64,000 bases of DNA. It comes from Caldifarciminota bacterium (GTDB taxonomy: Bacteria > Hydrothermota > UBA3073 > JACQXS01 > JAGMCI01). A program made the position numbers and the translations under genes. Below are positions 1 to 64,000 of this stretch, one piece after another (positions within the stretch are counted from its first letter, which is position 1; each line of letters starts with the position of its first letter). The stretch covers positions 77,252-141,251 of the forward strand of contig JAGMCI010000017.1 of NCBI GenBank assembly GCA_023129325.1, given 5' to 3'. Below the pieces are notes generated by a model. That model was not told the DNA's origin and did no database searches. It saw only the letters and a program-made list of their open reading frames with translations.

Positions 1-792
1 TTTACTATGGTACATATTAGGCTTGGAAATATAAATCCTGGACTTATCTCCACTCCCGGTGTTTGGGGATTTGCAGGACTCATTTCTTATGCTTTAATTG
101 TAAGTTTTGGAGTGTGGGGGATGCCTCAACTTGTAGTAAGATTTTATTCAATAAAGTCAGTTAAAATGATAAAAAAAGGTGTTATAATGGCTACAGTTGG
201 TGGCTGTATGGCAATTTTACCTTATTTTAATGGTGCAATAGCAAGAATTTTATTTCCAAGACTTTCATCTCCTGACCTTGCTATTCCAAGTTTAACAAAA
301 TTTGTCCTTTCACCATTAGGTGGTAGTTTATTTCTTGCCGCAGTTATTGCGGCTGGAATGTCAACATTTGCTGCGGCTTTAATAATTATATCAAGTAGTA
401 TAGTGCGAGATATATATAAAAAGAAAGTAAAAAATGAACTTGCTCATACAAGACTCTGGAGTATACTTATTGGTTGTATTTCCTTGGTTTTAGCCTTAAA
501 ACCACCTGCACTAATTCTTGTAATATGTGCCTTTGCCTGGGCAGTTATTGCATCAACTTGTCTCTGGCCCATGTTTTTTGGAATTTACTGGAAAGGTGTG
601 ACTAAAGCTGGTGTTATTTCAAGTATGATAGGTGGCTTTACAGTTTCACTTGGCTGGATGGTTATAGGAAATCCGTTTGGTATACATGGATTTATACCAG
701 GCATAATAATAGCTCTTTTATTAATTGTCATAGTAAGTAAATTTACCTCCAAATTCCCAGAAACCCACATCAAAAGCATCTGGGAAGCCTAA
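1..792 (+). CDS. Sodium:solute symporter family protein, 3' part
   Basis: The frame is open from the first base, so this is the C-terminal part of a gene that begins upstream; the ATG at 7 is probably internal. The 260 visible residues are strongly hydrophobic, with about six membrane segments. The stretch WGMPQLVVRFYSIKS and the following helices match the sodium:solute symporter family (PutP/PanF-like), which couples Na+ entry to uptake of a small solute across the inner membrane. The solute cannot be told from this fragment. The protein ends in a short cytoplasmic tail (ETHIKSIWEA). Confidence 0.8.
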   Translation, partial: FTMVHIRLGNINPGLISTPGVWGFAGLISYALIVSFGVWGMPQLVVRFYSIKSVKMIKKGVIMATVGGCMAILPYFNGAIARILFPRLSSPDLAIPSLTKFVLSPLGGSLFLAAVIAAGMSTFAAALIIISSSIVRDIYKKKVKNELAHTRLWSILIGCISLVLALKPPALILVICAFAWAVIASTCLWPMFFGIYWKGVTKAGVISSMIGGFTVSLGWMVIGNPFGIHGFIPGIIIALLLIVIVSKFTSKFPETHIKSIWEA

Positions 793-846
793 AAAAGCAA
801 AAGTCAAAAATCAAGATGCAACATAACAGATTAAAATTTAAAAACG

Positions 847-900
847 AGCCACGGATTTCACTGATTAGAAAAAATATTTAAATCTGTGTAATCTGTGGTT
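847..900. repeat. CACAGATT-type inverted repeat
   Basis: The left arm reads AGCCACGGATTTCACTGATT and the right arm AAATCTGTGTAATCTGTGG, an imperfect inverted repeat with a short AT loop. It belongs to a family found in many spacers of this window. It fills most of the gap between the symporter and the next promoter. Confidence 0.75.
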
Positions 901-908
901 ATTTTTTC

Positions 909-936
909 TTGACTTTTTAAGTTCTTTCAATATGAT
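909..936 (+). promoter_or_regulatory. Promoter of HhH gene, leaderless
   Basis: TTGACT (909-914) and TATGAT (931-936) are separated by 16 bp. The GTG start codon at 943 lies six bases after the -10 box, where transcription should begin, so the mRNA would have no leader. Confidence 0.6.
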
Positions 937-942
937 TTAAGT

Positions 943-1368
943 GTGGAAAGATGGTTTACACCTCAGGAAAGAGGAGTTATATTATTTCTTATAGCTATTC
1001 TTGTGCTTGGGGGTGCTATTTATGTTTATAAACTAAAAAATCCTTACCTGCTTCCCGAACTTAAACTCTCAGGGGAAGAAAATGTTAAAATTGAAGAATT
1101 GATTTATAAGACTCTGGATACACTTGAACAAAAAACTGTCTCTTTTAAAAGACCAAGAGAAAAAGTTACCTCTTTTCCAATAAATATTAACTCAGCTTCT
1201 AAAGAAAAGCTTATGCTTCTTCCAGGTATAGGCCCTTCTTATGCTCAAAGAATTATAGAGTATAGAGAAAAATATGGAAGCTTTAAAAATCCTGAAGAAT
1301 TAATGAAAATAAATGGAATTGGGAAAAAGAAATTTAAGAAATTAAAGCCCAAGATAACAATAAAATAA
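943..1368 (+). CDS. ComEA-like helix-hairpin-helix protein
   Basis: A 141-aa protein with one N-terminal membrane helix (about residues 12-32), a linker, and a C-terminal DNA-binding helix-hairpin-helix pair (about 80-141) with the signatures LLPGIGPSYAQRI and INGIGKKKFKKL. This is the architecture of ComEA, the envelope-anchored double-stranded DNA receptor of natural competence. ComEA-like proteins also occur without a full competence system, and no other com gene is visible here, so the role is inferred. It starts with GTG at the expected transcription start. The next gene also begins with an HhH region. Confidence 0.75.
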   Translation: MERWFTPQERGVILFLIAILVLGGAIYVYKLKNPYLLPELKLSGEENVKIEELIYKTLDTLEQKTVSFKRPREKVTSFPININSASKEKLMLLPGIGPSYAQRIIEYREKYGSFKNPEELMKINGIGKKKFKKLKPKITIK

Positions 1369-1449
1369 ACCACAACCCTCTTGGTAAGTGGTTAAATGGT
1401 TAATTGGTTAAATTGTAACTTAAAAATTTTTGCTTTTTAATATTTGATA

Positions 1450-1478
1450 TTACTTAGCCCCTGTGATTATTGTATTAT
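1450..1478 (+). promoter_or_regulatory. Possible promoter, leaderless
   Basis: TTACTT (1450-1455) and TATTAT (1473-1478) are 17 bp apart. The only usable start is GTG at 1489, because an in-frame TAA lies at 1483-1485. The leader could therefore be only a few bases long. The -35 box is weak. Confidence 0.4.
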
Positions 1479-1488
1479 AGTGTAAGTT

Positions 1489-3258
1489 GTGTTATTTTTA
1501 ATTCTTTTTTTATTTGCGCCAGAATTTGAGGCTGAAATTGGGTCTGAAACTGTAATTGAAGAACTTCAAAGATTGAAACAGCATCCAATTAATATTAATA
1601 TAGCTAAAGAGGAAGGCTTCATCAAAATATATTGGATTTCGCCCAGGCTTGCAAAATCAATAGTTAAAACAAGAAAAAAGAATAAAGGGTTTAAAAGTAT
1701 TAAGGATTTAAAAGAAGTGCCAGGGATGTCAGATGAAATATTTGATAATATTAAACCTTATATAACACTTAAATCTAAATATAAAATCAAGCCAATTTCA
1801 TTTGAATTGAGGTCAAGATTTCAGGAGACTTTTCCAAAAGAGAATGGAAATAAACTTGGGAATCCTGTAAAATCATACCAGCGAGTTAAATTAGCTTACT
1901 CCAATATTTCTGGGACTTTATTGCTTGAAAAAGACCCTTATGAATACTCTTATACAGATTTTATGACTTATGGGATAATGATTAAAAAATTACCAGGATT
2001 TTCCAAAATTGTAATTGGTGATTACAGACTTGAATTTGGGGAAGGACTTTTGTTTGGCTTTCCTCCACTTATCACTTTTAAAACCCAGGGAATGATTAAG
2101 GGGAAAGAGAAAGGTATAAGATTATATACTATTACCGGGGAAAATACTTTTTTGCGAGGCGTAGCTTTGGAATCTCAAATTTATGAAAAAATTAAGAACT
2201 TTACTTTCTTCTCAGATACAAAACTTGATGGCAAATTTGAGGATGGCGAAGTTTCAATATATTATAATTATGAAGGAGACTATTCAACAGAGCTTAGGAA
2301 AGTGAAAAAAGATAGAATAAGAGAAAAATTATTTGGCACAAGATTTGAATTCAAATGGAGAGCTACGAAACTTGGTTTCACAGGGTATAAAAACTGGTAT
2401 TTCTTAAATCCAGAAGGAACTGAGGTGGAGGCACATAATCTTTATGGATTTGATTTTACAAGTTTCATATTTGGGCTTGAATGGTTTAGTGAGATAGGAA
2501 AATGTGATGAAACTCTTGCGGCAGTTGCTGGTATTGAATATAAGAAAGGAAAAATAAGACTTGGCATTCTATCTCGGTATTATCCGGCTCATTTTTATGT
2601 TTTGCATTCTTCGCCATTTTCAGATAGAACTACATATATTAATGGAATTTCAGAAAAGGGAAATTATGTTTATATGGCATATAAATGCTCAAAGAATACA
2701 AAGTTTATTGGCTATACTGATGTTTTTACTAAATTACCTAAAATTAACTCTTTTGAATTGCCAATTCATAAAGTTGAATATTTTGGTGAACTTGAACATA
2801 AGTTTACATCTTGCTTTTATATAACTGGAAGATATAAATTTGAAAGTGAAGGTATATCTGAAGGAAAATGGCTTAGGTTGCAGGCAGATGTAAAATTGAA
2901 AAAAATCAATTTTAGAATCAGAGCTGAAAAGGTTTATGAAACTGATACTGTGAAAAATTATGCAGGAAAATTATTGTATTTGGATTTAGGATTTAATTTT
3001 TCTAAAAGTTCAGTTCTTACCACGAGATTTATTTTATTCAATTCAGGACTTCATAAGTTCAGGCTTTATGAATACGAGAGAGACCTGCCGGGGCTTATGA
3101 TAAATCAATCTATATCAGGAGAAGGAACAAGACTTTATTTATTCTTAAGGCACTATATTGCTCCATTTTGTGCATTCAGTTTAAAGTATGCTATTAACTC
3201 AAAAAATAACGAGTCTAAGAAGCAAAAATGGGGTCTACAGTTTGATTTAGAAGTTTGA
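1489..3258 (+). CDS. HhH domain protein with probable outer-membrane beta-barrel
   Basis: This 589-aa protein has a short hydrophobic leader (MLFLILFLFAPEFEA), a helix-hairpin-helix region (about 30-92, with FKSIKDLKEVPGMS), and then about 480 residues of alternating polar and aromatic strands typical of an outer-membrane barrel. HhH-plus-barrel proteins are widespread in Bacteroidetes-related lineages, but their function is not established; a DNA-uptake role is an inference from the ComEA-like neighbour. The start is fixed by an upstream in-frame stop. The signal peptide is unusual in lacking positively charged residues near the N-terminus. Confidence 0.65.
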   Translation: MLFLILFLFAPEFEAEIGSETVIEELQRLKQHPININIAKEEGFIKIYWISPRLAKSIVKTRKKNKGFKSIKDLKEVPGMSDEIFDNIKPYITLKSKYKIKPISFELRSRFQETFPKENGNKLGNPVKSYQRVKLAYSNISGTLLLEKDPYEYSYTDFMTYGIMIKKLPGFSKIVIGDYRLEFGEGLLFGFPPLITFKTQGMIKGKEKGIRLYTITGENTFLRGVALESQIYEKIKNFTFFSDTKLDGKFEDGEVSIYYNYEGDYSTELRKVKKDRIREKLFGTRFEFKWRATKLGFTGYKNWYFLNPEGTEVEAHNLYGFDFTSFIFGLEWFSEIGKCDETLAAVAGIEYKKGKIRLGILSRYYPAHFYVLHSSPFSDRTTYINGISEKGNYVYMAYKCSKNTKFIGYTDVFTKLPKINSFELPIHKVEYFGELEHKFTSCFYITGRYKFESEGISEGKWLRLQADVKLKKINFRIRAEKVYETDTVKNYAGKLLYLDLGFNFSKSSVLTTRFILFNSGLHKFRLYEYERDLPGLMINQSISGEGTRLYLFLRHYIAPFCAFSLKYAINSKNNESKKQKWGLQFDLEV

Positions 3259-3311
3259 ATCACAGAGAGCACAGACTTCGTCTGTCTCGTCGACAAGGCA
3301 GATAAGATTGC

Positions 3312-3359
3312 AGGCACAAATTCAATTTGTGCCAAGCACGATTTGAAATCGTGCCTACA
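3312..3359. repeat. Double-hairpin GGCACAAATT / GCACGATTTG element, copy 1
   Basis: Two adjacent palindromes, GGCACAAATT-c-AATTTGTGCC and GCACGATTT-g-AAATCGTGC, form one unit. A nearly identical unit lies in the opposite orientation at 40219-40267, so this is a defined element rather than chance. Here it occupies the spacer after the barrel gene. Confidence 0.85.
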
Positions 3360-3404
3360 TTTAAAAATCTACGAACTCTGTTGTGGTTAAATCAGTTTTT
3401 TGCT

Positions 3405-3434
3405 TGACATTTTAAACATTATGTAGTATATAAA
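3405..3434 (+). promoter_or_regulatory. Promoter of LhgO-like gene, leaderless
   Basis: A consensus TTGACA (3405-3410) is followed after 16-18 bp by TATATA/TATAAA (3427-3434). The ATG at 3441 is six to eight bases downstream, so transcription should begin at or next to the start codon. Confidence 0.65.
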
Positions 3435-3440
3435 TATGGG

Positions 3441-4655
3441 ATGGAAGAGATTGATATTACCATTATTGGCGCAGGAGTTATTGGTCTTGCAATAGCTTCC
3501 GAGTTAGCAAAGGAGAGTAGGGCAGTTTATGTTCTTGAACGTTATAATACATTTGGGCAGGAAACTTCAAGCCGAAACAGTGAGGTTATCCATGCAGGCA
3601 TATACTATACACACAATACTTTGAAGGCAAAAACTTGTGTGGAGGGAAACAATTTGCTTTACGAACTTTGTGAAAAGAATAAAATTCCATATAAGAAGAC
3701 AGGAAAGCTTATTGTGGCAACAAATGGGAATGAAGTTATAAAGTTAGAAGAATTAAAGAAAAGAGGAGATGAAAATGGAGCGCGTGACCTTAAGCTCCTT
3801 TCTCAATCTGAGGTGATGAAACTTGAGCCAAATATACAGGCAAAAGGAGCTTTGTTTTCGCCCACAACGGGTGTGCTTGACTCTCATAGCTTAATGAAAT
3901 ATTGTATATCAAAAACAAAAGAAAATGGTGGAGAAGTCGTGTATAATTCAAATGTTGTTGGATTGGATAAGAAAGTAAACGGTTATAAAGTTACAATATC
4001 TGAAGGTAATGGGGATTATTTTTCCTTTATGAGCAAAATAGTGATTAATAGTGCTGGCCTTGGTTCTGATAAGATAGCAGAAATGGTGGGCATTGACATT
4101 AAAAAACAAGATTATGAATTAAAATTTTGTAAAGGTGATTATTTTAGCGTTGGACATGGTAAATCCCATCTTTTAGAACATTTAATCTATCCTGTCCCAA
4201 ATGGGGATACCTGTCCGCCATCCGTCAGGCCCGCCTTGACTCGTAGGCGAGGCAGGCAGGTTGGACTGGGTATTCATGTAACCCTTGATATTGGAGGAAG
4301 ATTGAAGTTAGGCCCAGATGATTATTATATTTCCCGAATGTCGGAATGTGCCTCTGGCACAGATAAAGGTAATTTAGATTACTCTGTTGATGAATCAAAA
4401 AAGAAAGAATTTTATGAGTCAGTAAAAGATTTTTTGCCTTTTATAGAGAAGGATGACTTAAGTCCCGATATGTCTGGAATAAGACCAAAGCTTCAAGGTC
4501 AGCATGAAGACTTTAAAGATTTTGTGATAAAAGATGAAGAAGACATAGGGTTTCCTGGATTTATAAATTTAATTGGAATAGAATCACCTGGACTTACAAG
4601 CTCTATCTCAATAGCAAAGCTTGTAAAAAATCTTGCAGAAAAATATATAAATTAA
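3441..4655 (+). CDS. FAD-dependent oxidoreductase, L-2-hydroxyglutarate dehydrogenase-like
   Basis: The N-terminus carries the dinucleotide-binding motif IIGAGVIGLAIASEL. The signatures SSRNSEVIHAGIYY and LKAKTCVEGN are typical of the LhgO/L2HGDH branch of the DAO family, which oxidises L-2-hydroxyglutarate (or a related 2-hydroxyacid) using FAD and passes electrons to the membrane pool. At about residues 257-273 an arginine- and proline-rich peptide (CPPSVRPALTRRRGRQ) interrupts the conserved YPVPN...GLGIH segment. It is encoded by a GC-rich palindrome and looks like an in-frame insertion. Apart from that the length is normal for the family. Confidence 0.8.
   Translation: MEEIDITIIGAGVIGLAIASELAKESRAVYVLERYNTFGQETSSRNSEVIHAGIYYTHNTLKAKTCVEGNNLLYELCEKNKIPYKKTGKLIVATNGNEVIKLEELKKRGDENGARDLKLLSQSEVMKLEPNIQAKGALFSPTTGVLDSHSLMKYCISKTKENGGEVVYNSNVVGLDKKVNGYKVTISEGNGDYFSFMSKIVINSAGLGSDKIAEMVGIDIKKQDYELKFCKGDYFSVGHGKSHLLEHLIYPVPNGDTCPPSVRPALTRRRGRQVGLGIHVTLDIGGRLKLGPDDYYISRMSECASGTDKGNLDYSVDESKKKEFYESVKDFLPFIEKDDLSPDMSGIRPKLQGQHEDFKDFVIKDEEDIGFPGFINLIGIESPGLTSSISIAKLVKNLAEKYIN
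4210..4260. repeat. GC-rich palindromic element inside LhgO-like gene
   Basis: CCTGTCCGCC...GGCAGGCAGG, with the inner motif CCCGCCTTGACTCGTAGGCG, stands out in a low-GC gene. It is in frame. The motif CCTTGACTCGTAGGCGAGGCAGG recurs in reverse orientation at 31848 and in part at 39548. Confidence 0.8.
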
Positions 4656-7600
4656 ATGGAGTATTTAAGAATGGAGCCACAGATTTCACAGACTAAAATC
4701 TGTGTAATCCGTGGTAAAGAAAGACTAAAGATATATAGATTAATTTCTTTCTTTATAATCTACTTTATCTTTGGGCAAATGGCATTTGGGTATTATTTAC
4801 CTAAATCTAATATTAAAAGAGTCCCAAACACTTATAAAGGGGAGATAACAGATAAGCCAGCTGATTTCTGGTGGATACATTGGATAGGAAGAGGTGATTT
4901 ATCTGACTATGTTATAAGTAATACTGCTCAAGGAGGATGGTTTCCTATGCCAGATAGTTGTGAATACTTTGATGGAACATGGGATTGGGTATGGATATCA
5001 ATGGATATGTACAGTGCAGGAATGTATGGGCTTTGTGGTGAATACCCTGCTAATTCAAATCAATTTTATAACTTTGCCGCTGGGGTATGGGTTGGAGCGC
5101 TTTATCCTTCTGAAATTGAGGGTAGTGATACTACATGGCAACTAAATGTATCAAAAGGTGCTTATAACTCTGATTTAGGTGGCATGAGTGTCCCTGAGAT
5201 GGATAGTGCTGGTGAGGTTGGTGATATATCAGGGATTGGGCTTTATTTTAGTGACCAGATAATACCTGAAGGACGCGGCTATCCTCATGAGGGAGCGTTT
5301 CTTTTTGCTCAATCAGGGACCGCACCCCAACCTTGGCAAGCTTTATGGCCGTTTGCAGATACAAGTTTAAATTCAAGGCGTCCACCTGATATGCAGTTAA
5401 ATCCAGCTGAAGGTGATATTGTCTCAAATCAGGATACTTACGGGGTAGCTGGAGATTGGATACCAGAGAGCGATGCTTCAACTATCTGGATAAGAGATAC
5501 AGGTCCCTATGATGTCTGGGGACTTGGCATAAGACTGGAGCAACGGACATATTCATTTAATATGCCAGAAAATAAGGATTATATTTATATAAATTATAAA
5601 ATAAGGAATATGAATCCATTCCCATTAAAAAATGTTTATTGTGGCTACTTTATGGATAATGATGTTGGCTCTGGAATACCAGAAGCAGGGCAAGGGGCTG
5701 GAGATGATATGATTGGTTATGATACAACTTTAAATCTTGGCTATACTTATGATTCAGATGCTTATGAACCTGACTGGGTAACTCCAGCAGGTTATATTGG
5801 TTGTGTATTATGCGAGACACCAGATGATATTGGATTTACAGGATTTGCTTCTTGGAGTCATGAGACTGATTCTATAATAGACGAGGATGGGCAGGATTTC
5901 TTAAAATATGAAAAACTGATGGATATAGTGTTCTGCGTTTCCACTACACCACAAGATGTGCGGCAACTTTCATCATCAGGTCCCTATTTGACATTACAGC
6001 CAGATGAAGAAGTTAATTTTACAATAGCTATTGTAATGGGATTAACTCTTAATGAATTAAATGAGCATGCCGAGAATGCGCTTATTCAGTTTCAAAATGG
6101 CTATTCGCCACAGGCGCCATTGGTGCAGAATATAAAAGCTATTCCAAAATGTGTCAACCCGGGAAATAATGTTGTAATAAATGCATTTGTGTATGACCAG
6201 GATGGTTTATCAGAAGTCAGGGCTGATATTGAATCACCTGATGAAAGTCATTATGCATCAATGCAGCTTTATGATGATGGACTTCATAATGATAGTTTAG
6301 CAAGTGACCACATTTATGGAAATAGTTGGACAACTTCTTATGAAGGGAGGAGTTATCTGGTTGACTTTCTTGCAGTAGACGTTTTAGCTAATACTACTTC
6401 AGTTAATAATGGTGCCAGTTTTACTACCCTTGGACCAATTATTGCGCAGGATTGGGAAATTATAGATGAGGATACTATTCCATCTCCGGGCGATTCGTTG
6501 AATATAAAAATAACACTTAAGAATAATGGTACTGCCCCAATTTATGGGGTAAAGTGCGAGGTAATACCACTTGAGTATATTGACATTCCTAATCCTATAC
6601 AGAATTTTGCTGACCTCAGTCCTGGAGAAACAGAGGATGAAACTTATGCAATTAAGGTATTGGACTCTTCACCGGATGTTATTACAACTCTCAAGCTCAA
6701 AATAACCGATTCAAATTATGGAGAATGGGAGGATAATATTGAGTTAAAAATTACAGATGATAATGGACCATTCCTTCACTATCCGGAGACACTGCCTGCT
6801 TACCTTGTTGCTGGGTCTGGTGACACTATAAGAGCAATGCTTATAGATGGTTCAGGAATATCTTTGGCACAAGCAATAATTGAAAGTCCTGCAGGTAACC
6901 CAATAGCTACTATTGACCTTTACGACGATGGTATTCATGGAGATGAAAAAGCTGACGACCATATTTACGGAAATGTATGGATAACACCAGCAGAAGAGGA
7001 GAAATTCTATAATGTTAACATTAGCACAGAGGATGGGCTTGGAAATCGTAAAGAATATACTAATTTGATGGAGTTTACAACTAAACCCTTTAATAAGACT
7101 GCTGACATCTTAGTTGTTGATGATGATAATTATAATCGCCCGCCTCTTGGGAAATCTAAATTTTATGAAACTTATTATACTGATGCGCTTGGTGCCAATG
7201 GCTATGAATGTGATGTTTGGGATGTATTTTGTTATGGGTCTCCAGATACATCAATTCTCAATCAATATACTATTGTTGTATGGCTCACAGGGGCAACTTA
7301 TAGTGGAATTTCATATCCAGAGGAATATTATAACTCAGCATCATTCACAGATGATGAGGCACTTGATTTAAGATTATATCTTAAAAATGGGGGATTATTA
7401 TTTTTATCAAGTCAAGGAATAAAGGATTTTTACTATTATTATCTTAATTATTTGGGAATAAGCAATGTATTACTCGATGTAGGTTCAGATACAATTTTAG
7501 GAATATCTGGCAGTCCCATAGGCGATGGATTAAATTTTACGATAACTGGTGGCACTGGTGCGGATAATCAGTTTATGCAATCTGCGATTATTCCCAGTTC

Positions 7601-8087
7601 AAAGGGAGATACTATATTGAATTATAAGAATTATGAAGGTGGTGGTTATGCTGGTGTTATGATGCAATTTAGTAAGTGGGCAGCTGTTACTTTTGGTTTT
7701 GGGTTTGAAGCAATAAATTCTGATGCTATGAGAAATGAAGTTATGCATCGTATAATAGAGTGGCTCTACTCAACAGGAGTTGAAGAACCTGATAAACCCG
7801 AGACTCCCAAGAGATATAAACTTTTACAGAATCGCCCTAATCCATTTAATGTAACTACAAATATTAAATATCAAGTACCCAAACTTAGTAAAATATCTCT
7901 AAATATCTATGATATCACAGGAAGATTGATACGGACTCTTGTAGATAAAGAGGAGAAACCTGGTTTGTATATAATAATATGGAATGGTAAGGATGACAGG
8001 GGGAAGAAACTTAGCAGTGGGGTGTATTTCTATAAATTGACTGCAGGCAATTTTGTGCAAATAAGGAAGTTAATTTTAATGCGTTAG
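4656..8087 (+). CDS. Large secreted protein with C-terminal sorting domain
   Basis: An 1143-aa predicted cell-surface or secreted protein. After a hydrophobic signal segment (LISFFIIYFIFGQMAFG) come about 450 residues of unassigned beta-rich sequence. Two related modules follow (about 510-575 and 700-775) sharing LYDDG.H.D..A.DHIYGN.W, as in choice-of-anchor X domains. A CARDB-like segment lies between them (PGDSLNIKITLKNNGTAPI), then a region starting ILVVDDDNYNRP. The last 90 residues (NRPNPFN..., GRLIRTLV, SGVYFYKLTAG) form a FlgD-like/type IX-type sorting domain. It begins one base after the previous stop. The first 24 residues are encoded by a CACAGATT repeat, so the N-terminus is either extended by it or starts further in. 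Confidence 0.75.
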   Translation: MEYLRMEPQISQTKICVIRGKERLKIYRLISFFIIYFIFGQMAFGYYLPKSNIKRVPNTYKGEITDKPADFWWIHWIGRGDLSDYVISNTAQGGWFPMPDSCEYFDGTWDWVWISMDMYSAGMYGLCGEYPANSNQFYNFAAGVWVGALYPSEIEGSDTTWQLNVSKGAYNSDLGGMSVPEMDSAGEVGDISGIGLYFSDQIIPEGRGYPHEGAFLFAQSGTAPQPWQALWPFADTSLNSRRPPDMQLNPAEGDIVSNQDTYGVAGDWIPESDASTIWIRDTGPYDVWGLGIRLEQRTYSFNMPENKDYIYINYKIRNMNPFPLKNVYCGYFMDNDVGSGIPEAGQGAGDDMIGYDTTLNLGYTYDSDAYEPDWVTPAGYIGCVLCETPDDIGFTGFASWSHETDSIIDEDGQDFLKYEKLMDIVFCVSTTPQDVRQLSSSGPYLTLQPDEEVNFTIAIVMGLTLNELNEHAENALIQFQNGYSPQAPLVQNIKAIPKCVNPGNNVVINAFVYDQDGLSEVRADIESPDESHYASMQLYDDGLHNDSLASDHIYGNSWTTSYEGRSYLVDFLAVDVLANTTSVNNGASFTTLGPIIAQDWEIIDEDTIPSPGDSLNIKITLKNNGTAPIYGVKCEVIPLEYIDIPNPIQNFADLSPGETEDETYAIKVLDSSPDVITTLKLKITDSNYGEWEDNIELKITDDNGPFLHYPETLPAYLVAGSGDTIRAMLIDGSGISLAQAIIESPAGNPIATIDLYDDGIHGDEKADDHIYGNVWITPAEEEKFYNVNISTEDGLGNRKEYTNLMEFTTKPFNKTADILVVDDDNYNRPPLGKSKFYETYYTDALGANGYECDVWDVFCYGSPDTSILNQYTIVVWLTGATYSGISYPEEYYNSASFTDDEALDLRLYLKNGGLLFLSSQGIKDFYYYYLNYLGISNVLLDVGSDTILGISGSPIGDGLNFTITGGTGADNQFMQSAIIPSSKGDTILNYKNYEGGGYAGVMMQFSKWAAVTFGFGFEAINSDAMRNEVMHRIIEWLYSTGVEEPDKPETPKRYKLLQNRPNPFNVTTNIKYQVPKLSKISLNIYDITGRLIRTLVDKEEKPGLYIIIWNGKDDRGKKLSSGVYFYKLTAGNFVQIRKLILMR
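4676..4715. repeat. CACAGATT inverted repeat at a gene start
   Basis: GCCACAGATTTCACAGA and TCTGTGTAATCCGTGG flank a five-base loop. The element lies inside the first codons of the secreted-protein gene and encodes the peptide EPQISQTKICVIRG ahead of the hydrophobic signal segment. Confidence 0.8.
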
Positions 8088-8145
8088 GCAAAATAATGAA
8101 TATCTGTGTTAATCTGTGTCTAAATAAAGGATTTGAAAAGGTAAT

Positions 8146-8646
8146 ATGATACTTAAAGGAAAGGTCTGGAAATTTGGCGATAGTATATCAACTGACCTTA
8201 TATGTCCGGGTAGATATTTTCATCTTAGGTCTAATCTACCTGAACTTGCAAAGCATGTGCTTGAAGATGCAGACCCAGATTTTGCTAAAAAGATGAAAAA
8301 AGGAGATTTTGTTGTCGGAGGTAAAAATTTTGGATTAGGTTCATCAAGAGAACATGCTCCAACAATTATAAAAATTGCTGGTGTCTCGGCTGTGCTTGCG
8401 AAATCATTTGCACGCATATTTTACAGAAATGCAATAAATGTAGGATTGCCACTTTTGGAATGTGATACTTCTCAAATTGATGAAGGAGATGAACTTGAAA
8501 TTGACCTTTTACAAGGTATAATTGAGGATAAGACAAAACAAATTAAACTAACTACTTCTTCTTTACCAAAGGCAATGCTGAATATTTTAAATGATGGCGG
8601 TCTTGTAGCACATATTGAGAAACATGGAGATTTTAAATTAGATTAA
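8146..8646 (+). CDS. 3-isopropylmalate/homoaconitate dehydratase small subunit (LeuD-like)
   Basis: A 166-aa swivel-domain protein of the aconitase superfamily. The motifs GDSISTDLICPGRY near the N-terminus and GGKNFGLGSSREHAP at about 58-72 match the short LeuD/HacB subunits that pair with a [4Fe-4S] large subunit to isomerise isopropylmalate or homocitrate-type acids. The usual LeuC-type partner is not adjacent; the neighbours are secreted-protein genes. The partner must lie elsewhere or the gene is an orphan. The substrate cannot be told from the small subunit alone. A modest ribosome site (AAAAGGTAAT) precedes the ATG. Confidence 0.8.
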   Translation: MILKGKVWKFGDSISTDLICPGRYFHLRSNLPELAKHVLEDADPDFAKKMKKGDFVVGGKNFGLGSSREHAPTIIKIAGVSAVLAKSFARIFYRNAINVGLPLLECDTSQIDEGDELEIDLLQGIIEDKTKQIKLTTSSLPKAMLNILNDGGLVAHIEKHGDFKLD

Positions 8647-8647
8647 A

Positions 8648-9352
8648 ATGAAGTATATTAAATCAGAAATCAGAAGTCAGAAGTCAGAAGTCAGAGGGCA
8701 GAGAACATACCTCTTATTTCTGTTTTCTGTTCTCTGTTTTCTGTTTTTTATGAGGTGTGAAATGAGAACTGAAGGACCTGAGATTATTTATCCTGTTGAT
8801 GATACACTGACAAGAGATAATTCTTTTACATTTGAGTGGGAAACATTGAGAAATTATAAAGTATATGAGATACAAATAGCTAAAGATAAGAACTTTTCAG
8901 AAATAGTTAAATACGATAAATGGATATATACTACCCTGTATAGGTATTTTTGTGATACGGAAAGTGGGACTCGCTTCTGGAGGGTGTGTGCTAAAAAAGG
9001 AGACCGGACTGCCTGGTCTTATGCGAAGTTTTTTGTGCTTCCAGAGAGTCCACGACCTTTATATCCTCCAGATGGTGCTACTGTGAACTCAAACGACTCT
9101 TCTGAATGTTATCTGAAATGTGATGTCCCGACATATGTGATGATTTCACATTTTGAGATAGATAATAACGATGGCTTTAGTTCGCCGGAAATTATAGATT
9201 CTATGGAAATAGATACTTCAGGGACTCATAGCACTTATTGTTTTTATGGCAAGCTCGGCAACGGGGATTATTACTGGCGAGCAAGCGAGAAAGATTCAGG
9301 TTCATTTTTCAGTAATTGGTCTGAGGTTAGAAAGTTTACAGTTCAAAAATAA
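8648..9352 (+). CDS. Envelope protein with fibronectin-like repeats, repeat-derived signal peptide
   Basis: A 234-aa protein, one base after LeuD. It has a basic N-terminal stretch (KSEIRSQKSEVRGQR), a hydrophobic core (LLFLFSVLCFLFF) and a cysteine (MRCEM), as in an exported protein or an atypical lipoprotein. The mature part holds two beta-sandwich-like segments (IIYPVDDTLTRDNSFTFEW and PLYPPDGATVNSND), resembling fibronectin-type modules of surface proteins. The whole signal region is encoded by a TCAGAAG/CTTCTGTTTTCTG inverted repeat: one arm gives the charged part and the other the hydrophobic part. No specific function is recognised. Confidence 0.6.
   Translation: MKYIKSEIRSQKSEVRGQRTYLLFLFSVLCFLFFMRCEMRTEGPEIIYPVDDTLTRDNSFTFEWETLRNYKVYEIQIAKDKNFSEIVKYDKWIYTTLYRYFCDTESGTRFWRVCAKKGDRTAWSYAKFFVLPESPRPLYPPDGATVNSNDSSECYLKCDVPTYVMISHFEIDNNDGFSSPEIIDSMEIDTSGTHSTYCFYGKLGNGDYYWRASEKDSGSFFSNWSEVRKFTVQK
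8664..8749. repeat. TCAGAAGTCAGAA ... TTCTGTTTTCTG inverted repeat
   Basis: Left arm: repeated CAGAAGTCAGAAG units and GGCAGAGAAC. Right arm: repeated TTTCTGTTTTCTGTTCTCTG. It codes for the N-terminus of the 8648 gene. Relatives lie at 41128-41181, 48609-48662 and 63686-63732. Confidence 0.85.
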
Positions 9353-9392
9353 AGTAAATTCCTCCACAAAGCATCAGGCAGTCATTTAAAAT

Positions 9393-10487
9393 ATGTTTCG
9401 GGAAATATGGGTTGATGAAAAAGTAAAAGACCTAAAGCTGACTGATAATATCCTGTCAAAAGTTTCAAATATCCCGATAAAATATACTAAGGACTGCTCT
9501 ACGGTTATTTCAAAAATTAAAGCATCTCTTGACCCTGTTAGAAAAGGGAAAAAAGTATTGTTGCTTACTCAAAATAAGGGACCTTTTTTAGTGTCTTGCC
9601 CCGGGACTAAAAATTATGTGTGCTGTGGCTATAAGATATTGAACTTGACTACAAATTGTAATCTTGATTGTAGTTATTGTATCTTGCAAGCTTATTTCTT
9701 CAATAATCCGATAATCCAGATATTTACTAATCTTGATTCAATGAGTAATGAACTTAATTTCCTTAATGATTCATTCTATCGGATTGGGACCGGAGAGTTT
9801 ACAGATAGCCTGTCATTAGATGATATTACAGGGTTTACTAAATTTATTATTCCATTTTTTACTCAAAAAAAGAATGCTATCCTTGAGCTTAAAACCAAGA
9901 CTGCTAATATAAAGAATTTACTAAATATTAAAGACCATAAAAATATAATTATTTCCTGGTCCCTAAATCCACCTAAAATAATAAAAGAGGAAGAGTCTGG
10001 GACTGCTTCACTTTCAAAAAGGCTTGAATCAGCTAATGTTTGCGAAACTCATAAATATGCACTTGGATTTCATTTTGACCCAATTATCAGGTATCCTAAC
10101 TGGGAAAAGGATTACAAAAAGTTAATTGATACCCTTTTTTCAAACATTAACCCCGAACACATAATCTGGATTTCACTTGGCACCTTAAGATTTATGCCAA
10201 CCCTTAAGCCAATAATAGAGGAAAGATTTCCCAATACAAGTATAATTTATGATGAATTTATTACTGGACTTGATGACAAATTAAGATATTTTAAACCTAT
10301 AAGGATAGATATCTATCAAAAAGTTTTAAGCTGGATAAGAGAATATTCAGACAACGTTTTTGTTTATCTTTGCATGGAAAGTACTAACGTTTGGGAAAAA
10401 GTATTTGGCTATCGCCAAACAACTGCAGGGCTATCAAATGCCTTAGATAAAAGAGCAAAAGAATTCTTTAAAAAGGGGGTAAAATGA
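9393..10487 (+). CDS. Radical SAM protein of the spore photoproduct lyase (SPL) family
   Basis: A 364-aa protein with the radical SAM cluster motif CNLDCSYC (CxxxCxxC) at about 90-97 in the SPL context NLTTNCNLDCSYCILQAY. The N-terminal part (LLLTQNKGPFLVSCPGT) and the C-terminal IYDEFITGLDDKLRYFKP also fit SPL-like proteins. True SPL reverses the thymine spore photoproduct using SAM. Homologues occur in non-spore-formers with uncertain substrates, so DNA repair is a family-based inference. Its last four bases overlap the next gene, suggesting co-translation with the Nif3-like protein. Confidence 0.75.
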   Translation: MFREIWVDEKVKDLKLTDNILSKVSNIPIKYTKDCSTVISKIKASLDPVRKGKKVLLLTQNKGPFLVSCPGTKNYVCCGYKILNLTTNCNLDCSYCILQAYFFNNPIIQIFTNLDSMSNELNFLNDSFYRIGTGEFTDSLSLDDITGFTKFIIPFFTQKKNAILELKTKTANIKNLLNIKDHKNIIISWSLNPPKIIKEEESGTASLSKRLESANVCETHKYALGFHFDPIIRYPNWEKDYKKLIDTLFSNINPEHIIWISLGTLRFMPTLKPIIEERFPNTSIIYDEFITGLDDKLRYFKPIRIDIYQKVLSWIREYSDNVFVYLCMESTNVWEKVFGYRQTTAGLSNALDKRAKEFFKKGVK

Positions 10488-11239
10488 AGACTGAAGAATT
10501 AGTAAAATATTTAGATGAACTACTTAAGATTAAGGAAATAGAAGACCCGCTTGTAGATGGACTTATAGTTGAGAATAAGGGGGAAGTGAATAAAGTAACT
10601 ATTGCAGTAGATACTTCCCTTGAAGCTTTTAAGTCTACGAAAGACTTGGGAGCTAATTTTTTGTTTGTCCATCATGGATTTCTGGCTAAAGAAAAGAGCA
10701 TACCTATTACTGGCTTAATGTATAAAAGGGTAAAAATTCTATTGGATAATGATATAGCCCTTTACTGTGCTCATCTTCCACTTGACGCCCATTCTGAATT
10801 TGGTAATAATATACAGGCAGTAAGGTTATTAAATGCTAAAGTAAAGGATGATTTTGCCAGAGAAGGTAATGTAGCAATTGGTAAAGAAATTATTTTTGAC
10901 CCACCTCGTAAATTGGCTGATTTAGTGAAAGAAATAAGTGAAAAATTTGAGACCAAACCAATAGTCTGGGACTTTGGTGCTCCTGAAATAAAGCTTGCTG
11001 CTTATGTAAGTGGGGGAGGGATAAGTTTTCTCAAAGATGCAATTGAGTTAAAATCTGATGTTTTTATAACAGGTGAACCACGACATAGTGCTTACTGGCT
11101 TGCCAAAGAATCAAAGATAAATTGCATCTTTCCAGGTCATTATGCTACTGAAACCTTAGGTGTAAAAGCAATAGGCAAGCACCTTCAAGAAAAGTTTGGT
11201 CTTAAAGTTAATTTTATTAACCTGCCAACAGGCCACTAA
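10484..11239 (+). CDS. Nif3-like dinuclear metal-centre protein
   Basis: A 251-aa protein with the hallmarks of the Nif3/YbgI (GTP cyclohydrolase 1 type 2-like) family: VHHGF at about 66-70, AHLPLDAH at about 97-104, and a C-terminal GEPRHSAYWLAKE...FPGHYATE providing further metal ligands. These toroidal proteins bind two metal ions; their physiological role is still unclear. It overlaps the SPL-like gene by four bases. The pairing with a radical SAM enzyme is suggestive but proves nothing about function. Confidence 0.8.
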   Translation: MKTEELVKYLDELLKIKEIEDPLVDGLIVENKGEVNKVTIAVDTSLEAFKSTKDLGANFLFVHHGFLAKEKSIPITGLMYKRVKILLDNDIALYCAHLPLDAHSEFGNNIQAVRLLNAKVKDDFAREGNVAIGKEIIFDPPRKLADLVKEISEKFETKPIVWDFGAPEIKLAAYVSGGGISFLKDAIELKSDVFITGEPRHSAYWLAKESKINCIFPGHYATETLGVKAIGKHLQEKFGLKVNFINLPTGH

Positions 11240-11289
11240 TAAATTCAAAAATTAAATATCAAAAATCAAAATTACATAAATCTATTTCA

Positions 11290-11320
11290 CCTGCCCGCCG
11301 CACAGCTATGGCAGGCGGGT
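11290..11320. terminator. GC-rich hairpin between convergent genes
   Basis: ACCTGCCCGCC and GGCAGGCGGGT flank a short loop between the Nif3-like gene (+) and the GNAT gene (-). Its place suggests a bidirectional terminator, but the sequence belongs to the GC-palindrome family also found inside genes and has no T-run, so it may be just a repeat copy. Confidence 0.4.
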
Positions 11321-11370
11321 CTATGAGAATCTGCGTGCTAATGTTTGTTTCGTAATGTGTTTTTGGACTT

Positions 11371-11865
11371 TCAGGCACACTCCGTTAATTTCTTCACCAT
11401 GCGAATTTCCAAAGGCGAATATCCTAAGCGATGAAATAAAGTCTGTGCAGGCTCATTGTTTTGTGAAACTGTTAATTCAAGTGTAGAAAAGCCCTTCTGA
11501 GCCGCCCATTCTTCTGTTTTTTCCATTAAAGCCTTGCCAACCCCTGTGCACCGGAACTTTTCCCTAATAGTAATATATTGAATGGTAAGATAGGGTGCTT
11601 CTAAAAAATCGTCGGGATGATTCTCTATAACCCCCATAACAAAACCCAATATCTTCTTCCTTTGTTCAGCCACGAATATAACAGTTTCCTTATCATCAAG
11701 AGCCTTTGTAAATGACTGCTTTTCTGCTGATAGATTGAGTGGCTTCTTTAATTTTTTTCCGAACTTATTAGGAGTAATGTGACATATGTATTTTATGGTT
11801 TCAGCATAGAGAGCAACAATAGAATCCAAATCATTATAATTTGCAAACCGGATTAAAAAATTCAT
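11371..11865 (-). CDS. GNAT-family N-acetyltransferase
   Basis: A 164-aa single-domain protein. The acetyl-CoA-binding motif A is visible as IREKFRCTGVGKALMEKTEEWA (pattern RxxGxG/A with a divergent first position), followed by LELTVSQNNEPAQTLFHRLGY, the usual GNAT motif B. The acceptor substrate is unknown. The start codon lies seven bases after a -10 box, so the mRNA is predicted to be leaderless. It is divergent from the 11948 membrane-protein gene. Confidence 0.8.
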   Translation of the reverse strand: MNFLIRFANYNDLDSIVALYAETIKYICHITPNKFGKKLKKPLNLSAEKQSFTKALDDKETVIFVAEQRKKILGFVMGVIENHPDDFLEAPYLTIQYITIREKFRCTGVGKALMEKTEEWAAQKGFSTLELTVSQNNEPAQTLFHRLGYSPLEIRMVKKLTECA

Positions 11866-11872
11866 CCCATCT

Positions 11873-11901
11873 TATCTATCATATTTCTACATATCTGTCA
11901 A
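11873..11901 (-). promoter_or_regulatory. Promoter of GNAT gene, leaderless
   Basis: On the minus strand TTGACA (complement of 11896-11901) and TAGATA (complement of 11873-11878) are 17 bp apart. The ATG begins at 11865, seven bases beyond the -10 box. Confidence 0.6.
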
Positions 11902-11909
11902 GAATTTCT

Positions 11910-11937
11910 TTGACATATGATTTAGGAATGATACAAT
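11910..11937 (+). promoter_or_regulatory. Promoter of membrane-protein gene, near-leaderless
   Basis: TTGACA (11910-11915) and TACAAT (11932-11937) are 16 bp apart; the ATG is at 11948, leaving a predicted leader of three to four bases. It stands back to back with the GNAT promoter. Confidence 0.65.
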
Positions 11938-11947
11938 AAATTAAGTT

Positions 11948-12754
11948 ATGAAATTTTATTTTTACATAGGATTAGTAATAATTATAGTTTTTGAAGCCCT
12001 GTTATTTGCTGGGGTTAAGTGGGCAGGCATCTTTTTTACCCCTGTGGTCTGGACTGGATATATATTGCTTATGGATGGTATTGTGTTTAAGATTAAACAT
12101 AAATCCTGGATAACCAAAAGGATAAAAACTTTTTTGCTTATGGCTATTCTTTCTGCTGGATTCTGGTATCTATTTGAGTTCTTTAATTTGTTTCTTAAAA
12201 ATTGGACTTATAAAGGATTTCCAGCACCCTGGCTCAGTGCTATAGGAATGACCTGGGCATTTGCAACTATAGGGCCAGGAATGTTTGAGACCACAGATTT
12301 GCTTGAAGCACTGGAAGCATTTAACTTAAGGATTCGGGGATTTAAGATACCCAAGAGTATATTATATATTTTAATTATAATAGGAATAGCTTGCTTCATA
12401 TCAATACTTGTTACCCCTCCTGAAGTAGCAAAATATCTTGCCATCCCTCTATGGCTGGGGTTTATATTTCTATTAGACCCCATTAACTGTCTTAAAGGGC
12501 GAAAGTCAATCCTTAAGGAATGGCAACTTGGCAATTTTCAGAGATTTTTATGCCTCTTTTTTGGGGGACTAATTTGCGGATTTTTATGGGAATTCTGGAA
12601 CTATTGGGCAACTGCCAAATGGATATATCAAGTTCCGTATGCCTTTGGACCCAAAATCTTTGAGATGCCTCTTTTTGGATACTTGGGCTTTCCTCTATTA
12701 GCCCTTGAATACTACGCCTTCTATAGCCTTGTTTTAAGATGGAAAAATAATTAA
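11948..12754 (+). CDS. Polytopic membrane protein with internally duplicated halves
   Basis: A 268-aa inner-membrane protein with seven or eight hydrophobic segments. The two halves look related: GFWYLFEFFNLFLKNWTYKGFP in the first half and GFLWEFWNYWATAKWIYQVPY in the second, each preceded by a basic KRIKTFLL/GNFQRFLC-type stretch, as if the gene arose by duplication. The conserved aromatic W-E/F-N-W pattern could line a cavity, but I do not recognise the family or a function. The gene stands alone, with a near-leaderless promoter of its own. Confidence 0.6.
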   Translation: MKFYFYIGLVIIIVFEALLFAGVKWAGIFFTPVVWTGYILLMDGIVFKIKHKSWITKRIKTFLLMAILSAGFWYLFEFFNLFLKNWTYKGFPAPWLSAIGMTWAFATIGPGMFETTDLLEALEAFNLRIRGFKIPKSILYILIIIGIACFISILVTPPEVAKYLAIPLWLGFIFLLDPINCLKGRKSILKEWQLGNFQRFLCLFFGGLICGFLWEFWNYWATAKWIYQVPYAFGPKIFEMPLFGYLGFPLLALEYYAFYSLVLRWKNN

Positions 12755-12778
12755 AATAACCACAATGTGCAAAAAATC

Positions 12779-12807
12779 TTGACCTATTTATAAAGATATG
12801 ATATATT
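12779..12807 (+). promoter_or_regulatory. Promoter of nucleotidyltransferase gene
   Basis: TTGACC (12779-12784) and TATATT (12802-12807) are 17 bp apart. The predicted leader of about 30 bases holds a purine-rich GAGAAGTGAGAAAG stretch before the ATG at 12846. Confidence 0.5.
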
Positions 12808-12845
12808 TTAATTTTGGAAAAGAGAAGTGAGAAAGTATATTTATT

Positions 12846-13400
12846 ATGGAATTTAAAAAGGTTCTCTCACTACTTATAAAGAATTTCGATAGAGAGGATG
12901 TGAGATACGGACTTATGGGTGGCTTTTCACTTGCAATGCTTGGCATACCACGAACAACAGTAGACCTTGATTTCCTTGTGCATGAAGGCGATTTTAAAAA
13001 AATAGATAAAATAATGAAAATAATGAGTTATAAATTAGTCTTTAAAACCGAAAATGTCTCTCAATATGTAGGTAAAGCATTATCACTTGGTGAAGTTGAT
13101 TTTGTGCATGCATTTAGAAAATACTCAAAAAAGATGTTAAAGCGAGCCCAGGTAAGAAAAATTGATGACCTAACTATTAAGGTATTATGCCCAGAGGATA
13201 TCATTGGACTTAAAATACAGGCAATGATAAATGACCCAACCCGCAAGAATAGAGAACTTGCCGATATTGAATCAATTCTTGATAAATACAAAGACAAGAT
13301 TGATTGGGGATTATTAAATGAGTATTTTCACTTGTTTGGTTTAGATAAAGATTTTAACATATTGATAAAAAGATATGGAGATATTGATAAAGGAAGATAA
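12846..13400 (+). CDS. Nucleotidyltransferase-fold protein (AbiEii/MNT-like)
   Basis: A 184-aa protein with a minimal nucleotidyltransferase signature: LMGGFSLAMLG (glycine-rich turn) followed by TTVDLDFLV, giving the DxD metal ligands at about 38-40. Further on, VLCPEDIIGLKIQAM and ELADIESIL resemble AbiEii-type toxins and related proteins that modify a partner or tRNA. It has its own promoter and overlaps a 64-aa ORF by 26 bases, a two-gene arrangement reminiscent of toxin-antitoxin or MNT modules. Function as a toxin is inferred only. Confidence 0.65.
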   Translation: MEFKKVLSLLIKNFDREDVRYGLMGGFSLAMLGIPRTTVDLDFLVHEGDFKKIDKIMKIMSYKLVFKTENVSQYVGKALSLGEVDFVHAFRKYSKKMLKRAQVRKIDDLTIKVLCPEDIIGLKIQAMINDPTRKNRELADIESILDKYKDKIDWGLLNEYFHLFGLDKDFNILIKRYGDIDKGR

Positions 13401-13569
13401 AAAAGACTTAATAGAAGACGCAAAGTCAACTACGAGACGGGAAGATTTTAGAAAATTAAGTAAGACAAGACACAGGGGCTTTAGTTTAGAATGGCTTGAA
13501 GAGATAACGCGACTTATACCAACAAGTTATCCCAAACATCTCATAAAAGCTGATAAAAACCGCCTATAA
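13375..13569 (+). CDS. Small charged protein overlapping the nucleotidyltransferase gene
   Basis: A 64-aa ORF overlapping the upstream gene by 26 bases in another frame. It is rich in Lys, Arg and Glu (LIEDAKSTTRREDFRKLSK) and ends with an amphipathic EWLEEITRLIPTSYPKHL segment. No family is recognised. Tight overlap and small size suggest a co-translated partner of the nucleotidyltransferase. Usually the antitoxin of such pairs is upstream, so a different relationship is possible. Confidence 0.5.
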   Translation: MEILIKEDKKDLIEDAKSTTRREDFRKLSKTRHRGFSLEWLEEITRLIPTSYPKHLIKADKNRL

Positions 13570-13596
13570 AATGGGAACTGACTGCTTTTAGCCACA

Positions 13597-13637
13597 CCTG
13601 CTCGTTGTCCGTTAACTAATGGGCCATGGCAGGCAGG
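13597..13637. repeat. GC-rich imperfect palindrome
   Basis: CCTGCTCGTTGTCCG...CATGGCAGGCAGG lies just after the small ORF, ahead of the methyltransferase promoter. It belongs to the CCTGCC/GGCAGG family but its arms have diverged. Confidence 0.55.
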
Positions 13638-13699
13638 AATGAACACAGATTTAACAAACTTTTGAATTTACTTTATAATTATAAATTGGTACAGTTTAG

Positions 13700-13728
13700 T
13701 TGCTAAAATAAGACGTTACCCTTATAAT
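13700..13728 (+). promoter_or_regulatory. Promoter immediately at a start codon
   Basis: TTGCTA (13700-13705) and a perfect TATAAT (13723-13728) are 17 bp apart. The annotated ATG at 13732 is only three bases past the -10 box, so the transcript would begin at or just inside the start codon. Confidence 0.5.
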
Positions 13729-13731
13729 ATT

Positions 13732-14496
13732 ATGACAAAAGAAATTGAAAAATGGTGGAATGAAGTATCCTCAGGTTATCAAAAAGATGCTCAGATTCAT
13801 ACAAGATCTGCACACTACGGTCCTTATGCTCCTGATGAAAATAAGTTGAAATTATTGGGAACTGTTAGAGGGAAGAAAATCATAGAAATAGGTTGTGGTG
13901 GCGGTCAATGTTCAATAGTCTTTGCAAAGCAAGGAGCAAAATGTACTGGAATTGATATATCAGTGGAGCAATTAAAATTTGCAGAAAAACTAGCAAAGAG
14001 AAACAAAGTTAAAGTTAAATTCGTACATGGAATATTTCAAGATCTAAATCAGTTTAAATCAAATAGTTATGATATAGTTTTTTCTGCATTTGCACTTCTA
14101 TATTCTTCGGATATATTAAGTATTTTCAAACAAGTTTACAGAATTTTAAAGAAAAATGGAATTTTTGTCTTCAGTTTAAATCACCCTTTTTATGATACAG
14201 TTAACCCAAAAACTTTTAAAATTGAAAATAGGTATTTCAAAACTGGAAAACACATAGAGATAGAAACTTGGCCGGACGGAACAAAACACAAGTTTGTTAT
14301 GTATAAAAGGAAAGTTAGCGATATATTTAATGCTCTGGTAAAATCCAAATTTTTCGTTGAAAAGATTATTGAGCCTTTGTATGTAAAAAAACAAAAAGCG
14401 TGGAGAGTCAAGAAAATATGGAAAGAAATATATCCAGAAAAGTTAGTTAAATTAATTGGTCCAACAATTATTTTTAAAGCGAAAAAAATAAAATAG
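13732..14496 (+). CDS. Class I SAM-dependent methyltransferase
   Basis: A 254-aa protein. Motif I is IIEIGCGGGQCSIVFAKQG at about 49-67, motif II-like CTGIDISVEQL follows, and YDIVFSAFALLYSSD and VYRILKKNGIFVFSLNHP mark the later Rossmann strands. This matches the Methyltransf_11 group (UbiE/COQ5-like small-molecule methyltransferases). The substrate is unknown. It is a single gene between the nucleotidyltransferase pair and the convergent ddl operon. The C-terminal half is unusually lysine-rich. Confidence 0.75.
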   Translation: MTKEIEKWWNEVSSGYQKDAQIHTRSAHYGPYAPDENKLKLLGTVRGKKIIEIGCGGGQCSIVFAKQGAKCTGIDISVEQLKFAEKLAKRNKVKVKFVHGIFQDLNQFKSNSYDIVFSAFALLYSSDILSIFKQVYRILKKNGIFVFSLNHPFYDTVNPKTFKIENRYFKTGKHIEIETWPDGTKHKFVMYKRKVSDIFNALVKSKFFVEKIIEPLYVKKQKAWRVKKIWKEIYPEKLVKLIGPTIIFKAKKIK

Positions 14497-14600
14497 CGTG
14501 CCTTCCCACCACCGAGTTACAGCATAACTTTCTCACTTTGTTCGAACCTTTTATAATTTGTGTAATCTATGGCTATTTTTTTCTCTGTGTGCTCTGTGGT

Positions 14601-15701
14601 TTATAATAAGTTCTTTGTTTCTCGGTGTCTTTTTAGAGCTAAGTCAATTAACTTTGTGATTAATTCAGAGTAGGGGACACCACTTGCTTCCCAAAGCATA
14701 GGATACATACTTATAGGTGTGAAGCCGGGAATTGTGTTTATTTCATTAACAAAAACCTTTTGGGTTTTCTTTTCTAAAAAGAAGTCAACCCGTGCCATCC
14801 CGGCACAGTCAATGGCTGTAAATGCTTTAATAGCTAACTCTTGGATTTCTTTTGTCTTTTCAGGAGACAAATTAGCTGGTATAATCAATTTACTACCGTC
14901 TAATAAATATTTTGCCTCATAATCATAAAACTCATTACAAGGGACAACTTCACCAAGCACAGATGCTTTTGGCTCATCGTTTCCCAGGACTCCACATTCA
15001 ATTTCTCTTACGTCAATAAATTCTTCAATAATAATTTTTCTGTCATATTTTGAGGCTTTTAACATAGCGTCTTCTATTTCTGATACATTATGCGCTTTGG
15101 AAATACCAACACTTGAACCTGTATTTGCAGGCTTAATAAAACAGGGGAAGTCAATATCTTTTTTAATTTGGTCAATAATTTGTGATTTCCTTTTTAACCA
15201 AATTTTGCTTAAGATACCAGAATATTTGAGGACAGGCAGATTATGATGTTCAAATGCAGATTTCATAGCAATTTTATCTAACCCCAAAGCAGAGGCAAGA
15301 ATACCTGCTCCTACACAGGGTAGAGATGCTAATTTCATAAGTCCTTGAACACTGCCATCTTCTCCAAAAGCACCATGAAGGATGGGAAATACTATATCAA
15401 GTTTTTGAATAGTTTTATCATTTAACTTAACGAATCCTTTTATTTCAGGGTCTCCAACAAGCACAAGGCTTTTTTCTTCATCTTTCAAAAGTCTATCTTC
15501 CAATAACTTTTGGCTTGTCTCCAGTAAGGAGTGCGAACTTGTCAAAGATAGCCATCTTCCTTGTTTTGAAATCATAATTGGAATGACTTCAAATTTTTTC
15601 TTATCTATTGCCTTAAGGATACCAGCCGCGGAGGTAAGTGATACATTATGCTCAGCACTTCTACCCCCAAATATTATTCCAACTCTAATTTTACGCTTCA
15701 T
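14601..15701 (-). CDS. ddl: D-alanine--D-alanine ligase
   Basis: A 366-aa ATP-grasp enzyme that joins two D-alanines for the peptidoglycan stem. The N-terminus VGIIFGGRSAEHNVSLTSA is the Ddl signature; HGAFGEDGSVQG, CFIKPANTGSSVGISKA (ATP binding), ARVDFF and FVNEINTIPGFTPISMYP (metal and product site) are all present. FYDYEAKYLL carries the Tyr found in D-Ala-D-Ala rather than depsipeptide ligases. It is the last gene of the minus-strand run starting at lysS, away from the main mur cluster at 53-64 kb. Confidence 0.92.
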   Translation of the reverse strand: MKRKIRVGIIFGGRSAEHNVSLTSAAGILKAIDKKKFEVIPIMISKQGRWLSLTSSHSLLETSQKLLEDRLLKDEEKSLVLVGDPEIKGFVKLNDKTIQKLDIVFPILHGAFGEDGSVQGLMKLASLPCVGAGILASALGLDKIAMKSAFEHHNLPVLKYSGILSKIWLKRKSQIIDQIKKDIDFPCFIKPANTGSSVGISKAHNVSEIEDAMLKASKYDRKIIIEEFIDVREIECGVLGNDEPKASVLGEVVPCNEFYDYEAKYLLDGSKLIIPANLSPEKTKEIQELAIKAFTAIDCAGMARVDFFLEKKTQKVFVNEINTIPGFTPISMYPMLWEASGVPYSELITKLIDLALKRHRETKNLL

Positions 15702-15706
15702 TTTAA

Positions 15707-15786
15707 ACCACGGATTGCACAGATTTACACAGATTTCACTGAAATAGTTTTTTTCTTAATCCGTTTAATCCGTGTAATCTGTGGTT
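15707..15786. repeat. Large CACAGATT inverted repeat overlapping a gene end
   Basis: ACCACGGATTGCACAGATTT on the left and ATCCGTGTAATCTGTGG on the right form an imperfect hairpin of about 80 bases. On the minus strand it encodes the last 21 residues of the tryptophanase-like protein and the spacer before ddl. Confidence 0.8.
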
Positions 15787-17050
15787 GCAATTTTTTTCTT
15801 AACCTAAATTTTGCACCAAATATGCCAAGTCCCGATTTATCAGGGTAAATAGATTTTAGGTCTTTTATTTTCTCTCTATTTTCAAAGACTTTTTTTACTA
15901 TTTCTGCTGTATATTGTAAATGGTTATTTGTATAAACTCTTCTTGGGACTGCTAATCTGTAATAATCACCCCAAGGAGCACCTCTCACTCCTCCTTCAAG
16001 CCAGACCTCATTTGAAAAAGCCATACTTGGAAATTCAACAGAGAGAAAATCCTTTGTTTTTATGTAAATGCCAAGTCCACCAGTTGGCTTAAGGATAGGA
16101 ATTTTCCCAAATAAGTTACCAAACCACCTTAATTGTTGAATTCTGAAATTGAGTAAATCTTCATCTGTTGACTCTAAAAGTCCTTGAGCCATACTGGCTA
16201 TATCTCTGCCAGACATCCCACCGTGTGAAGTAAAGCCATCAACTACTATGGCAAAATCTTTAATCTTTTTTATAAGTTCATCATTATTTGTTCCAATGAG
16301 TCCTCCAACTGATGATAGACCGCTCTTTTTAGCACTCATCAAAAAGCCATCAGCATAAGAAAAGGCTTTTTTAATTATTTGATTGATTGATAATTTTGGT
16401 AGTTCCTTTTCTTTTATAAACCAGGCATTTTCAGAAAATCTTGATGCATCAAACCAGAGTGGGATTCCATAATTTGAGAGCAAAGAGTTACAACTCTTGA
16501 TATTCTCAAAACTCACTGGCCAGCCACCAAGAGAATTATTGGTGAGTGTTAAAAGGATAAATGAAATCTTAGAAGCGCCAACTTTATTTATAAAATTCTC
16601 AAGTTTTTCAATATCAATATTTCCCAATTCATCTGGCAAATCAATTCCCTCTCCTCCATAATATTTAATATTTTTTCTTGTAGTCTCAAACAAAGAATTA
16701 GAGAGTACATAAAATCCTTTCTTTATCAGAAATTTAAATAGTATATGTTCTCCCATTCTTCCCTGATGGACAATAAATATATGTTTAAAAGGAAATATAG
16801 ATTTTGTTATTTCCATAAGTTTAAAATAACTTGTTTGGTAAGCAAATGATTCGTCTGCTGATATGATATTTACCCATTGATTGGTTGATAAAGCCCCGGT
16901 TCCTGAATCAGAAACAAGGTCTATATATACTTTTTCAGCTGGAAGCAAAAAAGTATTAAAATGTGCCTTTTTGAGCGATTGTTCTCGCTCTTCTCTTTCA
17001 ACCAATTTAATTGGCTCACAGGTTTTTATTTTGTAAGGTTCAGGAATCAT
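15725..17050 (-). CDS. Tryptophanase / tyrosine phenol-lyase family PLP enzyme
   Basis: A 441-aa beta-eliminating lyase. Landmarks: SDSGTGALSTNQW near the N-terminus, HQGRMGEHI (where tryptophanase has HQGRGAE), TLTNNSLGGWPVS, WFDASRFSENAWFIKE, the PLP-lysine region SAKKSGLSSVGG and the C-terminal RLAVPRRVYTNNH. The family splits Trp or Tyr into indole or phenol plus pyruvate and ammonia; which substrate is used cannot be decided here. The last 21 residues (LQPQITRIKRIKKKTISVKSV) are encoded by a CACAGATT repeat and look like an added tail. It overlaps the exonuclease gene by four bases. Confidence 0.82.
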   Translation of the reverse strand: MIPEPYKIKTCEPIKLVEREEREQSLKKAHFNTFLLPAEKVYIDLVSDSGTGALSTNQWVNIISADESFAYQTSYFKLMEITKSIFPFKHIFIVHQGRMGEHILFKFLIKKGFYVLSNSLFETTRKNIKYYGGEGIDLPDELGNIDIEKLENFINKVGASKISFILLTLTNNSLGGWPVSFENIKSCNSLLSNYGIPLWFDASRFSENAWFIKEKELPKLSINQIIKKAFSYADGFLMSAKKSGLSSVGGLIGTNNDELIKKIKDFAIVVDGFTSHGGMSGRDIASMAQGLLESTDEDLLNFRIQQLRWFGNLFGKIPILKPTGGLGIYIKTKDFLSVEFPSMAFSNEVWLEGGVRGAPWGDYYRLAVPRRVYTNNHLQYTAEIVKKVFENREKIKDLKSIYPDKSGLGIFGAKFRLRKKLQPQITRIKRIKKKTISVKSV

Positions 17051-17676
17051 AAAATAAAGTTCATTCGCTTATAAATTTTCCTCGTAAGCTCAACATCTTT
17101 GAGGCAGTAATCATATATAGCTTGAAGTTTGCCTTCCTTATAATAATCGTAAACTTTGCTTCCATCAAGTGTCTCTTTTGATGAAGGAAGCCCAAAAATC
17201 TTTGCTAATTTATCAAGCTTTACATAACCATGCCATTTTTCCCATTCTTGCATTGTATCATAAATAACATCACTTCTATATCTGGCAAAGCTTAATTTAA
17301 TGCTTGGCTTAATTTTATGAATAACAGACCTCTTCCAGATAAACTTGAGGTCAAAATCAAGAATATTATGTCCAATAAATTGGTCAACATCTTTAGCGAG
17401 ATGCCAGAAATTTTCTAAGATTTGGCACTCTTCTCCTTTAATGACATTTTCAGTTTCGCAGGATAATGTTTCCTTTATATAACCAATGCAGAGGATTTGA
17501 CCAAAGTCTCCATTTAAAGCAGTATCACGATATTTCTTTTCATTCTCTTTTTCTCTCCACTTGCTGATTTCCCATAAAGTTTTGAGATTAGCTGGAGGGA
17601 TAAGCTCCTCGCTTATTTCTTTACGCAATTCTTCAGGACCTGGAATAGTTTCAATATCAAGATAAAGTTTTATCAT
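17047..17676 (-). CDS. Predicted 3'-5' exonuclease related to the PolB exonuclease domain
   Basis: A 209-aa DEDD-type nuclease. Exo I appears as LYLDIETIPGP, Exo II as FIGHNILDFDLKFIWKRS, and Exo III as IYDYCLKDVELTRKIY, giving the four acidic metal ligands. This matches the stand-alone PolB-like exonuclease family (DNA_pol_B_exo2), whose members are inferred to act in DNA repair or processing. It overlaps its neighbours by four bases on each side (rsmC-like upstream, lyase downstream), so it is translated as part of the minus-strand operon. Confidence 0.8.
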   Translation of the reverse strand: MIKLYLDIETIPGPEELRKEISEELIPPANLKTLWEISKWREKENEKKYRDTALNGDFGQILCIGYIKETLSCETENVIKGEECQILENFWHLAKDVDQFIGHNILDFDLKFIWKRSVIHKIKPSIKLSFARYRSDVIYDTMQEWEKWHGYVKLDKLAKIFGLPSSKETLDGSKVYDYYKEGKLQAIYDYCLKDVELTRKIYKRMNFIL

Positions 17677-18245
17677 TTTATTGCTAATGCTACTGTATAT
17701 CTTTTTCCTTGTCTTAATTTCTTATAGTTGCCAAATACATTTTTAAATTCCCTTTTAATATATTCTTTTAAACCTGAAATTGTGACTACATAAAATTTAC
17801 CCTCCTTTTTAAGTCGTCTCCTTGATTCCGTCATTATAATATAGAGAAGCTCCTTCCCTACCTTAGCTGGGAGATTAGAAGCAATGACATTAAATTTTGT
17901 ATGTGAAAGATTATTGAATACATTGCTTAAAGAAACTTCACAATTTTGAACTCCATTAAGTTTAATATTTTTTTGTGCATATTTAATAGCTACAAAATCT
18001 TTATCAATTAAATACACCTTTCCTTTTGGAGCCAATTTTGCCATCACCAATCCAATAGCCCCATAACCACAGCCAATATCAAGGCAAGTATCAGTCTCAT
18101 TTACTTCAAGTTGGTCTATCAACAATCTTGTGCCTTCGTCAATATTTTTAGGACTAAATAAGCCCCAGGTAGAGCGGAATACGAGATTGAATCCCCTTAA
18201 TTTATCTTCAAAAACAATATCTTTTTTTAATTCCTGCAATTCCAT
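17673..18245 (-). CDS. RsmC-like class I methyltransferase
   Basis: A 190-aa protein with motif I CLDIGCGYGAIGLVMAKLAP at about 59-78 and the catalytic-type motif NLPAKVGKELLYIIM, a variant of the NPPFH/NPP motif of rRNA N2-guanine methyltransferases such as RsmC (here NLPA, so the usual N-P-P is altered). The approach sequence FRSTWGLFSPKNIDEGTRLLID is typical of small RsmC/MTS-domain proteins. rRNA methylation is the likely role, but the altered motif leaves the target open. Confidence 0.75.
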   Translation of the reverse strand: MELQELKKDIVFEDKLRGFNLVFRSTWGLFSPKNIDEGTRLLIDQLEVNETDTCLDIGCGYGAIGLVMAKLAPKGKVYLIDKDFVAIKYAQKNIKLNGVQNCEVSLSNVFNNLSHTKFNVIASNLPAKVGKELLYIIMTESRRRLKKEGKFYVVTISGLKEYIKREFKNVFGNYKKLRQGKRYTVALAIK

Positions 18246-18260
18246 AAATTTAAATATATA

Positions 18261-18992
18261 CTAACTTTTTCCCTTGTCAATTTTTTTCCAAAGACTAAAC
18301 TTTAAACCCCATAGAGTAAGCCAAGGTTCGTAAGAAGCATCGAGAGGCTTGCTGAAAAGTTTACCAAGTCCTCCTGTAATTACTAATTTTACTTCTATAG
18401 TCTTCTTAATTTCTTTAAGCAAGCCTTTTATTCTAAACACTTCACCCCAATAAGCACCAGATTCAATACACTCTTTAGTAGATTTACCAAGTAGGGGCAA
18501 TTCTGTTCTTGTAGGAAAAGAAATTTTAGGCAAAATTGCTGTTTTATTATGGAGTATATCAAATCCTGATTTTATACCGGGAAGAATTATTCCACCAACA
18601 TATTTACCTTTTGAGTTGAGAGTATCAATAGTTGTTGCAGTTCCAAAGTCAACCACACAGAGTGGTAATCCGAACAACCTCTTGCCTCCAATTAGATTTG
18701 CGACTCTATCTGCACCCATTCCTGGATAGGCTCCTTTAAGATAGGTTAAATCAATGAAGATAGGAGATAATTCATAAAAACCCTGAATTGCACGAGTAAA
18801 AACTTCATTCTTGGCAGGAACAACTGATGATATAAGCACACTATCAATTTTCCTTTGTGGAAGATAGGTCTGTATATCAAAAAGCTCATTATTTGGTATT
18901 CTTTGTGGATTTATGAGTTTATTATCTCTAAATAATCCGATACAAGTAGTCTTATTTCCAATATCTATTGCAAGAACCATTTTAGTAGCCAC
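18261..18992 (-). CDS. coaX: Type III pantothenate kinase
   Basis: A 243-aa acetate-kinase-fold enzyme catalysing the first step of coenzyme A synthesis, phosphorylation of pantothenate. Evidence: phosphate-binding LAIDIGNKTTCIGLF at the N-terminus, GMGADRVANLIGGK at about 107-120, CVVDFGTATTIDTL at about 131-144, GGIILPGIKSGFDIL and the late VITGGLGKLF. Type III enzymes are insensitive to CoA feedback and need a monovalent cation. Its start codon is 20 bases from a CACAGATT repeat. It lies within the lysS-to-ddl run. Confidence 0.9.
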   Translation of the reverse strand: MATKMVLAIDIGNKTTCIGLFRDNKLINPQRIPNNELFDIQTYLPQRKIDSVLISSVVPAKNEVFTRAIQGFYELSPIFIDLTYLKGAYPGMGADRVANLIGGKRLFGLPLCVVDFGTATTIDTLNSKGKYVGGIILPGIKSGFDILHNKTAILPKISFPTRTELPLLGKSTKECIESGAYWGEVFRIKGLLKEIKKTIEVKLVITGGLGKLFSKPLDASYEPWLTLWGLKFSLWKKIDKGKS

Positions 18993-19012
18993 AGATCACA
19001 CAGATTTTGACC

Positions 19013-19264
19013 TTAATCTCTTTTTGCGATGATTGACTGAAATTTTTCCCCATTCTCTGCAATAAACTCTTCTGCAGTAAATTCGCAAAACCCTGCGTCT
19101 CTTAGGTATTTTTCCATAATGTACCATTGCCACTTGCATGTTCGTCGGTCTCTCATCCCTTCAAGCCAACATTTATTATTTTTATCCTCAATTATGTAAA
19201 AACAATGTTTGTCAATATAATCGTGCCTACAAACTATTTTCCTCTGTGTCTTCTGTGGTTGCAA
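19013..19264 (-). CDS. Small hypothetical protein, Cys- and Trp-containing
   Basis: An 83-aa ORF between mcsB and coaX. The first nine residues (MQPQKTQRK) come from a CACAGAGG repeat, so the true start is uncertain. The remainder (CRHDYIDKHCFYIIEDKNNKCWLEG...CKWQWYIMEKYL) has four spaced cysteines and aromatic residues and could be a small metal-binding or compact globular protein. No family is recognised. Its position in a tightly packed run favours a real gene. Confidence 0.45.
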   Translation of the reverse strand: MQPQKTQRKIVCRHDYIDKHCFYIIEDKNNKCWLEGMRDRRTCKWQWYIMEKYLRDAGFCEFTAEEFIAENGEKFQSIIAKRD

Positions 19265-19269
19265 TTTAG

Positions 19270-20307
19270 TTATAGTTTTTGTCTTACATATGATGCTCTT
19301 CTTGTATCCCTTTCAGCAGGCTCCATTGGGTGGCCGGTAATTTTTTGTAAGTGTGCTGGTTGAGTAAAGATTAGAAGTTCATTTAATGTTTTCAAGGATA
19401 CTTTTTTCAAAATCCCAAGCCCAACTCCAAGTCTCACAGCAGATGATAGATTTATAAATTCTTTAGTTGAAAGTAATCTAGCGCTCTTCAGTATTGCATA
19501 AGCTCTCCAAATTTTGTCCTCAAGTTGAATTTCAGCATTTTTGAGCAGGAGCTCTCTGGCTCTGGTTTCATATTCTACGACCTGGATTACTGTTTTATGT
19601 AATCCATCTACAATTTCCTCTTCTTTTCTACCGAGTGTTGTTTGATTTGATATTTGGAAAAAATTGCCCTCAACTTCTTGTCCTTCACCATAAAAGCCTC
19701 TCACTGAAAAACCAACCTGGCCTAATCTTTCAATTACCTTTCTTATTTTGCCTGAATGCACAAGACCCGGCAAATGAATAAGCACAGATGTCCTTAGTCC
19801 AGTTCCTGTATTTGTCGGACACGATGTAAGGTAACCGAACTGAGATGAAAAAGCATAGGGGAGTTTTTTTGAAATATCATTATCAAGCCGATTGGCAAGC
19901 TTATGTGCTTTTGTCAAACTCAGGCCAGCTGTAAGAGCTTGAATCCTTAAATGGTCTTCTTCATTTATAATTATAGCTAAATTTTCTTCTTTCCATATTC
20001 CTATGCCCTTGCCATCTCTATTTTTAAAGAATTGCCGAGAAATAAAGTGTCTCTCAACCAAAAATTCCTTGTCAAGTGGACGCAGACTGAGTAAAGGGAA
20101 AACGAGTTTTTCCCCAGGGATTGAAGCCATACAATTTTTTACAAGATTAAAAATCTCTTTGAGTTCTTCTTTTTTCGCTTTGAGAGGAAACTTAAATTGT
20201 GCTAAATTTCTTGCAAGTCTCACTCTTGACGAGAAAACGATTTCAGCAAATTCACCCTGAGCATTGGTCCAAGAGGGAGAGAATGATATTAAATCCTTAA
20301 ACTCCAT
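19270..20307 (-). CDS. mcsB: Protein arginine kinase
   Basis: A 345-aa ATP:guanido phosphotransferase-family protein. SSRVRLARNLAQFKFP at about 27-42 binds ATP; NEEDHLRIQALTAG carries the guanido-site acidic residue; SSQFGYLTSCPTNTGTGLRTSVLIHLPGL has the reactive cysteine and phosphate-binding arginine. McsB phosphorylates arginines on proteins to mark them for ClpC-ClpP degradation. It follows mcsA as in Firmicutes, but ctsR and clpC, its usual companions, are not adjacent. The end of the gene is AT-rich but intact. Confidence 0.9.
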   Translation of the reverse strand: MEFKDLISFSPSWTNAQGEFAEIVFSSRVRLARNLAQFKFPLKAKKEELKEIFNLVKNCMASIPGEKLVFPLLSLRPLDKEFLVERHFISRQFFKNRDGKGIGIWKEENLAIIINEEDHLRIQALTAGLSLTKAHKLANRLDNDISKKLPYAFSSQFGYLTSCPTNTGTGLRTSVLIHLPGLVHSGKIRKVIERLGQVGFSVRGFYGEGQEVEGNFFQISNQTTLGRKEEEIVDGLHKTVIQVVEYETRARELLLKNAEIQLEDKIWRAYAILKSARLLSTKEFINLSSAVRLGVGLGILKKVSLKTLNELLIFTQPAHLQKITGHPMEPAERDTRRASYVRQKL

Positions 20308-20317
20308 AACATTGATT

Positions 20318-20392
20318 TACACACGGATACACACACTGATACACACAAATTTCTGTGGCTTTCTGTGTTCATATCAGTGTTCCTCCGTGTTT
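20318..20392. repeat. Inverted repeat between mcsA and mcsB
   Basis: ACACACGGATACACACACTGAT and ATATCAGTGTTCCTCCGTGT are complementary arms. The right arm encodes the last residues of McsA (KHGGTLI on the minus strand). Confidence 0.7.
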
Positions 20393-20857
20393 ATTAAGTT
20401 TCTTTATTTCATCTCTTATATGAGCGGCTTCTTCATAAGATTCATCTTCTACAGCTTTTTTTAACTTTTGTTTTAATTCAAATAATTTACTCTCTTTCTC
20501 ATACTTTTTTGCCTGGATAAGAGTTGTTTTGCCAATATGTTGAGTATTTCCATGAATTTTACGAAGAAGGGGAAGTATCTTTTTTTCAAATGCTTTATAA
20601 CATTCTGGACAACCAAACTTGCCTAATCTCCTGAACTCTTTATATGTCAAACCACATTTTAGGCACTTGAGTTTCTCAAATTCTGGCTCATGAGGCATTA
20701 AAGGTAGAAATTCTTTAAACATTGAAGGAAGTGGTGGTTTAATAAGTCCCTTTTTTGCAGCACACTCTTCACATAAATGAAGCTCGGTTTTCTGGTTATT
20801 TATAATTATAGAATAAAATACAGTTGCTTCCTCCTTATGGCATATATCACAAAGCAC
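20369..20857 (-). CDS. mcsA: McsA-like protein, activator of the arginine kinase
   Basis: A 162-aa protein with two zinc-finger pairs: CDICHKEEATVFY...CEEC (residues 3-33) and CLKCGLTYKEFRRLGKFGCPEC (about 73-94). A C-terminal UVR coiled-coil motif follows (FELKQKLKKAVEDESYEEAAHIRDEI, about 130-155). This is the McsA architecture; in Bacillus McsA activates McsB and links it to CtsR and ClpC. The last residues (HGGTLI) come from the repeat separating it from mcsB. It probably shares a transcript with mcsB. Confidence 0.88.
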   Translation of the reverse strand: MLCDICHKEEATVFYSIIINNQKTELHLCEECAAKKGLIKPPLPSMFKEFLPLMPHEPEFEKLKCLKCGLTYKEFRRLGKFGCPECYKAFEKKILPLLRKIHGNTQHIGKTTLIQAKKYEKESKLFELKQKLKKAVEDESYEEAAHIRDEIKKLNKHGGTLI

Positions 20858-20900
20858 AATTAAATTTTAAAATGCAAATTGTAAATTGTAAAGTGCAAAG

Positions 20901-21260
20901 TTATCTTTTCCCTTTTACTGTAATAATTGATTTTGCAATGATATTACTTAATTCCTTAGCTTCTTGCAAAAGTGGAGTCAAGGTCTCTTTAGATATTAAA
21001 GAGGATTTCTCAATTAGTCGTAACCAATAAAGTGATTCTCGTAACTCCTTTAATACAATTCCCATTTTGTGAATAAAGTCTGACCGACTCTCTGCTCCGC
21101 ATGCTTCTTCATAATTAGCTCCAGACGAGGTAGCTGCATGTGTTAATTGTCCTCCAATATAACGACCAATGGCTGTTTTATTAAGTTTGATTGCCAATTT
21201 GATAATAGAGGCTGCAAAATTTAGCAGGCGTTCCTCTAATTGAACCTCTTTATTTTTCAT
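20901..21260 (-). CDS. Four-helix bundle protein (23S rRNA intervening-sequence family)
   Basis: A 119-aa all-alpha protein with the consensus of the 'four helix bundle protein' family: LTHAATSSGANYEEACGAESRSDFIHKMGIVLKELRESLYWLRLI. Members were first seen inside intervening sequences of 23S rRNA genes but also occur as free genes; their function is unknown. Here it lies between lolD and mcsA in an operon. It overlaps lolD by 11 bases, and the overlap lies in an ATGAAAAATGAAAAAT-type repeat that supplies its first residues. Confidence 0.8.
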   Translation of the reverse strand: MKNKEVQLEERLLNFAASIIKLAIKLNKTAIGRYIGGQLTHAATSSGANYEEACGAESRSDFIHKMGIVLKELRESLYWLRLIEKSSLISKETLTPLLQEAKELSNIIAKSIITVKGKR

Positions 21261-21966
21261 TTTTCATTTTACAATTTACAATTTTATTGAGCTTTCCATC
21301 TTTTAATTCAAACACTTTACTGGCTATCTTACAGAGTGATTCTTTGTGAGTAGCAATTATAAATGTAACTCCTTGTGATTTATTAAGGTTTAAAAATAAT
21401 TGATGTAAATCTCCGCTTGTTTTTGAATCAAGGTTTCCAGATGGCTCATCTGCAAGCACAATTTTGGGCTCATTCACAAGAGCTCTTGCTACTCCTACTC
21501 TTTGTCGCTCTCCGCCTGAAAGCATAGATGGAAGCCGTGCTTCTTTCCCCTTAAGCCCTACTTCTTCAAGAAGTTCAATACATCGCTTTTCCCTTGTCAT
21601 TCTGAGCGATAGCGAAGAATCTTCACCAATCAGAACGGGCAACTTAACATTTTCAAGAGCTGTGAATTCTGGAAGTAATTGATGGAACTGAAATACAAAG
21701 CCTATTTCTTGATTCCTTATTCTTGAGAGCTCTAAATCAGAATGAGCAAAGAGGTCAACACCATCAAGCAATACTTTACCTTTAGTAGGTTTATCAAGTC
21801 CACCCAGTATATGGATTAAAGTTGTTTTCCCAGACCCAGAAGGTCCAAGAATTACAACTATTTCCCCTTTTTTAATTTCAAGGTTTAACTCTTTTAAAAT
21901 TTCAGTTTCCTTTTCATCCTCCTTATAAATCTTATAAATATCTTGTGCCTTAAGAATTTTACTCAT
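21250..21966 (-). CDS. lolD: Lipoprotein-release ABC transporter ATPase (LolD-like)
   Basis: A 238-aa ABC ATPase: Walker A GPSGSGKTT at about 39-47, signature LSGGERQRVGVARAL, Walker B VLADEPSGNLD, H-loop ATHKE. The length and the MacB/LolD-type sequence fit the ATPase that powers extraction of lipoproteins from the inner membrane. Residues 113-124 (GEDSSLSLRMTREKR) are encoded by a TCATTCTGAGCGATAGCGAA repeat. The C-terminus (KIVNCKMKNEK) comes from an AATTGTAAAATGAAAAATG repeat. It overlaps the permease gene by eight bases. Confidence 0.85.
   Translation of the reverse strand: MSKILKAQDIYKIYKEDEKETEILKELNLEIKKGEIVVILGPSGSGKTTLIHILGGLDKPTKGKVLLDGVDLFAHSDLELSRIRNQEIGFVFQFHQLLPEFTALENVKLPVLIGEDSSLSLRMTREKRCIELLEEVGLKGKEARLPSMLSGGERQRVGVARALVNEPKIVLADEPSGNLDSKTSGDLHQLFLNLNKSQGVTFIIATHKESLCKIASKVFELKDGKLNKIVNCKMKNEK
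21594..21624. repeat. TCATTCTGAGCG-type element inside lolD
   Basis: TTGTCATTCTGAGCGATAGC followed by GAAGAATCTTC. It encodes an in-frame peptide in a loop between the Q-loop region and the signature motif. Only this copy is evident in the window. Confidence 0.6.
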
Positions 21967-23134
21967 ATCTTATTGCCTCTGATGGTAAGAGTCTTGACGC
22001 TCTGGAGGCTGGGTAAAGGCTTGCTAAAAAAGATATAAAAATAGCTCCTAATCCGACAAGAACAAAATCCCATAATTTCATATAAACAGGTAGAGTTTCA
22101 AGTCCATAAACTATAGAAACTCCGGGCGGTAATTTAAGGAAATGATATTTGCTGAGCAAAAAGGAAAAGCCCCAACCAATAACTGTTCCCATCGCAGTGC
22201 CTATAACTCCTATTAACATTCCTTCTAACATAAACATCTTTTTTATTGATTTTGAAGTTGCTCCCAGGGCTCGTAGAACGCCTATTTCACGAGTCTTCTG
22301 AGTAATAAGCATAATAAGAGTAGCTGCTATCCCAAAGCATGCAACCACAATGATAAGCAAGAGAAGGATAAAGAATGTTGTCTTTTCAAGTCGCAGTGTG
22401 GAAAATAAATTTGAGTTTAATTCTATCCAGTGCTTAGTATAATATGGATAACCAATTTCTTTATTGATTGTTTTTGCAATCTCAGGTGCATTATATATAT
22501 CAGATAACTTAAGCTCAAGTCTTGTTACTTTATCGCCAAACCCAAGAAAATCTTGAGTAGCCTTAAGGGGCAGGTAAGCGAGAGATGCGTTGTATTCATA
22601 AAGTCCAGCATCAAATATTCCAGTTACTTTAAATTTTTTTGACCTTATTCCGGCTAAGCTCGGTTGAGAGATTCCAAATAAGGTTAAAGTGTCATACAAA
22701 AAAGCTCCCAATTCATCAGCCAGGCTCTTGCCTAATACAAGTCCATCAAGCTCACCATCTAGATTCTTAATTTCTTGATTCTCAGGAATTCCTCTTAATA
22801 CAATTCCAGCTTGATTAGTTCTGCTTTTTAATATTCCTTTTGTATAAATAAAAGGTTTTACATCTTTAACTCCTTGAATTTTTTGAATACGCTGTGATAA
22901 AAATTGGTAATCAGATATAAGTTCGCGATGAAATCTAAGAACCATGACCTCAGGCGTAGCAGTTAATATTTTATCCTGTAAATTTTTATGAAATCCGTTC
23001 TCAACTGACATTACTATGAGCAAGCATCCAACTCCAACTACAACTCCACCAATTGAGATACCAGAAATTACTTTTCTGAACGCCCCACCTGATGATGTAA
23101 TATGGCGCCTTGCTATAAAAAATTCAAGTTTCAT
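21959..23134 (-). CDS. LolC/LolE-family lipoprotein-releasing permease
   Basis: A 391-aa MacB/LolC-type permease. One membrane helix near the N-terminus (ISIGGVVVGVGCLLIVMSV, about 25-45) leads into a periplasmic domain of about 220 residues; three C-terminal helices form the FtsX domain (LLLLIIVVACFGIAATLIMLI, LEGMLIGVIGTAMGTVIGWGF, FVLVGLGAIFISFLASLYPA). With LolD it should move lipoproteins to the LolA carrier for the outer membrane. Only one permease gene is present, so it may act as a homodimer (LolF-like). This implies a diderm cell. Confidence 0.85.
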   Translation of the reverse strand: MKLEFFIARRHITSSGGAFRKVISGISIGGVVVGVGCLLIVMSVENGFHKNLQDKILTATPEVMVLRFHRELISDYQFLSQRIQKIQGVKDVKPFIYTKGILKSRTNQAGIVLRGIPENQEIKNLDGELDGLVLGKSLADELGAFLYDTLTLFGISQPSLAGIRSKKFKVTGIFDAGLYEYNASLAYLPLKATQDFLGFGDKVTRLELKLSDIYNAPEIAKTINKEIGYPYYTKHWIELNSNLFSTLRLEKTTFFILLLLIIVVACFGIAATLIMLITQKTREIGVLRALGATSKSIKKMFMLEGMLIGVIGTAMGTVIGWGFSFLLSKYHFLKLPPGVSIVYGLETLPVYMKLWDFVLVGLGAIFISFLASLYPASRASRLLPSEAIRYE

Positions 23135-23140
23135 TTTGAA

Positions 23141-23192
23141 ACCACAGATTTGATAGATTTAACAGATTTCTAATTTGTATAATTTGTGGTTT
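23141..23192. repeat. CACAGATT inverted repeat
   Basis: AACCACAGATTTGATAGATT and AATTTGTATAATTTGTGGTT form the arms. It lies in the 70-base gap between lysS and the LolC/E-like gene. Confidence 0.75.
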
Positions 23193-23204
23193 GGCTTGCA
23201 TTTT

Positions 23205-24677
23205 TTATGTCCTGAGTTGTGGAAATAGGATTACATCTCTTATAGAATGAGAATCTGTGAATAACATTACTATCCTGTCAATCCCAAGTCCTAATCCTCC
23301 GGTTGGTGGCATCCCAAATTCAAGAGCTTCAATAAAATCTTTATCCATAATTTGAGCATCAAGGTCTCCTTTATTTCTGAATTCTTGCTGTGATTTGAAT
23401 CGCTCAAGCTGTTCTAAAGGGTCATTGAGTTCAGAAAAGGCATTCCCAAGTTCTATGCCTGCCACAAAAAGCTCAAACCGCTCAACAAGTGAGGGGTCAC
23501 CTCTTTTTTCTTTTGCAAGGGGAGAGATGTCTTTTGGATAATCAATTATAAAAGTAGGCTCAATAAGATTTGGCTGAACAAGGGTCTCAAAAAGAGAATT
23601 AAGAATTTTACCCCTATGATAACCTTTTAAAATTAGAATTTCATTTTCCTCCGCTATCCGGGTTATCTCTGATATATCAGAGTTTTTTAAGTCTTTGCCT
23701 GTATATTTTTTCAGGGCATCAAAAAATGTAGTTCTCTGCCAGGGGATTTTAAATTTTATTTTTATCCCTTGATAAGTTATTTCGTTCTTTCCTTCCCGCT
23801 TGACCGTCGGGCAGGTTATTTTTGTAAGCAAATTTTTAAATAACTGTTCTACAATTTGCATTATATCCTCATAATCTGCATAAGCTTGATATAATTCAAG
23901 TTGTGTAAACTCTGGATTGTGAAGCCTGTCTATGCCTTCATTTCTAAAGTCCTTGCCGAATTCATAGACCTTATCAAGTCCTCCAATAATAAGTTTTTTG
24001 AGATAAAGTTCGTCCGAAATTCTTAAATAAAAATCACGGTCAAGTGCTTTATAATGACTCTTAAATGGCTCAGCAAACGCACCTCCATAAACAGGTTGCA
24101 ATATGGGAGTATCAACTTCGATAAAGCCACGGTTATCAAGAAAGTTTCTTATTTCTTTAATTAGCTTTACTTTAGTAAGAAATACATTCTTTACATCCGG
24201 GTTCATAATCAGGTCAAGATGTCTTTTGCGGTATCTTATTTCTTTATCCTGTAATCCATGCCACTTTTCGGGCAATGGATGAAGCGATTTAGAAAGTAAA
24301 GTGAAGTCCTGGACTAATATAGTTAGTTCCTTAGTATGAGTTTCAAACAATTCTCCCTTTACTCCAATGAAGTCGCCAATATCAAGTAATTTAAAAATTT
24401 CATACTTATCGCCAAGTAGCTTGGATTGTAAATAAATTTGAATTTTCCCATACCTATCCTGGAGGTCTACAAAGATTGTCTTCCCATGTCCCCGAATAGC
24501 TGTGATTCTACCTGCTGATTGGATGGACTTCTTTTTGGCTATAAGTTCAGGTGCTTTGGTTTGAATATCTTGAATAGTATAAGTAACCTTAAACTTGTAA
24601 GGATAGGGGATTACTCCCTTTTCTTTCAATAACTTCAGTTTCTTAATTCTAATCTTTTCCTGCTCAGTATCAAACAT
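23205..24677 (-). CDS. lysS: Lysyl-tRNA synthetase, class II
   Basis: A 490-aa enzyme charging tRNA-Lys. The anticodon-binding OB fold is at about 50-150 (AGRITAIRGHGKTIFVDLQD). Motif 1 is FLDNRGFIEVDTPILQ, motif 2 FRNEGIDRLHNPEFTQLE and motif 3 GLGLGIDRIVMLF. Residues 287-295 (TCPTVKREG) match a short GC-rich element that looks inserted in the linker before the second half of the catalytic domain. It is the first gene of the minus-strand run, with a near-consensus promoter giving a leaderless mRNA. Confidence 0.93.
   Translation of the reverse strand: MFDTEQEKIRIKKLKLLKEKGVIPYPYKFKVTYTIQDIQTKAPELIAKKKSIQSAGRITAIRGHGKTIFVDLQDRYGKIQIYLQSKLLGDKYEIFKLLDIGDFIGVKGELFETHTKELTILVQDFTLLSKSLHPLPEKWHGLQDKEIRYRKRHLDLIMNPDVKNVFLTKVKLIKEIRNFLDNRGFIEVDTPILQPVYGGAFAEPFKSHYKALDRDFYLRISDELYLKKLIIGGLDKVYEFGKDFRNEGIDRLHNPEFTQLELYQAYADYEDIMQIVEQLFKNLLTKITCPTVKREGKNEITYQGIKIKFKIPWQRTTFFDALKKYTGKDLKNSDISEITRIAEENEILILKGYHRGKILNSLFETLVQPNLIEPTFIIDYPKDISPLAKEKRGDPSLVERFELFVAGIELGNAFSELNDPLEQLERFKSQQEFRNKGDLDAQIMDKDFIEALEFGMPPTGGLGLGIDRIVMLFTDSHSIRDVILFPQLRT
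23793..23818. repeat. Short GC-rich element inside lysS
   Basis: TTCCCGCTTGACCGTCGGGC and AGGTTA; the core CCGTCGGGCAGG is shared with elements at 57870 and 62296. In frame. Confidence 0.6.
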
Positions 24678-24684
24678 ATCTGGA

Positions 24685-24712
24685 ATTATATCTCATTTCT
24701 GTCTTGTGTCAA
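24685..24712 (-). promoter_or_regulatory. Promoter of lysS operon, leaderless
   Basis: On the minus strand TTGACA (complement of 24707-24712) and a perfect TATAAT (complement of 24685-24690) are 16 bp apart. The ATG starts at 24677, seven bases past the -10 box, so transcription should begin at the start codon or one base before. Confidence 0.75.
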
Positions 24713-24934
24713 GAAAAAGTTGCGGATACTCCAAACAAAGTGAGGAGGCAATGCTCTCTTTGTTCTGATTCTCCTTGTATTGTGTGAATTATATTTGTTA
24801 TTTATTGTTCAAAATTTTATAATTACCAACTGATATTAAGTTTTTTTACCAGAGAGAAATATAAGAAAAAAATCAAAATAAGATAAAGATAGTTACTATC
24901 TGAGGTTATTAGGTATCTCTGAAAGTTAAAAAAC

Positions 24935-24963
24935 TTGACAAATTAGATTGTATGATATATAGT
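24935..24963 (+). promoter_or_regulatory. Promoter of fabD, leaderless
   Basis: TTGACA (24935-24940) and TATAGT (24958-24963) are 17 bp apart. The ATG at 24971 is seven bases past the -10 box. No Shine-Dalgarno sequence precedes it. The 290-base gap back to lysS holds this and the lysS promoter and otherwise nothing recognisable. Confidence 0.7.
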
Positions 24964-24970
24964 AAAACAA

Positions 24971-25870
24971 ATGGATAAAGTAGCTTTCGTGTTTCCAGGA
25001 CAAGGCGCTCAATATGTGGGGATGGGAAAAGATTTATATGACCATTACTCTGAGGCAAGGGAACTTTATGAAAAAGCAAATCAAATATTAGGCATAAATA
25101 TCAGGGATATATCTTTTGAGGGTCCTGAAAATGAACTTACAAAATCAAAAAATGCTCAGGTTGCGATACTTCTTCACTCTATTGCTTGTTTTAAACTTAT
25201 GGAAAAAGAAAATTATAAACCCTCAGTTGTAGCTGGGCATTCATTGGGTGAGTATTCTGCCCTCTTTGCAGCTAATGCTATTGAGCTTGATGATGTATTA
25301 CATCTTGTTAGATTTAGGGGTGAACTTATGTCAAGAGCAGGTGAAATTAACCCGGGCCGAATGACTGCTGTGATTGGGATAGAGGCATCTCAAATTGGAG
25401 AGGTGGTCAGGGAAGTAAGTAAGGAAGGCATTATAAGTGTTGCTAATTATAATTCTCCTCTCCAGACTGTTATTTCTGGAGAGCCAGAGAGCATAGAAAA
25501 AGTAAGTGAAATTCTTAAAAATAGCGGAGCAAAAAGAGTTATTCCTCTACGGGTAAGTGGAGCTTTTCATTCCCCGCTTATGAAAGAAGCATTTTCAAAA
25601 TTTGAAAAGGTATTACTAAAAATAGAAATCAAATCTCCAGTTATTCCTGTAGTTCCAAATGTTACTGGCAAATTAACCACATCTCCGCTTGACATAAAAG
25701 AAGCTCTAAAAAATCAAATTATTTCTCCAGTGAGATGGGTTGATTCAATTGAAAATATGATAAAATTCGGAGTGAATACCTTTATAGAATTAGGTCCAGG
25801 GAAGGTTCTTTCAGGATTGATAAGAAAAATAAATCCTGAAGTCAAAGTCATTAAACCAGACTTCATATAA
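24971..25870 (+). CDS. fabD: Malonyl-CoA:ACP transacylase
   Basis: A 299-aa enzyme that loads malonyl groups on acyl carrier protein for fatty-acid synthesis. FVFPGQGAQYVGMG opens the protein; AGHSLGEYSALFAA holds the nucleophilic Ser at about 91; RGELMSRAGE supplies the malonyl-binding Arg; VSGAFHSPLM the catalytic His; and the C-terminal FIELGPGKVLSGL is typical. fabG lies 205 bases downstream, separated by repeats. No acpP or fabF is in the window. Confidence 0.93.
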   Translation: MDKVAFVFPGQGAQYVGMGKDLYDHYSEARELYEKANQILGINIRDISFEGPENELTKSKNAQVAILLHSIACFKLMEKENYKPSVVAGHSLGEYSALFAANAIELDDVLHLVRFRGELMSRAGEINPGRMTAVIGIEASQIGEVVREVSKEGIISVANYNSPLQTVISGEPESIEKVSEILKNSGAKRVIPLRVSGAFHSPLMKEAFSKFEKVLLKIEIKSPVIPVVPNVTGKLTTSPLDIKEALKNQIISPVRWVDSIENMIKFGVNTFIELGPGKVLSGLIRKINPEVKVIKPDFI

Positions 25871-26060
25871 ATGCAAAAATCAAATATCAAAAATACAAAT
25901 CAGAAATCAAAAATTCTAATTACTAAATCCGATCCTGAATTAAATTCAGGACTAAACAAATTCCAATTCCCTAAATTTCAATGTTATAAGTTCATATTTT
26001 GAATTTGTGATTTAAAACATTATGATTTGTTTAGAATTTAGTGCTTCGGATTTAGGATTT
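25871..26060. repeat. Long degenerate AT-rich inverted repeat between fabD and fabG
   Basis: The left part (AAATATCAAAAATACAAAT, ATTACTAAATCCGATCCTG, ACTAAACAAATTCC) is mirrored in reverse complement by the right part (TTTGTTTAGAATTTAGTGC, TTCGGATTTAGGATTTT). A smaller palindrome GATCCTGAATTAAATTCAGGA lies inside the left arm. The whole gap could fold into one long imperfect hairpin. Confidence 0.65.
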
Positions 26061-26061
26061 T

Positions 26062-26070
26062 AAGGAGGGG
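26062..26070 (+). promoter_or_regulatory. Strong ribosome-binding site of fabG
   Basis: AAGGAGGGG, five bases before the ATG at 26076. It contrasts with the leaderless fabD just upstream and fixes the fabG start. Confidence 0.8.
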
Positions 26071-26075
26071 GTAAA

Positions 26076-26771
26076 ATGATTGCTTTAGTAACCGGTGGTG
26101 CCCGTGGGATTGGTAAAGCAATTGCACAAAAACTCAAAGCCGATGGTTTAAAGATAATTATTTGGGATATCGTTGATGAAGGGTCTGACATAGCCAAAGC
26201 TATTGATGCTTTATTTATGAAAGTTGATATAGCTTCTTTTAAAGATGTTACCTCTGCTGCTAAGAGTACAGGAGATATTGATATTCTTATAAATAATGCA
26301 GGTATAAATCGTGACAAGCTCTTACTCCGTATGCAAGAGGAAGACTGGGATAATGTTCTTAATATTAACCTTAAAGGTGTATTTAATTGCACTCGCGCCT
26401 TTCTTCCTGGGATGATTAAAAAGAAGTGGGGCAGGATTGTAAATATCTCTTCAATAATAGGGATTATTGGGAATCGGGGTCAATCAAATTATGCTGCCTC
26501 AAAGGCAGGAATAATAGGATTTACAAAGTCTATTGCTAAGGAAGTAGGAATCCGAAATATTACCTGTAATACTATAGCTCCTGGTTATATAGAAACAGAA
26601 ATGACCGGACAACTTACGGAAGAAGTAAAAAAAGCTTACATTGAATCTATTCCCTTAAAGAGACCCGGAACTCCAGGAGAAGTAGCCGACTTGGTGAGTT
26701 TTCTTATATCAGAAAAGGCAAACTACATTACAGGACAAACCATTCACCTTGATGGCGGAATGGTAATGTAA
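26076..26771 (+). CDS. fabG: 3-oxoacyl-ACP reductase
   Basis: A 231-aa short-chain dehydrogenase reducing beta-ketoacyl-ACP with NADPH. TGGARGIGKAIA binds the cofactor; INNAGINRDKLLLRM is a FabG hallmark; Ser (NISSIIG), Tyr and Lys (YAASKAG) form the catalytic triad; the C-terminus ITGQTIHLDGGMVM is typical. It is slightly short for the family (usual 240-250). The ribosome site is nearly perfect. Confidence 0.9.
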   Translation: MIALVTGGARGIGKAIAQKLKADGLKIIIWDIVDEGSDIAKAIDALFMKVDIASFKDVTSAAKSTGDIDILINNAGINRDKLLLRMQEEDWDNVLNINLKGVFNCTRAFLPGMIKKKWGRIVNISSIIGIIGNRGQSNYAASKAGIIGFTKSIAKEVGIRNITCNTIAPGYIETEMTGQLTEEVKKAYIESIPLKRPGTPGEVADLVSFLISEKANYITGQTIHLDGGMVM

Positions 26772-26780
26772 GAAAATCAA

Positions 26781-26795
26781 TCCGCCTCAGGCGGA
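26781..26795. repeat. TCCGCCTCAGGCGGA palindrome
   Basis: A perfect arm-to-arm palindrome in the short gap between fabG and the epimerase gene. Identical 15-mers occur at 33655, 44228, and within larger elements at 48351, 55342 and 62980; a variant is at 39611. Confidence 0.9.
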
Positions 26796-26815
26796 GTAAA
26801 AATTAAAAATCAAAA

Positions 26816-27802
26816 ATGGAGTACTGTTTAGTTACAGGAGTAGCTGGATTTATTGGAAGTTATTTAGCCGAAAAATTAGTTAAGCTCGGATATAATGTTA
26901 TTGGGATAGATTCATTTAATGATTTTTACTCACGCAATACAAAGGAAAGGAATATAAAATGGTTAATAAAACAACCTAATTTTACTTTCCACGAAGCCAA
27001 CCTACTTACTTTAAATCTATCTTCAATAACTCCTTGCCTTGCTGGCAGGCAAGAATCACTTAATGACTCAATAACAATCTTTCATCTGGCTGCCAGGTCG
27101 GGAGTAAGAACCTCATGGGAAGAAGGTTTTAAAATTTACTTTGACAATAATGTTCTTGCAACTCACAAATTACTTGAAGCATCGCGACGATTCAAATTAA
27201 AGAAATTTATTTACACTTCAAGTTCTTCAGTTTATGGCAATATAGGAGCGTATTGCAATACGCCCTTACCAATGAAAGAAAATATGCCTTGCAATCCAAT
27301 TTCGCCTTATGGAGTAACAAAGCTTGCCTGTGAACATCTATGCAAATTATATTTTACTAATTACCAATTACCAATTACTATTCTTCGTTATTTTTCAATT
27401 TATGGTCCAAGACAAAGACCAGACATGGCATTTCACAAGTTTATTAAAGCAATATTAGGCGAAAAACCATTTGAAATTTACGGAGACGGAACCCAAACTC
27501 GCGATTTCACATATATTGATGATGCAATTGAAGCAACTATTAAAGCAAAAGATTTAGCCCAAGCTGGAGAAGTGTATAATATCGGAGGTGGAACAACCAC
27601 AATAGTGAATAAAGGCGTAAACATTTTGGAAAAAATAATTGGCAGACCTGCAAAATTAAGCTATATAGAAAAGAGCAAAGGCGATATACAACATACCCTA
27701 TCTGATATCTCAAAATCCATAAAAACTCTTGGCTATCATCCAATTTGGACTCTTGAAAAAGGGCTAAAGGAAGAAATTAAGTGGCTAAGCGCCCAAAATT
27801 GA
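26816..27802 (+). CDS. NAD-dependent epimerase, UDP-glucuronate 4-epimerase-like
   Basis: A 328-aa extended SDR opening the polysaccharide locus. TGVAGFIGSYLAEKL binds NAD; HLAARSGVRTSWE, SSSSVYGN, YGVTKLACEHL (catalytic Tyr and Lys) and GDGTQTRDFTYIDDAIEA fit UDP-sugar 4-epimerases, with GVR.S.E and RPDMAFHKF pointing to the UDP-GlcA branch. Two short insertions are coded by repeats: LAGRQE at about 73-79 and IGAYCNTP at about 143-150, the latter where relatives go straight from VYG to PMKE. It overlaps the next gene by 22 bases. Confidence 0.85.
   Translation: MEYCLVTGVAGFIGSYLAEKLVKLGYNVIGIDSFNDFYSRNTKERNIKWLIKQPNFTFHEANLLTLNLSSITPCLAGRQESLNDSITIFHLAARSGVRTSWEEGFKIYFDNNVLATHKLLEASRRFKLKKFIYTSSSSVYGNIGAYCNTPLPMKENMPCNPISPYGVTKLACEHLCKLYFTNYQLPITILRYFSIYGPRQRPDMAFHKFIKAILGEKPFEIYGDGTQTRDFTYIDDAIEATIKAKDLAQAGEVYNIGGGTTTIVNKGVNILEKIIGRPAKLSYIEKSKGDIQHTLSDISKSIKTLGYHPIWTLEKGLKEEIKWLSAQN
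27032..27053. repeat. CCTTGCC...GGCAAG palindrome in epimerase gene
   Basis: CCTTGCCTTGCTGGCAGGCA followed by AG. GC-rich, in frame, in a surface loop. Confidence 0.65.
27245..27265. repeat. GGGCGTATTGCAATACGCCC-type palindrome in epimerase gene
   Basis: GGAGCGTATTGCAATACGCC, a near-perfect palindrome. A second copy sits in murF at 58370-58394. Both are in frame. Confidence 0.8.
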
Positions 27803-28917
27803 GACTTTGTTTTATAGGAAGTTTCCGTAGTATCCACACAAGAAGATGGATGCAGTATTTCGTTAATAAAGGGCATGAAGTTCATCTTGTTTCTTTTTCC
27901 CCTGTGCAAATTGAAGGAATTAAGGTTCATTCATTAAACATACATTTTTTTACCTTTTTACCATTACCTATCAGGAGGATTTTGAAATTAAGATGCATAC
28001 CACGGATTAAGCGATTAATTAGAGAAATAAAGCCTGATGTTCTCCATGGGCATTATATTTCAGACTACGGATTTTATGCTGCTGCATCATCGTTTCGGCC
28101 CCTAATACTTACAGCTTGGGGCTCAGATATCTTAGTTGACTCTGTTAAATCATGGATTGCTCGATGGCAGGTGAAATATGCCCTCAAGAAAGTGGATTTA
28201 ATTACCGTAGATTCTAAACATGTTCGTAATAGGGTAGTTTTGTTAGGAGCTAATTTTTCGAAGATACGCGAAGTACAATGGGGAGTGGATTTAGAAAATT
28301 TTACTAATAAGAGAGCAAATTTATATGAAAGAAAAGAGTTTTGCGATAGATTAGAGATTAAGAATGGACCTATAATCCTGTGTCCCAGAGGTTTTGAAGA
28401 AGTATACAATAGCGATATTATTATAAAATCTATTTTTAAAGTTCTCAAAGAAATCCCTAAATTAACTTTTATATTTTTAGGGAAAGGAAGAAACAAAGAG
28501 AAAATTATAAAATTAGCAAAATCTCTTAATGTTGGGCATGCCACCAGATTTCCAGGGCAAATAGAGCATAATGAAATGCCTATATTTTATCGTGTCGCTG
28601 ATATAGTAATATCTATTCCCAGTTCTGACAGCACTTCTGTCTCCTTGTTAGAAGCTATGGCCTACGGGTGTTTTCCAATTGTTTCTGACCTTCCAGCAAA
28701 TCGTGAGTGGATTAAAGACGGAAAAAATGGACTGCTTGTGAACCCTCGAGATAGTATAGACCTGAGTAATGCTATTTTGTCTGCTTTAAATATTTCATCA
28801 AAGAGTAAGAAAAATGCCCAAGAATATAATGTAAGACTTATCAGTGTTGAAGGAGATTATAGAAAGAATATGGATTACATTGAGAGATTGTATTATTCTC
28901 TCAGAAAGAAATCTTGA
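27781..28917 (+). CDS. Glycosyltransferase family 4
   Basis: A 378-aa GT-B enzyme. The N-terminal half begins LRLCFIGSFRSIHTRRWMQYFVNKGHEVHL and contains DVLHGHYISDYGFYAA; the C-terminal nucleotide-sugar half has ILCPRGFEEVYNSDI, RFPGQIEHNEMPIFYRVADIVISIPSSDSTSVSLLEAMAYG (EX7E-like region) and NGLLVNPRD. It should add a sugar in the cytoplasm to the growing surface polysaccharide. It is translationally coupled to genes on both sides. Confidence 0.82.
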   Translation: MAKRPKLRLCFIGSFRSIHTRRWMQYFVNKGHEVHLVSFSPVQIEGIKVHSLNIHFFTFLPLPIRRILKLRCIPRIKRLIREIKPDVLHGHYISDYGFYAAASSFRPLILTAWGSDILVDSVKSWIARWQVKYALKKVDLITVDSKHVRNRVVLLGANFSKIREVQWGVDLENFTNKRANLYERKEFCDRLEIKNGPIILCPRGFEEVYNSDIIIKSIFKVLKEIPKLTFIFLGKGRNKEKIIKLAKSLNVGHATRFPGQIEHNEMPIFYRVADIVISIPSSDSTSVSLLEAMAYGCFPIVSDLPANREWIKDGKNGLLVNPRDSIDLSNAILSALNISSKSKKNAQEYNVRLISVEGDYRKNMDYIERLYYSLRKKS

Positions 28918-29702
28918 AGTATAAACCTGAAATTTTTTGGAACGAGAGAGTTAGAATTTATGGACACACAGGATGGAATGATAAGTTGTTATATATATAT
29001 GACCAGCCACTTCGTTTAAGAGCAATTGAGAAAGTGTTAACTCGCGCAGGTATCACAATAGACAAGCACAAGAAAATATTAGATATTGGATGTGGGATAG
29101 GGGATTTAGCACTTGAATTTGCGCAAAAGGGTGCAGATGTGACTGGAGTTGATATAAGTGTTGAAGCAATAAAAGAAGCCAAGAAGAGAGTTAAAGAAAT
29201 TAAAGATGCCTATGCTCTTAACATTAATTTCTATGCAACGGGCGTGGAAGATATGAAGTTCCATTCAAATTCATTTGATTTAATAACCAGTGTTACAGTG
29301 CTTCAACATATTACCGAACCTCAAATATTTTCTGCCGCCATAACGAATATGACCAGAGTACTTAAGAGAAATGGATATATTCTTATGCTTGAATTTTCTC
29401 CATTATTGGTTCAAAAGATAAAACAGAATTCACCATATATAAGTGTGAAAACAAGACAAGAGTGGATAAATATATTTAAGAAAAATGGATGCGTGCTAAT
29501 TGATGAATTGTATTTACCACAGATAGGAATCAGAACTTTGCGAAGATATGGTTATATTTTGGCTTTAATACCTAATGAAAAAGTATCCTGTTTTATTAAA
29601 AAAATGTTGTTTATAGTATTAAAACCGTTTGATTATTATTTTATCCCTATACCTAAGAAATTTGTTGATTTAAGGGTCTTGACTTTTAAAAATCAGGAAT
29701 AG
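28914..29702 (+). CDS. Class I SAM-dependent methyltransferase
   Basis: A 262-aa protein starting with TTG that overlaps the preceding stop codon (TTGA). Motif I ILDIGCGIGDLALEFAQKG and VTGVDISVEAIKEAKKR are clear; FDLITSVTVLQHI and VLKRNGYILMLEFSP follow. Its place within the glycosyltransferase run suggests that it methylates a sugar or the chain end, but the target is not evident. Confidence 0.75.
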   Translation: MKYKPEIFWNERVRIYGHTGWNDKLLYIYDQPLRLRAIEKVLTRAGITIDKHKKILDIGCGIGDLALEFAQKGADVTGVDISVEAIKEAKKRVKEIKDAYALNINFYATGVEDMKFHSNSFDLITSVTVLQHITEPQIFSAAITNMTRVLKRNGYILMLEFSPLLVQKIKQNSPYISVKTRQEWINIFKKNGCVLIDELYLPQIGIRTLRRYGYILALIPNEKVSCFIKKMLFIVLKPFDYYFIPIPKKFVDLRVLTFKNQE

Positions 29703-29704
29703 AT

Positions 29705-31048
29705 ATGCTCGTCCCGATTCGTCAGAGTGAAAACGATTTTATTAAAAAGAGTTCCCAGGCTTTTTCATCACGGGTGATTTCTTTTATTTTAGGGTTTGGA
29801 ATTTCAATAATCATTGCTAGAGCCTTGGGACCTTCAGGAAAAGGTGCTTTTGCTTTTATAATGCTTATCCCTGCATTGCTCACTATGTTAGGAAACCTGG
29901 GCATTGGAGCTGCTAATACTTATTTCACAGCTAATAGAAAATATCCTGGAGAAAATATTGTATCTAATACATTTTTCTCAGCTATTGTAATTGGAGGATT
30001 ATTAATCCTGGCTTTTTATTTAGGTTCACATATTCCCGTATTTAAAGAATTTATAGCTTCAAAGCATGTGCCGCTTTCTTTATTATGGCTCGCAATTTCT
30101 ATAATTCCATTTTCATTACTTTACTCATATTCTATTAGTATATTGGTGGGTAGAGAAAAAATTGCCACTTTTAGCATAATAAATATAATAAATCCAGCCC
30201 TTTACCTTTTATTTATTGTCTTTTTTGTTACTATATTTAAAAAAAGTGTATCCGGAGCAGTCACAGCTTATGTTCTTAACATTATACTCATTGCATTAAT
30301 CACATTTTTTCTTATACAGAAAATAGGAAAATTAAAACTTAATATTGATACAAAATTGCTGAGAGAATCTACAAGTTACGGCTTCAAAGCTTGGGTTGGC
30401 AATTTAGCACAATTCCTGAACTATCGGCTTGATATGTTCTTAGTAGCTTATTTCTTAAACTTTACAGTCCTCGGTTATTATTCGCTTGCCGTGGGAATTG
30501 TGGAACAACTCTGGCTTGTCCCTGCATCTATAGCTACAGTGCTCTTCCCAAGAGTCTCCTACATCGGAGGAACAAAGGCATCCCGTCTAACTCCCAAAGT
30601 TACCCGTACCTCTCTCTTTATAATCTTAGTAATCTCGTTTATGCTTGCAATTATTGCTAAGCCATTAATTAAATTTATCTATGGAAAAGCATTTCTCCCA
30701 TCAGTGTTGCCTTTCCTTATCTTATTACCTGGTGTCATAATATTGAGTATTGACAAGGTTCTCTCAAGTGATTTGGCAGGCAGAGGAAAACCCGAAATTG
30801 GAGCGATGGCTTCCCTTGTTTCACTGTTAGTCAATATTCCTCTGAATCTATTATTGATACCCAGATGGGGAATTTCTGGGGCGGCATTCGCTTCAACAAT
30901 CGCTTATGCTACATCTACAATATTTATGCTCGCTGTGTTCTTAAAAATTTCTGGAAACTCCTGTAAAGATACTCTCCTTATAAAAATAAGCGATTTCCGT
31001 ATATGCTTCGATTTATTATCTAAATATCTAAAAAAGAGAAAAATATGA
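29705..31048 (+). CDS. Polysaccharide flippase (Wzx/MATE-like)
   Basis: A 447-aa protein with about 12-14 membrane helices in the pattern of the polysaccharide-transporter branch of the MVF/MOP superfamily. SSQAFSSRVISFILGFGISIIIARALGPSGKGAFAF is the typical first segment, and WVGNLAQFLNYRLDMFLVAYFL the mid-protein signature. It should flip lipid-linked oligosaccharide across the inner membrane. The first few residues (LVPIRQSE) come from a CCCGATTCGTCAG-like sequence that may be a repeat remnant. Confidence 0.82.
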   Translation: MLVPIRQSENDFIKKSSQAFSSRVISFILGFGISIIIARALGPSGKGAFAFIMLIPALLTMLGNLGIGAANTYFTANRKYPGENIVSNTFFSAIVIGGLLILAFYLGSHIPVFKEFIASKHVPLSLLWLAISIIPFSLLYSYSISILVGREKIATFSIINIINPALYLLFIVFFVTIFKKSVSGAVTAYVLNIILIALITFFLIQKIGKLKLNIDTKLLRESTSYGFKAWVGNLAQFLNYRLDMFLVAYFLNFTVLGYYSLAVGIVEQLWLVPASIATVLFPRVSYIGGTKASRLTPKVTRTSLFIILVISFMLAIIAKPLIKFIYGKAFLPSVLPFLILLPGVIILSIDKVLSSDLAGRGKPEIGAMASLVSLLVNIPLNLLLIPRWGISGAAFASTIAYATSTIFMLAVFLKISGNSCKDTLLIKISDFRICFDLLSKYLKKRKI

Positions 31049-32484
31049 TTTTTGGATTGTTAATATTAATTTTGTGCGTTACTTTTTTAATCAGAATAGC
31101 ACCATGGTATCATGAACCTGTTTTTGAAGTAGATACCTGGGAACACCTTTTAGCAATAAAAACTATCCGTGAAAGAAAAAAAATACCAAATACAATCCCA
31201 TATTATTTGACAGGAAACACATTTTATTACCCTCCGCTTCTATATATCTTACTATCAGTATTCTCTCAGCAATTTATAGAAAAATATAGATATTATTTTT
31301 CACCCCTCACGGATGCAGTAATCTCTGCCATAAGCGCAGGGTTAATGTATTGCTTTACAAATTCTATATCGCTGTCTCTTTTTACAGCACTTATATATAC
31401 AACATCACCAATCCTCTTGCCTACAACTTCTTCCTTGACACCTCGTCCTTTAGGAGCACTTTTTGTTCAGCTCTTTTTCGTTAGTACCCTGCTTTTCCTT
31501 AAAACTAATTGCCCTGTATTCTTCTTTATAATGCTCTTGCTTGCCTGCCTCACCGCTCTCTCACATAGAATGGCTTCACAAATTATCTTCTTAATTGCTA
31601 TTTCCCTGTCAATATTTTATAAAAATATTACTCCGTTGTTGACAGTCTCAATTAGTGAATTGCTCTTCTTTATATTCTTGCCTTCTCTTTATCTGAGAGT
31701 CAGAATAGGTCACTTGCAAAATTTGTTGGTCTGGCATAGATATTTCAAGAAAAATTATAACCTCACGGGAAAAGTAAAGGGAATTATTGAAGCCGGAATA
31801 TTTTATCCCTTCGTATTAGTAACAACATTCTTAATCACGAAAATGCCTCCTGCCTCGCCTACGAGTCAAGGCGGGTTTGAATTTGCCTTCTTTGAAAACA
31901 TTAGTTTAAGTCTCATTGTAATTATATTTATAGTCCTATTCATTACACCATCTCTCGGAGAGCCAGAAAGATACTTCTCTTATGGAGCACTCCCAATTTC
32001 TCTATTAGGTGCCTATTGTCTCACAACTGATTTTAAATGGATTATAGCTATTGGTCTTCTCTTTCAAGTCTGTTTTTATATTCATAAACATATAATTATA
32101 TCGCACTCAAAGAAAAAACCTTATTGGTGGACCCCTTCATTTGTAAAACTTATAGAAAAACTTAAGCAATATCCAAGAGAGTCTCGGTTTTTATGTTTGC
32201 CTTACCCTATGAATCGTCCAATAGCCTATATGGGCGAAGTAAAAACTTTACATTTTACTCCAGAAGCTTTTCTTTTGCTCACAAAGATGTTCTTGAAAGG
32301 CGAGGGACTCATAACTGATGATGATTTTACCTCAGGTAAAATTCCATTACAAGAGATATTTATTCGTTTAAAAATAGAATATTTATTGGTAAAAAAAGGA
32401 TATATAGATATTAATCCTTCTTATTGGAAAATTATTGATACAATTGGAGATTATGAAATCTATCGTTTTTATATCAGCACTTGA
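31045..32484 (+). CDS. GT-C-like polytopic membrane protein
   Basis: A 479-aa protein with about ten hydrophobic segments, overlapping the flippase gene by four bases. An acidic motif in the first external loop (FEVDTWEHL) followed by NTIPYYLTGNTFYYPP resembles GT-C enzymes such as STT3/PMT relatives, which use lipid-linked sugars. A soluble tail of about 100 residues follows the membrane part. Residues 268-277 (PPASPTSQGG) are coded by a CCTGCCTCGCCTACGAGTC repeat between two helices. The exact reaction is not clear. Confidence 0.55.
   Translation: MIFGLLILILCVTFLIRIAPWYHEPVFEVDTWEHLLAIKTIRERKKIPNTIPYYLTGNTFYYPPLLYILLSVFSQQFIEKYRYYFSPLTDAVISAISAGLMYCFTNSISLSLFTALIYTTSPILLPTTSSLTPRPLGALFVQLFFVSTLLFLKTNCPVFFFIMLLLACLTALSHRMASQIIFLIAISLSIFYKNITPLLTVSISELLFFIFLPSLYLRVRIGHLQNLLVWHRYFKKNYNLTGKVKGIIEAGIFYPFVLVTTFLITKMPPASPTSQGGFEFAFFENISLSLIVIIFIVLFITPSLGEPERYFSYGALPISLLGAYCLTTDFKWIIAIGLLFQVCFYIHKHIIISHSKKKPYWWTPSFVKLIEKLKQYPRESRFLCLPYPMNRPIAYMGEVKTLHFTPEAFLLLTKMFLKGEGLITDDDFTSGKIPLQEIFIRLKIEYLLVKKGYIDINPSYWKIIDTIGDYEIYRFYIST
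31848..31876. repeat. CCTGCCTCGCCTACGAGTCAAGGCGGG element in GT-C-like gene
   Basis: TCCTGCCTCGCCTACGAGTC then AAGGCGGGT. It is the reverse complement of the core of the 4210-4260 element. In frame. Confidence 0.8.
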
Positions 32485-33679
32485 TATTTGGTCCTTAGGA
32501 GAAGGTAAAGGAGCGCAATCCTTGTGGCTAACTCTTAAAGCTTATGCCGATAGAGATTTCAAAATTTATTTTATAACAGGCAATAAAGGTTCTATCCAAA
32601 AAATTTATAAAAATATCGAAGTTATTAGATTTTCTCTTCATTGGGTTAAAAAGTTCTTTCCTTTAAGAAAGATAGGATTCTTTGCCAGAATAATGTTTTG
32701 GTTCTTGTTTCAGATTATAGCTTTTAAGTTAATACTTACTGTTTGTAAAAAACATAAAATTAGTCTTGTTTACGCGTATGAAATTTATAGTGTCCCGGTT
32801 GCCAAACTTATATCTAAATTTTTAAAAATTCCAATAATTTCAAGATTTCAAGGCACTACCCTTAAACCTTATGTAAATACATTTTTATGGAAATTAAGGT
32901 TCTTTGAGCATATAATTGCTTACAAAATACCTACAGATTTACTTATAATGACAGATGATGGCACACAAGGCAATCAAGTTTTAAATGCTTTAAATATTGA
33001 TATTGAAAAAATCAAATTTTGGATGAATGGAGTAGATAAAACTATGTATATACCCAATTTTGACAAATATAGTCTCAAACAAAAGTTAGGAGTTAATAAA
33101 AAAACAAAAGTTTTATTAAGTGTTTGCAGATTAGTAAAATGGAAGCGAGTAGATAGAATTATTCAAGCTATACCTCACATAATATCTCAAAATAAAGAAA
33201 TAGTTCTTATAATTGTGGGAGATGGTGAAGAGAAAAGTAACCTCTTGAATTTGGCTCGACGGCTTAAGGTAATTCCTTATGTTCATTTTACAGGCGCAAT
33301 TTTGCATCAGGAAATTAAAGAATATATGAATTTAGCTAACATCTTTATATCTTTATATGAACTTTCTAATATAGGAAATCCTTTACTTGAGGCAATGGTT
33401 TGTGGTAGATGCATTATTACACTGAATAAAGGTGATACTTTTAAAATAATAAAAAATAAAGAAAACGGCATATTACTAGAATCAAAGGAGTTAAAAACTT
33501 TGCCACAAATAATAGTTAATTTATTAGATGATAAAAAACTGCAACTAAAATTAGGAGGAAATGCAAAAAAATATGCAACTCAACACTTTTGGGATTGGCA
33601 AGAAAGAATGAACACAGAAGTAGAATTAGTAACCCGCAAGTATTTTTTGCATAATCCGCCTCAGGCGGAATTGTCATGA
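32453..33679 (+). CDS. Glycosyltransferase family 4
   Basis: A GT-B enzyme of about 408 residues. The ORF is open from 32435, but ATG at 32453 (MKSIVFISALDIWSLGEGKGAQS) gives a standard N-terminus with a smaller overlap with the GT-C-like gene. The donor half has LLSVCRLVKWKRVDRIIQAIP, IIVGDGEEKSNLLNLARRL and FISLYELSNIGNPLLEAMVCGR (EX7E). The last residues (NPPQAELS) are encoded by the TCCGCCTCAGGCGGA palindrome, so the C-terminus is repeat-derived. Confidence 0.82.
   Translation: MKSIVFISALDIWSLGEGKGAQSLWLTLKAYADRDFKIYFITGNKGSIQKIYKNIEVIRFSLHWVKKFFPLRKIGFFARIMFWFLFQIIAFKLILTVCKKHKISLVYAYEIYSVPVAKLISKFLKIPIISRFQGTTLKPYVNTFLWKLRFFEHIIAYKIPTDLLIMTDDGTQGNQVLNALNIDIEKIKFWMNGVDKTMYIPNFDKYSLKQKLGVNKKTKVLLSVCRLVKWKRVDRIIQAIPHIISQNKEIVLIIVGDGEEKSNLLNLARRLKVIPYVHFTGAILHQEIKEYMNLANIFISLYELSNIGNPLLEAMVCGRCIITLNKGDTFKIIKNKENGILLESKELKTLPQIIVNLLDDKKLQLKLGGNAKKYATQHFWDWQERMNTEVELVTRKYFLHNPPQAELS
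33655..33669. repeat. TCCGCCTCAGGCGGA palindrome at a gene end
   Basis: Perfect 15-mer forming the final sense codons of the glycosyltransferase gene, just before the overlapping start of the next ORF at 33676. Confidence 0.9.
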
Positions 33680-34953
33680 AAATGTCAGGAAAATCAATTG
33701 CCAATTTACTAAAAATAAACTGGTGGATAGTCCTCTTTTTAGCTATTATAGGTTCTTGTGTCTTGAATATTCCTATAAGAAAGGATATACATCTATTTCC
33801 ATTTAGAATAGCATTACTTTTCTTTCTATGGTTTTTATCAACTTACATTTTTTATACAGGAAAATTTTATATATCAGTGAGAATAAAAAATTATTTATTA
33901 TTCCTCGTGGTATGGTTAAGCTGGGCTATACTTTCATTCGTTTGGGCGCAGTCAAAATTTGATGCTATTAGACATATAGTTTTCTTGAGTTTTGGCATAT
34001 TCATTATATTCTTCAGTATTTATTGCTTTCATAAAGAAAAAGATATTAAATCTCTTTTCTATTTTTGGATAAGTATGACAATTTTGTTAATTGGGATAGG
34101 AATTTTTGAAAATTTAACAATGATTCATCTTCCAAGTTCAGGAATAACTGAAAAATGCGGATATTTTGGTTTAATGAAACGGGTCCCCACAGCTGTGTTT
34201 AGAAATCCAAATGATTATGCTACATTCCTCTGTCTAACTTTCCCTTTTCTTTACGGTTTTGCAAAATATATAAAGAACCATTCTCTTAAATTTATAGGAT
34301 TTATGCTATTAGGGATTAGTTTATATCTTATAGTATCTACCCGCTCTCGGGCAAATATAATAGCCCTTTTTATAGAAATAATTGTGATATTTTTATTGCT
34401 TTCAAAGACAAGCAAAGTAAAATTTGTTTTAATTGCAGGAACTATATTTTTATGTCTCTTGATTTTACCTCAAATAAGAAATTTTTATCATCTTATGATA
34501 AGTCAAATTACTTCCTTAAAGTATCTTGGACCATCAAGCATTAGGGTTAATTTAATAAAGAACGGATGGTCATTTTTGGTTAACAGTGCATTTTTGGGAG
34601 TAGGAGCAGGAAATGTAGAATGGTATATGGCTAATAAAGCAATATATGAAACATTTGGTGACTTAAATATTCATAACTGGTGGATGGAAATTCTGGTAAA
34701 CTATGGAGTTATTATTTTTACTCTTTATGTTGTTTTCTATATTAATATCTTAGTGAACCTTTTTGCAATTTTGCGAAATACTAAAAATAATTGGATTAAG
34801 ATAGTAGCTGAAATTTGTTTTATTTCTTTAATAGGTTTTCCACTGTCATCTATATCTTCAAGTTCTATTATGGCAATAAAACCAATATGGTTATTGTTTG
34901 CAACTGCTTTATGTGTAGTTAATTGCTATAGATTACAAAATAATGTGTCTTAA
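33676..34953 (+). CDS. O-antigen polymerase/ligase family membrane protein (Wzy/WaaL-like)
   Basis: A 425-aa protein with about 11 membrane helices and one large periplasmic loop. Wzy_C-type signatures: RSRANIIALFIEIIVIFLLL in the middle, VRNLIKNG-like SIRVNLIKNGWSFLVNSAFLGVGAGNVEW, and NIHNWWMEILVNYGVI, typical of O-antigen ligases and polymerases. It would polymerise or transfer the repeat units outside the inner membrane. It starts four bases inside the previous gene's end. Confidence 0.8.
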   Translation: MKMSGKSIANLLKINWWIVLFLAIIGSCVLNIPIRKDIHLFPFRIALLFFLWFLSTYIFYTGKFYISVRIKNYLLFLVVWLSWAILSFVWAQSKFDAIRHIVFLSFGIFIIFFSIYCFHKEKDIKSLFYFWISMTILLIGIGIFENLTMIHLPSSGITEKCGYFGLMKRVPTAVFRNPNDYATFLCLTFPFLYGFAKYIKNHSLKFIGFMLLGISLYLIVSTRSRANIIALFIEIIVIFLLLSKTSKVKFVLIAGTIFLCLLILPQIRNFYHLMISQITSLKYLGPSSIRVNLIKNGWSFLVNSAFLGVGAGNVEWYMANKAIYETFGDLNIHNWWMEILVNYGVIIFTLYVVFYINILVNLFAILRNTKNNWIKIVAEICFISLIGFPLSSISSSSIMAIKPIWLLFATALCVVNCYRLQNNVS

Positions 34954-36157
34954 AAAGAAAAAAAGATTAGTTATAGCTTCAGGGTATCATACCAACAATT
35001 GGGCACACGATATCTCAACATTCATTTACTATTCAACAACTTATACTACGAGAAACTTTAAAAACACTTATATGATTGCACCTGTTCCTTCAATGCCATA
35101 TTCTCCACACGGCATTTTGAAAAGCTCTAGACCTCCTAAAAATACAAATTGGGAAGAATTTCAAAAAAAGAACAAAAATATTAAATTTTATTTCCCTCAT
35201 TTTCTTTATATGCGGGGATTATTAAAAAATAAAATAGGAGATATAGAGTTGAAGACTGTTGATAAAATAATAACAGAGGAAAAACTCTCTCCTGATATTA
35301 TTCATGCTCATTTCACATATCCTGCCGGATATATTGGGGCTAAGTTAAAAGAGATGTATAAAATCCCATTAGTTATTACAGCACATGGATATGACATTTA
35401 CGACCTCCCATTCCGAAATGAGTTTTGGAAGAATAAGGTTAAATATGCCCTTGAAACAGCTGACCTCATAATCACTGTAAGTAACAAAAATTTACAATGT
35501 ATTAAAAAGCTTGGGATAAAAACACCTTCAGAGATTATCCCTAATGGATTTGATAATAATTTATTTTATCCTAAAGAAATAAAAGAGTGCAGGAAAAATC
35601 TTGGTTTATCACCCAATAAAAAAATTATTCTTACTATCGGAGGATTAGTACCAGTTAAAGGACACAAGTATTTAATTCAAGCTATGAGAGGTGTAGTTGA
35701 CAAAATGCCTAATACATTGTGTATAATCATTGGTATAGGTCCATTGAAATCCGAGCTTAAAAGGTTAATAAATAAATTAAATTTAGGAAATTATGTCAAA
35801 TTAATCAGTGGGAAACCGCATTTAGAGCTTCCCGAATGGATAAATGCTTGTGATGTATTTGTTTTACCAAGTTTAAGAGAAAGTTTTGGTATAGTTCAAA
35901 TTGAAGCAATGGCTTGTGGTAAACCCGTGATTGTTAATGAGGAACTTCCCCTTTCCCCGTTAATAAGAGAAAACAAAGCAGGTATTTTAGTTAATATAAA
36001 AGAAATAGAAAAAATTAAAGATGTAATACTTAACTCACTTACAGATGTGAATCTGGTGAACGAAATAGGGAAAAATGGTAAAAGTCTTGTTGGGAAAAAT
36101 TTCACATGGGAAGCAGTTGCCAAAGAATTATTAAATGTTTATAAGAGATTACTATGA
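34943..36157 (+). CDS. Glycosyltransferase family 4
   Basis: A 404-aa GT-B enzyme, overlapping the polymerase gene by 11 bases. DIIHAHFTYPAGYIGAKLKE and ITAHGYDIYDLPFRNEFW mark the acceptor half; EIIPNGFDNNLFYP, ILTIGGLVPVKGHKYLIQAM, IGIGPLKSELKRL and VFVLPSLRESFGIVQIEAMACGKPV (EX7E) the donor half. It is the best-conserved GT4 in the locus. The donor sugar cannot be read from sequence. Confidence 0.85.
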   Translation: MCLKKKKRLVIASGYHTNNWAHDISTFIYYSTTYTTRNFKNTYMIAPVPSMPYSPHGILKSSRPPKNTNWEEFQKKNKNIKFYFPHFLYMRGLLKNKIGDIELKTVDKIITEEKLSPDIIHAHFTYPAGYIGAKLKEMYKIPLVITAHGYDIYDLPFRNEFWKNKVKYALETADLIITVSNKNLQCIKKLGIKTPSEIIPNGFDNNLFYPKEIKECRKNLGLSPNKKIILTIGGLVPVKGHKYLIQAMRGVVDKMPNTLCIIIGIGPLKSELKRLINKLNLGNYVKLISGKPHLELPEWINACDVFVLPSLRESFGIVQIEAMACGKPVIVNEELPLSPLIRENKAGILVNIKEIEKIKDVILNSLTDVNLVNEIGKNGKSLVGKNFTWEAVAKELLNVYKRLL

Positions 36158-37263
36158 AAGTTTGTATCTTAACATCTGTTCATCCCTGTTTTGATGTCCG
36201 CATCTTTCACAAAGAGGCAAGGACATTAGTTAATGCTGGTTATGATGTTACTTTAATTGTTCAACATACTAAAAATGTGATAGTGGATGGAGTAAAAATT
36301 ATTGCTTTGCCAAAACCTAAAAATAGATTTTTCAGGATTTTTGGAACTACCTGTCAAGTATTTATGCTTGCTTTAAAGCAAAGAGCGGATATCTATCATT
36401 TTCATGACCCGGAACTCCTGCCTATAGGAATCTTATTAAAAATTCTGAGAGAAACAAAAGTTATCTATGATGTTCATGAGGATGTATCAAAACAAATATT
36501 GTCAAAATACTGGATTCCTAAGTTATTGAGAGGACTAATTTCTGTGTTGTTCAATTTATTTGAAAACTTATTATCTAAAAAATTTGATTATATTATCACT
36601 GCAACGGTTAACATCAGGAATAAATTTAAAATCGGTAAAGCAATTGATATTAAAAATTATCCAATTGTAGACTCCAATTTTCAAATAATACACAGTTATA
36701 ATAAAAACAAATACACCATAATCTATGTTGGTGGATTAGAAAGAATCAGAGGCATTAAAGAAATTGTTAGGGCTCTGGAATTTGTAAATCCTAAATATAA
36801 TGTTACCCTAAAATTATTGGGGGAATTTTCTGAAAAATCTTTTGTAAAAGAAGTTAAAAATTTAAAAGGTTGGGACAAAACTTATTTTTTAGGCTATGTG
36901 TCTTATAGGGAAATATACAAATATTTAGAAAAAGTAAATATCGGGTTAGTTTGCTTTCTTCCAGCACCAAATCATATATTTTCAATGCCAAATAAACTCT
37001 TTGAATATATGGCTGCAGGGTTGCCAATTGTCACATCTAATTTCCCTCTCTGGAAAAAAATTGTTGAAGTTAATAAGTGCGGATTAACTGTTAATCCTTT
37101 AAACCCAAAAGAGATTGCTAAAGCAGTAGAATGGTTAATAGAGCATCCTGATGAAGCCGAAAAAATGGGAGCTAATGGTAGAAAAGCAGTCTTGGAAAAA
37201 TATAATTGGGAAAAAGAAAGTAAAAAATTATTAAAACTCTATGAAGACATTCAAAAGAAATAA
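36154..37263 (+). CDS. Glycosyltransferase family 4
   Basis: A 369-aa enzyme with a GT4-like donor half (IIYVGGLERIRGIKEIVRALEF, NKLFEYMAAGLPIVTSNF) and an N-terminal half starting VCILTSVHPCFDVRIFHKEARTL with DIYHFHDPELLPIG. This N-terminus is common in GT4 proteins near capsule loci. It starts four bases inside the previous gene (ATGA overlap), as part of the same transcript. Confidence 0.82.
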   Translation: MKVCILTSVHPCFDVRIFHKEARTLVNAGYDVTLIVQHTKNVIVDGVKIIALPKPKNRFFRIFGTTCQVFMLALKQRADIYHFHDPELLPIGILLKILRETKVIYDVHEDVSKQILSKYWIPKLLRGLISVLFNLFENLLSKKFDYIITATVNIRNKFKIGKAIDIKNYPIVDSNFQIIHSYNKNKYTIIYVGGLERIRGIKEIVRALEFVNPKYNVTLKLLGEFSEKSFVKEVKNLKGWDKTYFLGYVSYREIYKYLEKVNIGLVCFLPAPNHIFSMPNKLFEYMAAGLPIVTSNFPLWKKIVEVNKCGLTVNPLNPKEIAKAVEWLIEHPDEAEKMGANGRKAVLEKYNWEKESKKLLKLYEDIQKK

Positions 37264-38260
37264 TTTGTCCCTCATTTCTATAATAATTCCTTGCAGGAAT
37301 GAAGAGAAGTTTATTTCAAAGTGCCTTAATTCTATTATTGCCAATGATTATCCAAGAGACAAATTAGAAATTCTTGTTGTTGATGGGATGTCTACGGATA
37401 AGACAAGAGAAATAATATTAGATTTTGCACAAAAGCATTCTAATATCAAAGTATTAGATAATCCTAAAAAGATTACTTCTACTGGATTAAATATTGGGAT
37501 AAAAAATGCAAAGGGAGATATTATAATTATTATTGGAACTCACACTTGTATTATGCCAAATTTTTTAAAGAAAAGCATAGAAACCTTGAGCCGAGTTAAT
37601 GCAGATTGTGTCGGAGGAACAATTGAAAGCATACAAGAAGGTTTTATGCCGTCAGCTATCGCTTATGGTATGAGTTGTCCATTTGGAATTGGAAATGCCG
37701 CATTTAGATACTCAAAGAAGGAAGGATGGGTTGACACAGTTGCTTTTGGTGCTTACCCAAAAAAAGTTTTTGATAAGATTGGTCTATTTGATAAAGAATT
37801 AGTGAGATGTCAAGATGATGAGTTCAATTATAGATTACGAAAAGCAAGGGGCAAAATATTCTTAAATCCTGAAATTAAATCCTACTATTATCCACGCTCT
37901 TCGCTTAAAAAATTATGGCATCAATATTTCCAATATGGATTTTGGAAGGTGCGTGTCTTTCAAAAACATCCCAAAATGATGCAAATTCGTCAGTTCGTTC
38001 CAGGAGCTTTTGTATTTGTTGTGGGACTTAGCTTTATAATAGGTATTTTTTATACGCCATTCCTATGGATGTTTGGAAGTATTGTTTTGTGTTATTTAAT
38101 GAGTTCACTCTTTTTCTCATCTATAGTTGCTAAACAGCATAGCTGGAAATATTTTTTGGTTATGCCAGCCATTTTCTCTACTTTACATATCGGTTATGGA
38201 ACAGGTTTTTTGACAGGGCTTGTAAGATTTATAAATAGATGGAAGAAATGTAAGGCATAA
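37241..38260 (+). CDS. Glycosyltransferase family 2 (ExoA-like)
   Basis: A 339-aa inverting GT-A enzyme. ISIIIPCRNEEKFISKCLNSI begins the fold; VVDGMSTDKTREII and NAKGDIIIIIGTHTCI give the nucleotide site (the usual DxD is replaced by a GTHT stretch, as in several ExoA-like enzymes); RCQDDEFNYRLRKARG is the catalytic ED motif region. Two to three C-terminal membrane helices anchor it. It resembles succinoglycan beta-glucosyltransferases. It overlaps the upstream GT4 by 23 bases. Confidence 0.82.
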   Translation: MKTFKRNNLSLISIIIPCRNEEKFISKCLNSIIANDYPRDKLEILVVDGMSTDKTREIILDFAQKHSNIKVLDNPKKITSTGLNIGIKNAKGDIIIIIGTHTCIMPNFLKKSIETLSRVNADCVGGTIESIQEGFMPSAIAYGMSCPFGIGNAAFRYSKKEGWVDTVAFGAYPKKVFDKIGLFDKELVRCQDDEFNYRLRKARGKIFLNPEIKSYYYPRSSLKKLWHQYFQYGFWKVRVFQKHPKMMQIRQFVPGAFVFVVGLSFIIGIFYTPFLWMFGSIVLCYLMSSLFFSSIVAKQHSWKYFLVMPAIFSTLHIGYGTGFLTGLVRFINRWKKCKA

Positions 38261-38322
38261 AATTTGTTGACAAATGCACTTAAATAGAGTAAAAGTAGAG
38301 ATAATATAAAATAAAAAAAGAA

Positions 38323-39573
38323 ATGAGAAAAATTCCGTTTACCATTCCAGATATAGAAGAAGAAGAAATAAAAGAAGTTATTGATACTTTAAAGTCGGGC
38401 TGGATTACTACAGGTCCCAAGACTAAAAAGTTTGAAGAACAGTTTGCCAAATATATTGGCTGTAAGCATGCAATTGCAGTTAATTCTTGCACAGGAGCTA
38501 TGCATCTTGCATTACTTGCTTACGGAATTGGAAAAGGAGATGAAGTAATCACTACACCCTATACATTTATCTCAACGGCAGAGACAATAATTCATACTGG
38601 AGCAACTCCTGTCTTTGTGGATATAGACCCTAAAACTCTCAATATTAACCCTGAAAAAATAGAATTCAGAATTCGGAATTTCCCGAAGGGATCCCGACCC
38701 CATCGGGACGGGGCAGAATTAAGAATTAAGGCAATAATGCCTGTGCATATTGCCGGACAGCCTTGTGATATGGATGAGATACTTGATATAGCTAAAAGAT
38801 ATAATCTTATTGTAATTGAGGATGCTGCACATGCTTTATCTGCAGAATATAAAGGTAAAAAGATAGGCACTATTGGCGATGTCACTTGTTTCAGCTTTTA
38901 TGCCACTAAAAATTTAACAACAGGAGAAGGAGGAATGATAACTACAGATGATACAGATTTAGCAGAAAAAATGAGGATATTGTCTTTACATGGAATGAGC
39001 AGAGATGCCTGGAAGAGATATACAAAAGAAGGCTCTTGGTATTATGAAATTTTAGATGAAGGGTATAAATATAATATGTCCGACATCCAGTCAGCAATTG
39101 GGATTACACAACTCCAAAAACTTGAAAAAATGCAAGAAAGGCGAAAAGAGATTGTAGAAGTTTATAATGAAGAATTAAAAGAAATTGATGAAATAATTAC
39201 TCCCCAACAAAAGGAAGGGACAAAACATGCCTGGCATCTTTATATCATCCAGATTAAACCAAAGCTCCTGAAAATCAATAGGAATGAGTTTATTAAAGAA
39301 CTTTCAAAAGAAGGGATTGGGACATCTGTTCATTTTATACCTCTTCATCTTATGCCTTATTACAAAAAGAAATATGGATTTAAACCTGGAGATTTTCTAA
39401 ATGCAGAGTATGTGTATGAAAGGGCAATTTCTCTTCCTCTTTATTCAAAACTTTCTAAAAGTGATGCTCAATATGTAGCAAAAATAATTAAAAAAATAAC
39501 CAAAAATAACCTGCCTCGCTCGCCTCGCTGGAGCTTCGGCGAAGCGGGCCCACGAGTCAAGGCGGGTGCGTGA
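38323..39573 (+). CDS. DegT/DnrJ/EryC1-family sugar aminotransferase
   Basis: A 416-aa PLP enzyme that probably aminates a keto-sugar nucleotide for the polysaccharide. GWITTGPKTKKFEEQF, NSCTGAMHLALLAYGIG, VIEDAAHALSAEYKGKKIG and SFYATKNLTTGEGGMI (PLP Lys) are all present. Two stretches are repeat-coded: residues 114-135 (around FPKGSRPHRDGAELRI), where relatives run directly from PEKIE to KAIMPVH, and the last 20 residues (LPRSPRWSFGEAGPRVKAGA). Both keep the frame. A TTGACA box lies upstream at 38267, but its -10 partner is unclear. Confidence 0.85.
   Translation: MRKIPFTIPDIEEEEIKEVIDTLKSGWITTGPKTKKFEEQFAKYIGCKHAIAVNSCTGAMHLALLAYGIGKGDEVITTPYTFISTAETIIHTGATPVFVDIDPKTLNINPEKIEFRIRNFPKGSRPHRDGAELRIKAIMPVHIAGQPCDMDEILDIAKRYNLIVIEDAAHALSAEYKGKKIGTIGDVTCFSFYATKNLTTGEGGMITTDDTDLAEKMRILSLHGMSRDAWKRYTKEGSWYYEILDEGYKYNMSDIQSAIGITQLQKLEKMQERRKEIVEVYNEELKEIDEIITPQQKEGTKHAWHLYIIQIKPKLLKINRNEFIKELSKEGIGTSVHFIPLHLMPYYKKKYGFKPGDFLNAEYVYERAISLPLYSKLSKSDAQYVAKIIKKITKNNLPRSPRWSFGEAGPRVKAGA
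38663..38728. repeat. Composite palindromic insertion in DegT gene
   Basis: A GC core, CCCGAAGGGATCCCGACCCC followed by ATCGGGACGGGG, is nested between AT-rich AGAATTCAGAATTCGG and CAGAATTAAGAATT arms. It adds about 20 codons to a conserved region and keeps the frame. Confidence 0.8.
39511..39567. repeat. GC-rich composite repeat forming the DegT C-terminus
   Basis: CTGCCTCGCTCGCCTCGCTG, GAGCTTCGGCGAAGCGGGCC and CACGAGTCAAGGCGGGT. Parts match elements at 31848, 58580 and 62935. It codes for the last residues of the aminotransferase. Confidence 0.85.
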
Positions 39574-39646
39574 AGAACACCGAATGCTAAATAAGGAATC
39601 AAGGTGTCAATCCGCCTTAGGCGGACTCGAACCCTATTTTAATTAG

Positions 39647-40255
39647 ATGATTAAACGAATAATTGATTTTAAGGTCTCTGGAATATTAATATTAATTCTA
39701 TCTCCCCTTTTTTTGCTTATCTCTTTTCTTATAAAATTAGATTCAGAAGGTCCTGTTTTTTATAAATCTTCGAGAATAGGCAAAGATGGAAAGCCTTTTC
39801 AAATTCTTAAATTTCGGTCAATGATAAAAGATGCAGAACTAAAAGGTTCGAAAATAACTACAAAAAACGATTCCAGAATTACACATATAGGTAAAATATT
39901 ACGCAACACAAAACTTGATGAACTTCCGAACTTAGTTAATGTTCTAATAGGTGAATTAAGTCTTGTAGGTCCTCGTCCAGAGGTTCCGGAATATGTTGAA
40001 AAATATAGCCCCAGAGAACGAGAAGTTTTAAAACTCAAACCGGGCATAACAGGACCTTCACAACTAAAATATATAAATGAATCTTCACACCTCCATAATC
40101 TCAGCAAGGATTATCCTCAAATCCTATCTGATAAATTGACTCTTGACATTGAGTATTTAAAGAATGCATCTCTTATATTTGACATAAAAATCTTATTCTC
40201 TACTTTGAAAGCGCTATTTGTAGGCACGATTTCAAATCGTGCTTGCACAAATTAA
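39647..40255 (+). CDS. Initiating sugar-phosphate transferase (WcaJ/WbaP-like)
   Basis: A 202-aa monotopic phosphoglycosyl transferase that attaches the first sugar phosphate to undecaprenyl phosphate. One N-terminal membrane hairpin (ILILILSPLFLLISFLI), then GPVFYKSSRIGKDGKPFQILKFRSM, TKLDELPNLVNVLIGELSLVGPRPEVPEYV and LKPGITGPSQ, the core PF02397 motifs with the Asp-Glu pair. The last 11 residues (VGTISNRACTN) are encoded by the TGTAGGCACGATTTC repeat. It closes the polysaccharide locus. Confidence 0.88.
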   Translation: MIKRIIDFKVSGILILILSPLFLLISFLIKLDSEGPVFYKSSRIGKDGKPFQILKFRSMIKDAELKGSKITTKNDSRITHIGKILRNTKLDELPNLVNVLIGELSLVGPRPEVPEYVEKYSPREREVLKLKPGITGPSQLKYINESSHLHNLSKDYPQILSDKLTLDIEYLKNASLIFDIKILFSTLKALFVGTISNRACTN

Positions 40256-40267
40256 ATTTGTGCCTAC
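40219..40267. repeat. Double-hairpin element, copy 2 (inverted relative to 3312)
   Basis: TGTAGGCACGATTTCAAATC followed by GTGCTTGCACAAATTAAATT and TGTGCCTACA. It is the reverse complement of the 3312-3359 unit with few differences. It supplies the final codons and stop of the sugar transferase. Confidence 0.88.
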
Positions 40268-40286
40268 ATTAAAATTTAAATAAGAA

Positions 40287-41057
40287 ATGAAAATTTTGTT
40301 TATAGGTGATATAGTTGGAAATCCTGGTAAAGAAATTATTGCTACTAAGTTACCTGCTCTTAAAAAAGAAGAACAAATAAATTTTGTGATTGCAAACGGA
40401 GAGTGCGCCGGAGAAGATGGCTCTGGACTCAAACCACAGGATGTAGAAGAACTCATATCTCTGGGGATAGATTGTATCACTTCAGGCGAGGAAGTATGGC
40501 GAAAGAAAGAGATTGTTGAATTTTTGGAAACAAGTCCATCTACTCTATTAAGACCATTAAATTATCCTCTTGGCGTACCTGGACTTGGAAGTTTTATTTA
40601 TAAACCTGAAATAGCGGTAATAAATTTACTTGGTCGTGCTTTCTTAGTAAATGTTGATTGTCCATTTAGAATAGGGCTGAGTGAACTTGAAAAAATAAGC
40701 CCAAAAGCCAAAATTATCATAATTGATTTTCATGCCCAAGCCACAGCAGAAAAACAAGCCTTTGGCTGGTGGGTTGATGGAAAAGCATCCGCAGTAATAG
40801 GAACTCATACTAAAATCCAAACTTCAGATGAAAGAATCCTTCCGGGTGGAACCGCTTATATTACATCCGCCGGACTCACAGGAATACAGGATGCAGTTGG
40901 GGGAATGAAAAAAGAGCTTTACATTGATTATTTTTTGAAAGGAATTCCTATAAAATTTAAGCCAGCTCCTGGAAAAGGAAAATTAAGCGGTGTAATATTA
41001 AACATAAATAAAGTTACTGGTAAAGCTCTCTCAATTCAAAGAATCCAACTCGGTTAA
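40287..41057 (+). CDS. YmdB/TIGR00282-like phosphoesterase with altered metal site
   Basis: A 256-aa protein clearly homologous to YmdB, a dimetal phosphodiesterase (2',3'-cyclic nucleotides) linked to RNA turnover: MKILFIGDIVGNPGKE, FIDFHAQ-type IDFHAQATAEKQAFGWWVDGKASAVIGTHT and LPGGTAYITSAGLTG. However, several expected ligands differ: NGEC where the family has NGEN, SGEEVWRKKE where it has a GNH-type motif, and GTHTK where it has GTHTH. The asparagine, GNH and one histidine are therefore missing. It may bind one metal, bind differently, or be inactive. The family consensus is from memory. Confidence 0.8.
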   Translation: MKILFIGDIVGNPGKEIIATKLPALKKEEQINFVIANGECAGEDGSGLKPQDVEELISLGIDCITSGEEVWRKKEIVEFLETSPSTLLRPLNYPLGVPGLGSFIYKPEIAVINLLGRAFLVNVDCPFRIGLSELEKISPKAKIIIIDFHAQATAEKQAFGWWVDGKASAVIGTHTKIQTSDERILPGGTAYITSAGLTGIQDAVGGMKKELYIDYFLKGIPIKFKPAPGKGKLSGVILNINKVTGKALSIQRIQLG

Positions 41058-41065
41058 TCTATTCC

Positions 41066-41093
41066 TTGACAAATCAAAAAAATAAAGTATAAT
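41066..41093 (+). promoter_or_regulatory. Promoter of 990-aa secreted protein gene
   Basis: TTGACA (41066-41071) and a perfect TATAAT (41088-41093) are 16 bp apart. The predicted leader of about 100 bases holds a TCAGAAG/TTCTGTTTTCTG hairpin and a strong ribosome site. Confidence 0.75.
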
Positions 41094-41127
41094 CTTAAAA
41101 TAAAGTCGCAGATTATACAGAAGGAAC

Positions 41128-41181
41128 AGAAGTCAGAGGTCAGAATACAGAAGTCAGAAGAATCTGTTTTCTGTTTTCTGT
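41128..41181. repeat. TCAGAAG ... TTCTGTTTTCTGT inverted repeat in 5' leader
   Basis: ACAGAAGTCAGAGGTCAGAA with TCTGTTTTCTGTTTTCTGT. It lies in the transcribed leader just before the Shine-Dalgarno site, so its hairpin could affect translation or mRNA stability. Confidence 0.75.
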
Positions 41182-41186
41182 GGGTT

Positions 41187-41196
41187 AAAGGAGGTG
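41187..41196 (+). promoter_or_regulatory. Strong ribosome-binding site
   Basis: AAAGGAGGTG, four bases before the ATG at 41201; essentially the full anti-Shine-Dalgarno complement. Confidence 0.85.
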
Positions 41197-41200
41197 TAAG

Positions 41201-44173
41201 ATGTTAGGAGTAAAAAGATTTATTTTAGTTGTAGGGTGTACTTGCATACTTGGAAGTCTCAATATTAGTGCTGATATATGGATGCAAACTGATTGGTCAG
41301 GAGGCACGGGACAGGAGTTTTGGAGTGATTCAACCAAATATTATGCAGGAACAGATGTAGATGGTATTAGTTTACCAGGTGATTTAATACTTGTGGATAC
41401 GACTGAATTATGGCAGGACGGTGACCCAGACTGGGTAAAGATAGGTGATTCAAGTAATGTATTGATGACTGGTGGAAATGCGAGGATTAATATCAGAACC
41501 ATAACATACGATTTTTCAGATACAGTCAATAATAAGGCTTATAAAGGGGCAGACACACTAAGACCACCTATGGGTCTTGAGATAGGAACAGAGTTTGATT
41601 CAGGAGAGTATGATACGGTATCCAGTTCTGATGACCAAAGATTCAAGTACTCTCAAAATGATGCGTCAAAACACGATTTTCACAGGTTTAAGTTTAAAAT
41701 AGATAAACCACTTTCAATAATTAGTAAAATCTATGCGGAGCATGAAGGTTGGGGATGGGGATATGTCCCGGGCGGACCAGGACATTTTCTGTACATTTGG
41801 AATGTCAATAGTTCAAACTGGGAGGAAGTGGGGAACAGTTCTATTGGCTTTGAGGACGCTGTGCTCTGTAACACTTATACAGAAAAGTTTTCTGATTATA
41901 TAGATTCTCTTGGTTATCTTCAGTTATTGGCACAAAGTAAGAATAAAAGCCACGGCTGTTGCCCATTTTTGTACACCTGGGATGGAGAAAAATTTGTATT
42001 TATCACAGATATAAATACTCCTGGCGGACTTGGTTATGAAGATGCCACTCACAAGCAAAAATATTATAGGCCACAATCTGAAGATTATGTTAAGATTGAT
42101 GGAAATGAGTTAAGACCTAAGGATGGCTTCTACTCTTTGGAGATTGCTGAAGACCAGGATGAGATAGCCTATATAGATAGGGTTAAACTGCTTGTAGTTG
42201 ACCATCCAAAAGGAACTGAAATATATTCACCAAGGATGTTAAGATACACTGAGCCTTTTCCTTTTAAGATTTATACAATTAAAGAGCCAATGCTTCCTCG
42301 TTCTGCTGTAGATGAGAACGGAAACGATATTTTGTCCGTAATTTCAAAAGTTGATAGAAACTATACAAATGCTGAGCAGTATCATTGGAATGTCGTTACT
42401 GTGGATTTAGGTGATTTAAGTAAAGCCAAGCTAATCAAGTTGCTTTACAATGCTTATACTGAATGGCCCACAGAGGAGGACCATGCCAAAAGGAGTGAAT
42501 ATTTAAGACTCCATCCTGCAGGTGGGGAGGGCCAAGTTCAAGATATGCCTTATATTGAGGTGATAAATGAGAATGGTAAGTGGGCAGGGGTGTCCGAAGA
42601 AGAGCATTTTGGCTTACCGCAATCAAGACCAAGGACTAAAGTTTTAGATATAACGAGCTGGTTTAAGACTAATGATTACAGAATCAGGATTTACAACTTC
42701 AATGAGGTTCATATTGACTGGATTGCAGTGGATATAACCAAAGATGAGGAAGTTAGGGTTACAGAATTAGAGCCTATTAGCACAAAACTATATTGGAAGG
42801 GTGTAGCTTTGCAATACTCTCCGGACGGCAAGAAGCCTCTTTTGGGTGATTATTATAAGACAATCAGTGCACCGGGTTTTGAGTATTTTGAAGGAAAATA
42901 CACGAGACCTGGAGATGTTTTATCTCTTCTGAACTCTGTTGATGACAAATTTGTCATTATGCAAGCTGGCGATTGCATATCTATTAAGTTTAAGGAATTG
43001 CCTCTAAATGAGGATATGCAGAGAGACTATTATCTTTTAAGTGACCTCTATTACAAATTGCCATTTGTCAAGTATCTATTGGGAGATGAAATCAGCCGTG
43101 TAGAGCCTTTGCCATTTCAGAAGATGTCTGCTTATCCTTATCCTGAAAATGAGAGTTACCCTTATGATGAGGAACATAACACATATCTTGAAGAATATAA
43201 TACAAGGAAATTCAAATCTCCTTCAGGGAAGACAGCAGAGCATCACACCATTTTCACAGATTATACTAAAATTGAAGCAACTTTAGCCAGGGCTTTCATA
43301 GTTTCTGATGTTATTGCACCATCATTGTTGTCTACTTGGGATAAATTTTGTGTCAGTGATTCCACAAAACAGGATACGACTGAGATAATCTATTCCATTT
43401 TGGATGCCAAGAATGATTCTGTGTTATTGGACAGTATAGTTAACTTACAGGATATATCTTCAATAACTGTTGATTCCGTTAAGTTAAAGGCAATGTTTGC
43501 TACTTATGATACTGTTTATTCATCTGTGCTTTGTGATTGGGGTGTGAGTTGGGACTATTATAAATCTTCAGGAACACTCACTTCTTCAATTTATAGCGTA
43601 GGAGCTGATTCTATTGGGAGCTGGGATATAATTAGCTGGGATATAGATAAATCAAAGACAGTGACAGTTGAGACAAGGACACGCAATGACCCGCCAGATT
43701 CAATATGGTCAGATTGGGTAGTATGCACGAATAGTAATCCTGTTCCATCTCCAAAAGAGACAAGATATATTCAATACAAAGTTACGCTTGAATCATCTGG
43801 AGAAGTGACACCAGTGCTACATAACATATCAATAGATTATACTCCTGGCGTGGGGGTAGAGAGCTCCCAAGAGCTCAAAGTTATTCCTTACGGTTTTTCT
43901 ATTTCACCAAAGCCTGCCAAAGATAGAGTGTTTATCAGATATTCTGTTCCTGGGCTTGAAGGAAAGTCCTTATCTCCTGTTTCTATAAAGATTTTTAGTG
44001 TTGAGGGTAGATTGGTTAAAGATTTGGTTAAAGGAGAAAAACTATCTGGCTGCTATGATGTGATATGGAATGGGAAGGATGAACACAATAAGCGAGTTCC
44101 CAACGGGACTTATTTTTGCAGACTAATTATTGGTGAGCAAATACATACAGATAAAATTATTATCTTAAGGTAA
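41201..44173 (+). CDS. Large secreted protein with C-terminal sorting domain
   Basis: A 990-aa exported protein. Signal peptide MLGVKRFILVVGCTCILGSLNISA. The middle contains a recognisable block CCPFLYTWDGEKFVFITDINTPGGLGYED..., followed by DGFYSLEIAEDQDEIAYIDRVKLLVVDHP, seen in large surface proteins of FCB-like bacteria. The last 75 residues (SPKPAKDRVFIRYSVP, VEGRLVKDLVKGEKLSG, WNGKDEHNKRVPNGTYFC) form a FlgD-like sorting domain related to that of the 4656 gene. It has its own promoter and very strong ribosome site, so expression may be high. The function is unknown. Confidence 0.75.
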   Translation: MLGVKRFILVVGCTCILGSLNISADIWMQTDWSGGTGQEFWSDSTKYYAGTDVDGISLPGDLILVDTTELWQDGDPDWVKIGDSSNVLMTGGNARINIRTITYDFSDTVNNKAYKGADTLRPPMGLEIGTEFDSGEYDTVSSSDDQRFKYSQNDASKHDFHRFKFKIDKPLSIISKIYAEHEGWGWGYVPGGPGHFLYIWNVNSSNWEEVGNSSIGFEDAVLCNTYTEKFSDYIDSLGYLQLLAQSKNKSHGCCPFLYTWDGEKFVFITDINTPGGLGYEDATHKQKYYRPQSEDYVKIDGNELRPKDGFYSLEIAEDQDEIAYIDRVKLLVVDHPKGTEIYSPRMLRYTEPFPFKIYTIKEPMLPRSAVDENGNDILSVISKVDRNYTNAEQYHWNVVTVDLGDLSKAKLIKLLYNAYTEWPTEEDHAKRSEYLRLHPAGGEGQVQDMPYIEVINENGKWAGVSEEEHFGLPQSRPRTKVLDITSWFKTNDYRIRIYNFNEVHIDWIAVDITKDEEVRVTELEPISTKLYWKGVALQYSPDGKKPLLGDYYKTISAPGFEYFEGKYTRPGDVLSLLNSVDDKFVIMQAGDCISIKFKELPLNEDMQRDYYLLSDLYYKLPFVKYLLGDEISRVEPLPFQKMSAYPYPENESYPYDEEHNTYLEEYNTRKFKSPSGKTAEHHTIFTDYTKIEATLARAFIVSDVIAPSLLSTWDKFCVSDSTKQDTTEIIYSILDAKNDSVLLDSIVNLQDISSITVDSVKLKAMFATYDTVYSSVLCDWGVSWDYYKSSGTLTSSIYSVGADSIGSWDIISWDIDKSKTVTVETRTRNDPPDSIWSDWVVCTNSNPVPSPKETRYIQYKVTLESSGEVTPVLHNISIDYTPGVGVESSQELKVIPYGFSISPKPAKDRVFIRYSVPGLEGKSLSPVSIKIFSVEGRLVKDLVKGEKLSGCYDVIWNGKDEHNKRVPNGTYFCRLIIGEQIHTDKIIILR

Positions 44174-44400
44174 TCTGAATTTTAGCTCCCAAAAGGCGAA
44201 AAATCAACTTATGCAAAAATTGCATAATCCGCCTCAGGCGGAATGGATACGGATGGAGACACTGAATTACACGGATACGGATTCTGGGGTTATCTGTGGC
44301 AATATCTGCGGTGTTCTGCGTTGATTGTCACGTATTTTGCTAATATAAATTTTTATTTAAAAATACTTGACAACTTAAAAAATTTTGATATAATGGTAAG
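44174..44400. other. Non-coding spacer with repeats and a promoter
   Basis: This stretch holds an ATGCAAAAATTGCAT palindrome (44211-44225), a TCCGCCTCAGGCGGA palindrome (44228-44242), a degenerate ACGGAT-type repeat (44245-44330) and the promoter at 44367-44394. I see no gene in it. Confidence 0.6.
44367..44394 (+). promoter_or_regulatory. Consensus promoter ahead of structured leader
   Basis: TTGACA (44367-44372) and TATAAT (44389-44394) are 16 bp apart. Transcription should start near 44401, 140 bases before the HAD gene. Confidence 0.75.
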
Positions 44401-44511
44401 CAAATAAATAATGAGGATAGTTAATTGATATAGGATAGGAAATATCATAGGCATGGGGAATATATTCCCCACTGGGGCCGTGGGCACAGTGTGTCTATGG
44501 CTTCTTTTTTA
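44401..44511 (+). ncRNA. Possible small RNA or transcription attenuator
   Basis: Between a consensus promoter and an intrinsic terminator lies about 110 bases without an ORF. A strong hairpin GGGGAA-TATA-TTCCCC (about 44455-44470) is followed by ACTGGGG, so the CCCC can pair with either flanking GGGG. The 3' end is a 10-12 bp terminator stem with a T-run. This is the layout of a free small RNA or of a riboswitch-like attenuator controlling the HAD gene. I could not match it to 6S, SRP, tmRNA or a known riboswitch. Confidence 0.5.
44477..44510 (+). terminator. Intrinsic terminator upstream of HAD gene
   Basis: GCCGTGGGCACA-g-TGTGTCTATGGC forms a stem of ten or more pairs (with G-U pairs), directly followed by TTCTTTTTT. 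It is the clearest Rho-independent terminator in the window, and it lies before a gene rather than after one. Confidence 0.7.
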
Positions 44512-44542
44512 TTAAATATAAATAGAACAACAGGATACTAAA

Positions 44543-45280
44543 ATGATTAGAGCGGTGACTTTTGATTTTTGGAATACTCTGTTTAAGGATACTCCAAAAC
44601 TTGCTGAGAAGAGGCGTATGCTGCGAATACAATACATTACTGAATTCACTAAATTGGATTTGGATACAGTGGTTCACCACGACCTTCACCACGGAGTGGC
44701 AGAGGCATTTGATTTTACTTATCGATTGTTTTTTAACACTTATGAAAAGGAACACAGGACATTTACTTCAAAAGAACTATTAAATATTATACTCGCCAAA
44801 CTAAATGTTAAATTATCTCCTCGTTCCTTCAGTTTACTAAAAAAGCAAGTGGAGGAAGCTAATTTAGCTATGCCTCCAATAATAGTGGAAAATATAAAAC
44901 CTGTGTTAGCAATGCTTCCAAAAAATTATAAACTTGGTATCGTCTCAGACACTGGTTATTCATCGGGAAGGGTTTTACGTGTGCTTATGAAACGCGAGGG
45001 TATTTTTAAATTCTTTAGTGCCTTCAGTTTTTCTGGCGAAGCAGAATATTCAAAACCACATAGAACAGCATTTGAAAATGTACTCAGGATTTTAAATGTC
45101 AAACCCAGGGAGACAGTTCACATTGGAGACCTTGAACAGACTGATATTAAAGGTGCAAAAGCACTTGGTATGAAGACTATTCTTTTTATTGGAGCAAATG
45201 ATAAATATAAGGAATCAACAACTGCAGATTATGTATTAGAAGACTATCGTGAGTTGCCTGAACTTTTAGCTACTATATGA
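44543..45280 (+). CDS. HAD-superfamily hydrolase
   Basis: A 245-aa phosphatase-like protein. Motif I is TFDFWNTLF (the nucleophile is D in DFWNT), motif II LGIVSDTGY, motif III K in EYSKPHRTAF, and motif IV HIGDLEQTDIKGAKALG. The cap is inserted after motif I. Substrate unknown. Within the cap, VVHHDLHHGVAE is encoded by a 31-bp repeat (GTGGTTCACCACGACCTTCA...) that also occurs twice in the dcw cluster. It follows a possible attenuator. Confidence 0.82.
   Translation: MIRAVTFDFWNTLFKDTPKLAEKRRMLRIQYITEFTKLDLDTVVHHDLHHGVAEAFDFTYRLFFNTYEKEHRTFTSKELLNIILAKLNVKLSPRSFSLLKKQVEEANLAMPPIIVENIKPVLAMLPKNYKLGIVSDTGYSSGRVLRVLMKREGIFKFFSAFSFSGEAEYSKPHRTAFENVLRILNVKPRETVHIGDLEQTDIKGAKALGMKTILFIGANDKYKESTTADYVLEDYRELPELLATI
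44669..44699. repeat. 31-bp GTGGTTCACCACGACC...GGAGTGG element, copy 1
   Basis: Identical to copies at 54745-54775 and 56786-56816. Here it is in frame within the HAD cap region and encodes a histidine-rich VVHHDLHHGV peptide. Confidence 0.92.
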
Positions 45281-45295
45281 ATTTTTTAAACCATA

Positions 45296-45391
45296 CCTGC
45301 CTGCCGTCAGGCAGGGAGGACACAGAGAACAAAATGAAGCCACAGATTACACAGATTAACACTGGATGTAGAGACTCCGATTTAGCGGAGT
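45296..45391. repeat. Cluster of three different repeats before the MBL gene
   Basis: A CCTGCCTGCCGTCAGGCAGG palindrome (about 45297-45316), a CCACAGATTACACAGATT half-element (45340-45357) and an ACTCCGATTTAGCGGAGT palindrome (45374-45391) follow one another in the 130-base gap. Confidence 0.8.
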
Positions 45392-45400
45392 TAAAAATAT

Positions 45401-45408
45401 AAGGAGGG
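45401..45408 (+). promoter_or_regulatory. Ribosome-binding site of MBL gene
   Basis: AAGGAGGG three bases before the ATG at 45412, which fixes the start. Confidence 0.75.
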
Positions 45409-45411
45409 TAT

Positions 45412-46134
45412 ATGCAATCATGGGAAGGAAAAGATATAAGAGTTAATATCTTATACTCAAGAGCAGGGGTAGCCCAGCATATTTGGGTAGCCAATGAGAA
45501 GGGGGCTATTCTTATTGACACTGGTGATGGAATAGTAAGAGATATTCTCTCCAACGAACTTGACCTTAACCAGCTCAATGGAATAGTTATTACTCATGGT
45601 CACTATGACCATGTTGGAGGTCTGCATTCACTTCTTGGTTTTTTAAGGTGTAAAGGGAAAAAAGGGATACTGCCAATCTATGCTCCAAGGGGATGTACAG
45701 AGGCATTCTCCATAGTAGACAACTTTATAAAGTGCTATCCAGATACTATACCCTTTAAAATCTCTTGTAAAGAAATTCAAGAAAGACAGGTTTTTAAGGT
45801 TTCAGGAATGGCCATCAATGCTTACCCTGTTGTTCATCATGGCAGCATAAAGGATTATGGAATATTAGAACAAATTCCAGCGATGGGCTACAGAATTTCA
45901 TATAAAAGGGAGATTATTGCAATAAGTGGGGATACAGGAATTTGTCCTTCTCTAAAAAGATTAGTAAAAGGGGCAGATTTGGCAATCTTAGAGGCAACAT
46001 TTGGAACTAAACGAGTAAAAGAGGAGTCTCTGAAAAAGGAACATCTCTCTGAAGATTTGGCAAAGGAGATTGGCAAATTAGCAAAAGAATTTATCTTAGT
46101 TCATAAAGGTTTAAGGAAAGGAACTATGATATGA
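45412..46134 (+). CDS. MBL-fold metallohydrolase
   Basis: A 240-aa metallo-beta-lactamase-fold protein. THGHYDHVGG gives the HxHxDH zinc ligands at about 63-68; VVHHGSIKDYG supplies a further His, and IAISGDTGICPSLKRLVKGADLAILEATF the bridging Asp. The overall order resembles ribonuclease Z-like and small phosphodiesterase-type members, but substrate cannot be assigned. It overlaps the DUF402 gene by four bases. Confidence 0.82.
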   Translation: MQSWEGKDIRVNILYSRAGVAQHIWVANEKGAILIDTGDGIVRDILSNELDLNQLNGIVITHGHYDHVGGLHSLLGFLRCKGKKGILPIYAPRGCTEAFSIVDNFIKCYPDTIPFKISCKEIQERQVFKVSGMAINAYPVVHHGSIKDYGILEQIPAMGYRISYKREIIAISGDTGICPSLKRLVKGADLAILEATFGTKRVKEESLKKEHLSEDLAKEIGKLAKEFILVHKGLRKGTMI

Positions 46135-46610
46135 AAATATTAGAAGTTATTAAGTTAATTGATAACACTAAACGAATGTATGATTGTGAGCTTATAAGCA
46201 TTGATGAGGAAAAGATGATAGTTGAGCATATTAGAGAGCGTGATTATGATATTAGCGTAGCGATACTTAAAGCAGGAGGAATGACAAGAGCAATTTATTG
46301 GAAAGATAGAAACTTTCATGTCTGGAAAATGTTTGCACCAGATAAAGAATTGATAGGTTATTATATCAATATTTGTGAGAATGTTCAAATTAGCCGAAAG
46401 CAAATTATCTGGACAGATTTAGTGCTTGACCTGTGGGTAAATAATTCAGGCAGCATTTACTGGCTGGATGAAGATGAAGTTAAAGAATACAAATTAAAAG
46501 GCTTGCTGAGTGAAAACCAAATAAGTGTTATTCAAAAAACAAAGCATTATCTGGAACACAACTATCAAAACATAATCTCGGAAGCCAATAAATGCTTAGA
46601 TAAGAAATAA
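46131..46610 (+). CDS. DUF402 family protein
   Basis: A 159-aa protein with the DUF402/FomD-like core: WKMFAPDKELIGYYINICEN, then WTDLVLDLWV and YWLDEDEVKEYKLKGLLS, in which the acidic residues are expected to bind a metal. Family members include nucleotide phosphate hydrolases. It is translationally coupled to the MBL hydrolase, so the two may act together on a nucleotide or phosphoester substrate; that is inference. Confidence 0.75.
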   Translation: MKILEVIKLIDNTKRMYDCELISIDEEKMIVEHIRERDYDISVAILKAGGMTRAIYWKDRNFHVWKMFAPDKELIGYYINICENVQISRKQIIWTDLVLDLWVNNSGSIYWLDEDEVKEYKLKGLLSENQISVIQKTKHYLEHNYQNIISEANKCLDKK

Positions 46611-46614
46611 ATGG

Positions 46615-46685
46615 AACCACGAAGCATACGGATTAGACAGATTGAGATACCTAAAGTTTTAAAAAATCTGTGCAATCTGTGGCTT
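46615..46685. repeat. CACAGATT inverted repeat before ABC-F gene
   Basis: GGAACCACGAAGCATACGGATT on the left and AAATCTGTGCAATCTGTGGC on the right. The right arm contains the GTG that the ORF track uses as start of the ABC-F protein. Confidence 0.75.
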
Positions 46686-46690
46686 TAGAA

Positions 46691-48577
46691 ATGATTGAAC
46701 TTCAAAACATAGGGATTGGGTTTGGTGGCAAGCCCCTGCTTAAGGATGTTTGCTGGCGTATTGGAGATAATGATAGGGTTGGATTAATTGGAGCCAATGG
46801 GAGCGGGAAAACTACCATTTTGCGTATCATTGCAGGACACATAAGGTCTGACCAGGGTGAAGTTATTAGGAGTAAAAGCTCTAAGATTGGCTATTTGCCC
46901 CAAGAAAGCGTGACATTTCGTGGTCGTTTGCTTTATAATGAGATGCTAAGTGTCTTTAAACCTATTCTTGCACTTTTTGAAACCAAGAAAGTAATAGAAG
47001 AAAAGTTAAGTAAATTAGGCTCTGGTTCTCAAAAATATCGTGAACTTCTTAAAGAATATGGTGAGCTTGAGGAAGAGATTGATAAAAAAGAGGGCTATAC
47101 TATAGAAAATAAAATTGAAAAAGTATTAAGTGGTTTAGGCTTTTCTGAAAAAGATTGGCACAAACCAACTGAAACTTTTAGTGGCGGATGGGAGATGAGA
47201 ATTGCTCTTGGAAAATTACTTTTACAAAATCCAGATGTCCTATTACTTGATGAACCAACTAATTTCCTTGACATTGAGTCAATTGCCTGGCTTGAGAATT
47301 ATTTAAAGAATTTCCGCGGTACAATAGTTTTGGTCTCTCATGACAGATACTTTATGGACAAAATAATCAAAAAGATTGTGGAGCTTGAGTTAGGCAAACT
47401 CACTCGTTATAATACCAATTATTCAGGCTACTTAAAAGAAAAAGAAAAACGCAGAGAGCTTCTTATAAGGGTTTACAAGAATCAACAGGAAGAAATAAAG
47501 AGAATAAGAGCATTTATTGATAAGTTTAGAGCCAATGCGAGCAAGGCAAGACTTGTAAAATCAAGGGAAAAGGTGCTTGAGCGAATGGAAATAGTAACTG
47601 TTCCTCCAGAGTTAAAGAAAGTCAAATTTAAGTTTCCTGAGCCACCAAGGTCGGGAGATAAGGTTTTGGAATTAAATAATGTAAGCCAATCGTATGGTGA
47701 AAAGAAAGTTTTTGAGGGAGTTGGCCTTTTTATAGAAAGAGGTGAAAGAATTGCAGTTGTTGGTGTTAATGGGGCAGGAAAATCTACATTACTTAAAATA
47801 CTTGCCGGTGTTCTTAAATCAAGTAGTGGGGAAAGGAAATTAGGAGCCAATATCAATATTGGTTATTTTGCTCAAAGGAGCCTTGAAATGTTAAATCCAG
47901 AAAATACAGTTTTGAAAGAGCTGGAGGAAATTGCCCCAATGGAAACAGAGACCAGGCTCAGGACTTTGGCAGGGGTGTTCCTGTTTTCTGGAGATGATGT
48001 ATTTAAACCTGTGAAAGTATTATCTGGAGGCGAAAAGACGAGGTTGGCGATAGCTAAAATATTAATTAACCCTGTCAATTTCCTTATTTTAGATGAACCA
48101 ACCAATCATCTTGATTTGGCAGGCAGAAAGGTATTGGAAAATGCATTAAAAGTATATCATGGAACACTTGTGCTTGTGACACATGATAGATGTATGATTG
48201 ATAATCTGGCTACAAAATTAATTGAAGTTGCTGATGGAACTATTAAAATTCATCTTGGCAATTATACAGATTATGTTACAAGGAAAACTGCAATCACAGA
48301 GGTCACAGAGAAGCAAAAGAAAGTTAAATTAAAGAAGCCACCTGTCCGTCGTCCGCCTCAGGCGGAGACGGACGGGAAGGAAAAAGAAATATCAAGAATA
48401 ACAAAATTGATAGCAAAGAAAGAAGCAAGGGTATATGAATTGGAGCAATTATTATTGGATTATGTTATATATTCTGACAAGCAAAAAATGAGATTATATA
48501 CTCTTGAATACAAAACTCTAAAACAAGAAATTGATGAATTATATGAAGAGTGGGATAAAATAAAAGATTTATCCTGA
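46691..48577 (+). CDS. ABC-F family ATPase
   Basis: A soluble protein with two ABC domains and no membrane part. Start at ATG 46691 (MIELQNIGIGFGGKPLL) is preferred to the GTG at 46670, whose first codons are repeat sequence. Domain 1: Walker A GANGSGKTT, signature FSGGWEMRIALGK, Walker B LLLDEPTNFLD. Domain 2: GVNGAGKSTLL, LSGGEKTRLAIAK, LILDEPTNHLD. The linker between them and a C-terminal coiled coil fit translation factors of the EttA/Uup group, which act on the ribosome. A GC palindrome adds RPPQAETDG before the coiled coil. Confidence 0.88.
   Translation: MIELQNIGIGFGGKPLLKDVCWRIGDNDRVGLIGANGSGKTTILRIIAGHIRSDQGEVIRSKSSKIGYLPQESVTFRGRLLYNEMLSVFKPILALFETKKVIEEKLSKLGSGSQKYRELLKEYGELEEEIDKKEGYTIENKIEKVLSGLGFSEKDWHKPTETFSGGWEMRIALGKLLLQNPDVLLLDEPTNFLDIESIAWLENYLKNFRGTIVLVSHDRYFMDKIIKKIVELELGKLTRYNTNYSGYLKEKEKRRELLIRVYKNQQEEIKRIRAFIDKFRANASKARLVKSREKVLERMEIVTVPPELKKVKFKFPEPPRSGDKVLELNNVSQSYGEKKVFEGVGLFIERGERIAVVGVNGAGKSTLLKILAGVLKSSSGERKLGANINIGYFAQRSLEMLNPENTVLKELEEIAPMETETRLRTLAGVFLFSGDDVFKPVKVLSGGEKTRLAIAKILINPVNFLILDEPTNHLDLAGRKVLENALKVYHGTLVLVTHDRCMIDNLATKLIEVADGTIKIHLGNYTDYVTRKTAITEVTEKQKKVKLKKPPVRRPPQAETDGKEKEISRITKLIAKKEARVYELEQLLLDYVIYSDKQKMRLYTLEYKTLKQEIDELYEEWDKIKDLS
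48341..48376. repeat. CCTGTCCGTCGTCCGCC palindrome in ABC-F gene
   Basis: CCTGTCCGTCGTCCGCCTCA and GGCGGAGACGGACGGG are complementary arms around the TCCGCCTCAGGCGGA core. In frame, in the flexible linker before the C-terminal coiled coil. Confidence 0.9.
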
Positions 48578-48598
48578 TACATAAAGACTTATTTTTTT

Positions 48599-48672
48599 GC
48601 CACAGAAGGCACAGAAGTCAGAAGAATCTGTTCTCTGTTTTCTGTCTTCTGTTCTCTGTTTTTCCTGTGGTG
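48599..48672. repeat. CAGAAGTCAGAAG / CTGTTTTCTGTCTTCTG inverted repeat
   Basis: GCACAGAAGTCAGAAG and TCTGTTTTCTGTCTTCTGTT, flanked by CCACAG and CTGTGG. Downstream, ATGCAAATTTTATGCAT (48738-48754) and GAATCCTGAT...ATCGGGATTC (48781-48806) are further palindromes. The 270-base gap holds no gene. Confidence 0.75.
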
Positions 48673-48851
48673 AATTTTAAATTATGAAGTTTAAAGAGAG
48701 GCAAATAATTTCAAAGCGCAATAGAGGATTGGAGGTTATGCAAATTTTATGCATAAACCACAGAGGACACAGAGAAAAATGAATCCTGATATAATAATCG
48801 GGATTCTGTGGTTGATATTTTATATAACAACATTTTGAAAAGGGAGCAAAA

Positions 48852-50231
48852 ATGAGAAGGCATCACTTAGATAAGGAAATTTTAGTAGCTATTGGACTTT
48901 TTGGGTTGTGTGTTTTATCATGTGTTCCAAAAAAGATAACTGAAGAAAGGTTTGGACAATATTTTAACCGTGGACTCGCTTACTATAATAAAGGCGATTA
49001 TGATGCCGCAATAAAAGATTACAGTAGGGCAATAGAGTTAAATCCACAATATGCTGTGGTGTACTATGGTCGTGGGCTTGCCTATGCTGCCAAAGGCAGC
49101 TATGATAATGCAATAAGGGATTACAATAAAGCAATAGAGCTAAACCCAAAGTATGATGAGGCGTACTGCGGTCGTGGATTTGTCTATAGCAGTAAAGGCG
49201 AGTATGAAGCTGCAATAAAAGACTACAACAAGACAATAGAATTGAATCCAGCATGTGCTATAGCATACTATAACCGTGGGTTCCTCTATGATGCTAAAGG
49301 CAACTATGAAGCTGCGATAAAGGATTACAGTACGGTAATAGAACTAAACCCAGAAGATACTACGGCATACTATAACCGTGGGAGCGCTTATGATGATATA
49401 GGTAACTATGATGCTGCAATAAGGGATTACAATAAGGTAATAGAATTGAATCCCCAATATCCCATGGTATATGTTAACCGCGGGGTTGCTTACAAGGGTG
49501 AAGGTGACCATGATGCTGCAATAAGGAATTACAATAAAGAGATAGAACTGAATCCAGAATGTGCTATAGCATACAATGACCGTAGGGTCGCTTATGATGC
49601 CAAAGGTGACCATGATGCTGCAATAAGGGATTTTAATAAGGCAATAGAGCTTAACCCAGAATATGCTATGGCATACAATAACCGTGAATACGTTTATCAT
49701 GCTATGGGTAACTATGGTGCTGCAATAAGGGATTTTAATAAGGCAATAGAACTGAATCCAGAATATGCTGAGGCTTACCACGGGCGCGGCTTTGCCTATG
49801 GTGGCAAAAGAAATTATGAATCTGCAATAAAAGATTATAGCAAGGCAATAGAATTAAATCCTGAATATACCACAGCATATTACAGACGGGGGTGTACCTA
49901 TGATGCTAAAGGCGACTATGATGCCGCAATAAGAGATTATGATAAGGCGATAGAACTGAATCCAAAAGGTGCTATGGCATACTATAGCCGAGGGTATATC
50001 TATACTGTTAAAGGCAATTATAATGCTGCAATAGTAGATTATAATAAGGTGATAGAACTGAATCCAGAATATGCCATGGTATACTATAGGCGTGGACTTA
50101 CTCATTTTGCTAAAGGTAACTTTAAAGCTGCTAAGCGTGATTGGGAAAAGGCTGTTAAACTTGACCCACATGGCTTTGCAGGAAGTGAATCCAGACACGC
50201 ATTGGAGGATTTAAAGCGCTATGGATATTAG
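48852..50231 (+). CDS. TPR-repeat lipoprotein
   Basis: A 459-aa protein. A lipoprotein signal (LVAIGLFGLCVLSC, with the lipobox Cys at about 24) is followed by twelve consecutive 34-residue tetratricopeptide repeats (about 37-444) with the consensus AYY.RG.AY..KG.YDAAI.DYNKAIELNPEY. The units are very similar to each other, suggesting recent expansion or homogenisation. TPR lipoproteins are scaffolds in envelope complexes; the partner is unknown. An AAAGGGAG ribosome site precedes the ATG. Anti-sense ORFs in the track are by-products of the repeat. Confidence 0.9.
   Translation: MRRHHLDKEILVAIGLFGLCVLSCVPKKITEERFGQYFNRGLAYYNKGDYDAAIKDYSRAIELNPQYAVVYYGRGLAYAAKGSYDNAIRDYNKAIELNPKYDEAYCGRGFVYSSKGEYEAAIKDYNKTIELNPACAIAYYNRGFLYDAKGNYEAAIKDYSTVIELNPEDTTAYYNRGSAYDDIGNYDAAIRDYNKVIELNPQYPMVYVNRGVAYKGEGDHDAAIRNYNKEIELNPECAIAYNDRRVAYDAKGDHDAAIRDFNKAIELNPEYAMAYNNREYVYHAMGNYGAAIRDFNKAIELNPEYAEAYHGRGFAYGGKRNYESAIKDYSKAIELNPEYTTAYYRRGCTYDAKGDYDAAIRDYDKAIELNPKGAMAYYSRGYIYTVKGNYNAAIVDYNKVIELNPEYAMVYYRRGLTHFAKGNFKAAKRDWEKAVKLDPHGFAGSESRHALEDLKRYGY
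48950..50180 (+). repeat. Tandem array of twelve 102-bp coding repeats
   Basis: Each unit encodes one TPR, with shared blocks such as GATGCTGCAATAAGGGATTA and ATAGAACTGAATCCAGAATA. Similarity at the DNA level is high enough to allow copy-number change by recombination. Confidence 0.85.
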
Positions 50232-50476
50232 AAAATTGTGTATGTTTTCGAAGAAGGCTTCAAAACTTCACATCATAGAATTATTGTAGCAGGGTATAAA
50301 AAATCTTCACAGGCATAACATGGATAGATTTTTAAGTGCATTGAATGGGTTTTTTGGAGCTTTATAGAGATGCCATAAAGTATAAGCCACAGATTTACAC
50401 AGATATTCTTGGATGAACATAGAGAAAAAAGGTAAGTTTTTGGTTAGTTTTTGCAACTAATACAGCGTTAAAATCC
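50232..50476. other. Non-coding spacer
   Basis: After the TPR gene I see only a CCACAGATTTACACAGATA half-element (50386-50404) and AT-rich sequence. No convincing promoter, RNA or gene is recognised. Confidence 0.5.
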
Positions 50477-50485
50477 GTGTTTGAG

Positions 50486-51664
50486 ATGAAAAGGAATATT
50501 GTAGTTATCACCTCTACCCTCTTTATAGCTGTAGTTTCGTGGTATACCTGGTGGCTACTCTTGCCAATCTATCTGCGTGAATTAGGAGCTACTGATATGC
50601 AGGTGGGTATCTCTTACACCATACTTAACTTAGCTTTTGCTATTGGCTCCGTGGTGGGTGGCTTTATGGGTGATAGATTTGGGCGGAAGCCCATAATAGT
50701 CCTCCCCACATTTGCGTTTGTCATCTTTTATCTTTTAGCAAGCCAAACACAAAATTGGCAATTTCTTGTTGGCTTTCTCTTTGTAATATGGTTTGGCACA
50801 GGACTCCAGGACCCATGTTTTACATCAATAATTGCCGAATCTATAAATGAGAGGAGGAGGGGGACAGCATTTGGAATTATGCAAATGGCATTCTCGGCTG
50901 GATTGGTAATTGGACCCTTTTTAGGCTCATTTTTAGTAAAAAGGTTCAATATGGCATTCCTCATTTTGATAACTGCCATTGTATCACTTGTCTGTGCAGT
51001 GATTAGAGCCTATGGATTAAAAGAGACAAAGCGTAGAAACAGCCCAGAACTTGTTATTCACACTGACAGGGAAGGTCTGTCAAGAGTGTTGCTCAACAAG
51101 AATTTAGTCTGGATGCTTATTGGGGGTATCTTCCTGTGGATAGTATTATGTATTACAGTCTGGGGTCCCTTTATTGCTTTGCATGCCAAAGACTTTGTCG
51201 GGCTTTCGAAGTCTGAAATCAATTTACTATTCTCAATTGGTAGTATTTCGGCTGCAATTTTTAGCATCCTTACAGGAAAGATTATTGATAAGATTGGCGG
51301 CAAGCCTATCTTCATAATCAGCGTAATCCTGCACCCACTTGCTTTCATCCCTTGGCTCTTTACAGGCAACTTAGTAAATGGGATACCATATTTTATATTT
51401 GCATACTTATTTTATCAAGGTGTATACATTGCTTACAAAGTTATAATCTCAGATTTAACCTCACCTGCGAACAGGGCAAGGGTCTTTGGGGTCTTTGGAG
51501 CTATTACCGGGATGATTGGTGCATTTGCACCAACTTTCGGGATGCTAACAAAGATAAGATTTGGTCCTGAAGCCCCATTTTTGATGGCACTTGCAATAGG
51601 ATTGGTTAGTGCAGTATGCTTATTATTTGTCTCTTATAAAACCAATCATCCCAACACTACTTAA
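50486..51664 (+). CDS. Major facilitator superfamily transporter
   Basis: A protein of about 392 residues with 12 membrane helices. The loop 2-3 MFS signature GGFMGDRFGRKPIIV is clear, and a related GKIIDKIGGKPIF follows in the second half. The ATG at 50486 (MKRNIVVITS) is a more natural start than the upstream GTG at 50477 used in the ORF track. The substrate is unknown; drug or metabolite efflux is typical for this type. It stands alone. Confidence 0.82.
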   Translation: MKRNIVVITSTLFIAVVSWYTWWLLLPIYLRELGATDMQVGISYTILNLAFAIGSVVGGFMGDRFGRKPIIVLPTFAFVIFYLLASQTQNWQFLVGFLFVIWFGTGLQDPCFTSIIAESINERRRGTAFGIMQMAFSAGLVIGPFLGSFLVKRFNMAFLILITAIVSLVCAVIRAYGLKETKRRNSPELVIHTDREGLSRVLLNKNLVWMLIGGIFLWIVLCITVWGPFIALHAKDFVGLSKSEINLLFSIGSISAAIFSILTGKIIDKIGGKPIFIISVILHPLAFIPWLFTGNLVNGIPYFIFAYLFYQGVYIAYKVIISDLTSPANRARVFGVFGAITGMIGAFAPTFGMLTKIRFGPEAPFLMALAIGLVSAVCLLFVSYKTNHPNTT

Positions 51665-51764
51665 AAACATGTTCTAGGATTGTGTCATACCAGAGATAAA
51701 AAGATTCATCATCACATACAATGGTTGGTCCGTCTTTCAATTTTTCCACTAAACCTTGGCTCAT
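51657..51764 (-). pseudogene. Possible remnant of a methyltransferase gene start
   Basis: On the minus strand a GGTGAAGG-type ribosome site precedes an ATG and 35 codons reading MSQGLVEKLKDGPTIVCDD. This resembles the opening of homocysteine S-methyltransferase-like or corrinoid methyltransferase proteins (...EKLK.GP.I..DG), but it then degenerates and stops at the end of the MFS gene. It may be a gene fragment or chance. Confidence 0.25.
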
Positions 51765-51802
51765 ATATCCTTCACCAATATTTTTCAATTGTCAATTAAA
51801 GG

Positions 51803-51831
51803 TTGACTTTTAAGAATAAACAGGGTATTGT
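51803..51831 (+). promoter_or_regulatory. Promoter of flavin reductase gene, near-leaderless
   Basis: TTGACT (51803-51808) and TATTGT (51826-51831) are 17 bp apart. With the ATG at 51843 the leader would be about four bases. Confidence 0.5.
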
Positions 51832-51842
51832 TTTGTCGAGAA

Positions 51843-52343
51843 ATGAAAAAGGTTAGAGTTAAATATTTGGAGTTTATGTGGCCCCTGAGGCACTTTTTGA
51901 TAACTTGCGGCGATAAAGCGCAGCCCAACATTATAGCAGTTAGCTTTTGTATGCCTTTATCCAAGAAAGACCCCTTTGTCGCCTGTGCCATAGGAAAGAA
52001 GATGTATTCCTATGAGCTGATTGAGAAGACCAAAGAATTTATCATAAATGTGCCGCCAGCAAGTCTCAAGCCAAAAGTATATTATTGCGGCTACCATTCA
52101 GGCCGAGAAGTAGATAAATTTAGAGAAACAGGATTAACTCCTAAACCGGGACATAAAGTAAGTGCTCCTTTTATTGAGGAATGTGTGGCTCATATGGAAT
52201 GCAAAGTAAAGCAAGAGATAGATGTGGGCGAAAAGACACTGTTTATAGCCGAAATAATAGACGCCTATGCAGATGAAGATATTGCTGAGAATAAAAGGGA
52301 ACTTAAATATTCACTTGGTAAATTTCCACGAAAGAATGCGTAA
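51843..52343 (+). CDS. Flavin reductase-like FMN-binding protein
   Basis: A protein of 166 residues in the flavin_reduct split-barrel fold. FLITCGDKAQPNIIAVSFCMPLSKKDPFVACAIGKKMYSYELIEKTKEFIINVPP matches the FMN-binding core, and GREVDKFRETGLTP is a family hallmark. Such proteins bind FMN and transfer electrons from NAD(P)H; the acceptor here is not known. ATG 51843 is chosen over the ORF-track start at 51828 because a -10 box ends at 51831. It overlaps the next gene by eight bases. Confidence 0.82.
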   Translation: MKKVRVKYLEFMWPLRHFLITCGDKAQPNIIAVSFCMPLSKKDPFVACAIGKKMYSYELIEKTKEFIINVPPASLKPKVYYCGYHSGREVDKFRETGLTPKPGHKVSAPFIEECVAHMECKVKQEIDVGEKTLFIAEIIDAYADEDIAENKRELKYSLGKFPRKNA

Positions 52344-53165
52344 AAAACTCTCAGATAAGGACATTGCTTTAAGGTGGGATGCTGGCGCAAAGGTATGGGC
52401 ACGAACTGTGAGGGCTGGTGGTGATATTTACAGGGAAGAGGTTAATAATCCAGCTTTCTTTAAATTTTTGGGTCCCATAAAAGGCAAGAAAGTATTAGAT
52501 TTAGGTTGTGGTGAAGGTTATAATACAAAGATATTAGCTAAAAAGGGAGCTAAAATTACAGGGATTGATTTTTCCAAAGAGCTTATTAAACTTACTATAG
52601 ACAAAGAGGAAAAAGAAAAACTTGGCATAAAATATTATTGTCAGAATGCAGCTGACTTATCTATATTTAAAGATAACTCATTTGATGTAGTTGTCTCATT
52701 TATGGCACTAATGGATACGAGTGATTTACAATCTGCATTTAAAGAAGTGAGGCGTGTCTTAAAGCCAGAGGGTAGATTTGTATTCTCTATACTTCACCCT
52801 TGTTTTAATAGGTGGAAGTTAGATTTAGGTTGGGAAAAGGATAAAGATGGCAATCCACTTTATTATAAGATTGATAACTATTTTGATGAAGGGCAGAAAG
52901 AGATTATCTTCACTCTGGTATGGGACGAGTAACTTTGCCCAAAAAGATGTTAACTTTTCATTACACTTTAACAAGTTATTTTAACTCTATCAAACAATCT
53001 GGGATGGATATTTCAAGATTAGAAGAGGTAAAACCCACGGAATCTGCCATTAAAAAGTATCCAAGGTTTAAGAGGATGTTAAGAATACCTATTTTCGTGA
53101 TAATAGAGACAAGGAAGTATGAGCCACAGATTTCGCAGATTAATACAGATATTGAAGATAAGTGA
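52336..53165 (+). pseudogene. Methyltransferase interrupted by a frameshift
   Basis: Two ORFs together look like one class I methyltransferase. The first part (start MRKKLSDKDIALRWD, ATG 52336 overlapping the previous stop) has motif I VLDLGCGEGYNTKILAKKG, ITGIDFSKELI and FSILHPCFNRW, then ends at FTLVWDE. The second ORF (from about 52920) continues KKMLTFHYTLTSYFNSIKQSGMDI, the expected C-terminal part of this family. A one-base change near 52915-52935 would join them. It may be a real pseudogene, programmed event or sequencing error. The last residues (EPQISQINTDIEDK) are encoded by a CACAGATT repeat. Confidence 0.7.
53120..53162. repeat. CACAGATT half-element at a gene end
   Basis: AGCCACAGATTTCGCAGATT, AATACAGATATTG. 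It encodes the tail of the second methyltransferase ORF. Confidence 0.7.
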
Positions 53166-53298
53166 AAAACTTTAAAGCATCGATGTGCCCCGATTATTAA
53201 GAAACCTCCCACCCTTTTTTCATAATATTTCATTTTAACTAAATCCTTATTTCACAATAACTTAAATAAATTAAAGTAAATTTTTTTGATTTTTTTAC

Positions 53299-53326
53299 TT
53301 GACAAAGTCCAAGAAAAACATATAAT
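53299..53326 (+). promoter_or_regulatory. Promoter of the dcw cluster
   Basis: TTGACA (53299-53304) and TATAAT (53321-53326) are 16 bp apart. Transcription should start near 53333, at the edge of the MraZ-type boxes. Confidence 0.8.
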
Positions 53327-53333
53327 AAAATTG

Positions 53334-53358
53334 TGGTGAAATGTGGTGGAAGATGGTG
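53334..53358 (+). promoter_or_regulatory. MraZ operator: three TGGTG boxes
   Basis: TGGTG occurs at 53334, 53344 and 53354, each exactly 10 bp apart (TGGTG-N5-TGGTG-N5-TGGTG). MraZ is known to bind direct TGGGN-type repeats with five-base spacers at its own promoter. The position over the transcription start implies autorepression of the cluster. Confidence 0.8.
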
Positions 53359-53417
53359 GAGATAATTTACCTGTTGTTAGGCTTTACTGTAAATAGCGAA
53401 TTATAAATTAAGGAGAG

Positions 53418-53852
53418 ATGTATAACGGTAAATACAAGTATTCTTTAGAGGAAAAAGGGCGTATATTCATTCCTGTCAAATTCAGGCGTGGTTTAATGCC
53501 AGATGATGAGGATACATTTGTAGTAACAAAGGGTTATGATGGTTGTTTGGCTTTATATCCATTAAACGAATGGCGAAAAGTGGGGGAGAAGTTAAAGAAA
53601 TATCCAACCAATGATTCTAAGTCCAGGAAGACAGCAAGATGGTTTTCTGCGAATGCAGAAGTTGTTAAGCTTGATTCTCAAGGACGAATTAAGGTTCCTC
53701 AGCATTTAGTAGATTTTGCTAAACTTGTTAAAGAGGTAGTAATTATAGGAGTTTTTAACAGAATAGAATTATGGGAGCCCAAAGCTTATGAAAAGGAGGA
53801 AAAGGAATCCGACCCTACGAAATTAGGGGGTATTGAAGGACTAAATCTATGA
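53418..53852 (+). CDS. mraZ: Transcriptional regulator of the dcw cluster
   Basis: A 144-aa protein with two AbrB-like MraZ half-domains: YKYSLEEKGRIFIPVKFRRGL at the N-terminus and KLDSQGRIKVPQHLVDFAKL at about 87-106, each with the DxKGR-type motif. MraZ binds direct repeats upstream of its own gene and controls the division and cell-wall genes. The Shine-Dalgarno AAGGAG is only two bases from the ATG, which is unusually close, but the N-terminus fits the family only with this start. Confidence 0.92.
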   Translation: MYNGKYKYSLEEKGRIFIPVKFRRGLMPDDEDTFVVTKGYDGCLALYPLNEWRKVGEKLKKYPTNDSKSRKTARWFSANAEVVKLDSQGRIKVPQHLVDFAKLVKEVVIIGVFNRIELWEPKAYEKEEKESDPTKLGGIEGLNL

Positions 53853-53891
53853 AGCAGGAAGTATGAAGTAAGAAGTGGGGAGTGGAAAATT

Positions 53892-54743
53892 ATGGGGCAT
53901 AAGCCTGTGTTGGTGCAAGAGGTTCTTTCTTTTCTTAATTTTAAAGAAGGTGGTATTTATGTGGATTGCACTTTAGGTGTTGGTGGTCATACGAGGGAGA
54001 TACTTAAAAAGTGTGAAATAAAAAATGTAAAGTGTAAAATTTATGGGATAGATAGGGATGAGAAATCCTTGAAGGTTGCGAAAGAGAACCTAAAAGATTT
54101 TGGAGATAGAGTTAAGTTTATTCATACAAATTTTAGAGATTTAAAGAATGTTATTAAAGAAAAGGTTGATGGAGTATTATTTGACCTTGGGATTTCGAGT
54201 GCTCAACTTGACGAGCCTGAGCGTGGGTTTAGCTATCGGTTTAATGGACCTTTAGATATGCGTATGAATCGTCAAGGTAATGTCCCTTGTTTCAAATTAC
54301 TTGAAAAATTAGGAGTAGAGGATATTGAATTTATTTTAAAGAATTATGGTGAGGAGAGATTTTCAAAGAAAATTGCAAGACAAATAGTAAAAGTTAAGCC
54401 CCAAACCACGCAAGAACTCAAAGATATTGTAACCCGTATTATTTCAAGACGGTACCATTTAAAATCTTTAGCTCGTGTATTTCAAGCTTTAAGGATATTT
54501 GTGAACGATGAACTTTCCAATCTCAAGGATGGCTTAAAAGAAGCATGTTCTCTTCTTAAACCTCGGGGCAGAACTTGTGTCATTTCTTACCACTCTCTTG
54601 AAGATAGAATTGTAAAACAATATTTTAAAAAAGATGACTCTTTGTCTATAATTACAAAGAAACCTATCCGTCCTTCTGAGGAGGAAATCTCAAAAAATCC
54701 AAGGTCCCGAAGTGCGAAACTTAGATGTGCCGAGAAACGATGA
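53892..54743 (+). CDS. rsmH: 16S rRNA (cytosine-1402-N4)-methyltransferase
   Basis: A 283-aa enzyme (formerly MraW) methylating C1402 of 16S rRNA. GHKPVLVQEVLSFL, YVDCTLGVGGHTREIL (SAM site), VLFDLGISSAQLDEPERGFSY, ARVFQALRIFVNDEL and TCVISYHSLEDRIVKQYF are diagnostic. Residues 40-50 (KCEIKNVKCKI) are encoded by an AAAAATGTAAAGTGTAAAAT repeat that seems inserted before the YGIDRD strand. It sits in the normal place after mraZ. Confidence 0.93.
   Translation: MGHKPVLVQEVLSFLNFKEGGIYVDCTLGVGGHTREILKKCEIKNVKCKIYGIDRDEKSLKVAKENLKDFGDRVKFIHTNFRDLKNVIKEKVDGVLFDLGISSAQLDEPERGFSYRFNGPLDMRMNRQGNVPCFKLLEKLGVEDIEFILKNYGEERFSKKIARQIVKVKPQTTQELKDIVTRIISRRYHLKSLARVFQALRIFVNDELSNLKDGLKEACSLLKPRGRTCVISYHSLEDRIVKQYFKKDDSLSIITKKPIRPSEEEISKNPRSRSAKLRCAEKR
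54011..54041. repeat. AAAATGTAAAGTGTAAAAT element inside rsmH
   Basis: Belongs to the AATTGTAAATTGCAAAATG family also seen at 20870, 21255, 58541 and 59836. In frame. Confidence 0.65.
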
Positions 54744-54744
54744 A

Positions 54745-54775
54745 GTGGTTCACCACGACCTTCACCACGGAGTGG
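54745..54775. repeat. 31-bp GTGGTTCACCACGACC...GGAGTGG element, copy 2
   Basis: Identical to the copies in the HAD gene and murE. Here it lies just after the rsmH stop, in the spacer before the ftsL-like ORF. Confidence 0.92.
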
Positions 54776-54810
54776 GAGCTGATAAGCCGCTGAAGGCAAG
54801 CGGAAAGTAA

Positions 54811-55065
54811 ATGTTGAATTACAATTTTAAAATAAAACAGGTTAGTTTATTTATTTTCTTAATTTTTTGTCTCGCTTTTCTTTATTTATTTGCATACTCA
54901 GAAGCCATAAAGTTTACCTTTCGGCTCCACAACGAAACTAAGAGGCTTAAGCAGCTTAGTAATAAAGTAGAGGAACTACGAATTAAAGAAGTTTCTTTAG
55001 CTTCAGCTACTCGTATTTACAAAATAATGGGAAGTAGGAAGTGGGAAGTGGGAAGTAAGAAGTAA
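54811..55065 (+). CDS. FtsL-like short membrane protein
   Basis: An 84-aa ORF at the usual ftsL position between rsmH and ftsI. One membrane helix (VSLFIFLIFCLAFLYLFAYSEAI, about 10-32) is followed by a short coiled coil (RLHNETKRLKQLSNKVEELRIKEVSLAS). FtsL has no conserved motifs, so identity rests on place and topology. The last dozen residues (MGSRKWEVGSKK) are encoded by a GGAAGT repeat, implying the natural C-terminus was replaced. It is short for FtsL. Confidence 0.6.
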   Translation: MLNYNFKIKQVSLFIFLIFCLAFLYLFAYSEAIKFTFRLHNETKRLKQLSNKVEELRIKEVSLASATRIYKIMGSRKWEVGSKK

Positions 55066-55094
55066 GAAGTGGGAAGTGAGAAGTAGGAAGTATA
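55024..55094. repeat. GGAAGTGGGAAGT array
   Basis: Irregular tandem copies of GGAAGTGGGAAGT/AGAAGTAAGAAGT. It codes for the end of the ftsL-like gene and fills the gap to ftsI. Related stretches occur at 53859-53889, 56775-56830 and 57233-57262. Confidence 0.85.
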
Positions 55095-55108
55095 AATTAT
55101 AGTAAGAA

Positions 55109-56740
55109 TTGATAATGAATAAACAAGTATCTTTAGGGAGAGTTGGATTGGTTCTTGCTTTATCTATAGGTTTTGAAATCTTTATTCTCACAAGGCTTGT
55201 TTCGCTTCAACTTTTTCAATATTCAAAGTTCCAGACAAGGGTTAGCCAACAATCCAAAACAAGAGTCAAAGTAACACCTGTCAGAGGAAGAATTTATGAC
55301 CGCTTTATGAGAATTTTAGCAACTTCCCTGCCCGACCCGTCATCCGCCTCAGGCGGAGACGGGCAGGCTGGAATTAAATCAAAGAGAGTATATCCACTTA
55401 ATGATTTAGCTGGTAATCTTCTTGGATTTGTTGGAAGAGATGGTTCAGGATTAGAAGGCATTGAGTATGAATTTGATTATCTTCTAAGTGGAAATTCTGG
55501 CTGGACAGATTTAGGCAAAACACCCAGTGGCAAACTTTATCCTTATCCTGGTTATTCCCGAGTTTCAGCTCAATCTGCTCAAGACATTGTTTTAACTATA
55601 GATGCTGATATTCAAGCGATAGCTGAGGAGTCTTTAAAGAAGAGGGTTAATTCAATGCGTGCCAGCTCCGGGAGCGTAGTTATCCTCAATCCTGGGACTG
55701 GTGAAATATTAGCTATGGTAACCATTCCTTGTATAAATCCCGGGAATTGGGCACAATCTAAACGAACCCTGAATGGTTTACCTACTATTCTATGTAAAAA
55801 CAGAGCTTTGCAAGTCCAATTTGAGCCTGGTTCCACATTTAAAATCATTCCTATATCTGCTATTGTGGAGAATGAGCTTGTTGTCTTTTCTGACACAGTT
55901 GAAGATGGGACAGGAGAAGTAACGATTGAAGGTAAAACTATTCATGACTTACATCCACATGGGCCACTCACATTTACCGAAGCTGTCTGGAAGTCAAGTA
56001 ATGTTGCTTTTGTTTATTTAGCAAATTTAATTGGCAGGAAAAGATTTTATGAAGCAGCAAGAGCATTTGGCTTTGGAGTATCAACTGGCATAACACTTCC
56101 TGGTGAGGCAAGGGGCTCTTTATCATCTCCGGACAATTGGTCAGACCTTGAATTTGCCAATCTTGCATTTGGACAAGGAATGAGTTGTAATTTACTTCAA
56201 CTTGCTCTTGCTTATAGTGTGATTGCAAATGGTGGAATTCTTTTAGAGCCTATAATAATTAAGGAAATACTTAGCAATAAAGGAAAAGTGATTTATACAG
56301 CAAAGCCTATAAAGGTGAGAAAAGTTTTAAGCGAGGACAAGGCAAAAAAGATAAAAGAACTTCTTTGTGGAGTGATTAATGAGGGGACTGGAATACTTGC
56401 CAAAATTCCAGGTCTTGACATAGCTGGCAAGACCGGAACCAGTCAGAAATATATACCTGCTCGCCGAACGAGTTCCCTGTCTGCCCCGCTCCGACAAGCG
56501 AAGCGGGACGGAGCCGACAAGGCAGGGGGGTATGGAGATATTTATACAGTGACTTTTGTAGGGTTTTTTTCTATTGGTCCATCAACCAATGAACAGATTT
56601 TGATTGCATGCCTTATTGATGAGCCTAAAGTTTTACATCTTGGGGGACAGGTATGTGGCCCAATGTTTAAGGAAATTGCTCAAAAGACCATTCGTTTAAA
56701 TCCCTATAGGACACAGATGGACACAGAAATTAAGGGATGA
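55109..56740 (+). CDS. ftsI: Septal peptidoglycan transpeptidase (PBP3/FtsI type)
   Basis: A 543-aa class B penicillin-binding protein with one N-terminal membrane helix (about 10-32). The pedestal begins VRGRIYDRFMRILATS. Transpeptidase motifs: STFK in FEPGSTFKII, SSN in WKSSNVAFV, and KTG in IAGKTGTSQKY. The usual head segment between LATS and KRVYP (about 80-90 residues in typical FtsI) is missing; a palindromic repeat coding PSSASGGDGQAG sits there. A second GC repeat (residues 456-473, SSLSAPLRQAKRDGADK) follows the KTG motif. It overlaps murE by four bases. Confidence 0.9.
   Translation: MIMNKQVSLGRVGLVLALSIGFEIFILTRLVSLQLFQYSKFQTRVSQQSKTRVKVTPVRGRIYDRFMRILATSLPDPSSASGGDGQAGIKSKRVYPLNDLAGNLLGFVGRDGSGLEGIEYEFDYLLSGNSGWTDLGKTPSGKLYPYPGYSRVSAQSAQDIVLTIDADIQAIAEESLKKRVNSMRASSGSVVILNPGTGEILAMVTIPCINPGNWAQSKRTLNGLPTILCKNRALQVQFEPGSTFKIIPISAIVENELVVFSDTVEDGTGEVTIEGKTIHDLHPHGPLTFTEAVWKSSNVAFVYLANLIGRKRFYEAARAFGFGVSTGITLPGEARGSLSSPDNWSDLEFANLAFGQGMSCNLLQLALAYSVIANGGILLEPIIIKEILSNKGKVIYTAKPIKVRKVLSEDKAKKIKELLCGVINEGTGILAKIPGLDIAGKTGTSQKYIPARRTSSLSAPLRQAKRDGADKAGGYGDIYTVTFVGFFSIGPSTNEQILIACLIDEPKVLHLGGQVCGPMFKEIAQKTIRLNPYRTQMDTEIKG
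55328..55367. repeat. CCCGTCATCCGCC...GGCGGAGACGGG palindrome in ftsI
   Basis: CTGCCCGACCCGTCATCCGC, then CTCAGGCGGAGACGGGCAGG. It is in frame, at the point where the pedestal head domain would normally be. Confidence 0.9.
56474..56527. repeat. Nested GC palindrome in ftsI near the KTG motif
   Basis: CCCTGTCTGCCCCGCTCCGA, CAAGCGAAGCGGGACGGAGC, CGACAAGGCAGGG: outer arms CCTGTCTGCC/CGACAAGGCAGG and inner arms CCCGCT/AGCGGG. In frame. Confidence 0.88.
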
Positions 56741-58299
56741 GACTTAAGAAACTTATAAAAGGGATAGAGAAGTTAGAAGTAGGAAGTGGTTCACCACGAC
56801 CTTCACCACGGAGTGGGAAGTGGGAAGTGAGATATGGGGACTCAGAGATAGAGGGCATTGCTTACGATTCAAGGGCTGTGAAACCCAATTATATCTTTGT
56901 TGCCAGGTGTCCCGATTCTCCCTGTCTGCCGACAAGGCAGGTCGGAATTGAAGATTCTCACAAATATATTAACGATGCTATAAAAAGAGGAGCAAAGTTT
57001 TTTATCCTTGAGCATAGTGTTGGCAAGCTACCGTGCCCCAGTATAATAGTGAAAGACAGCAGAAAAGTCTTGGCTACTTTAGCCTCAAATTTCTATGGCA
57101 ATCCTTCCAAGAAACTAAAATTAATAGGAGTAACAGGAACTTATGGTAAGACTACTTCTACCTATCTTTTAAAATCAATATATGAAGCTTCTGGCTCTTT
57201 GACAGGTCTTTTAGGGACAATTAAGTATGAAGTAGAAAGTGAGAAGTGGGAAGTGGGAAGTGCACATCACACGACACCAGAGTCTCTTGAGCTCGAGCAG
57301 TTATTTTCTGAAATGTTAAAGAAAGGAGTAAAAGTAGTTATTCTTGAGGTTTCATCGCATTCTTTAGTTCTTTCACGGGTTTATGGGGTAGATTTTAATA
57401 TTGCTTGCTTTACAAGACTTGGAAGGGACCACCTTGACTTTCATCATACTCTCAAGGAATATGAGAAAGCAAAGCTTAAACTTTTCTTAGACTTAAAAAA
57501 AGACAGAACTGCAATTTTGAATAAAGACGATGTTACTTTCAAACACTTTAAAGAACACACAAAAGCAAACATTATAACTTATGGAACAACTCCCAGTTGT
57601 GATGTACAAGGAGAACTTTATTCTTCAAGTTTAAAAGGGCTTGAGATTATTATAAGAGTGAAGCAAAAGACAAAGAGTAAGAAGCAAATGGTGGGGAAAA
57701 TTTATTCTCCTCTTATTGGCTCACACAATTTTTACAACATTTTACTTGCAGCGACTTGTGCATTGAATGATAGGATTGATTTTGAGACTGTTTGTGAAGG
57801 AATAGAAGAACTGAAACAAGTTCCAGGGAGATTTGAGATTATAGAGCGTGCCCGCATGCCAAGGCAAAGCGTCGGGCAGGTAATAATAGACTATGCTCAT
57901 ACGCCTGACAGTTTAAAATCGGCTCTTCTTTCAGTCAGAAAACTTACACATGGAAGACTCATATGCATATTTGGTTGTGGTGGGGACAGAGATTCTGGCA
58001 AGAGACCCTTAATGGGGAAAGTTGCTTCTGAGTTATCAGATTATGTCATTCTGACTTCAGACAATCCAAGAAGTGAAGACCCTTTAAAAATAATTCATGA
58101 TATAGAGCAAGGAGCCGCAGGTGGCAATTACTCTATTGTTCCTGACCGTCGTGAGGCGATAAAGAAAGGCATTGAGAGGTCATCTTCTGAGGATACAATT
58201 TTATTAGCTGGCAAAGGGCATGAAAAATATCAAATTTATGGAGAATTAAAAATTCCTTGGGATGAGAGGAAAATAGTAAAGGAGATATTGGAAGTGTAA
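56737..58299 (+). CDS. murE: UDP-N-acetylmuramyl-tripeptide synthetase
   Basis: A 520-aa Mur ligase adding the third stem residue. ATP site GVTGTYGKTTSTYLL; EVSSHSL, GRFEIIERA, VIIDYAHTPDSLKSAL and the DNPR motif in TSDNPRSEDP, which in the family marks meso-diaminopimelate as substrate. Four regions are repeat-coded: residues 11-30 (LEVGSGSPRPSPRSGKWEV), 58-71 (PDSPCLPTRQVGIE), 165-176 (EVESEKWEVGS) and 371-381 (ARMPRQSVGQ). All remain in frame and lie between conserved motifs. Confidence 0.93.
   Translation: MRLKKLIKGIEKLEVGSGSPRPSPRSGKWEVRYGDSEIEGIAYDSRAVKPNYIFVARCPDSPCLPTRQVGIEDSHKYINDAIKRGAKFFILEHSVGKLPCPSIIVKDSRKVLATLASNFYGNPSKKLKLIGVTGTYGKTTSTYLLKSIYEASGSLTGLLGTIKYEVESEKWEVGSAHHTTPESLELEQLFSEMLKKGVKVVILEVSSHSLVLSRVYGVDFNIACFTRLGRDHLDFHHTLKEYEKAKLKLFLDLKKDRTAILNKDDVTFKHFKEHTKANIITYGTTPSCDVQGELYSSSLKGLEIIIRVKQKTKSKKQMVGKIYSPLIGSHNFYNILLAATCALNDRIDFETVCEGIEELKQVPGRFEIIERARMPRQSVGQVIIDYAHTPDSLKSALLSVRKLTHGRLICIFGCGGDRDSGKRPLMGKVASELSDYVILTSDNPRSEDPLKIIHDIEQGAAGGNYSIVPDRREAIKKGIERSSSEDTILLAGKGHEKYQIYGELKIPWDERKIVKEILEV
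56775..56830. repeat. GGAAGTGG array interrupted by the 31-bp element, copy 3
   Basis: The identical 31-bp unit (56786-56816) is nested in a GGAAGTGGGAAGTG stretch at the start of murE and is translated as part of GSGSPRPSPRSGKWE. Confidence 0.9.
56921..56941. repeat. CCTGTCTGCCGACAAGGCAGG palindrome in murE
   Basis: Outer arms of the 56474 element without its inner part. In frame, in the N-terminal domain after IFVARC. Confidence 0.85.
57233..57262. repeat. GAAGTGGGAAGTGG stretch inside murE
   Basis: GTAGAAAGTGAGAAGTGGGA followed by AGTGGGAAGTG. It encodes EVESEKWEVGS between LGTIKYE and HHTTPES, both conserved. Confidence 0.75.
57850..57880. repeat. GCCCGCATGCC...GTCGGGCAGG element in murE
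   Basis: GCCCGCATGCCAAGGCAAAG and CGTCGGGCAGG. Inserted between the conserved GRFEII and VIIDYAHTP motifs, in frame. Related to the 58561 and 62917 elements (GCCAAAGCAAAGC, CCGCCAAACAGAC). Confidence 0.8.
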
Positions 58300-58300
58300 A

Positions 58301-59866
58301 GTGAAAAGCGTAAAGTTAAAAAATCCGATAAAAGTCACTGAAATAATAAGAGCCACTCATGGAACTCACAGGGGCGTATTGCAATACGTCCCTACTGATA
58401 TAAAAATAACGGGCATATCTATAGACTCACGTACTACTGAGCAAGGTGATATATTCATAGCTCTCAAAGGTGAGAGATTTGATGGACATCTTTTTGTTAA
58501 GGAAGCTTTACAAAAGGGAGCAGTGGGAGCGATAGTAAATGCAAATTGTAAATTGCAAAATGCCCGTCTGCCAAAGCAAAGCGGCCCGCTTCGCCGGAGC
58601 GAGAGCGAGGCGAGCGGGCAGGCAAATTGTAAATTAATAATGGTAAAAGATACTTTACGAGCTCTTGGCGATTTAGCAAGTGACTACAGAAAACGCTTTT
58701 CCCCATCAATTGTTAGTATTACAGGCTCTAATGGTAAAACAACCACTAAAGAACTGGCGGCACTTTGTCTTTCTGGGTCTTATCGTGTATTAAAAAACGA
58801 GAGAAGCCTCAATAGTCTTGTAGGGCTTCCACTCACTCTATTTAGTCTTTCAAAAGATATTGAAATTTGTATTCTTGAGCTTGGGACAAATCAGCCTGGT
58901 GAAATAGCAAGGCTTTCAGAGATTGCCTGCCCGACGTCCCGATTATATCGGGACAGGGACGGCAGGCGGGCAAAGCCCAAAGTTGGTGTTATTACTAATA
59001 TAGCCTTGACTCATCTTGAAGGTTTTAAAACATTAAGAGGTGTTTTTCAAGAAAAGTTGAAGCTGATTAATTTTGTGGACTTTTTAATTTTAAATGCTGA
59101 TGACGATTTACTTTGGCAAAGGCTAAAGCCTTTGGCTACAAAGCGGGGGATAAACCCCTGCGCTACAGGAATGGATATTTTCTGGTTTGGGATAAAGAGA
59201 GGGGACTTGAGAGCTCAAGTTATTGGGTCTGGGAACAGAATAAAATTCAGAGTGAGGGATGTTGATTTTGAACTACCTTTATTTGGGATATGGAATATAT
59301 ATAATGCCCTTGCTGCTTTAAGCATTGGAATTTACTTTGATTTAAGTCTAAAAGTAATGAGTCAAGCAATAAGAAATTTTAAGTCTTTATCCCATCGCGG
59401 AAAGATAATAAATTGCGATAGCATTAGTGTCATAGATAGCACCTATAATGCCAATCCTGTTTCAGTCAAACTTTCTCTTCAGGGATTAGGAACACGGATA
59501 GACACAGATAGGAACACGGATAGACACAGACGGCGGGTTGCAATTTTAGGAGATATGTTAGAGCTTGGTGAGGAGTCTCAGAAACTTCATAGTGTAATTG
59601 GAAAATCTCTCAAGGAATTTGGAATTGATGTTCTCATTGGAGTTGGAAAGTTCGCACGGTATTATGTAGAGGCAAGTAATGTAAGGGATAAATTTTATTT
59701 CTCAAGTAAAACTTGCTCCTACAAACCTGTAATAGATTTTCTCAAAGATTTTATAAAACCTGGAGATGTTATTCTTGTTAAAGGCTCGCGAGCTATGCAA
59801 ATGGAAAAGATAGTGAACGCACTGCGTGCTCAATGCAAAATTAAAAATGAAAATTGTAAACTGTAA
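58301..59866 (+). CDS. murF: UDP-N-acetylmuramoyl-tripeptide--D-Ala-D-Ala ligase
   Basis: A 521-aa Mur ligase adding D-Ala-D-Ala. GITGSNGKTTTKELA-type ATP site (ITGSNGKTTTKELAAL), ELGTNQPGEIARLSEIA, HRGKIINCDSISVIDSTYNANPVSVK and VLVKGSRAMQME are diagnostic. The family is usually about 450 residues. The excess is repeat-coded: residues 23-31 (GVLQYVPT), 80-112 (NCKLQNARLPKQSG...QANCKL), 208-224 (PTSRLYRDRDGRRAK), 273-289, 396-412 (RIDTDRNTDRHRRR) and the C-terminal CKIKNENCKL. It is the most heavily interrupted gene in the window. Confidence 0.92.
   Translation: MKSVKLKNPIKVTEIIRATHGTHRGVLQYVPTDIKITGISIDSRTTEQGDIFIALKGERFDGHLFVKEALQKGAVGAIVNANCKLQNARLPKQSGPLRRSESEASGQANCKLIMVKDTLRALGDLASDYRKRFSPSIVSITGSNGKTTTKELAALCLSGSYRVLKNERSLNSLVGLPLTLFSLSKDIEICILELGTNQPGEIARLSEIACPTSRLYRDRDGRRAKPKVGVITNIALTHLEGFKTLRGVFQEKLKLINFVDFLILNADDDLLWQRLKPLATKRGINPCATGMDIFWFGIKRGDLRAQVIGSGNRIKFRVRDVDFELPLFGIWNIYNALAALSIGIYFDLSLKVMSQAIRNFKSLSHRGKIINCDSISVIDSTYNANPVSVKLSLQGLGTRIDTDRNTDRHRRRVAILGDMLELGEESQKLHSVIGKSLKEFGIDVLIGVGKFARYYVEASNVRDKFYFSSKTCSYKPVIDFLKDFIKPGDVILVKGSRAMQMEKIVNALRAQCKIKNENCKL
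58370..58394. repeat. GGGCGTATTGCAATACGTCCC palindrome in murF
   Basis: Second copy of the palindrome in the epimerase gene at 27245. In frame. Confidence 0.85.
58541..58636. repeat. Composite nested element in murF
   Basis: A GC part (GCCCGTCTGCCAAAGCAAAG, CGGCCCGCTTCGCCGGAGCG, GAGGCGAGCGGGCAGGC) lies between two copies of CAAATTGTAAATT. The structure suggests one element inserted into another. The GC core is nearly identical to 62929-62973 in ftsW and is read in the same frame (GPLRRS.SEASGQAN). Confidence 0.92.
58925..58971. repeat. GCCTGCCCGACGTCCCGA palindrome in murF
   Basis: Outer arms GCCTGCCCG / CGGCAGGCGGGC and inner arms GTCCCGAT / ATCGGGAC. In frame, codes PTSRLYRDRDGRRA. Confidence 0.9.
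59121..59167. repeat. AGCGGGGGATAAACCCCTGCGCT element in murF
   Basis: GGCTAAAGCC plus GGCTACAAAGCGGGGGATAA and ACCCCTGCGCTACA, a pair of small palindromes in frame in the central domain. Confidence 0.7.
59489..59535. repeat. GAACACGGATAGACACAGATA tandem in murF
   Basis: AGGAACACGGATAGACACAG occurs twice in tandem (24-base period) and encodes RIDTDRNTDRHRRR. It belongs to the ACGGATACACAGAT-type family. Confidence 0.8.
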
Positions 59867-59906
59867 ATTAAAGGAGACAATTTTGCAATTTGCAATGATT
59901 TAAGAT

Positions 59907-61001
59907 ATGCTTTATTGGTTATTATATCCTTTACATACGGAGTGTTTTATATTCAATCTTTTTAGATATATAACTTTCAGGGCTGCCTATGCTGGAATAA
60001 CGGCTTTAGTTCTCTCCTTTATTCTGGGACCAAAATTAGTGAGATATCTTACGAAGCATAAACTTTTTGCCAATACGAAAGAAAATGGGCCGCCGAGTCA
60101 AAAAAGCAAAGACCAAACTCCAGTTATGGGAGGGATTCTTATAATTTGCACGAGTGTGATTTCTACTCTTTTATGGACCAATTTAAATCCGTCAGCTGAC
60201 GGGCAGTTTATATGGATAGCTTTATTTTCGTTATTATCACTTGGAGGACTCGGCTTATGGGATGATTTTAAAAAAGTTAAGAAAGGAAAAGGATTACGCC
60301 CTGCATATAAATTTTTATGGCAAGTATTAATTGGGCTTTGTATAGCGGGGTATGTATTTTTATTTCCCCGAAATCCAGAATTTAAGGCACAGACATCTTT
60401 TCTCTTTTTCAAGAACATTTTTCTTTATTTTGGCGGATTTTATATACCCTTTGTAGTTCTTGTTATTGTAAGCACGTCAAATGCTACTAATCTTGCTGAT
60501 GGGCTTGATGGATTGGCAATTGGGCTAATTGCCGAGGTGGCACTGACTTATGCTATACTTGCCTATGTTGTCGGGAATATGAAAGCATCCAATTATTTAA
60601 ATATACTTTATATCTCTGGGGGTGGAGAATTAGCAATATTTCTTGCAAGTATAGTTGGTAGTGCGTTAGGGTTTTTATGGTTTAATGCCCATCCAGCCCA
60701 AATGTTTATGGGCGATACGGGGGCATTAGCATTAGGGGGAGCTATTGGGACTGTTGCTGTTCTTATAAAGCAAGAAATACTTTTAATTCTTGCAGGTGGA
60801 GTATTTGTTATAGAAGGGATTTCGGTCATAGCGCAAGTATTATATTTCAAAGCATCTAAGGGGAAAAGGATATTTCGGAAGGCACCCTTGCATCATCATT
60901 ATGAAGAATGCAACATACCTGAGAACAAAATTGTGATACGATTCTGGATTATAGGAATTTTATTCTTATTAGCTACACTTTCAACATTAAAGATAAGATA
61001 A
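59907..61001 (+). CDS. mraY: Phospho-N-acetylmuramoyl-pentapeptide transferase
   Basis: A 364-aa ten-helix enzyme that forms lipid I on undecaprenyl phosphate. KSKDQTPVMGGILII, SNATNLADGLDGLAIG (catalytic Asp pair), FNAHPAQMFMGDTGALALGG and APLHHHYEECNIPE (the HHH motif) are all conserved. Residues 94-100 (NPSADGQ) between two helices are encoded by a perfect CCGTCAGCTGACGG palindrome. It lies in the standard dcw order after murF. Confidence 0.94.
   Translation: MLYWLLYPLHTECFIFNLFRYITFRAAYAGITALVLSFILGPKLVRYLTKHKLFANTKENGPPSQKSKDQTPVMGGILIICTSVISTLLWTNLNPSADGQFIWIALFSLLSLGGLGLWDDFKKVKKGKGLRPAYKFLWQVLIGLCIAGYVFLFPRNPEFKAQTSFLFFKNIFLYFGGFYIPFVVLVIVSTSNATNLADGLDGLAIGLIAEVALTYAILAYVVGNMKASNYLNILYISGGGELAIFLASIVGSALGFLWFNAHPAQMFMGDTGALALGGAIGTVAVLIKQEILLILAGGVFVIEGISVIAQVLYFKASKGKRIFRKAPLHHHYEECNIPENKIVIRFWIIGILFLLATLSTLKIR
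60189..60206. repeat. CCGTCAGCTGACGG palindrome in mraY
   Basis: Perfect 14-bp palindrome followed by GCAG, in frame in a loop between membrane helices. Confidence 0.7.
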
Positions 61002-61043
61002 GAAACAGGTCGCAGACTCTGTGCGAGGTGTAGGATAAAGGGT

Positions 61044-62462
61044 ATGACAAATTACAAAGGCAAGAGGGTTTCAGTAATTGGTTTTGGGAGAAGTGGAAAG
61101 GCTTGTGTAAAGTTATTGCTTGACAGAGGAGCTAAAGTCTTTGTCAGTGAGATAAAAGAAAGGAATCAAGGAATCGAGGGTTCAAGGGTTCAAGAGGTTG
61201 TTAGATTTGAGGAACTGGGGGTTGAATTTGAGTTTGGGAAGCACAGTTCTAAGATACTTAATTCAGGTTTAATAATAGTATCACCTGGGGTGTCACTTGA
61301 TTTACCTATTATTAAAGAGGCGAGACGCAGGGGCATTCCTGTGCTCAGCGAGCTTGAGTTTGCGACACAATTTATTCCCGCACTTATGCATAAGTGCGGG
61401 GTTGGGATAACAGGGACTAATGGGAAAACCACTACCGCCTTTCTTATCCAGGAAGTGTTAAAATCTGCTAATAAAGAGTGTATCGTGTGTGGCAATATGG
61501 GGGTTCCTGTATCTTCAATAGTTAATTTGTTAGTTGATAAATCAGGAAACTCAACAATACCTATAATTGAGGTTAGTACATTTCAACTTGAGGCTATAGA
61601 TTCTTTTTGTCCTCATATAGGTATACTCTTAAATATCACTCCAGACCATCTTGACAGACATAAAAACTTTAAAGAATACAGAGATTTAAAATTCAAACTT
61701 TTTTCAAATCAAAGAGCTAATGATTTCGCTATCCTCAATTTCGATGATATAGAGATAAGGAAGTATCTATTTCATGAGGAACAAGATAAGTTAAAAGCGC
61801 AAAAGATTTTCTTTTCCACGCAGGCTGGAAGCCTATGCCACCAGAATGTATATATAAAGGATAAAGACATCTTCTGGGAGGGAGAGAAATTATTTAGCTT
61901 AAATAATTTAAATCTAAAATGGGAATGTTGGCTTGAGGATGGGCTTGCAGCTATTGCAGTAGCAAAGATATTGGGCATACCGAATGAGACTATTCTGAAG
62001 GGGTTTCGCAATTTCAAAGGAGTACCGCATCGACTTGAAGACATTGGTGTAATAAATGGAGTTAGATTTATAAATAATTCTATGTGCACGAATCCTGATT
62101 CATTTAAAAGGACACTATTAAGTTTCAAAAGGCGTGTAATACTTATAACAGGTGGCAAAGAGAAAGGAGTAGAGATAACTTCAATTGTCAATACTATAAA
62201 AAGGAAAGCAAAGCATACAATACTAATCGGCGAAACAAGTGAAACATTAGCCAAAGCACTGAAAGAGAACTATACAAAAGCATTCCCGTCTGCCCGTCGG
62301 GCAGGGAGCATGGATGAGGCAGTAAAGATTGCGTTTAAGTATGCAACCAAAGGAGATACAATCCTTTTATCACCAGGATTTGCTTCATTTGATTGGTTTC
62401 AGGATTTCAAGGATAGAGGAGAAAAATTTAAAAAAGCGATTGAGAAACTAAAAAAGTATTAA
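61044..62462 (+). CDS. murD: UDP-N-acetylmuramoylalanine--D-glutamate ligase
   Basis: A 472-aa Mur ligase. VSVIGFGRSGKACVKLL binds UDP; GITGTNGKTTTAFLI is the ATP site; EVSTFQLEAIDSF, ILLNITPDHLDRH and GGKEKGVEI are diagnostic. Four repeat-coded stretches keep the frame: residues 39-52 (NQGIEGSRVQEVVR), 111-119 (PALMHKCGV), 259-266 (QAGSLCHQ) and 414-421 (PSARRAGS). It is slightly longer than usual as a result. Confidence 0.93.
   Translation: MTNYKGKRVSVIGFGRSGKACVKLLLDRGAKVFVSEIKERNQGIEGSRVQEVVRFEELGVEFEFGKHSSKILNSGLIIVSPGVSLDLPIIKEARRRGIPVLSELEFATQFIPALMHKCGVGITGTNGKTTTAFLIQEVLKSANKECIVCGNMGVPVSSIVNLLVDKSGNSTIPIIEVSTFQLEAIDSFCPHIGILLNITPDHLDRHKNFKEYRDLKFKLFSNQRANDFAILNFDDIEIRKYLFHEEQDKLKAQKIFFSTQAGSLCHQNVYIKDKDIFWEGEKLFSLNNLNLKWECWLEDGLAAIAVAKILGIPNETILKGFRNFKGVPHRLEDIGVINGVRFINNSMCTNPDSFKRTLLSFKRRVILITGGKEKGVEITSIVNTIKRKAKHTILIGETSETLAKALKENYTKAFPSARRAGSMDEAVKIAFKYATKGDTILLSPGFASFDWFQDFKDRGEKFKKAIEKLKKY
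61377..61400. repeat. Perfect 24-bp palindrome CCCGCACTTATG|CATAAGTGCGGG in murD
   Basis: Each half is the exact reverse complement of the other. It is translated as PALMHKCG just before the conserved ATP-binding GITGTNGKTT. Confidence 0.9.
61820..61842. repeat. GCAGGCTGGAAGCCTATGCC element in murD
   Basis: An imperfect palindrome (AGGCT-ggaa-AGCCT variant), in frame, coding QAGSLCH. Confidence 0.65.
62285..62306. repeat. CCCGTCTGCCCGTCGGGCAGGG palindrome in murD
   Basis: CTGCCCG / CGGGCAG arms; in frame near the C-terminus, coding PSARRAG. Confidence 0.8.
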
Positions 62463-62528
62463 AATGACAAGATTAACAGGATTAAACAGGATAAAGAAAT
62501 AAAAATCCAGTAAATCCTGTCAAATATA

Positions 62529-63710
62529 ATGAAAAAAACAGATAAAGGCATACTTTTAATTACTCTTATTCTTGTAGGCATAGGACTTATAATGGTCTAT
62601 TCCTCTTCAGCCTTTTCATCCCTGAGAGTGATGAATACAAGCACCTTTTTCTTTAAGAAGCAACTTATTCCATTAGGAATTGGGGTTGTTCTGTGTTTTA
62701 CGGTATCGAAAATTGACTACAGAATATGGGGCAAGTATTCTTATCTCATTTTAGGAATTACTATTTTACTTCTTTTCTGGGTTCTCTTATTCAGTCAGTC
62801 AGTTCATGGGACAAAAAGATGGATAAGATTTAGCAACTCATCACTTAAGTGGATTTCGTTTCAACCAGCAGAATTTGCAAAGTTAGGAGTAATAATATTT
62901 ATAGCAAATTTCATTTCCCGCCAAACAGACGGCCCGCTTCGCCGGAGCTTCAGCGAGGCGAGCGGGCAGGCAAATCATTCCGCCTCAGGCGGATTATACA
63001 CCCAATACGTCAGCCGACGGATTAATTTTGTGAAATTTCGTGGTTTATATCTTTCAATCGCATTAGCGATTGTATTTCTGCTAATTGCTCTTGAACCATC
63101 ATTTGGAGTTTTATTTGCTATCTGCGTTACCTGTCTTATTATACTTTTTTTAGGAAACTTTAGAATAACCTGGCTCCTTTTGATTTTTGCGGGTGTATTT
63201 GGAGCAGGTTTTTTACTTATCAATCATTCTCCTTATGCAAAGTTAAGGATGGCAAATTTCTTTTCCCATGAAGGATATCAGTTAAGACAATCAATTTATG
63301 GCATAGGAGCAGGTGGATTATTTGGTGCGGGACTGGGTAATGGGAAAGCGAAGCTTTTCTTTCTTCCCGAACCACACACTGATTTTATATTTTCTATTAT
63401 TGGTGAAGAACTTGGGTTTATAGGATGTGCTATTGTTTCAGTTTTATTTTTAATTCTTTTAATACGAGGAATAAAGATAGGTATTCGTCAACAGGCGGAT
63501 AAATTTGGGTTTTTACTCGCAGTAGGAATAAGTTTCATAATATTTGTGTCAGCAGGGATTCATATTGGTGTGACATGTGGCATTTTACCGATTACAGGAA
63601 TTCCTTTGCCATTTATATCATTTGGAGGCTCAAATCTTTTGTCAAATCTTATTGGAATTGGGATATTATTAAATATAAGTCGGCAAAGACAGAGGACAGA
63701 AGACAGATAA
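62529..63710 (+). CDS. ftsW: Lipid II polymerase / cell-division protein
   Basis: A 393-aa SEDS-family glycosyltransferase that polymerises lipid II with FtsI. About ten membrane helices; LKWISFQPAEFAKLGVI, IYGIGAGGLFGAGLGNGKAKLFFLPEPHTDFIFSIIGEELG and GILPITGIPLPFISFGGSNLLSNLIGIGI are diagnostic. Residues 129-165 (RQTDGPLRRSFSEASGQANHSASGG...YVSRR) come from a composite GC element between two helices. The C-terminus (RQRQRTEDR) is encoded by a TCAGAAG-type repeat. Confidence 0.93.
   Translation: MKKTDKGILLITLILVGIGLIMVYSSSAFSSLRVMNTSTFFFKKQLIPLGIGVVLCFTVSKIDYRIWGKYSYLILGITILLLFWVLLFSQSVHGTKRWIRFSNSSLKWISFQPAEFAKLGVIIFIANFISRQTDGPLRRSFSEASGQANHSASGGLYTQYVSRRINFVKFRGLYLSIALAIVFLLIALEPSFGVLFAICVTCLIILFLGNFRITWLLLIFAGVFGAGFLLINHSPYAKLRMANFFSHEGYQLRQSIYGIGAGGLFGAGLGNGKAKLFFLPEPHTDFIFSIIGEELGFIGCAIVSVLFLILLIRGIKIGIRQQADKFGFLLAVGISFIIFVSAGIHIGVTCGILPITGIPLPFISFGGSNLLSNLIGIGILLNISRQRQRTEDR
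62917..63024. repeat. Composite GC-rich insertion in ftsW
   Basis: Contains GGCCCGCTTCGCCGGAGCTT with CGAGCGGGCAGGCAAAT (as in murF 58582-58627), then TCCGCCTCAGGCGGA, then TACGTCAGCCGACGG. At least three element types lie in tandem over about 108 bases, all in frame. Confidence 0.92.
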
Positions 63711-63732
63711 TTTCTGATTTCTGACTTCTGAT
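63686..63732. repeat. GACAGAGGACAGAAG / TTTCTGATTTCTGACTTCTG inverted repeat
   Basis: It encodes the C-terminus of FtsW and fills the 27-base gap to murG. Same family as 8664, 41128 and 48599. Confidence 0.8.
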
Positions 63733-63737
63733 ATGAG

Positions 63738-64000
63738 ATGAAAGTAATTATTGCAACTGGTGGAACTGGGGGACATATATTTACTGGACTTGCAATAGCA
63801 GAGGAATTAAAGGAGTTAGGAGGCGAAGTATTGATAGTGGGTTCTAAGTTTGGCCTGGAGACATCACTTGTGCCAAATTATGGCTATCGACTCAAACTCA
63901 CCTCTCAAAAACCACTATTAGGGAAGGGAGTGCTCAGGAAACTTGAGTTTCCGTTTTTCTTATTTATTTCATTTATCCAATCTTTAATTATACTGATAGA
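63738..64000 (+). CDS. murG: N-acetylglucosaminyl transferase (lipid II synthesis), 5' part
   Basis: Eighty-seven codons are present before the window ends. [35 protein letters not shown] is the MurG N-terminal signature, with the GGTGGH loop that binds lipid I. MurG adds GlcNAc to lipid I on the inner face of the membrane. The position after ftsW is standard. ATG 63738 is the only start that gives this N-terminus; the ATG at 63733 meets a stop at once. It was not in the ORF track because it is cut. Confidence 0.93.

Follow-up and report, generated by a model that had tools for sequence, protein, structure and literature searches.

Palindromic inserts in the genes of the window

The window, the whole stretch of 64,000 nucleotides that was analysed, contains murF, ftsW and a DegT-family aminotransferase gene, and Pfam agrees with all three identities. 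The first-pass annotation of this DNA had claimed that murF and ftsW share a near-identical GC-rich insert read in the same frame. We confirmed this claim: the near-copies at 58582-58627 in murF and 62930-62975 in ftsW are the same at 43 of 46 bases (93% identity), and the peptides quoted for them, GPLRRSESEASGQAN and GPLRRSFSEASGQAN, were reproduced in one common frame. The ftsW copy had been placed at 62929, one base off. Both contain a hairpin-forming, GC-rich palindromic unit of 30 bp, CCGCTTCGCCGGAGCTTCAGCGAGGCGAGC, here called element A, which adds ten codons per insertion. The partial copy reported for the C terminus of the DegT protein is also present (39517-39550); it is inverted and is read in a frame other than that of murF and ftsW, giving the peptide RSPRWSFGEAG. 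The use of the same frame in just two copies is weak evidence by itself, and the 67 genic copies described below were used for the test. The features of the window are listed in Table 1.

Table 1. Genes, element copies and palindromic inserts in the window
Feature	Position	Strand	Remarks
DAO-family oxidoreductase gene, GC-rich insert with element B	4203..4270		from sequence and Pfam
Element B copy in ORF 31045-32484	31849..31880		sequence match
Element B (CCTGCCTCGCCCACGAGTCAAGGCGGG, 27 bp) split by element A	39510..39566		based on empty B copies within the same genome
Inverted element A at the C-terminal end of the DegT-family aminotransferase gene	39518..39547	-	frame R2
ABC-F ATPase gene, palindromic GC-rich insert	48337..48376		TCCGCCTCAGGCGGA core; from GC-island scan and Pfam
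PBP gene, palindromic insert	55326..55371		+15 aa (+9 vs one relative); inner unit 24 bp
PBP gene, palindromic insert	56456..56530		+25/26 aa; inner unit 30 bp, GCCCCGCTCCGACAAGCGAAGCGGGACGGA
murE, palindromic insert	57846..57880		+10 aa vs five order-level relatives; the family-level relative instead has 4 aa more in this loop
murF	58301..59866	+	521 aa, Mur ligase domains
murF, entire nested GC-rich insert	58562..58623		host palindrome CCCGTCTGCCAAAGCAAAGCGGC^GGGCAGG with element A at ^; 18-22 aa absent from murF orthologues
Element A in murF	58586..58615	+	30 bp, frame F0, peptide PLRRSESEAS
murF, second palindromic insert	58925..58978		+15 aa; 21-bp palindrome within another palindrome
murD, palindromic insert	62285..62320		+7 aa
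ftsW	62529..63710	+	393 aa
ftsW, entire GC-rich insert	62917..62992		host palindrome, element A and TCCGCCTCAGGCGGA palindrome; 26-31 aa extra between TM segments vs relatives and solved FtsW
Element A in ftsW	62934..62963	+	30 bp, frame F0, peptide PLRRSFSEAS

The window has a GC content of 35%, and a scan for GC-rich islands found 12, of which 11 lie within ORFs; these ORFs include PBP (two islands), murE, murF (two), murD, ftsW, DegT (two), ABC-F and the oxidoreductase. The proteins were compared with orthologues from up to six relatives, ranging from the same family to the same order (41 to 62% identity). The inserts in PBP, murE, murF, murD and ftsW are additional residues relative to these orthologues. 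For the first murF insert, the gain is a net +7 aa against two order-level relatives, which have a loop of different sequence, and +16 aa against two others. In the solved homologue of E. coli (MurF, 1GG4), the site of this insert corresponds to a loop between two strands of the N-terminal domain. The ftsW insert corresponds, in a solved FtsW, to the loop between the segment ending at about residue 133 and the segment starting at about residue 184. GC-rich palindromic islands number 36 in 425 kb of the source genome and 1 in 120 kb of the family-level relative, a roughly 10-fold difference in density that suggests a recent invasion. An Rfam search of the window gave no match at the gathering threshold.

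Outside the window, the genes of the source genome that host element A code for an alanine racemase, a complex I 49-kDa/hydrogenase-like subunit, a class I tRNA synthetase (in the anticodon-binding domain), a polysaccharide deacetylase, a UDP-GlcNAc 2-epimerase, a sugar transferase, a C25-family peptidase and an amino acid kinase-family protein, pyrH-like in appearance. Hosts in other genomes include TsaD, an S1 protein and a P-type ATPase, as well as Lon, where the insert lies between the AAA lid and the protease domain, and a class II tRNA synthetase, where it lies between the core and the anticodon domain. The P-type ATPases of two Patescibacteria (L067 944-3628 and L086 1278-4070), which are 72% identical, carry element A at the same site and in the same frame. 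An insertion can thus last long, if this one was inherited and not gained twice, and the site is possibly a dated insertion.

Target, nesting and distribution of element A

We aligned 108 matches from other genomes; their similarity was confined to a single short, sharply bounded block, C CCGCTTCGC nnnn GC nnn AGCGAGGCGAGC. The 5' context is conserved as RC^CCGC and the 3' end is GAGC; position -1 of the target is C in 98% of cases and position -2 a purine (R) in 96%. Comparison of filled and empty targets gave a net length of 30 bp in every pair, in about 24 distinct cases that represent seven target types: element B, element K, element C, TCATTCCCGC^GAAAGCGGGAATC, CTTCGAC^AAGCTCAGG, CCTGAGCTTG^CGAAGG and element A itself. 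No target duplication was visible beyond a shared C. As single-stranded DNA, element A folds into an 8-bp stem with a 10-nt loop and a 3-nt tail, with a stability (z of about -1) no better than that of many shuffles of such GC-rich sequence.

Element A often sits at the apex of other palindromes, and in 25% of copies the two flanks form a stem (score of at least 5), compared to 7% when the partners are shuffled. An unbiased search of the source genome for filled and empty sites returned other inner units of 21, 24, 27 and 30 bp. Some of its hits had a length not divisible by three, and most of these were tandem or AT-rich repeats. Contig C11 has a gene with a nest three deep, in which K (itself a 30-bp unit) holds A and A holds B (27 bp; 57 bp together). 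In several genomes (L042, L071, L083, L131 and others), element A is centred in a widespread repeat, GTCATTCCCGCGAAAGCGGGAATCC; among the loci read, 12 were filled and 3 empty. Other units are also found one inside another: in L155, one 24-bp unit interrupts another of 24 bp.

The source genome (2.0 Mb, 36% GC) has 19 copies, 12 forward and 7 reverse, by a search for the exact pattern, which diverged copies escape. Chance as the source of these copies is excluded, since the reversed-pattern control gave 0 matches in every genome searched. The pattern was found in none of 146 further genomes from its phylum. In a public genome collection at least 106 stretches carry element A; the matches listed are mostly from Patescibacteria, with a few from Elusimicrobia, Raymondbacteria and Ignavibacteriales and none from Rickettsiales. 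Within one class, 19 of 233 genomes are carriers, and the richest carrier genome, G043, has 34 copies. Two alphaproteobacterial matches may be due to chance in GC-rich DNA. Element A is patchy over distant bacterial groups, in carrier genomes that are nearly all draft metagenome assemblies. Carriage by phages was considered and rejected, as 2.9 million viral contigs contained 0 exact matches. A search of the open-access literature (subscription journals lie outside it) for the element sequence and its peptides returned a single match, which was unrelated.

The source genome, analysed here through individual stretches and hits, is itself a draft assembly in 57 contigs, and one could ask if repeats were stitched into genes by faulty assembly or binning. 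We regard this as extremely improbable, since the inserts neither close the ORFs nor shift their frame, dozens of independent assemblies show the same element with the same net length, and the difference between nested targets is exactly 30 bp.

Reading frame and length of the copies

We tabulated 152 distinct copies. With gene calls made from ORFs, a copy was scored as genic if its ORF was 150 aa or longer and extended 60 nt or more beyond the copy on either side (n=67). The genic copies used F0, the frame of murF and ftsW, 26 times, followed by R0 (17), F2 (10), F1 (6), R1 (6) and R2 (2). The null model took the target preference from 58 intergenic copies and applied it to the same genes, with stop-free frames only. 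It predicted 12.5 copies in F0, 13.4 in F1, 4.3 in F2, 20.1 in R0, 11.2 in R1 and 5.4 in R2. The distribution observed differs from this expectation (overall P=2.5e-5), as does F0 alone (26 versus 12.5, P about 1e-4), and the ratios of observed to expected are 2.3 for F2, 2.1 for F0, 0.85 for R0, 0.54 for R1, 0.45 for F1 and 0.37 for R2. Removal of the alphaproteobacterial copy left F0 at 25 of 66 (P=2e-4). The F0 excess is larger in copies outside other palindromes (16 of 33), and the frame bias remains under stricter gene calls.

The enrichment of one frame that the first-pass annotation had anticipated was thus found, and an even spread over the open frames, which would have spoken against it, was not seen. 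Its suggestion that only one or two frames are tolerated went too far, as all six occur, five of them in the source genome. There the bias is weak (scored copies: F0 5, F1 4, R0 2, R1 1). It had also proposed that stops or bad peptides limit the frames. Stops do explain the rarity of R2 and partly that of F2: over the 152 copies, F0 is stop-free in 152, R0 in 149, R1 in 145, F1 in 144, F2 in 107 and R2 in 57. They do not explain the deficit of F1 and R1, which are open in 95% of copies and nevertheless depleted, and stops as the full cause of frame use were rejected on this ground. The remainder fits peptide properties. The favoured frames encode the most disorder-prone, near-neutral peptides, PASPELQRGE (F2) and PLRRSFSEAS (F0), and the depleted open frames encode a basic peptide, RFAGASARRA, and a leucine-rich one, LASLKLRRSG. 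Observed over expected use broadly tracks disorder propensity and low charge, in a post-hoc comparison of six frames in which R2 fits by stops alone.

Alternatively, there may be no frame selection at all, the agreement in frame between murF and ftsW being the outcome of the codon phase of the target site, stops and small numbers. Many R0 copies are expected from target preference alone and few R2 copies from stops alone, and the source genome uses four or five frames. Yet after both corrections F0 stands at twice and F1 at half its expectation, and the bias holds with stricter gene calls and in non-nested copies, so that we consider this explanation unlikely. Codon phase of the target site was accordingly rejected as the cause for F0; it accounts for R0. 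Skipping of the inserts in translation, also considered, is not needed, because the ORFs continue in frame through them.

We then examined length, leaving the loop free at 3 to 20 nt; about 150 matches were listed, from 38 carrier genomes, and were counted by hand. Among the matches listed, the core measured 29 nt in the large majority, 26 nt in 18, 23 nt in 3 and 28 nt in 6, with no other length. The corresponding net lengths are 30, 27 and 24, and rarely 29. Five of the six 29-mers lie outside long ORFs, and 10 of the 15 24- and 27-mers are genic. The length of the element shifts by codon steps, spacer copies included. These steps are the strongest sign for our inference that the element lineages were filtered on their way through genes.

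Spread of element A and its relation to known palindromes

The explanation that we favour, with a probability of about three in four, is that the insert is a very short mobile palindrome which combines selfish spread with selection by the host protein on its frame. Bacterial genomes consist mostly of genes, so that lineages of the element with a length in multiples of three and few stops would be expected to survive best as it spreads selfishly. After insertion, selection on the host protein would retain mainly copies in loops and linkers. The frames kept would be those that give flexible, near-neutral peptides (F0, PLRRSFSEAS; F2, PASPELQRGE), and copies in basic or leucine-rich peptide frames (F1, R1) or in stop frames (R2) would be purged. 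The common frame of murF and ftsW would then reflect the most tolerated frame, not a common event. A more ambitious version describes a codon-shaped selfish hairpin across phyla, with a multiple-of-three length even in spacers, nests with codon-multiple palindromes, a filter for peptide flexibility and charge in essential genes, and hence a natural library of linkers; we propose it tentatively, as slightly less than an even chance.

The mechanism of spread is a separate matter. Element A could be a REP-like hairpin moved as single-stranded DNA by a Y1/HUH transposase of the RAYT or IS200/IS605 type, a possibility that is compatible with the favoured explanation. The short 5' target RC, the lack of target duplication and the hairpin body resemble Y1 single-stranded DNA transposition in the pattern of IS200/IS605, the source genome encodes four Y1_Tnp proteins (122-199 aa), and REPs within palindromes are on record (PMC3733652). 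However, none of the four Y1_Tnp genes is flanked by element A, Y1 genes are about equally common in element-negative and element-positive genomes, the carrier with 34 copies has only a sub-threshold Y1 match, and element A is without a GTAG or CGTC tag. More generally, neither the surroundings of the Y1 genes nor presence across genomes revealed a mobilising gene linked to the element.

The other possible mechanism needs no dedicated enzyme: the elements would spread through recombination, template switching or the repair of breaks at hairpins, and would pass from species to species in DNA taken up from neighbours. It is in keeping with the palindromes within palindromes, up to three deep, with a nesting habit common to many unrelated inner units, and with the finding that no enzyme correlates with the presence of element A. 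In yeast GC clusters, the merging of palindromic clusters has been described and enzyme-free copying proposed (PMC4478555). Conversely, the base-exact boundaries and the nearly invariant RC target indicate specific cleavage. We consider Y1 transposition and enzyme-free copying at hairpins about evenly matched, each being conceivable but short of probable.

Among known kinds, the Rickettsia palindromic elements (RPE) and REP-like palindromes come closest, and none of the families compared fits fully. RPE and the protein-coding palindromes of Wolbachia occur in frame in conserved, apparently functional genes and in spacers, are tolerated in loops, and have no known mobilising enzyme (PMC2229807, PMC10969869). 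Like RPE, element A lies in frame within conserved protein genes (67 genic copies with an open frame; the window inserts are absent from relatives). Unlike RPE, which the reviews compared here describe as measuring about 105-150 bp (roughly 100-150 bp) and which are known from Rickettsiales, it is 30 bp long (with variants of 24/27/30) and occurs in several phyla. The nesting of 21-30 bp units and the three-base length steps are absent from the RPE reviews compared.

GTAG/CGTC REPs are stem-loops of 20-40 bp with a 3-bp tail, some in genes and some in larger palindromes; CGTC REPs have no dedicated transposase and include the intragenic RPE-4/RPE-6 of R. conorii (PMC3733652). Element A is similar in its 30 bp, 8-bp stem, 3-nt tail and many copies (19 and 34 per genome). 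It differs in having no GTAG/CGTC tetranucleotide, in its 10-nt loop, in being single or nested and not arranged in head-to-head dimers, and in that nearly half of its copies are genic. The RAYT gene of GTAG REPs is flanked by repeats, and no Y1_Tnp gene of the source genome is flanked by element A. The GC clusters of yeast mitochondria are short GC-rich palindromes that enter AT-rich DNA, merge, are patchy and are exchanged horizontally (PMC4478555). Element A shares the invasion of AT-rich DNA by short GC-rich palindromes, the merging and the patchiness; GC42, in contrast, is organellar, 42 nt long and has an AG target, whereas element A is codon-multiple and in frame in conserved bacterial genes. 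Finally, ERIC, NEMIS/Correia and YPAL are small non-autonomous repeats that form in-frame fusions with genes (PMC2229807). Element A resembles these MITEs with open frames in such fusion. MITEs measure 70-300 bp (ERIC/NEMIS/YPAL 100-200 bp) and mostly have terminal inverted repeats and TA duplications, whereas element A, at 30 bp, has neither.

Protein-coding palindromes have so far been presented as a peculiarity of Rickettsiales, and the present element is a 30-bp analogue in many uncultivated lineages. The core genes hit include murF, ftsW, alanine racemase, class I tRNA synthetase, an amino acid kinase-family gene and lon. The element has a codon-multiple length and a biased use of frames, which makes selection by host proteins on selfish DNA testable by counting, and it accounts for odd insertions in metagenome-derived genomes that would otherwise be taken as protein features or annotation errors.

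Several other repeats were observed. Heptad repeats (GAAGTGGGAAGT...) lie in or beside the PBP/murE region at 55025-55098, 53852-53890, 56811-56849 and 57209-57261, and order-level relatives have NSQL/NSQ-like repeat peptides in the N-terminal region of MurF; together these suggest another class of gene-entering repeat. A dispersed repeat, ATCTGTGTAATCTGTGGTT, occurs in both orientations and mostly in spacers (window positions 878, 8098, 15764, 19238, 45328 and 50385). AT-type palindromes of two types, GGCACGATTTCAAATCGTGCC and GGGGCGTATTGCAATACGCCCC, are found at 3333-3359 and 40219-40245 and at 27244-27280 and 58370-58406, respectively, and L148 has the second type interrupted by a 24-bp unit. 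In L148 15133-16150 (contig C37 of the source genome), 45-bp in-frame tandem repeats of GGG-NTASG-YATVGGG units resemble a trimeric autotransporter head. The window also encodes, at 48852-50231, a 459-aa protein with ten or eleven TPR repeats at a near-perfect spacing of 102 bp.
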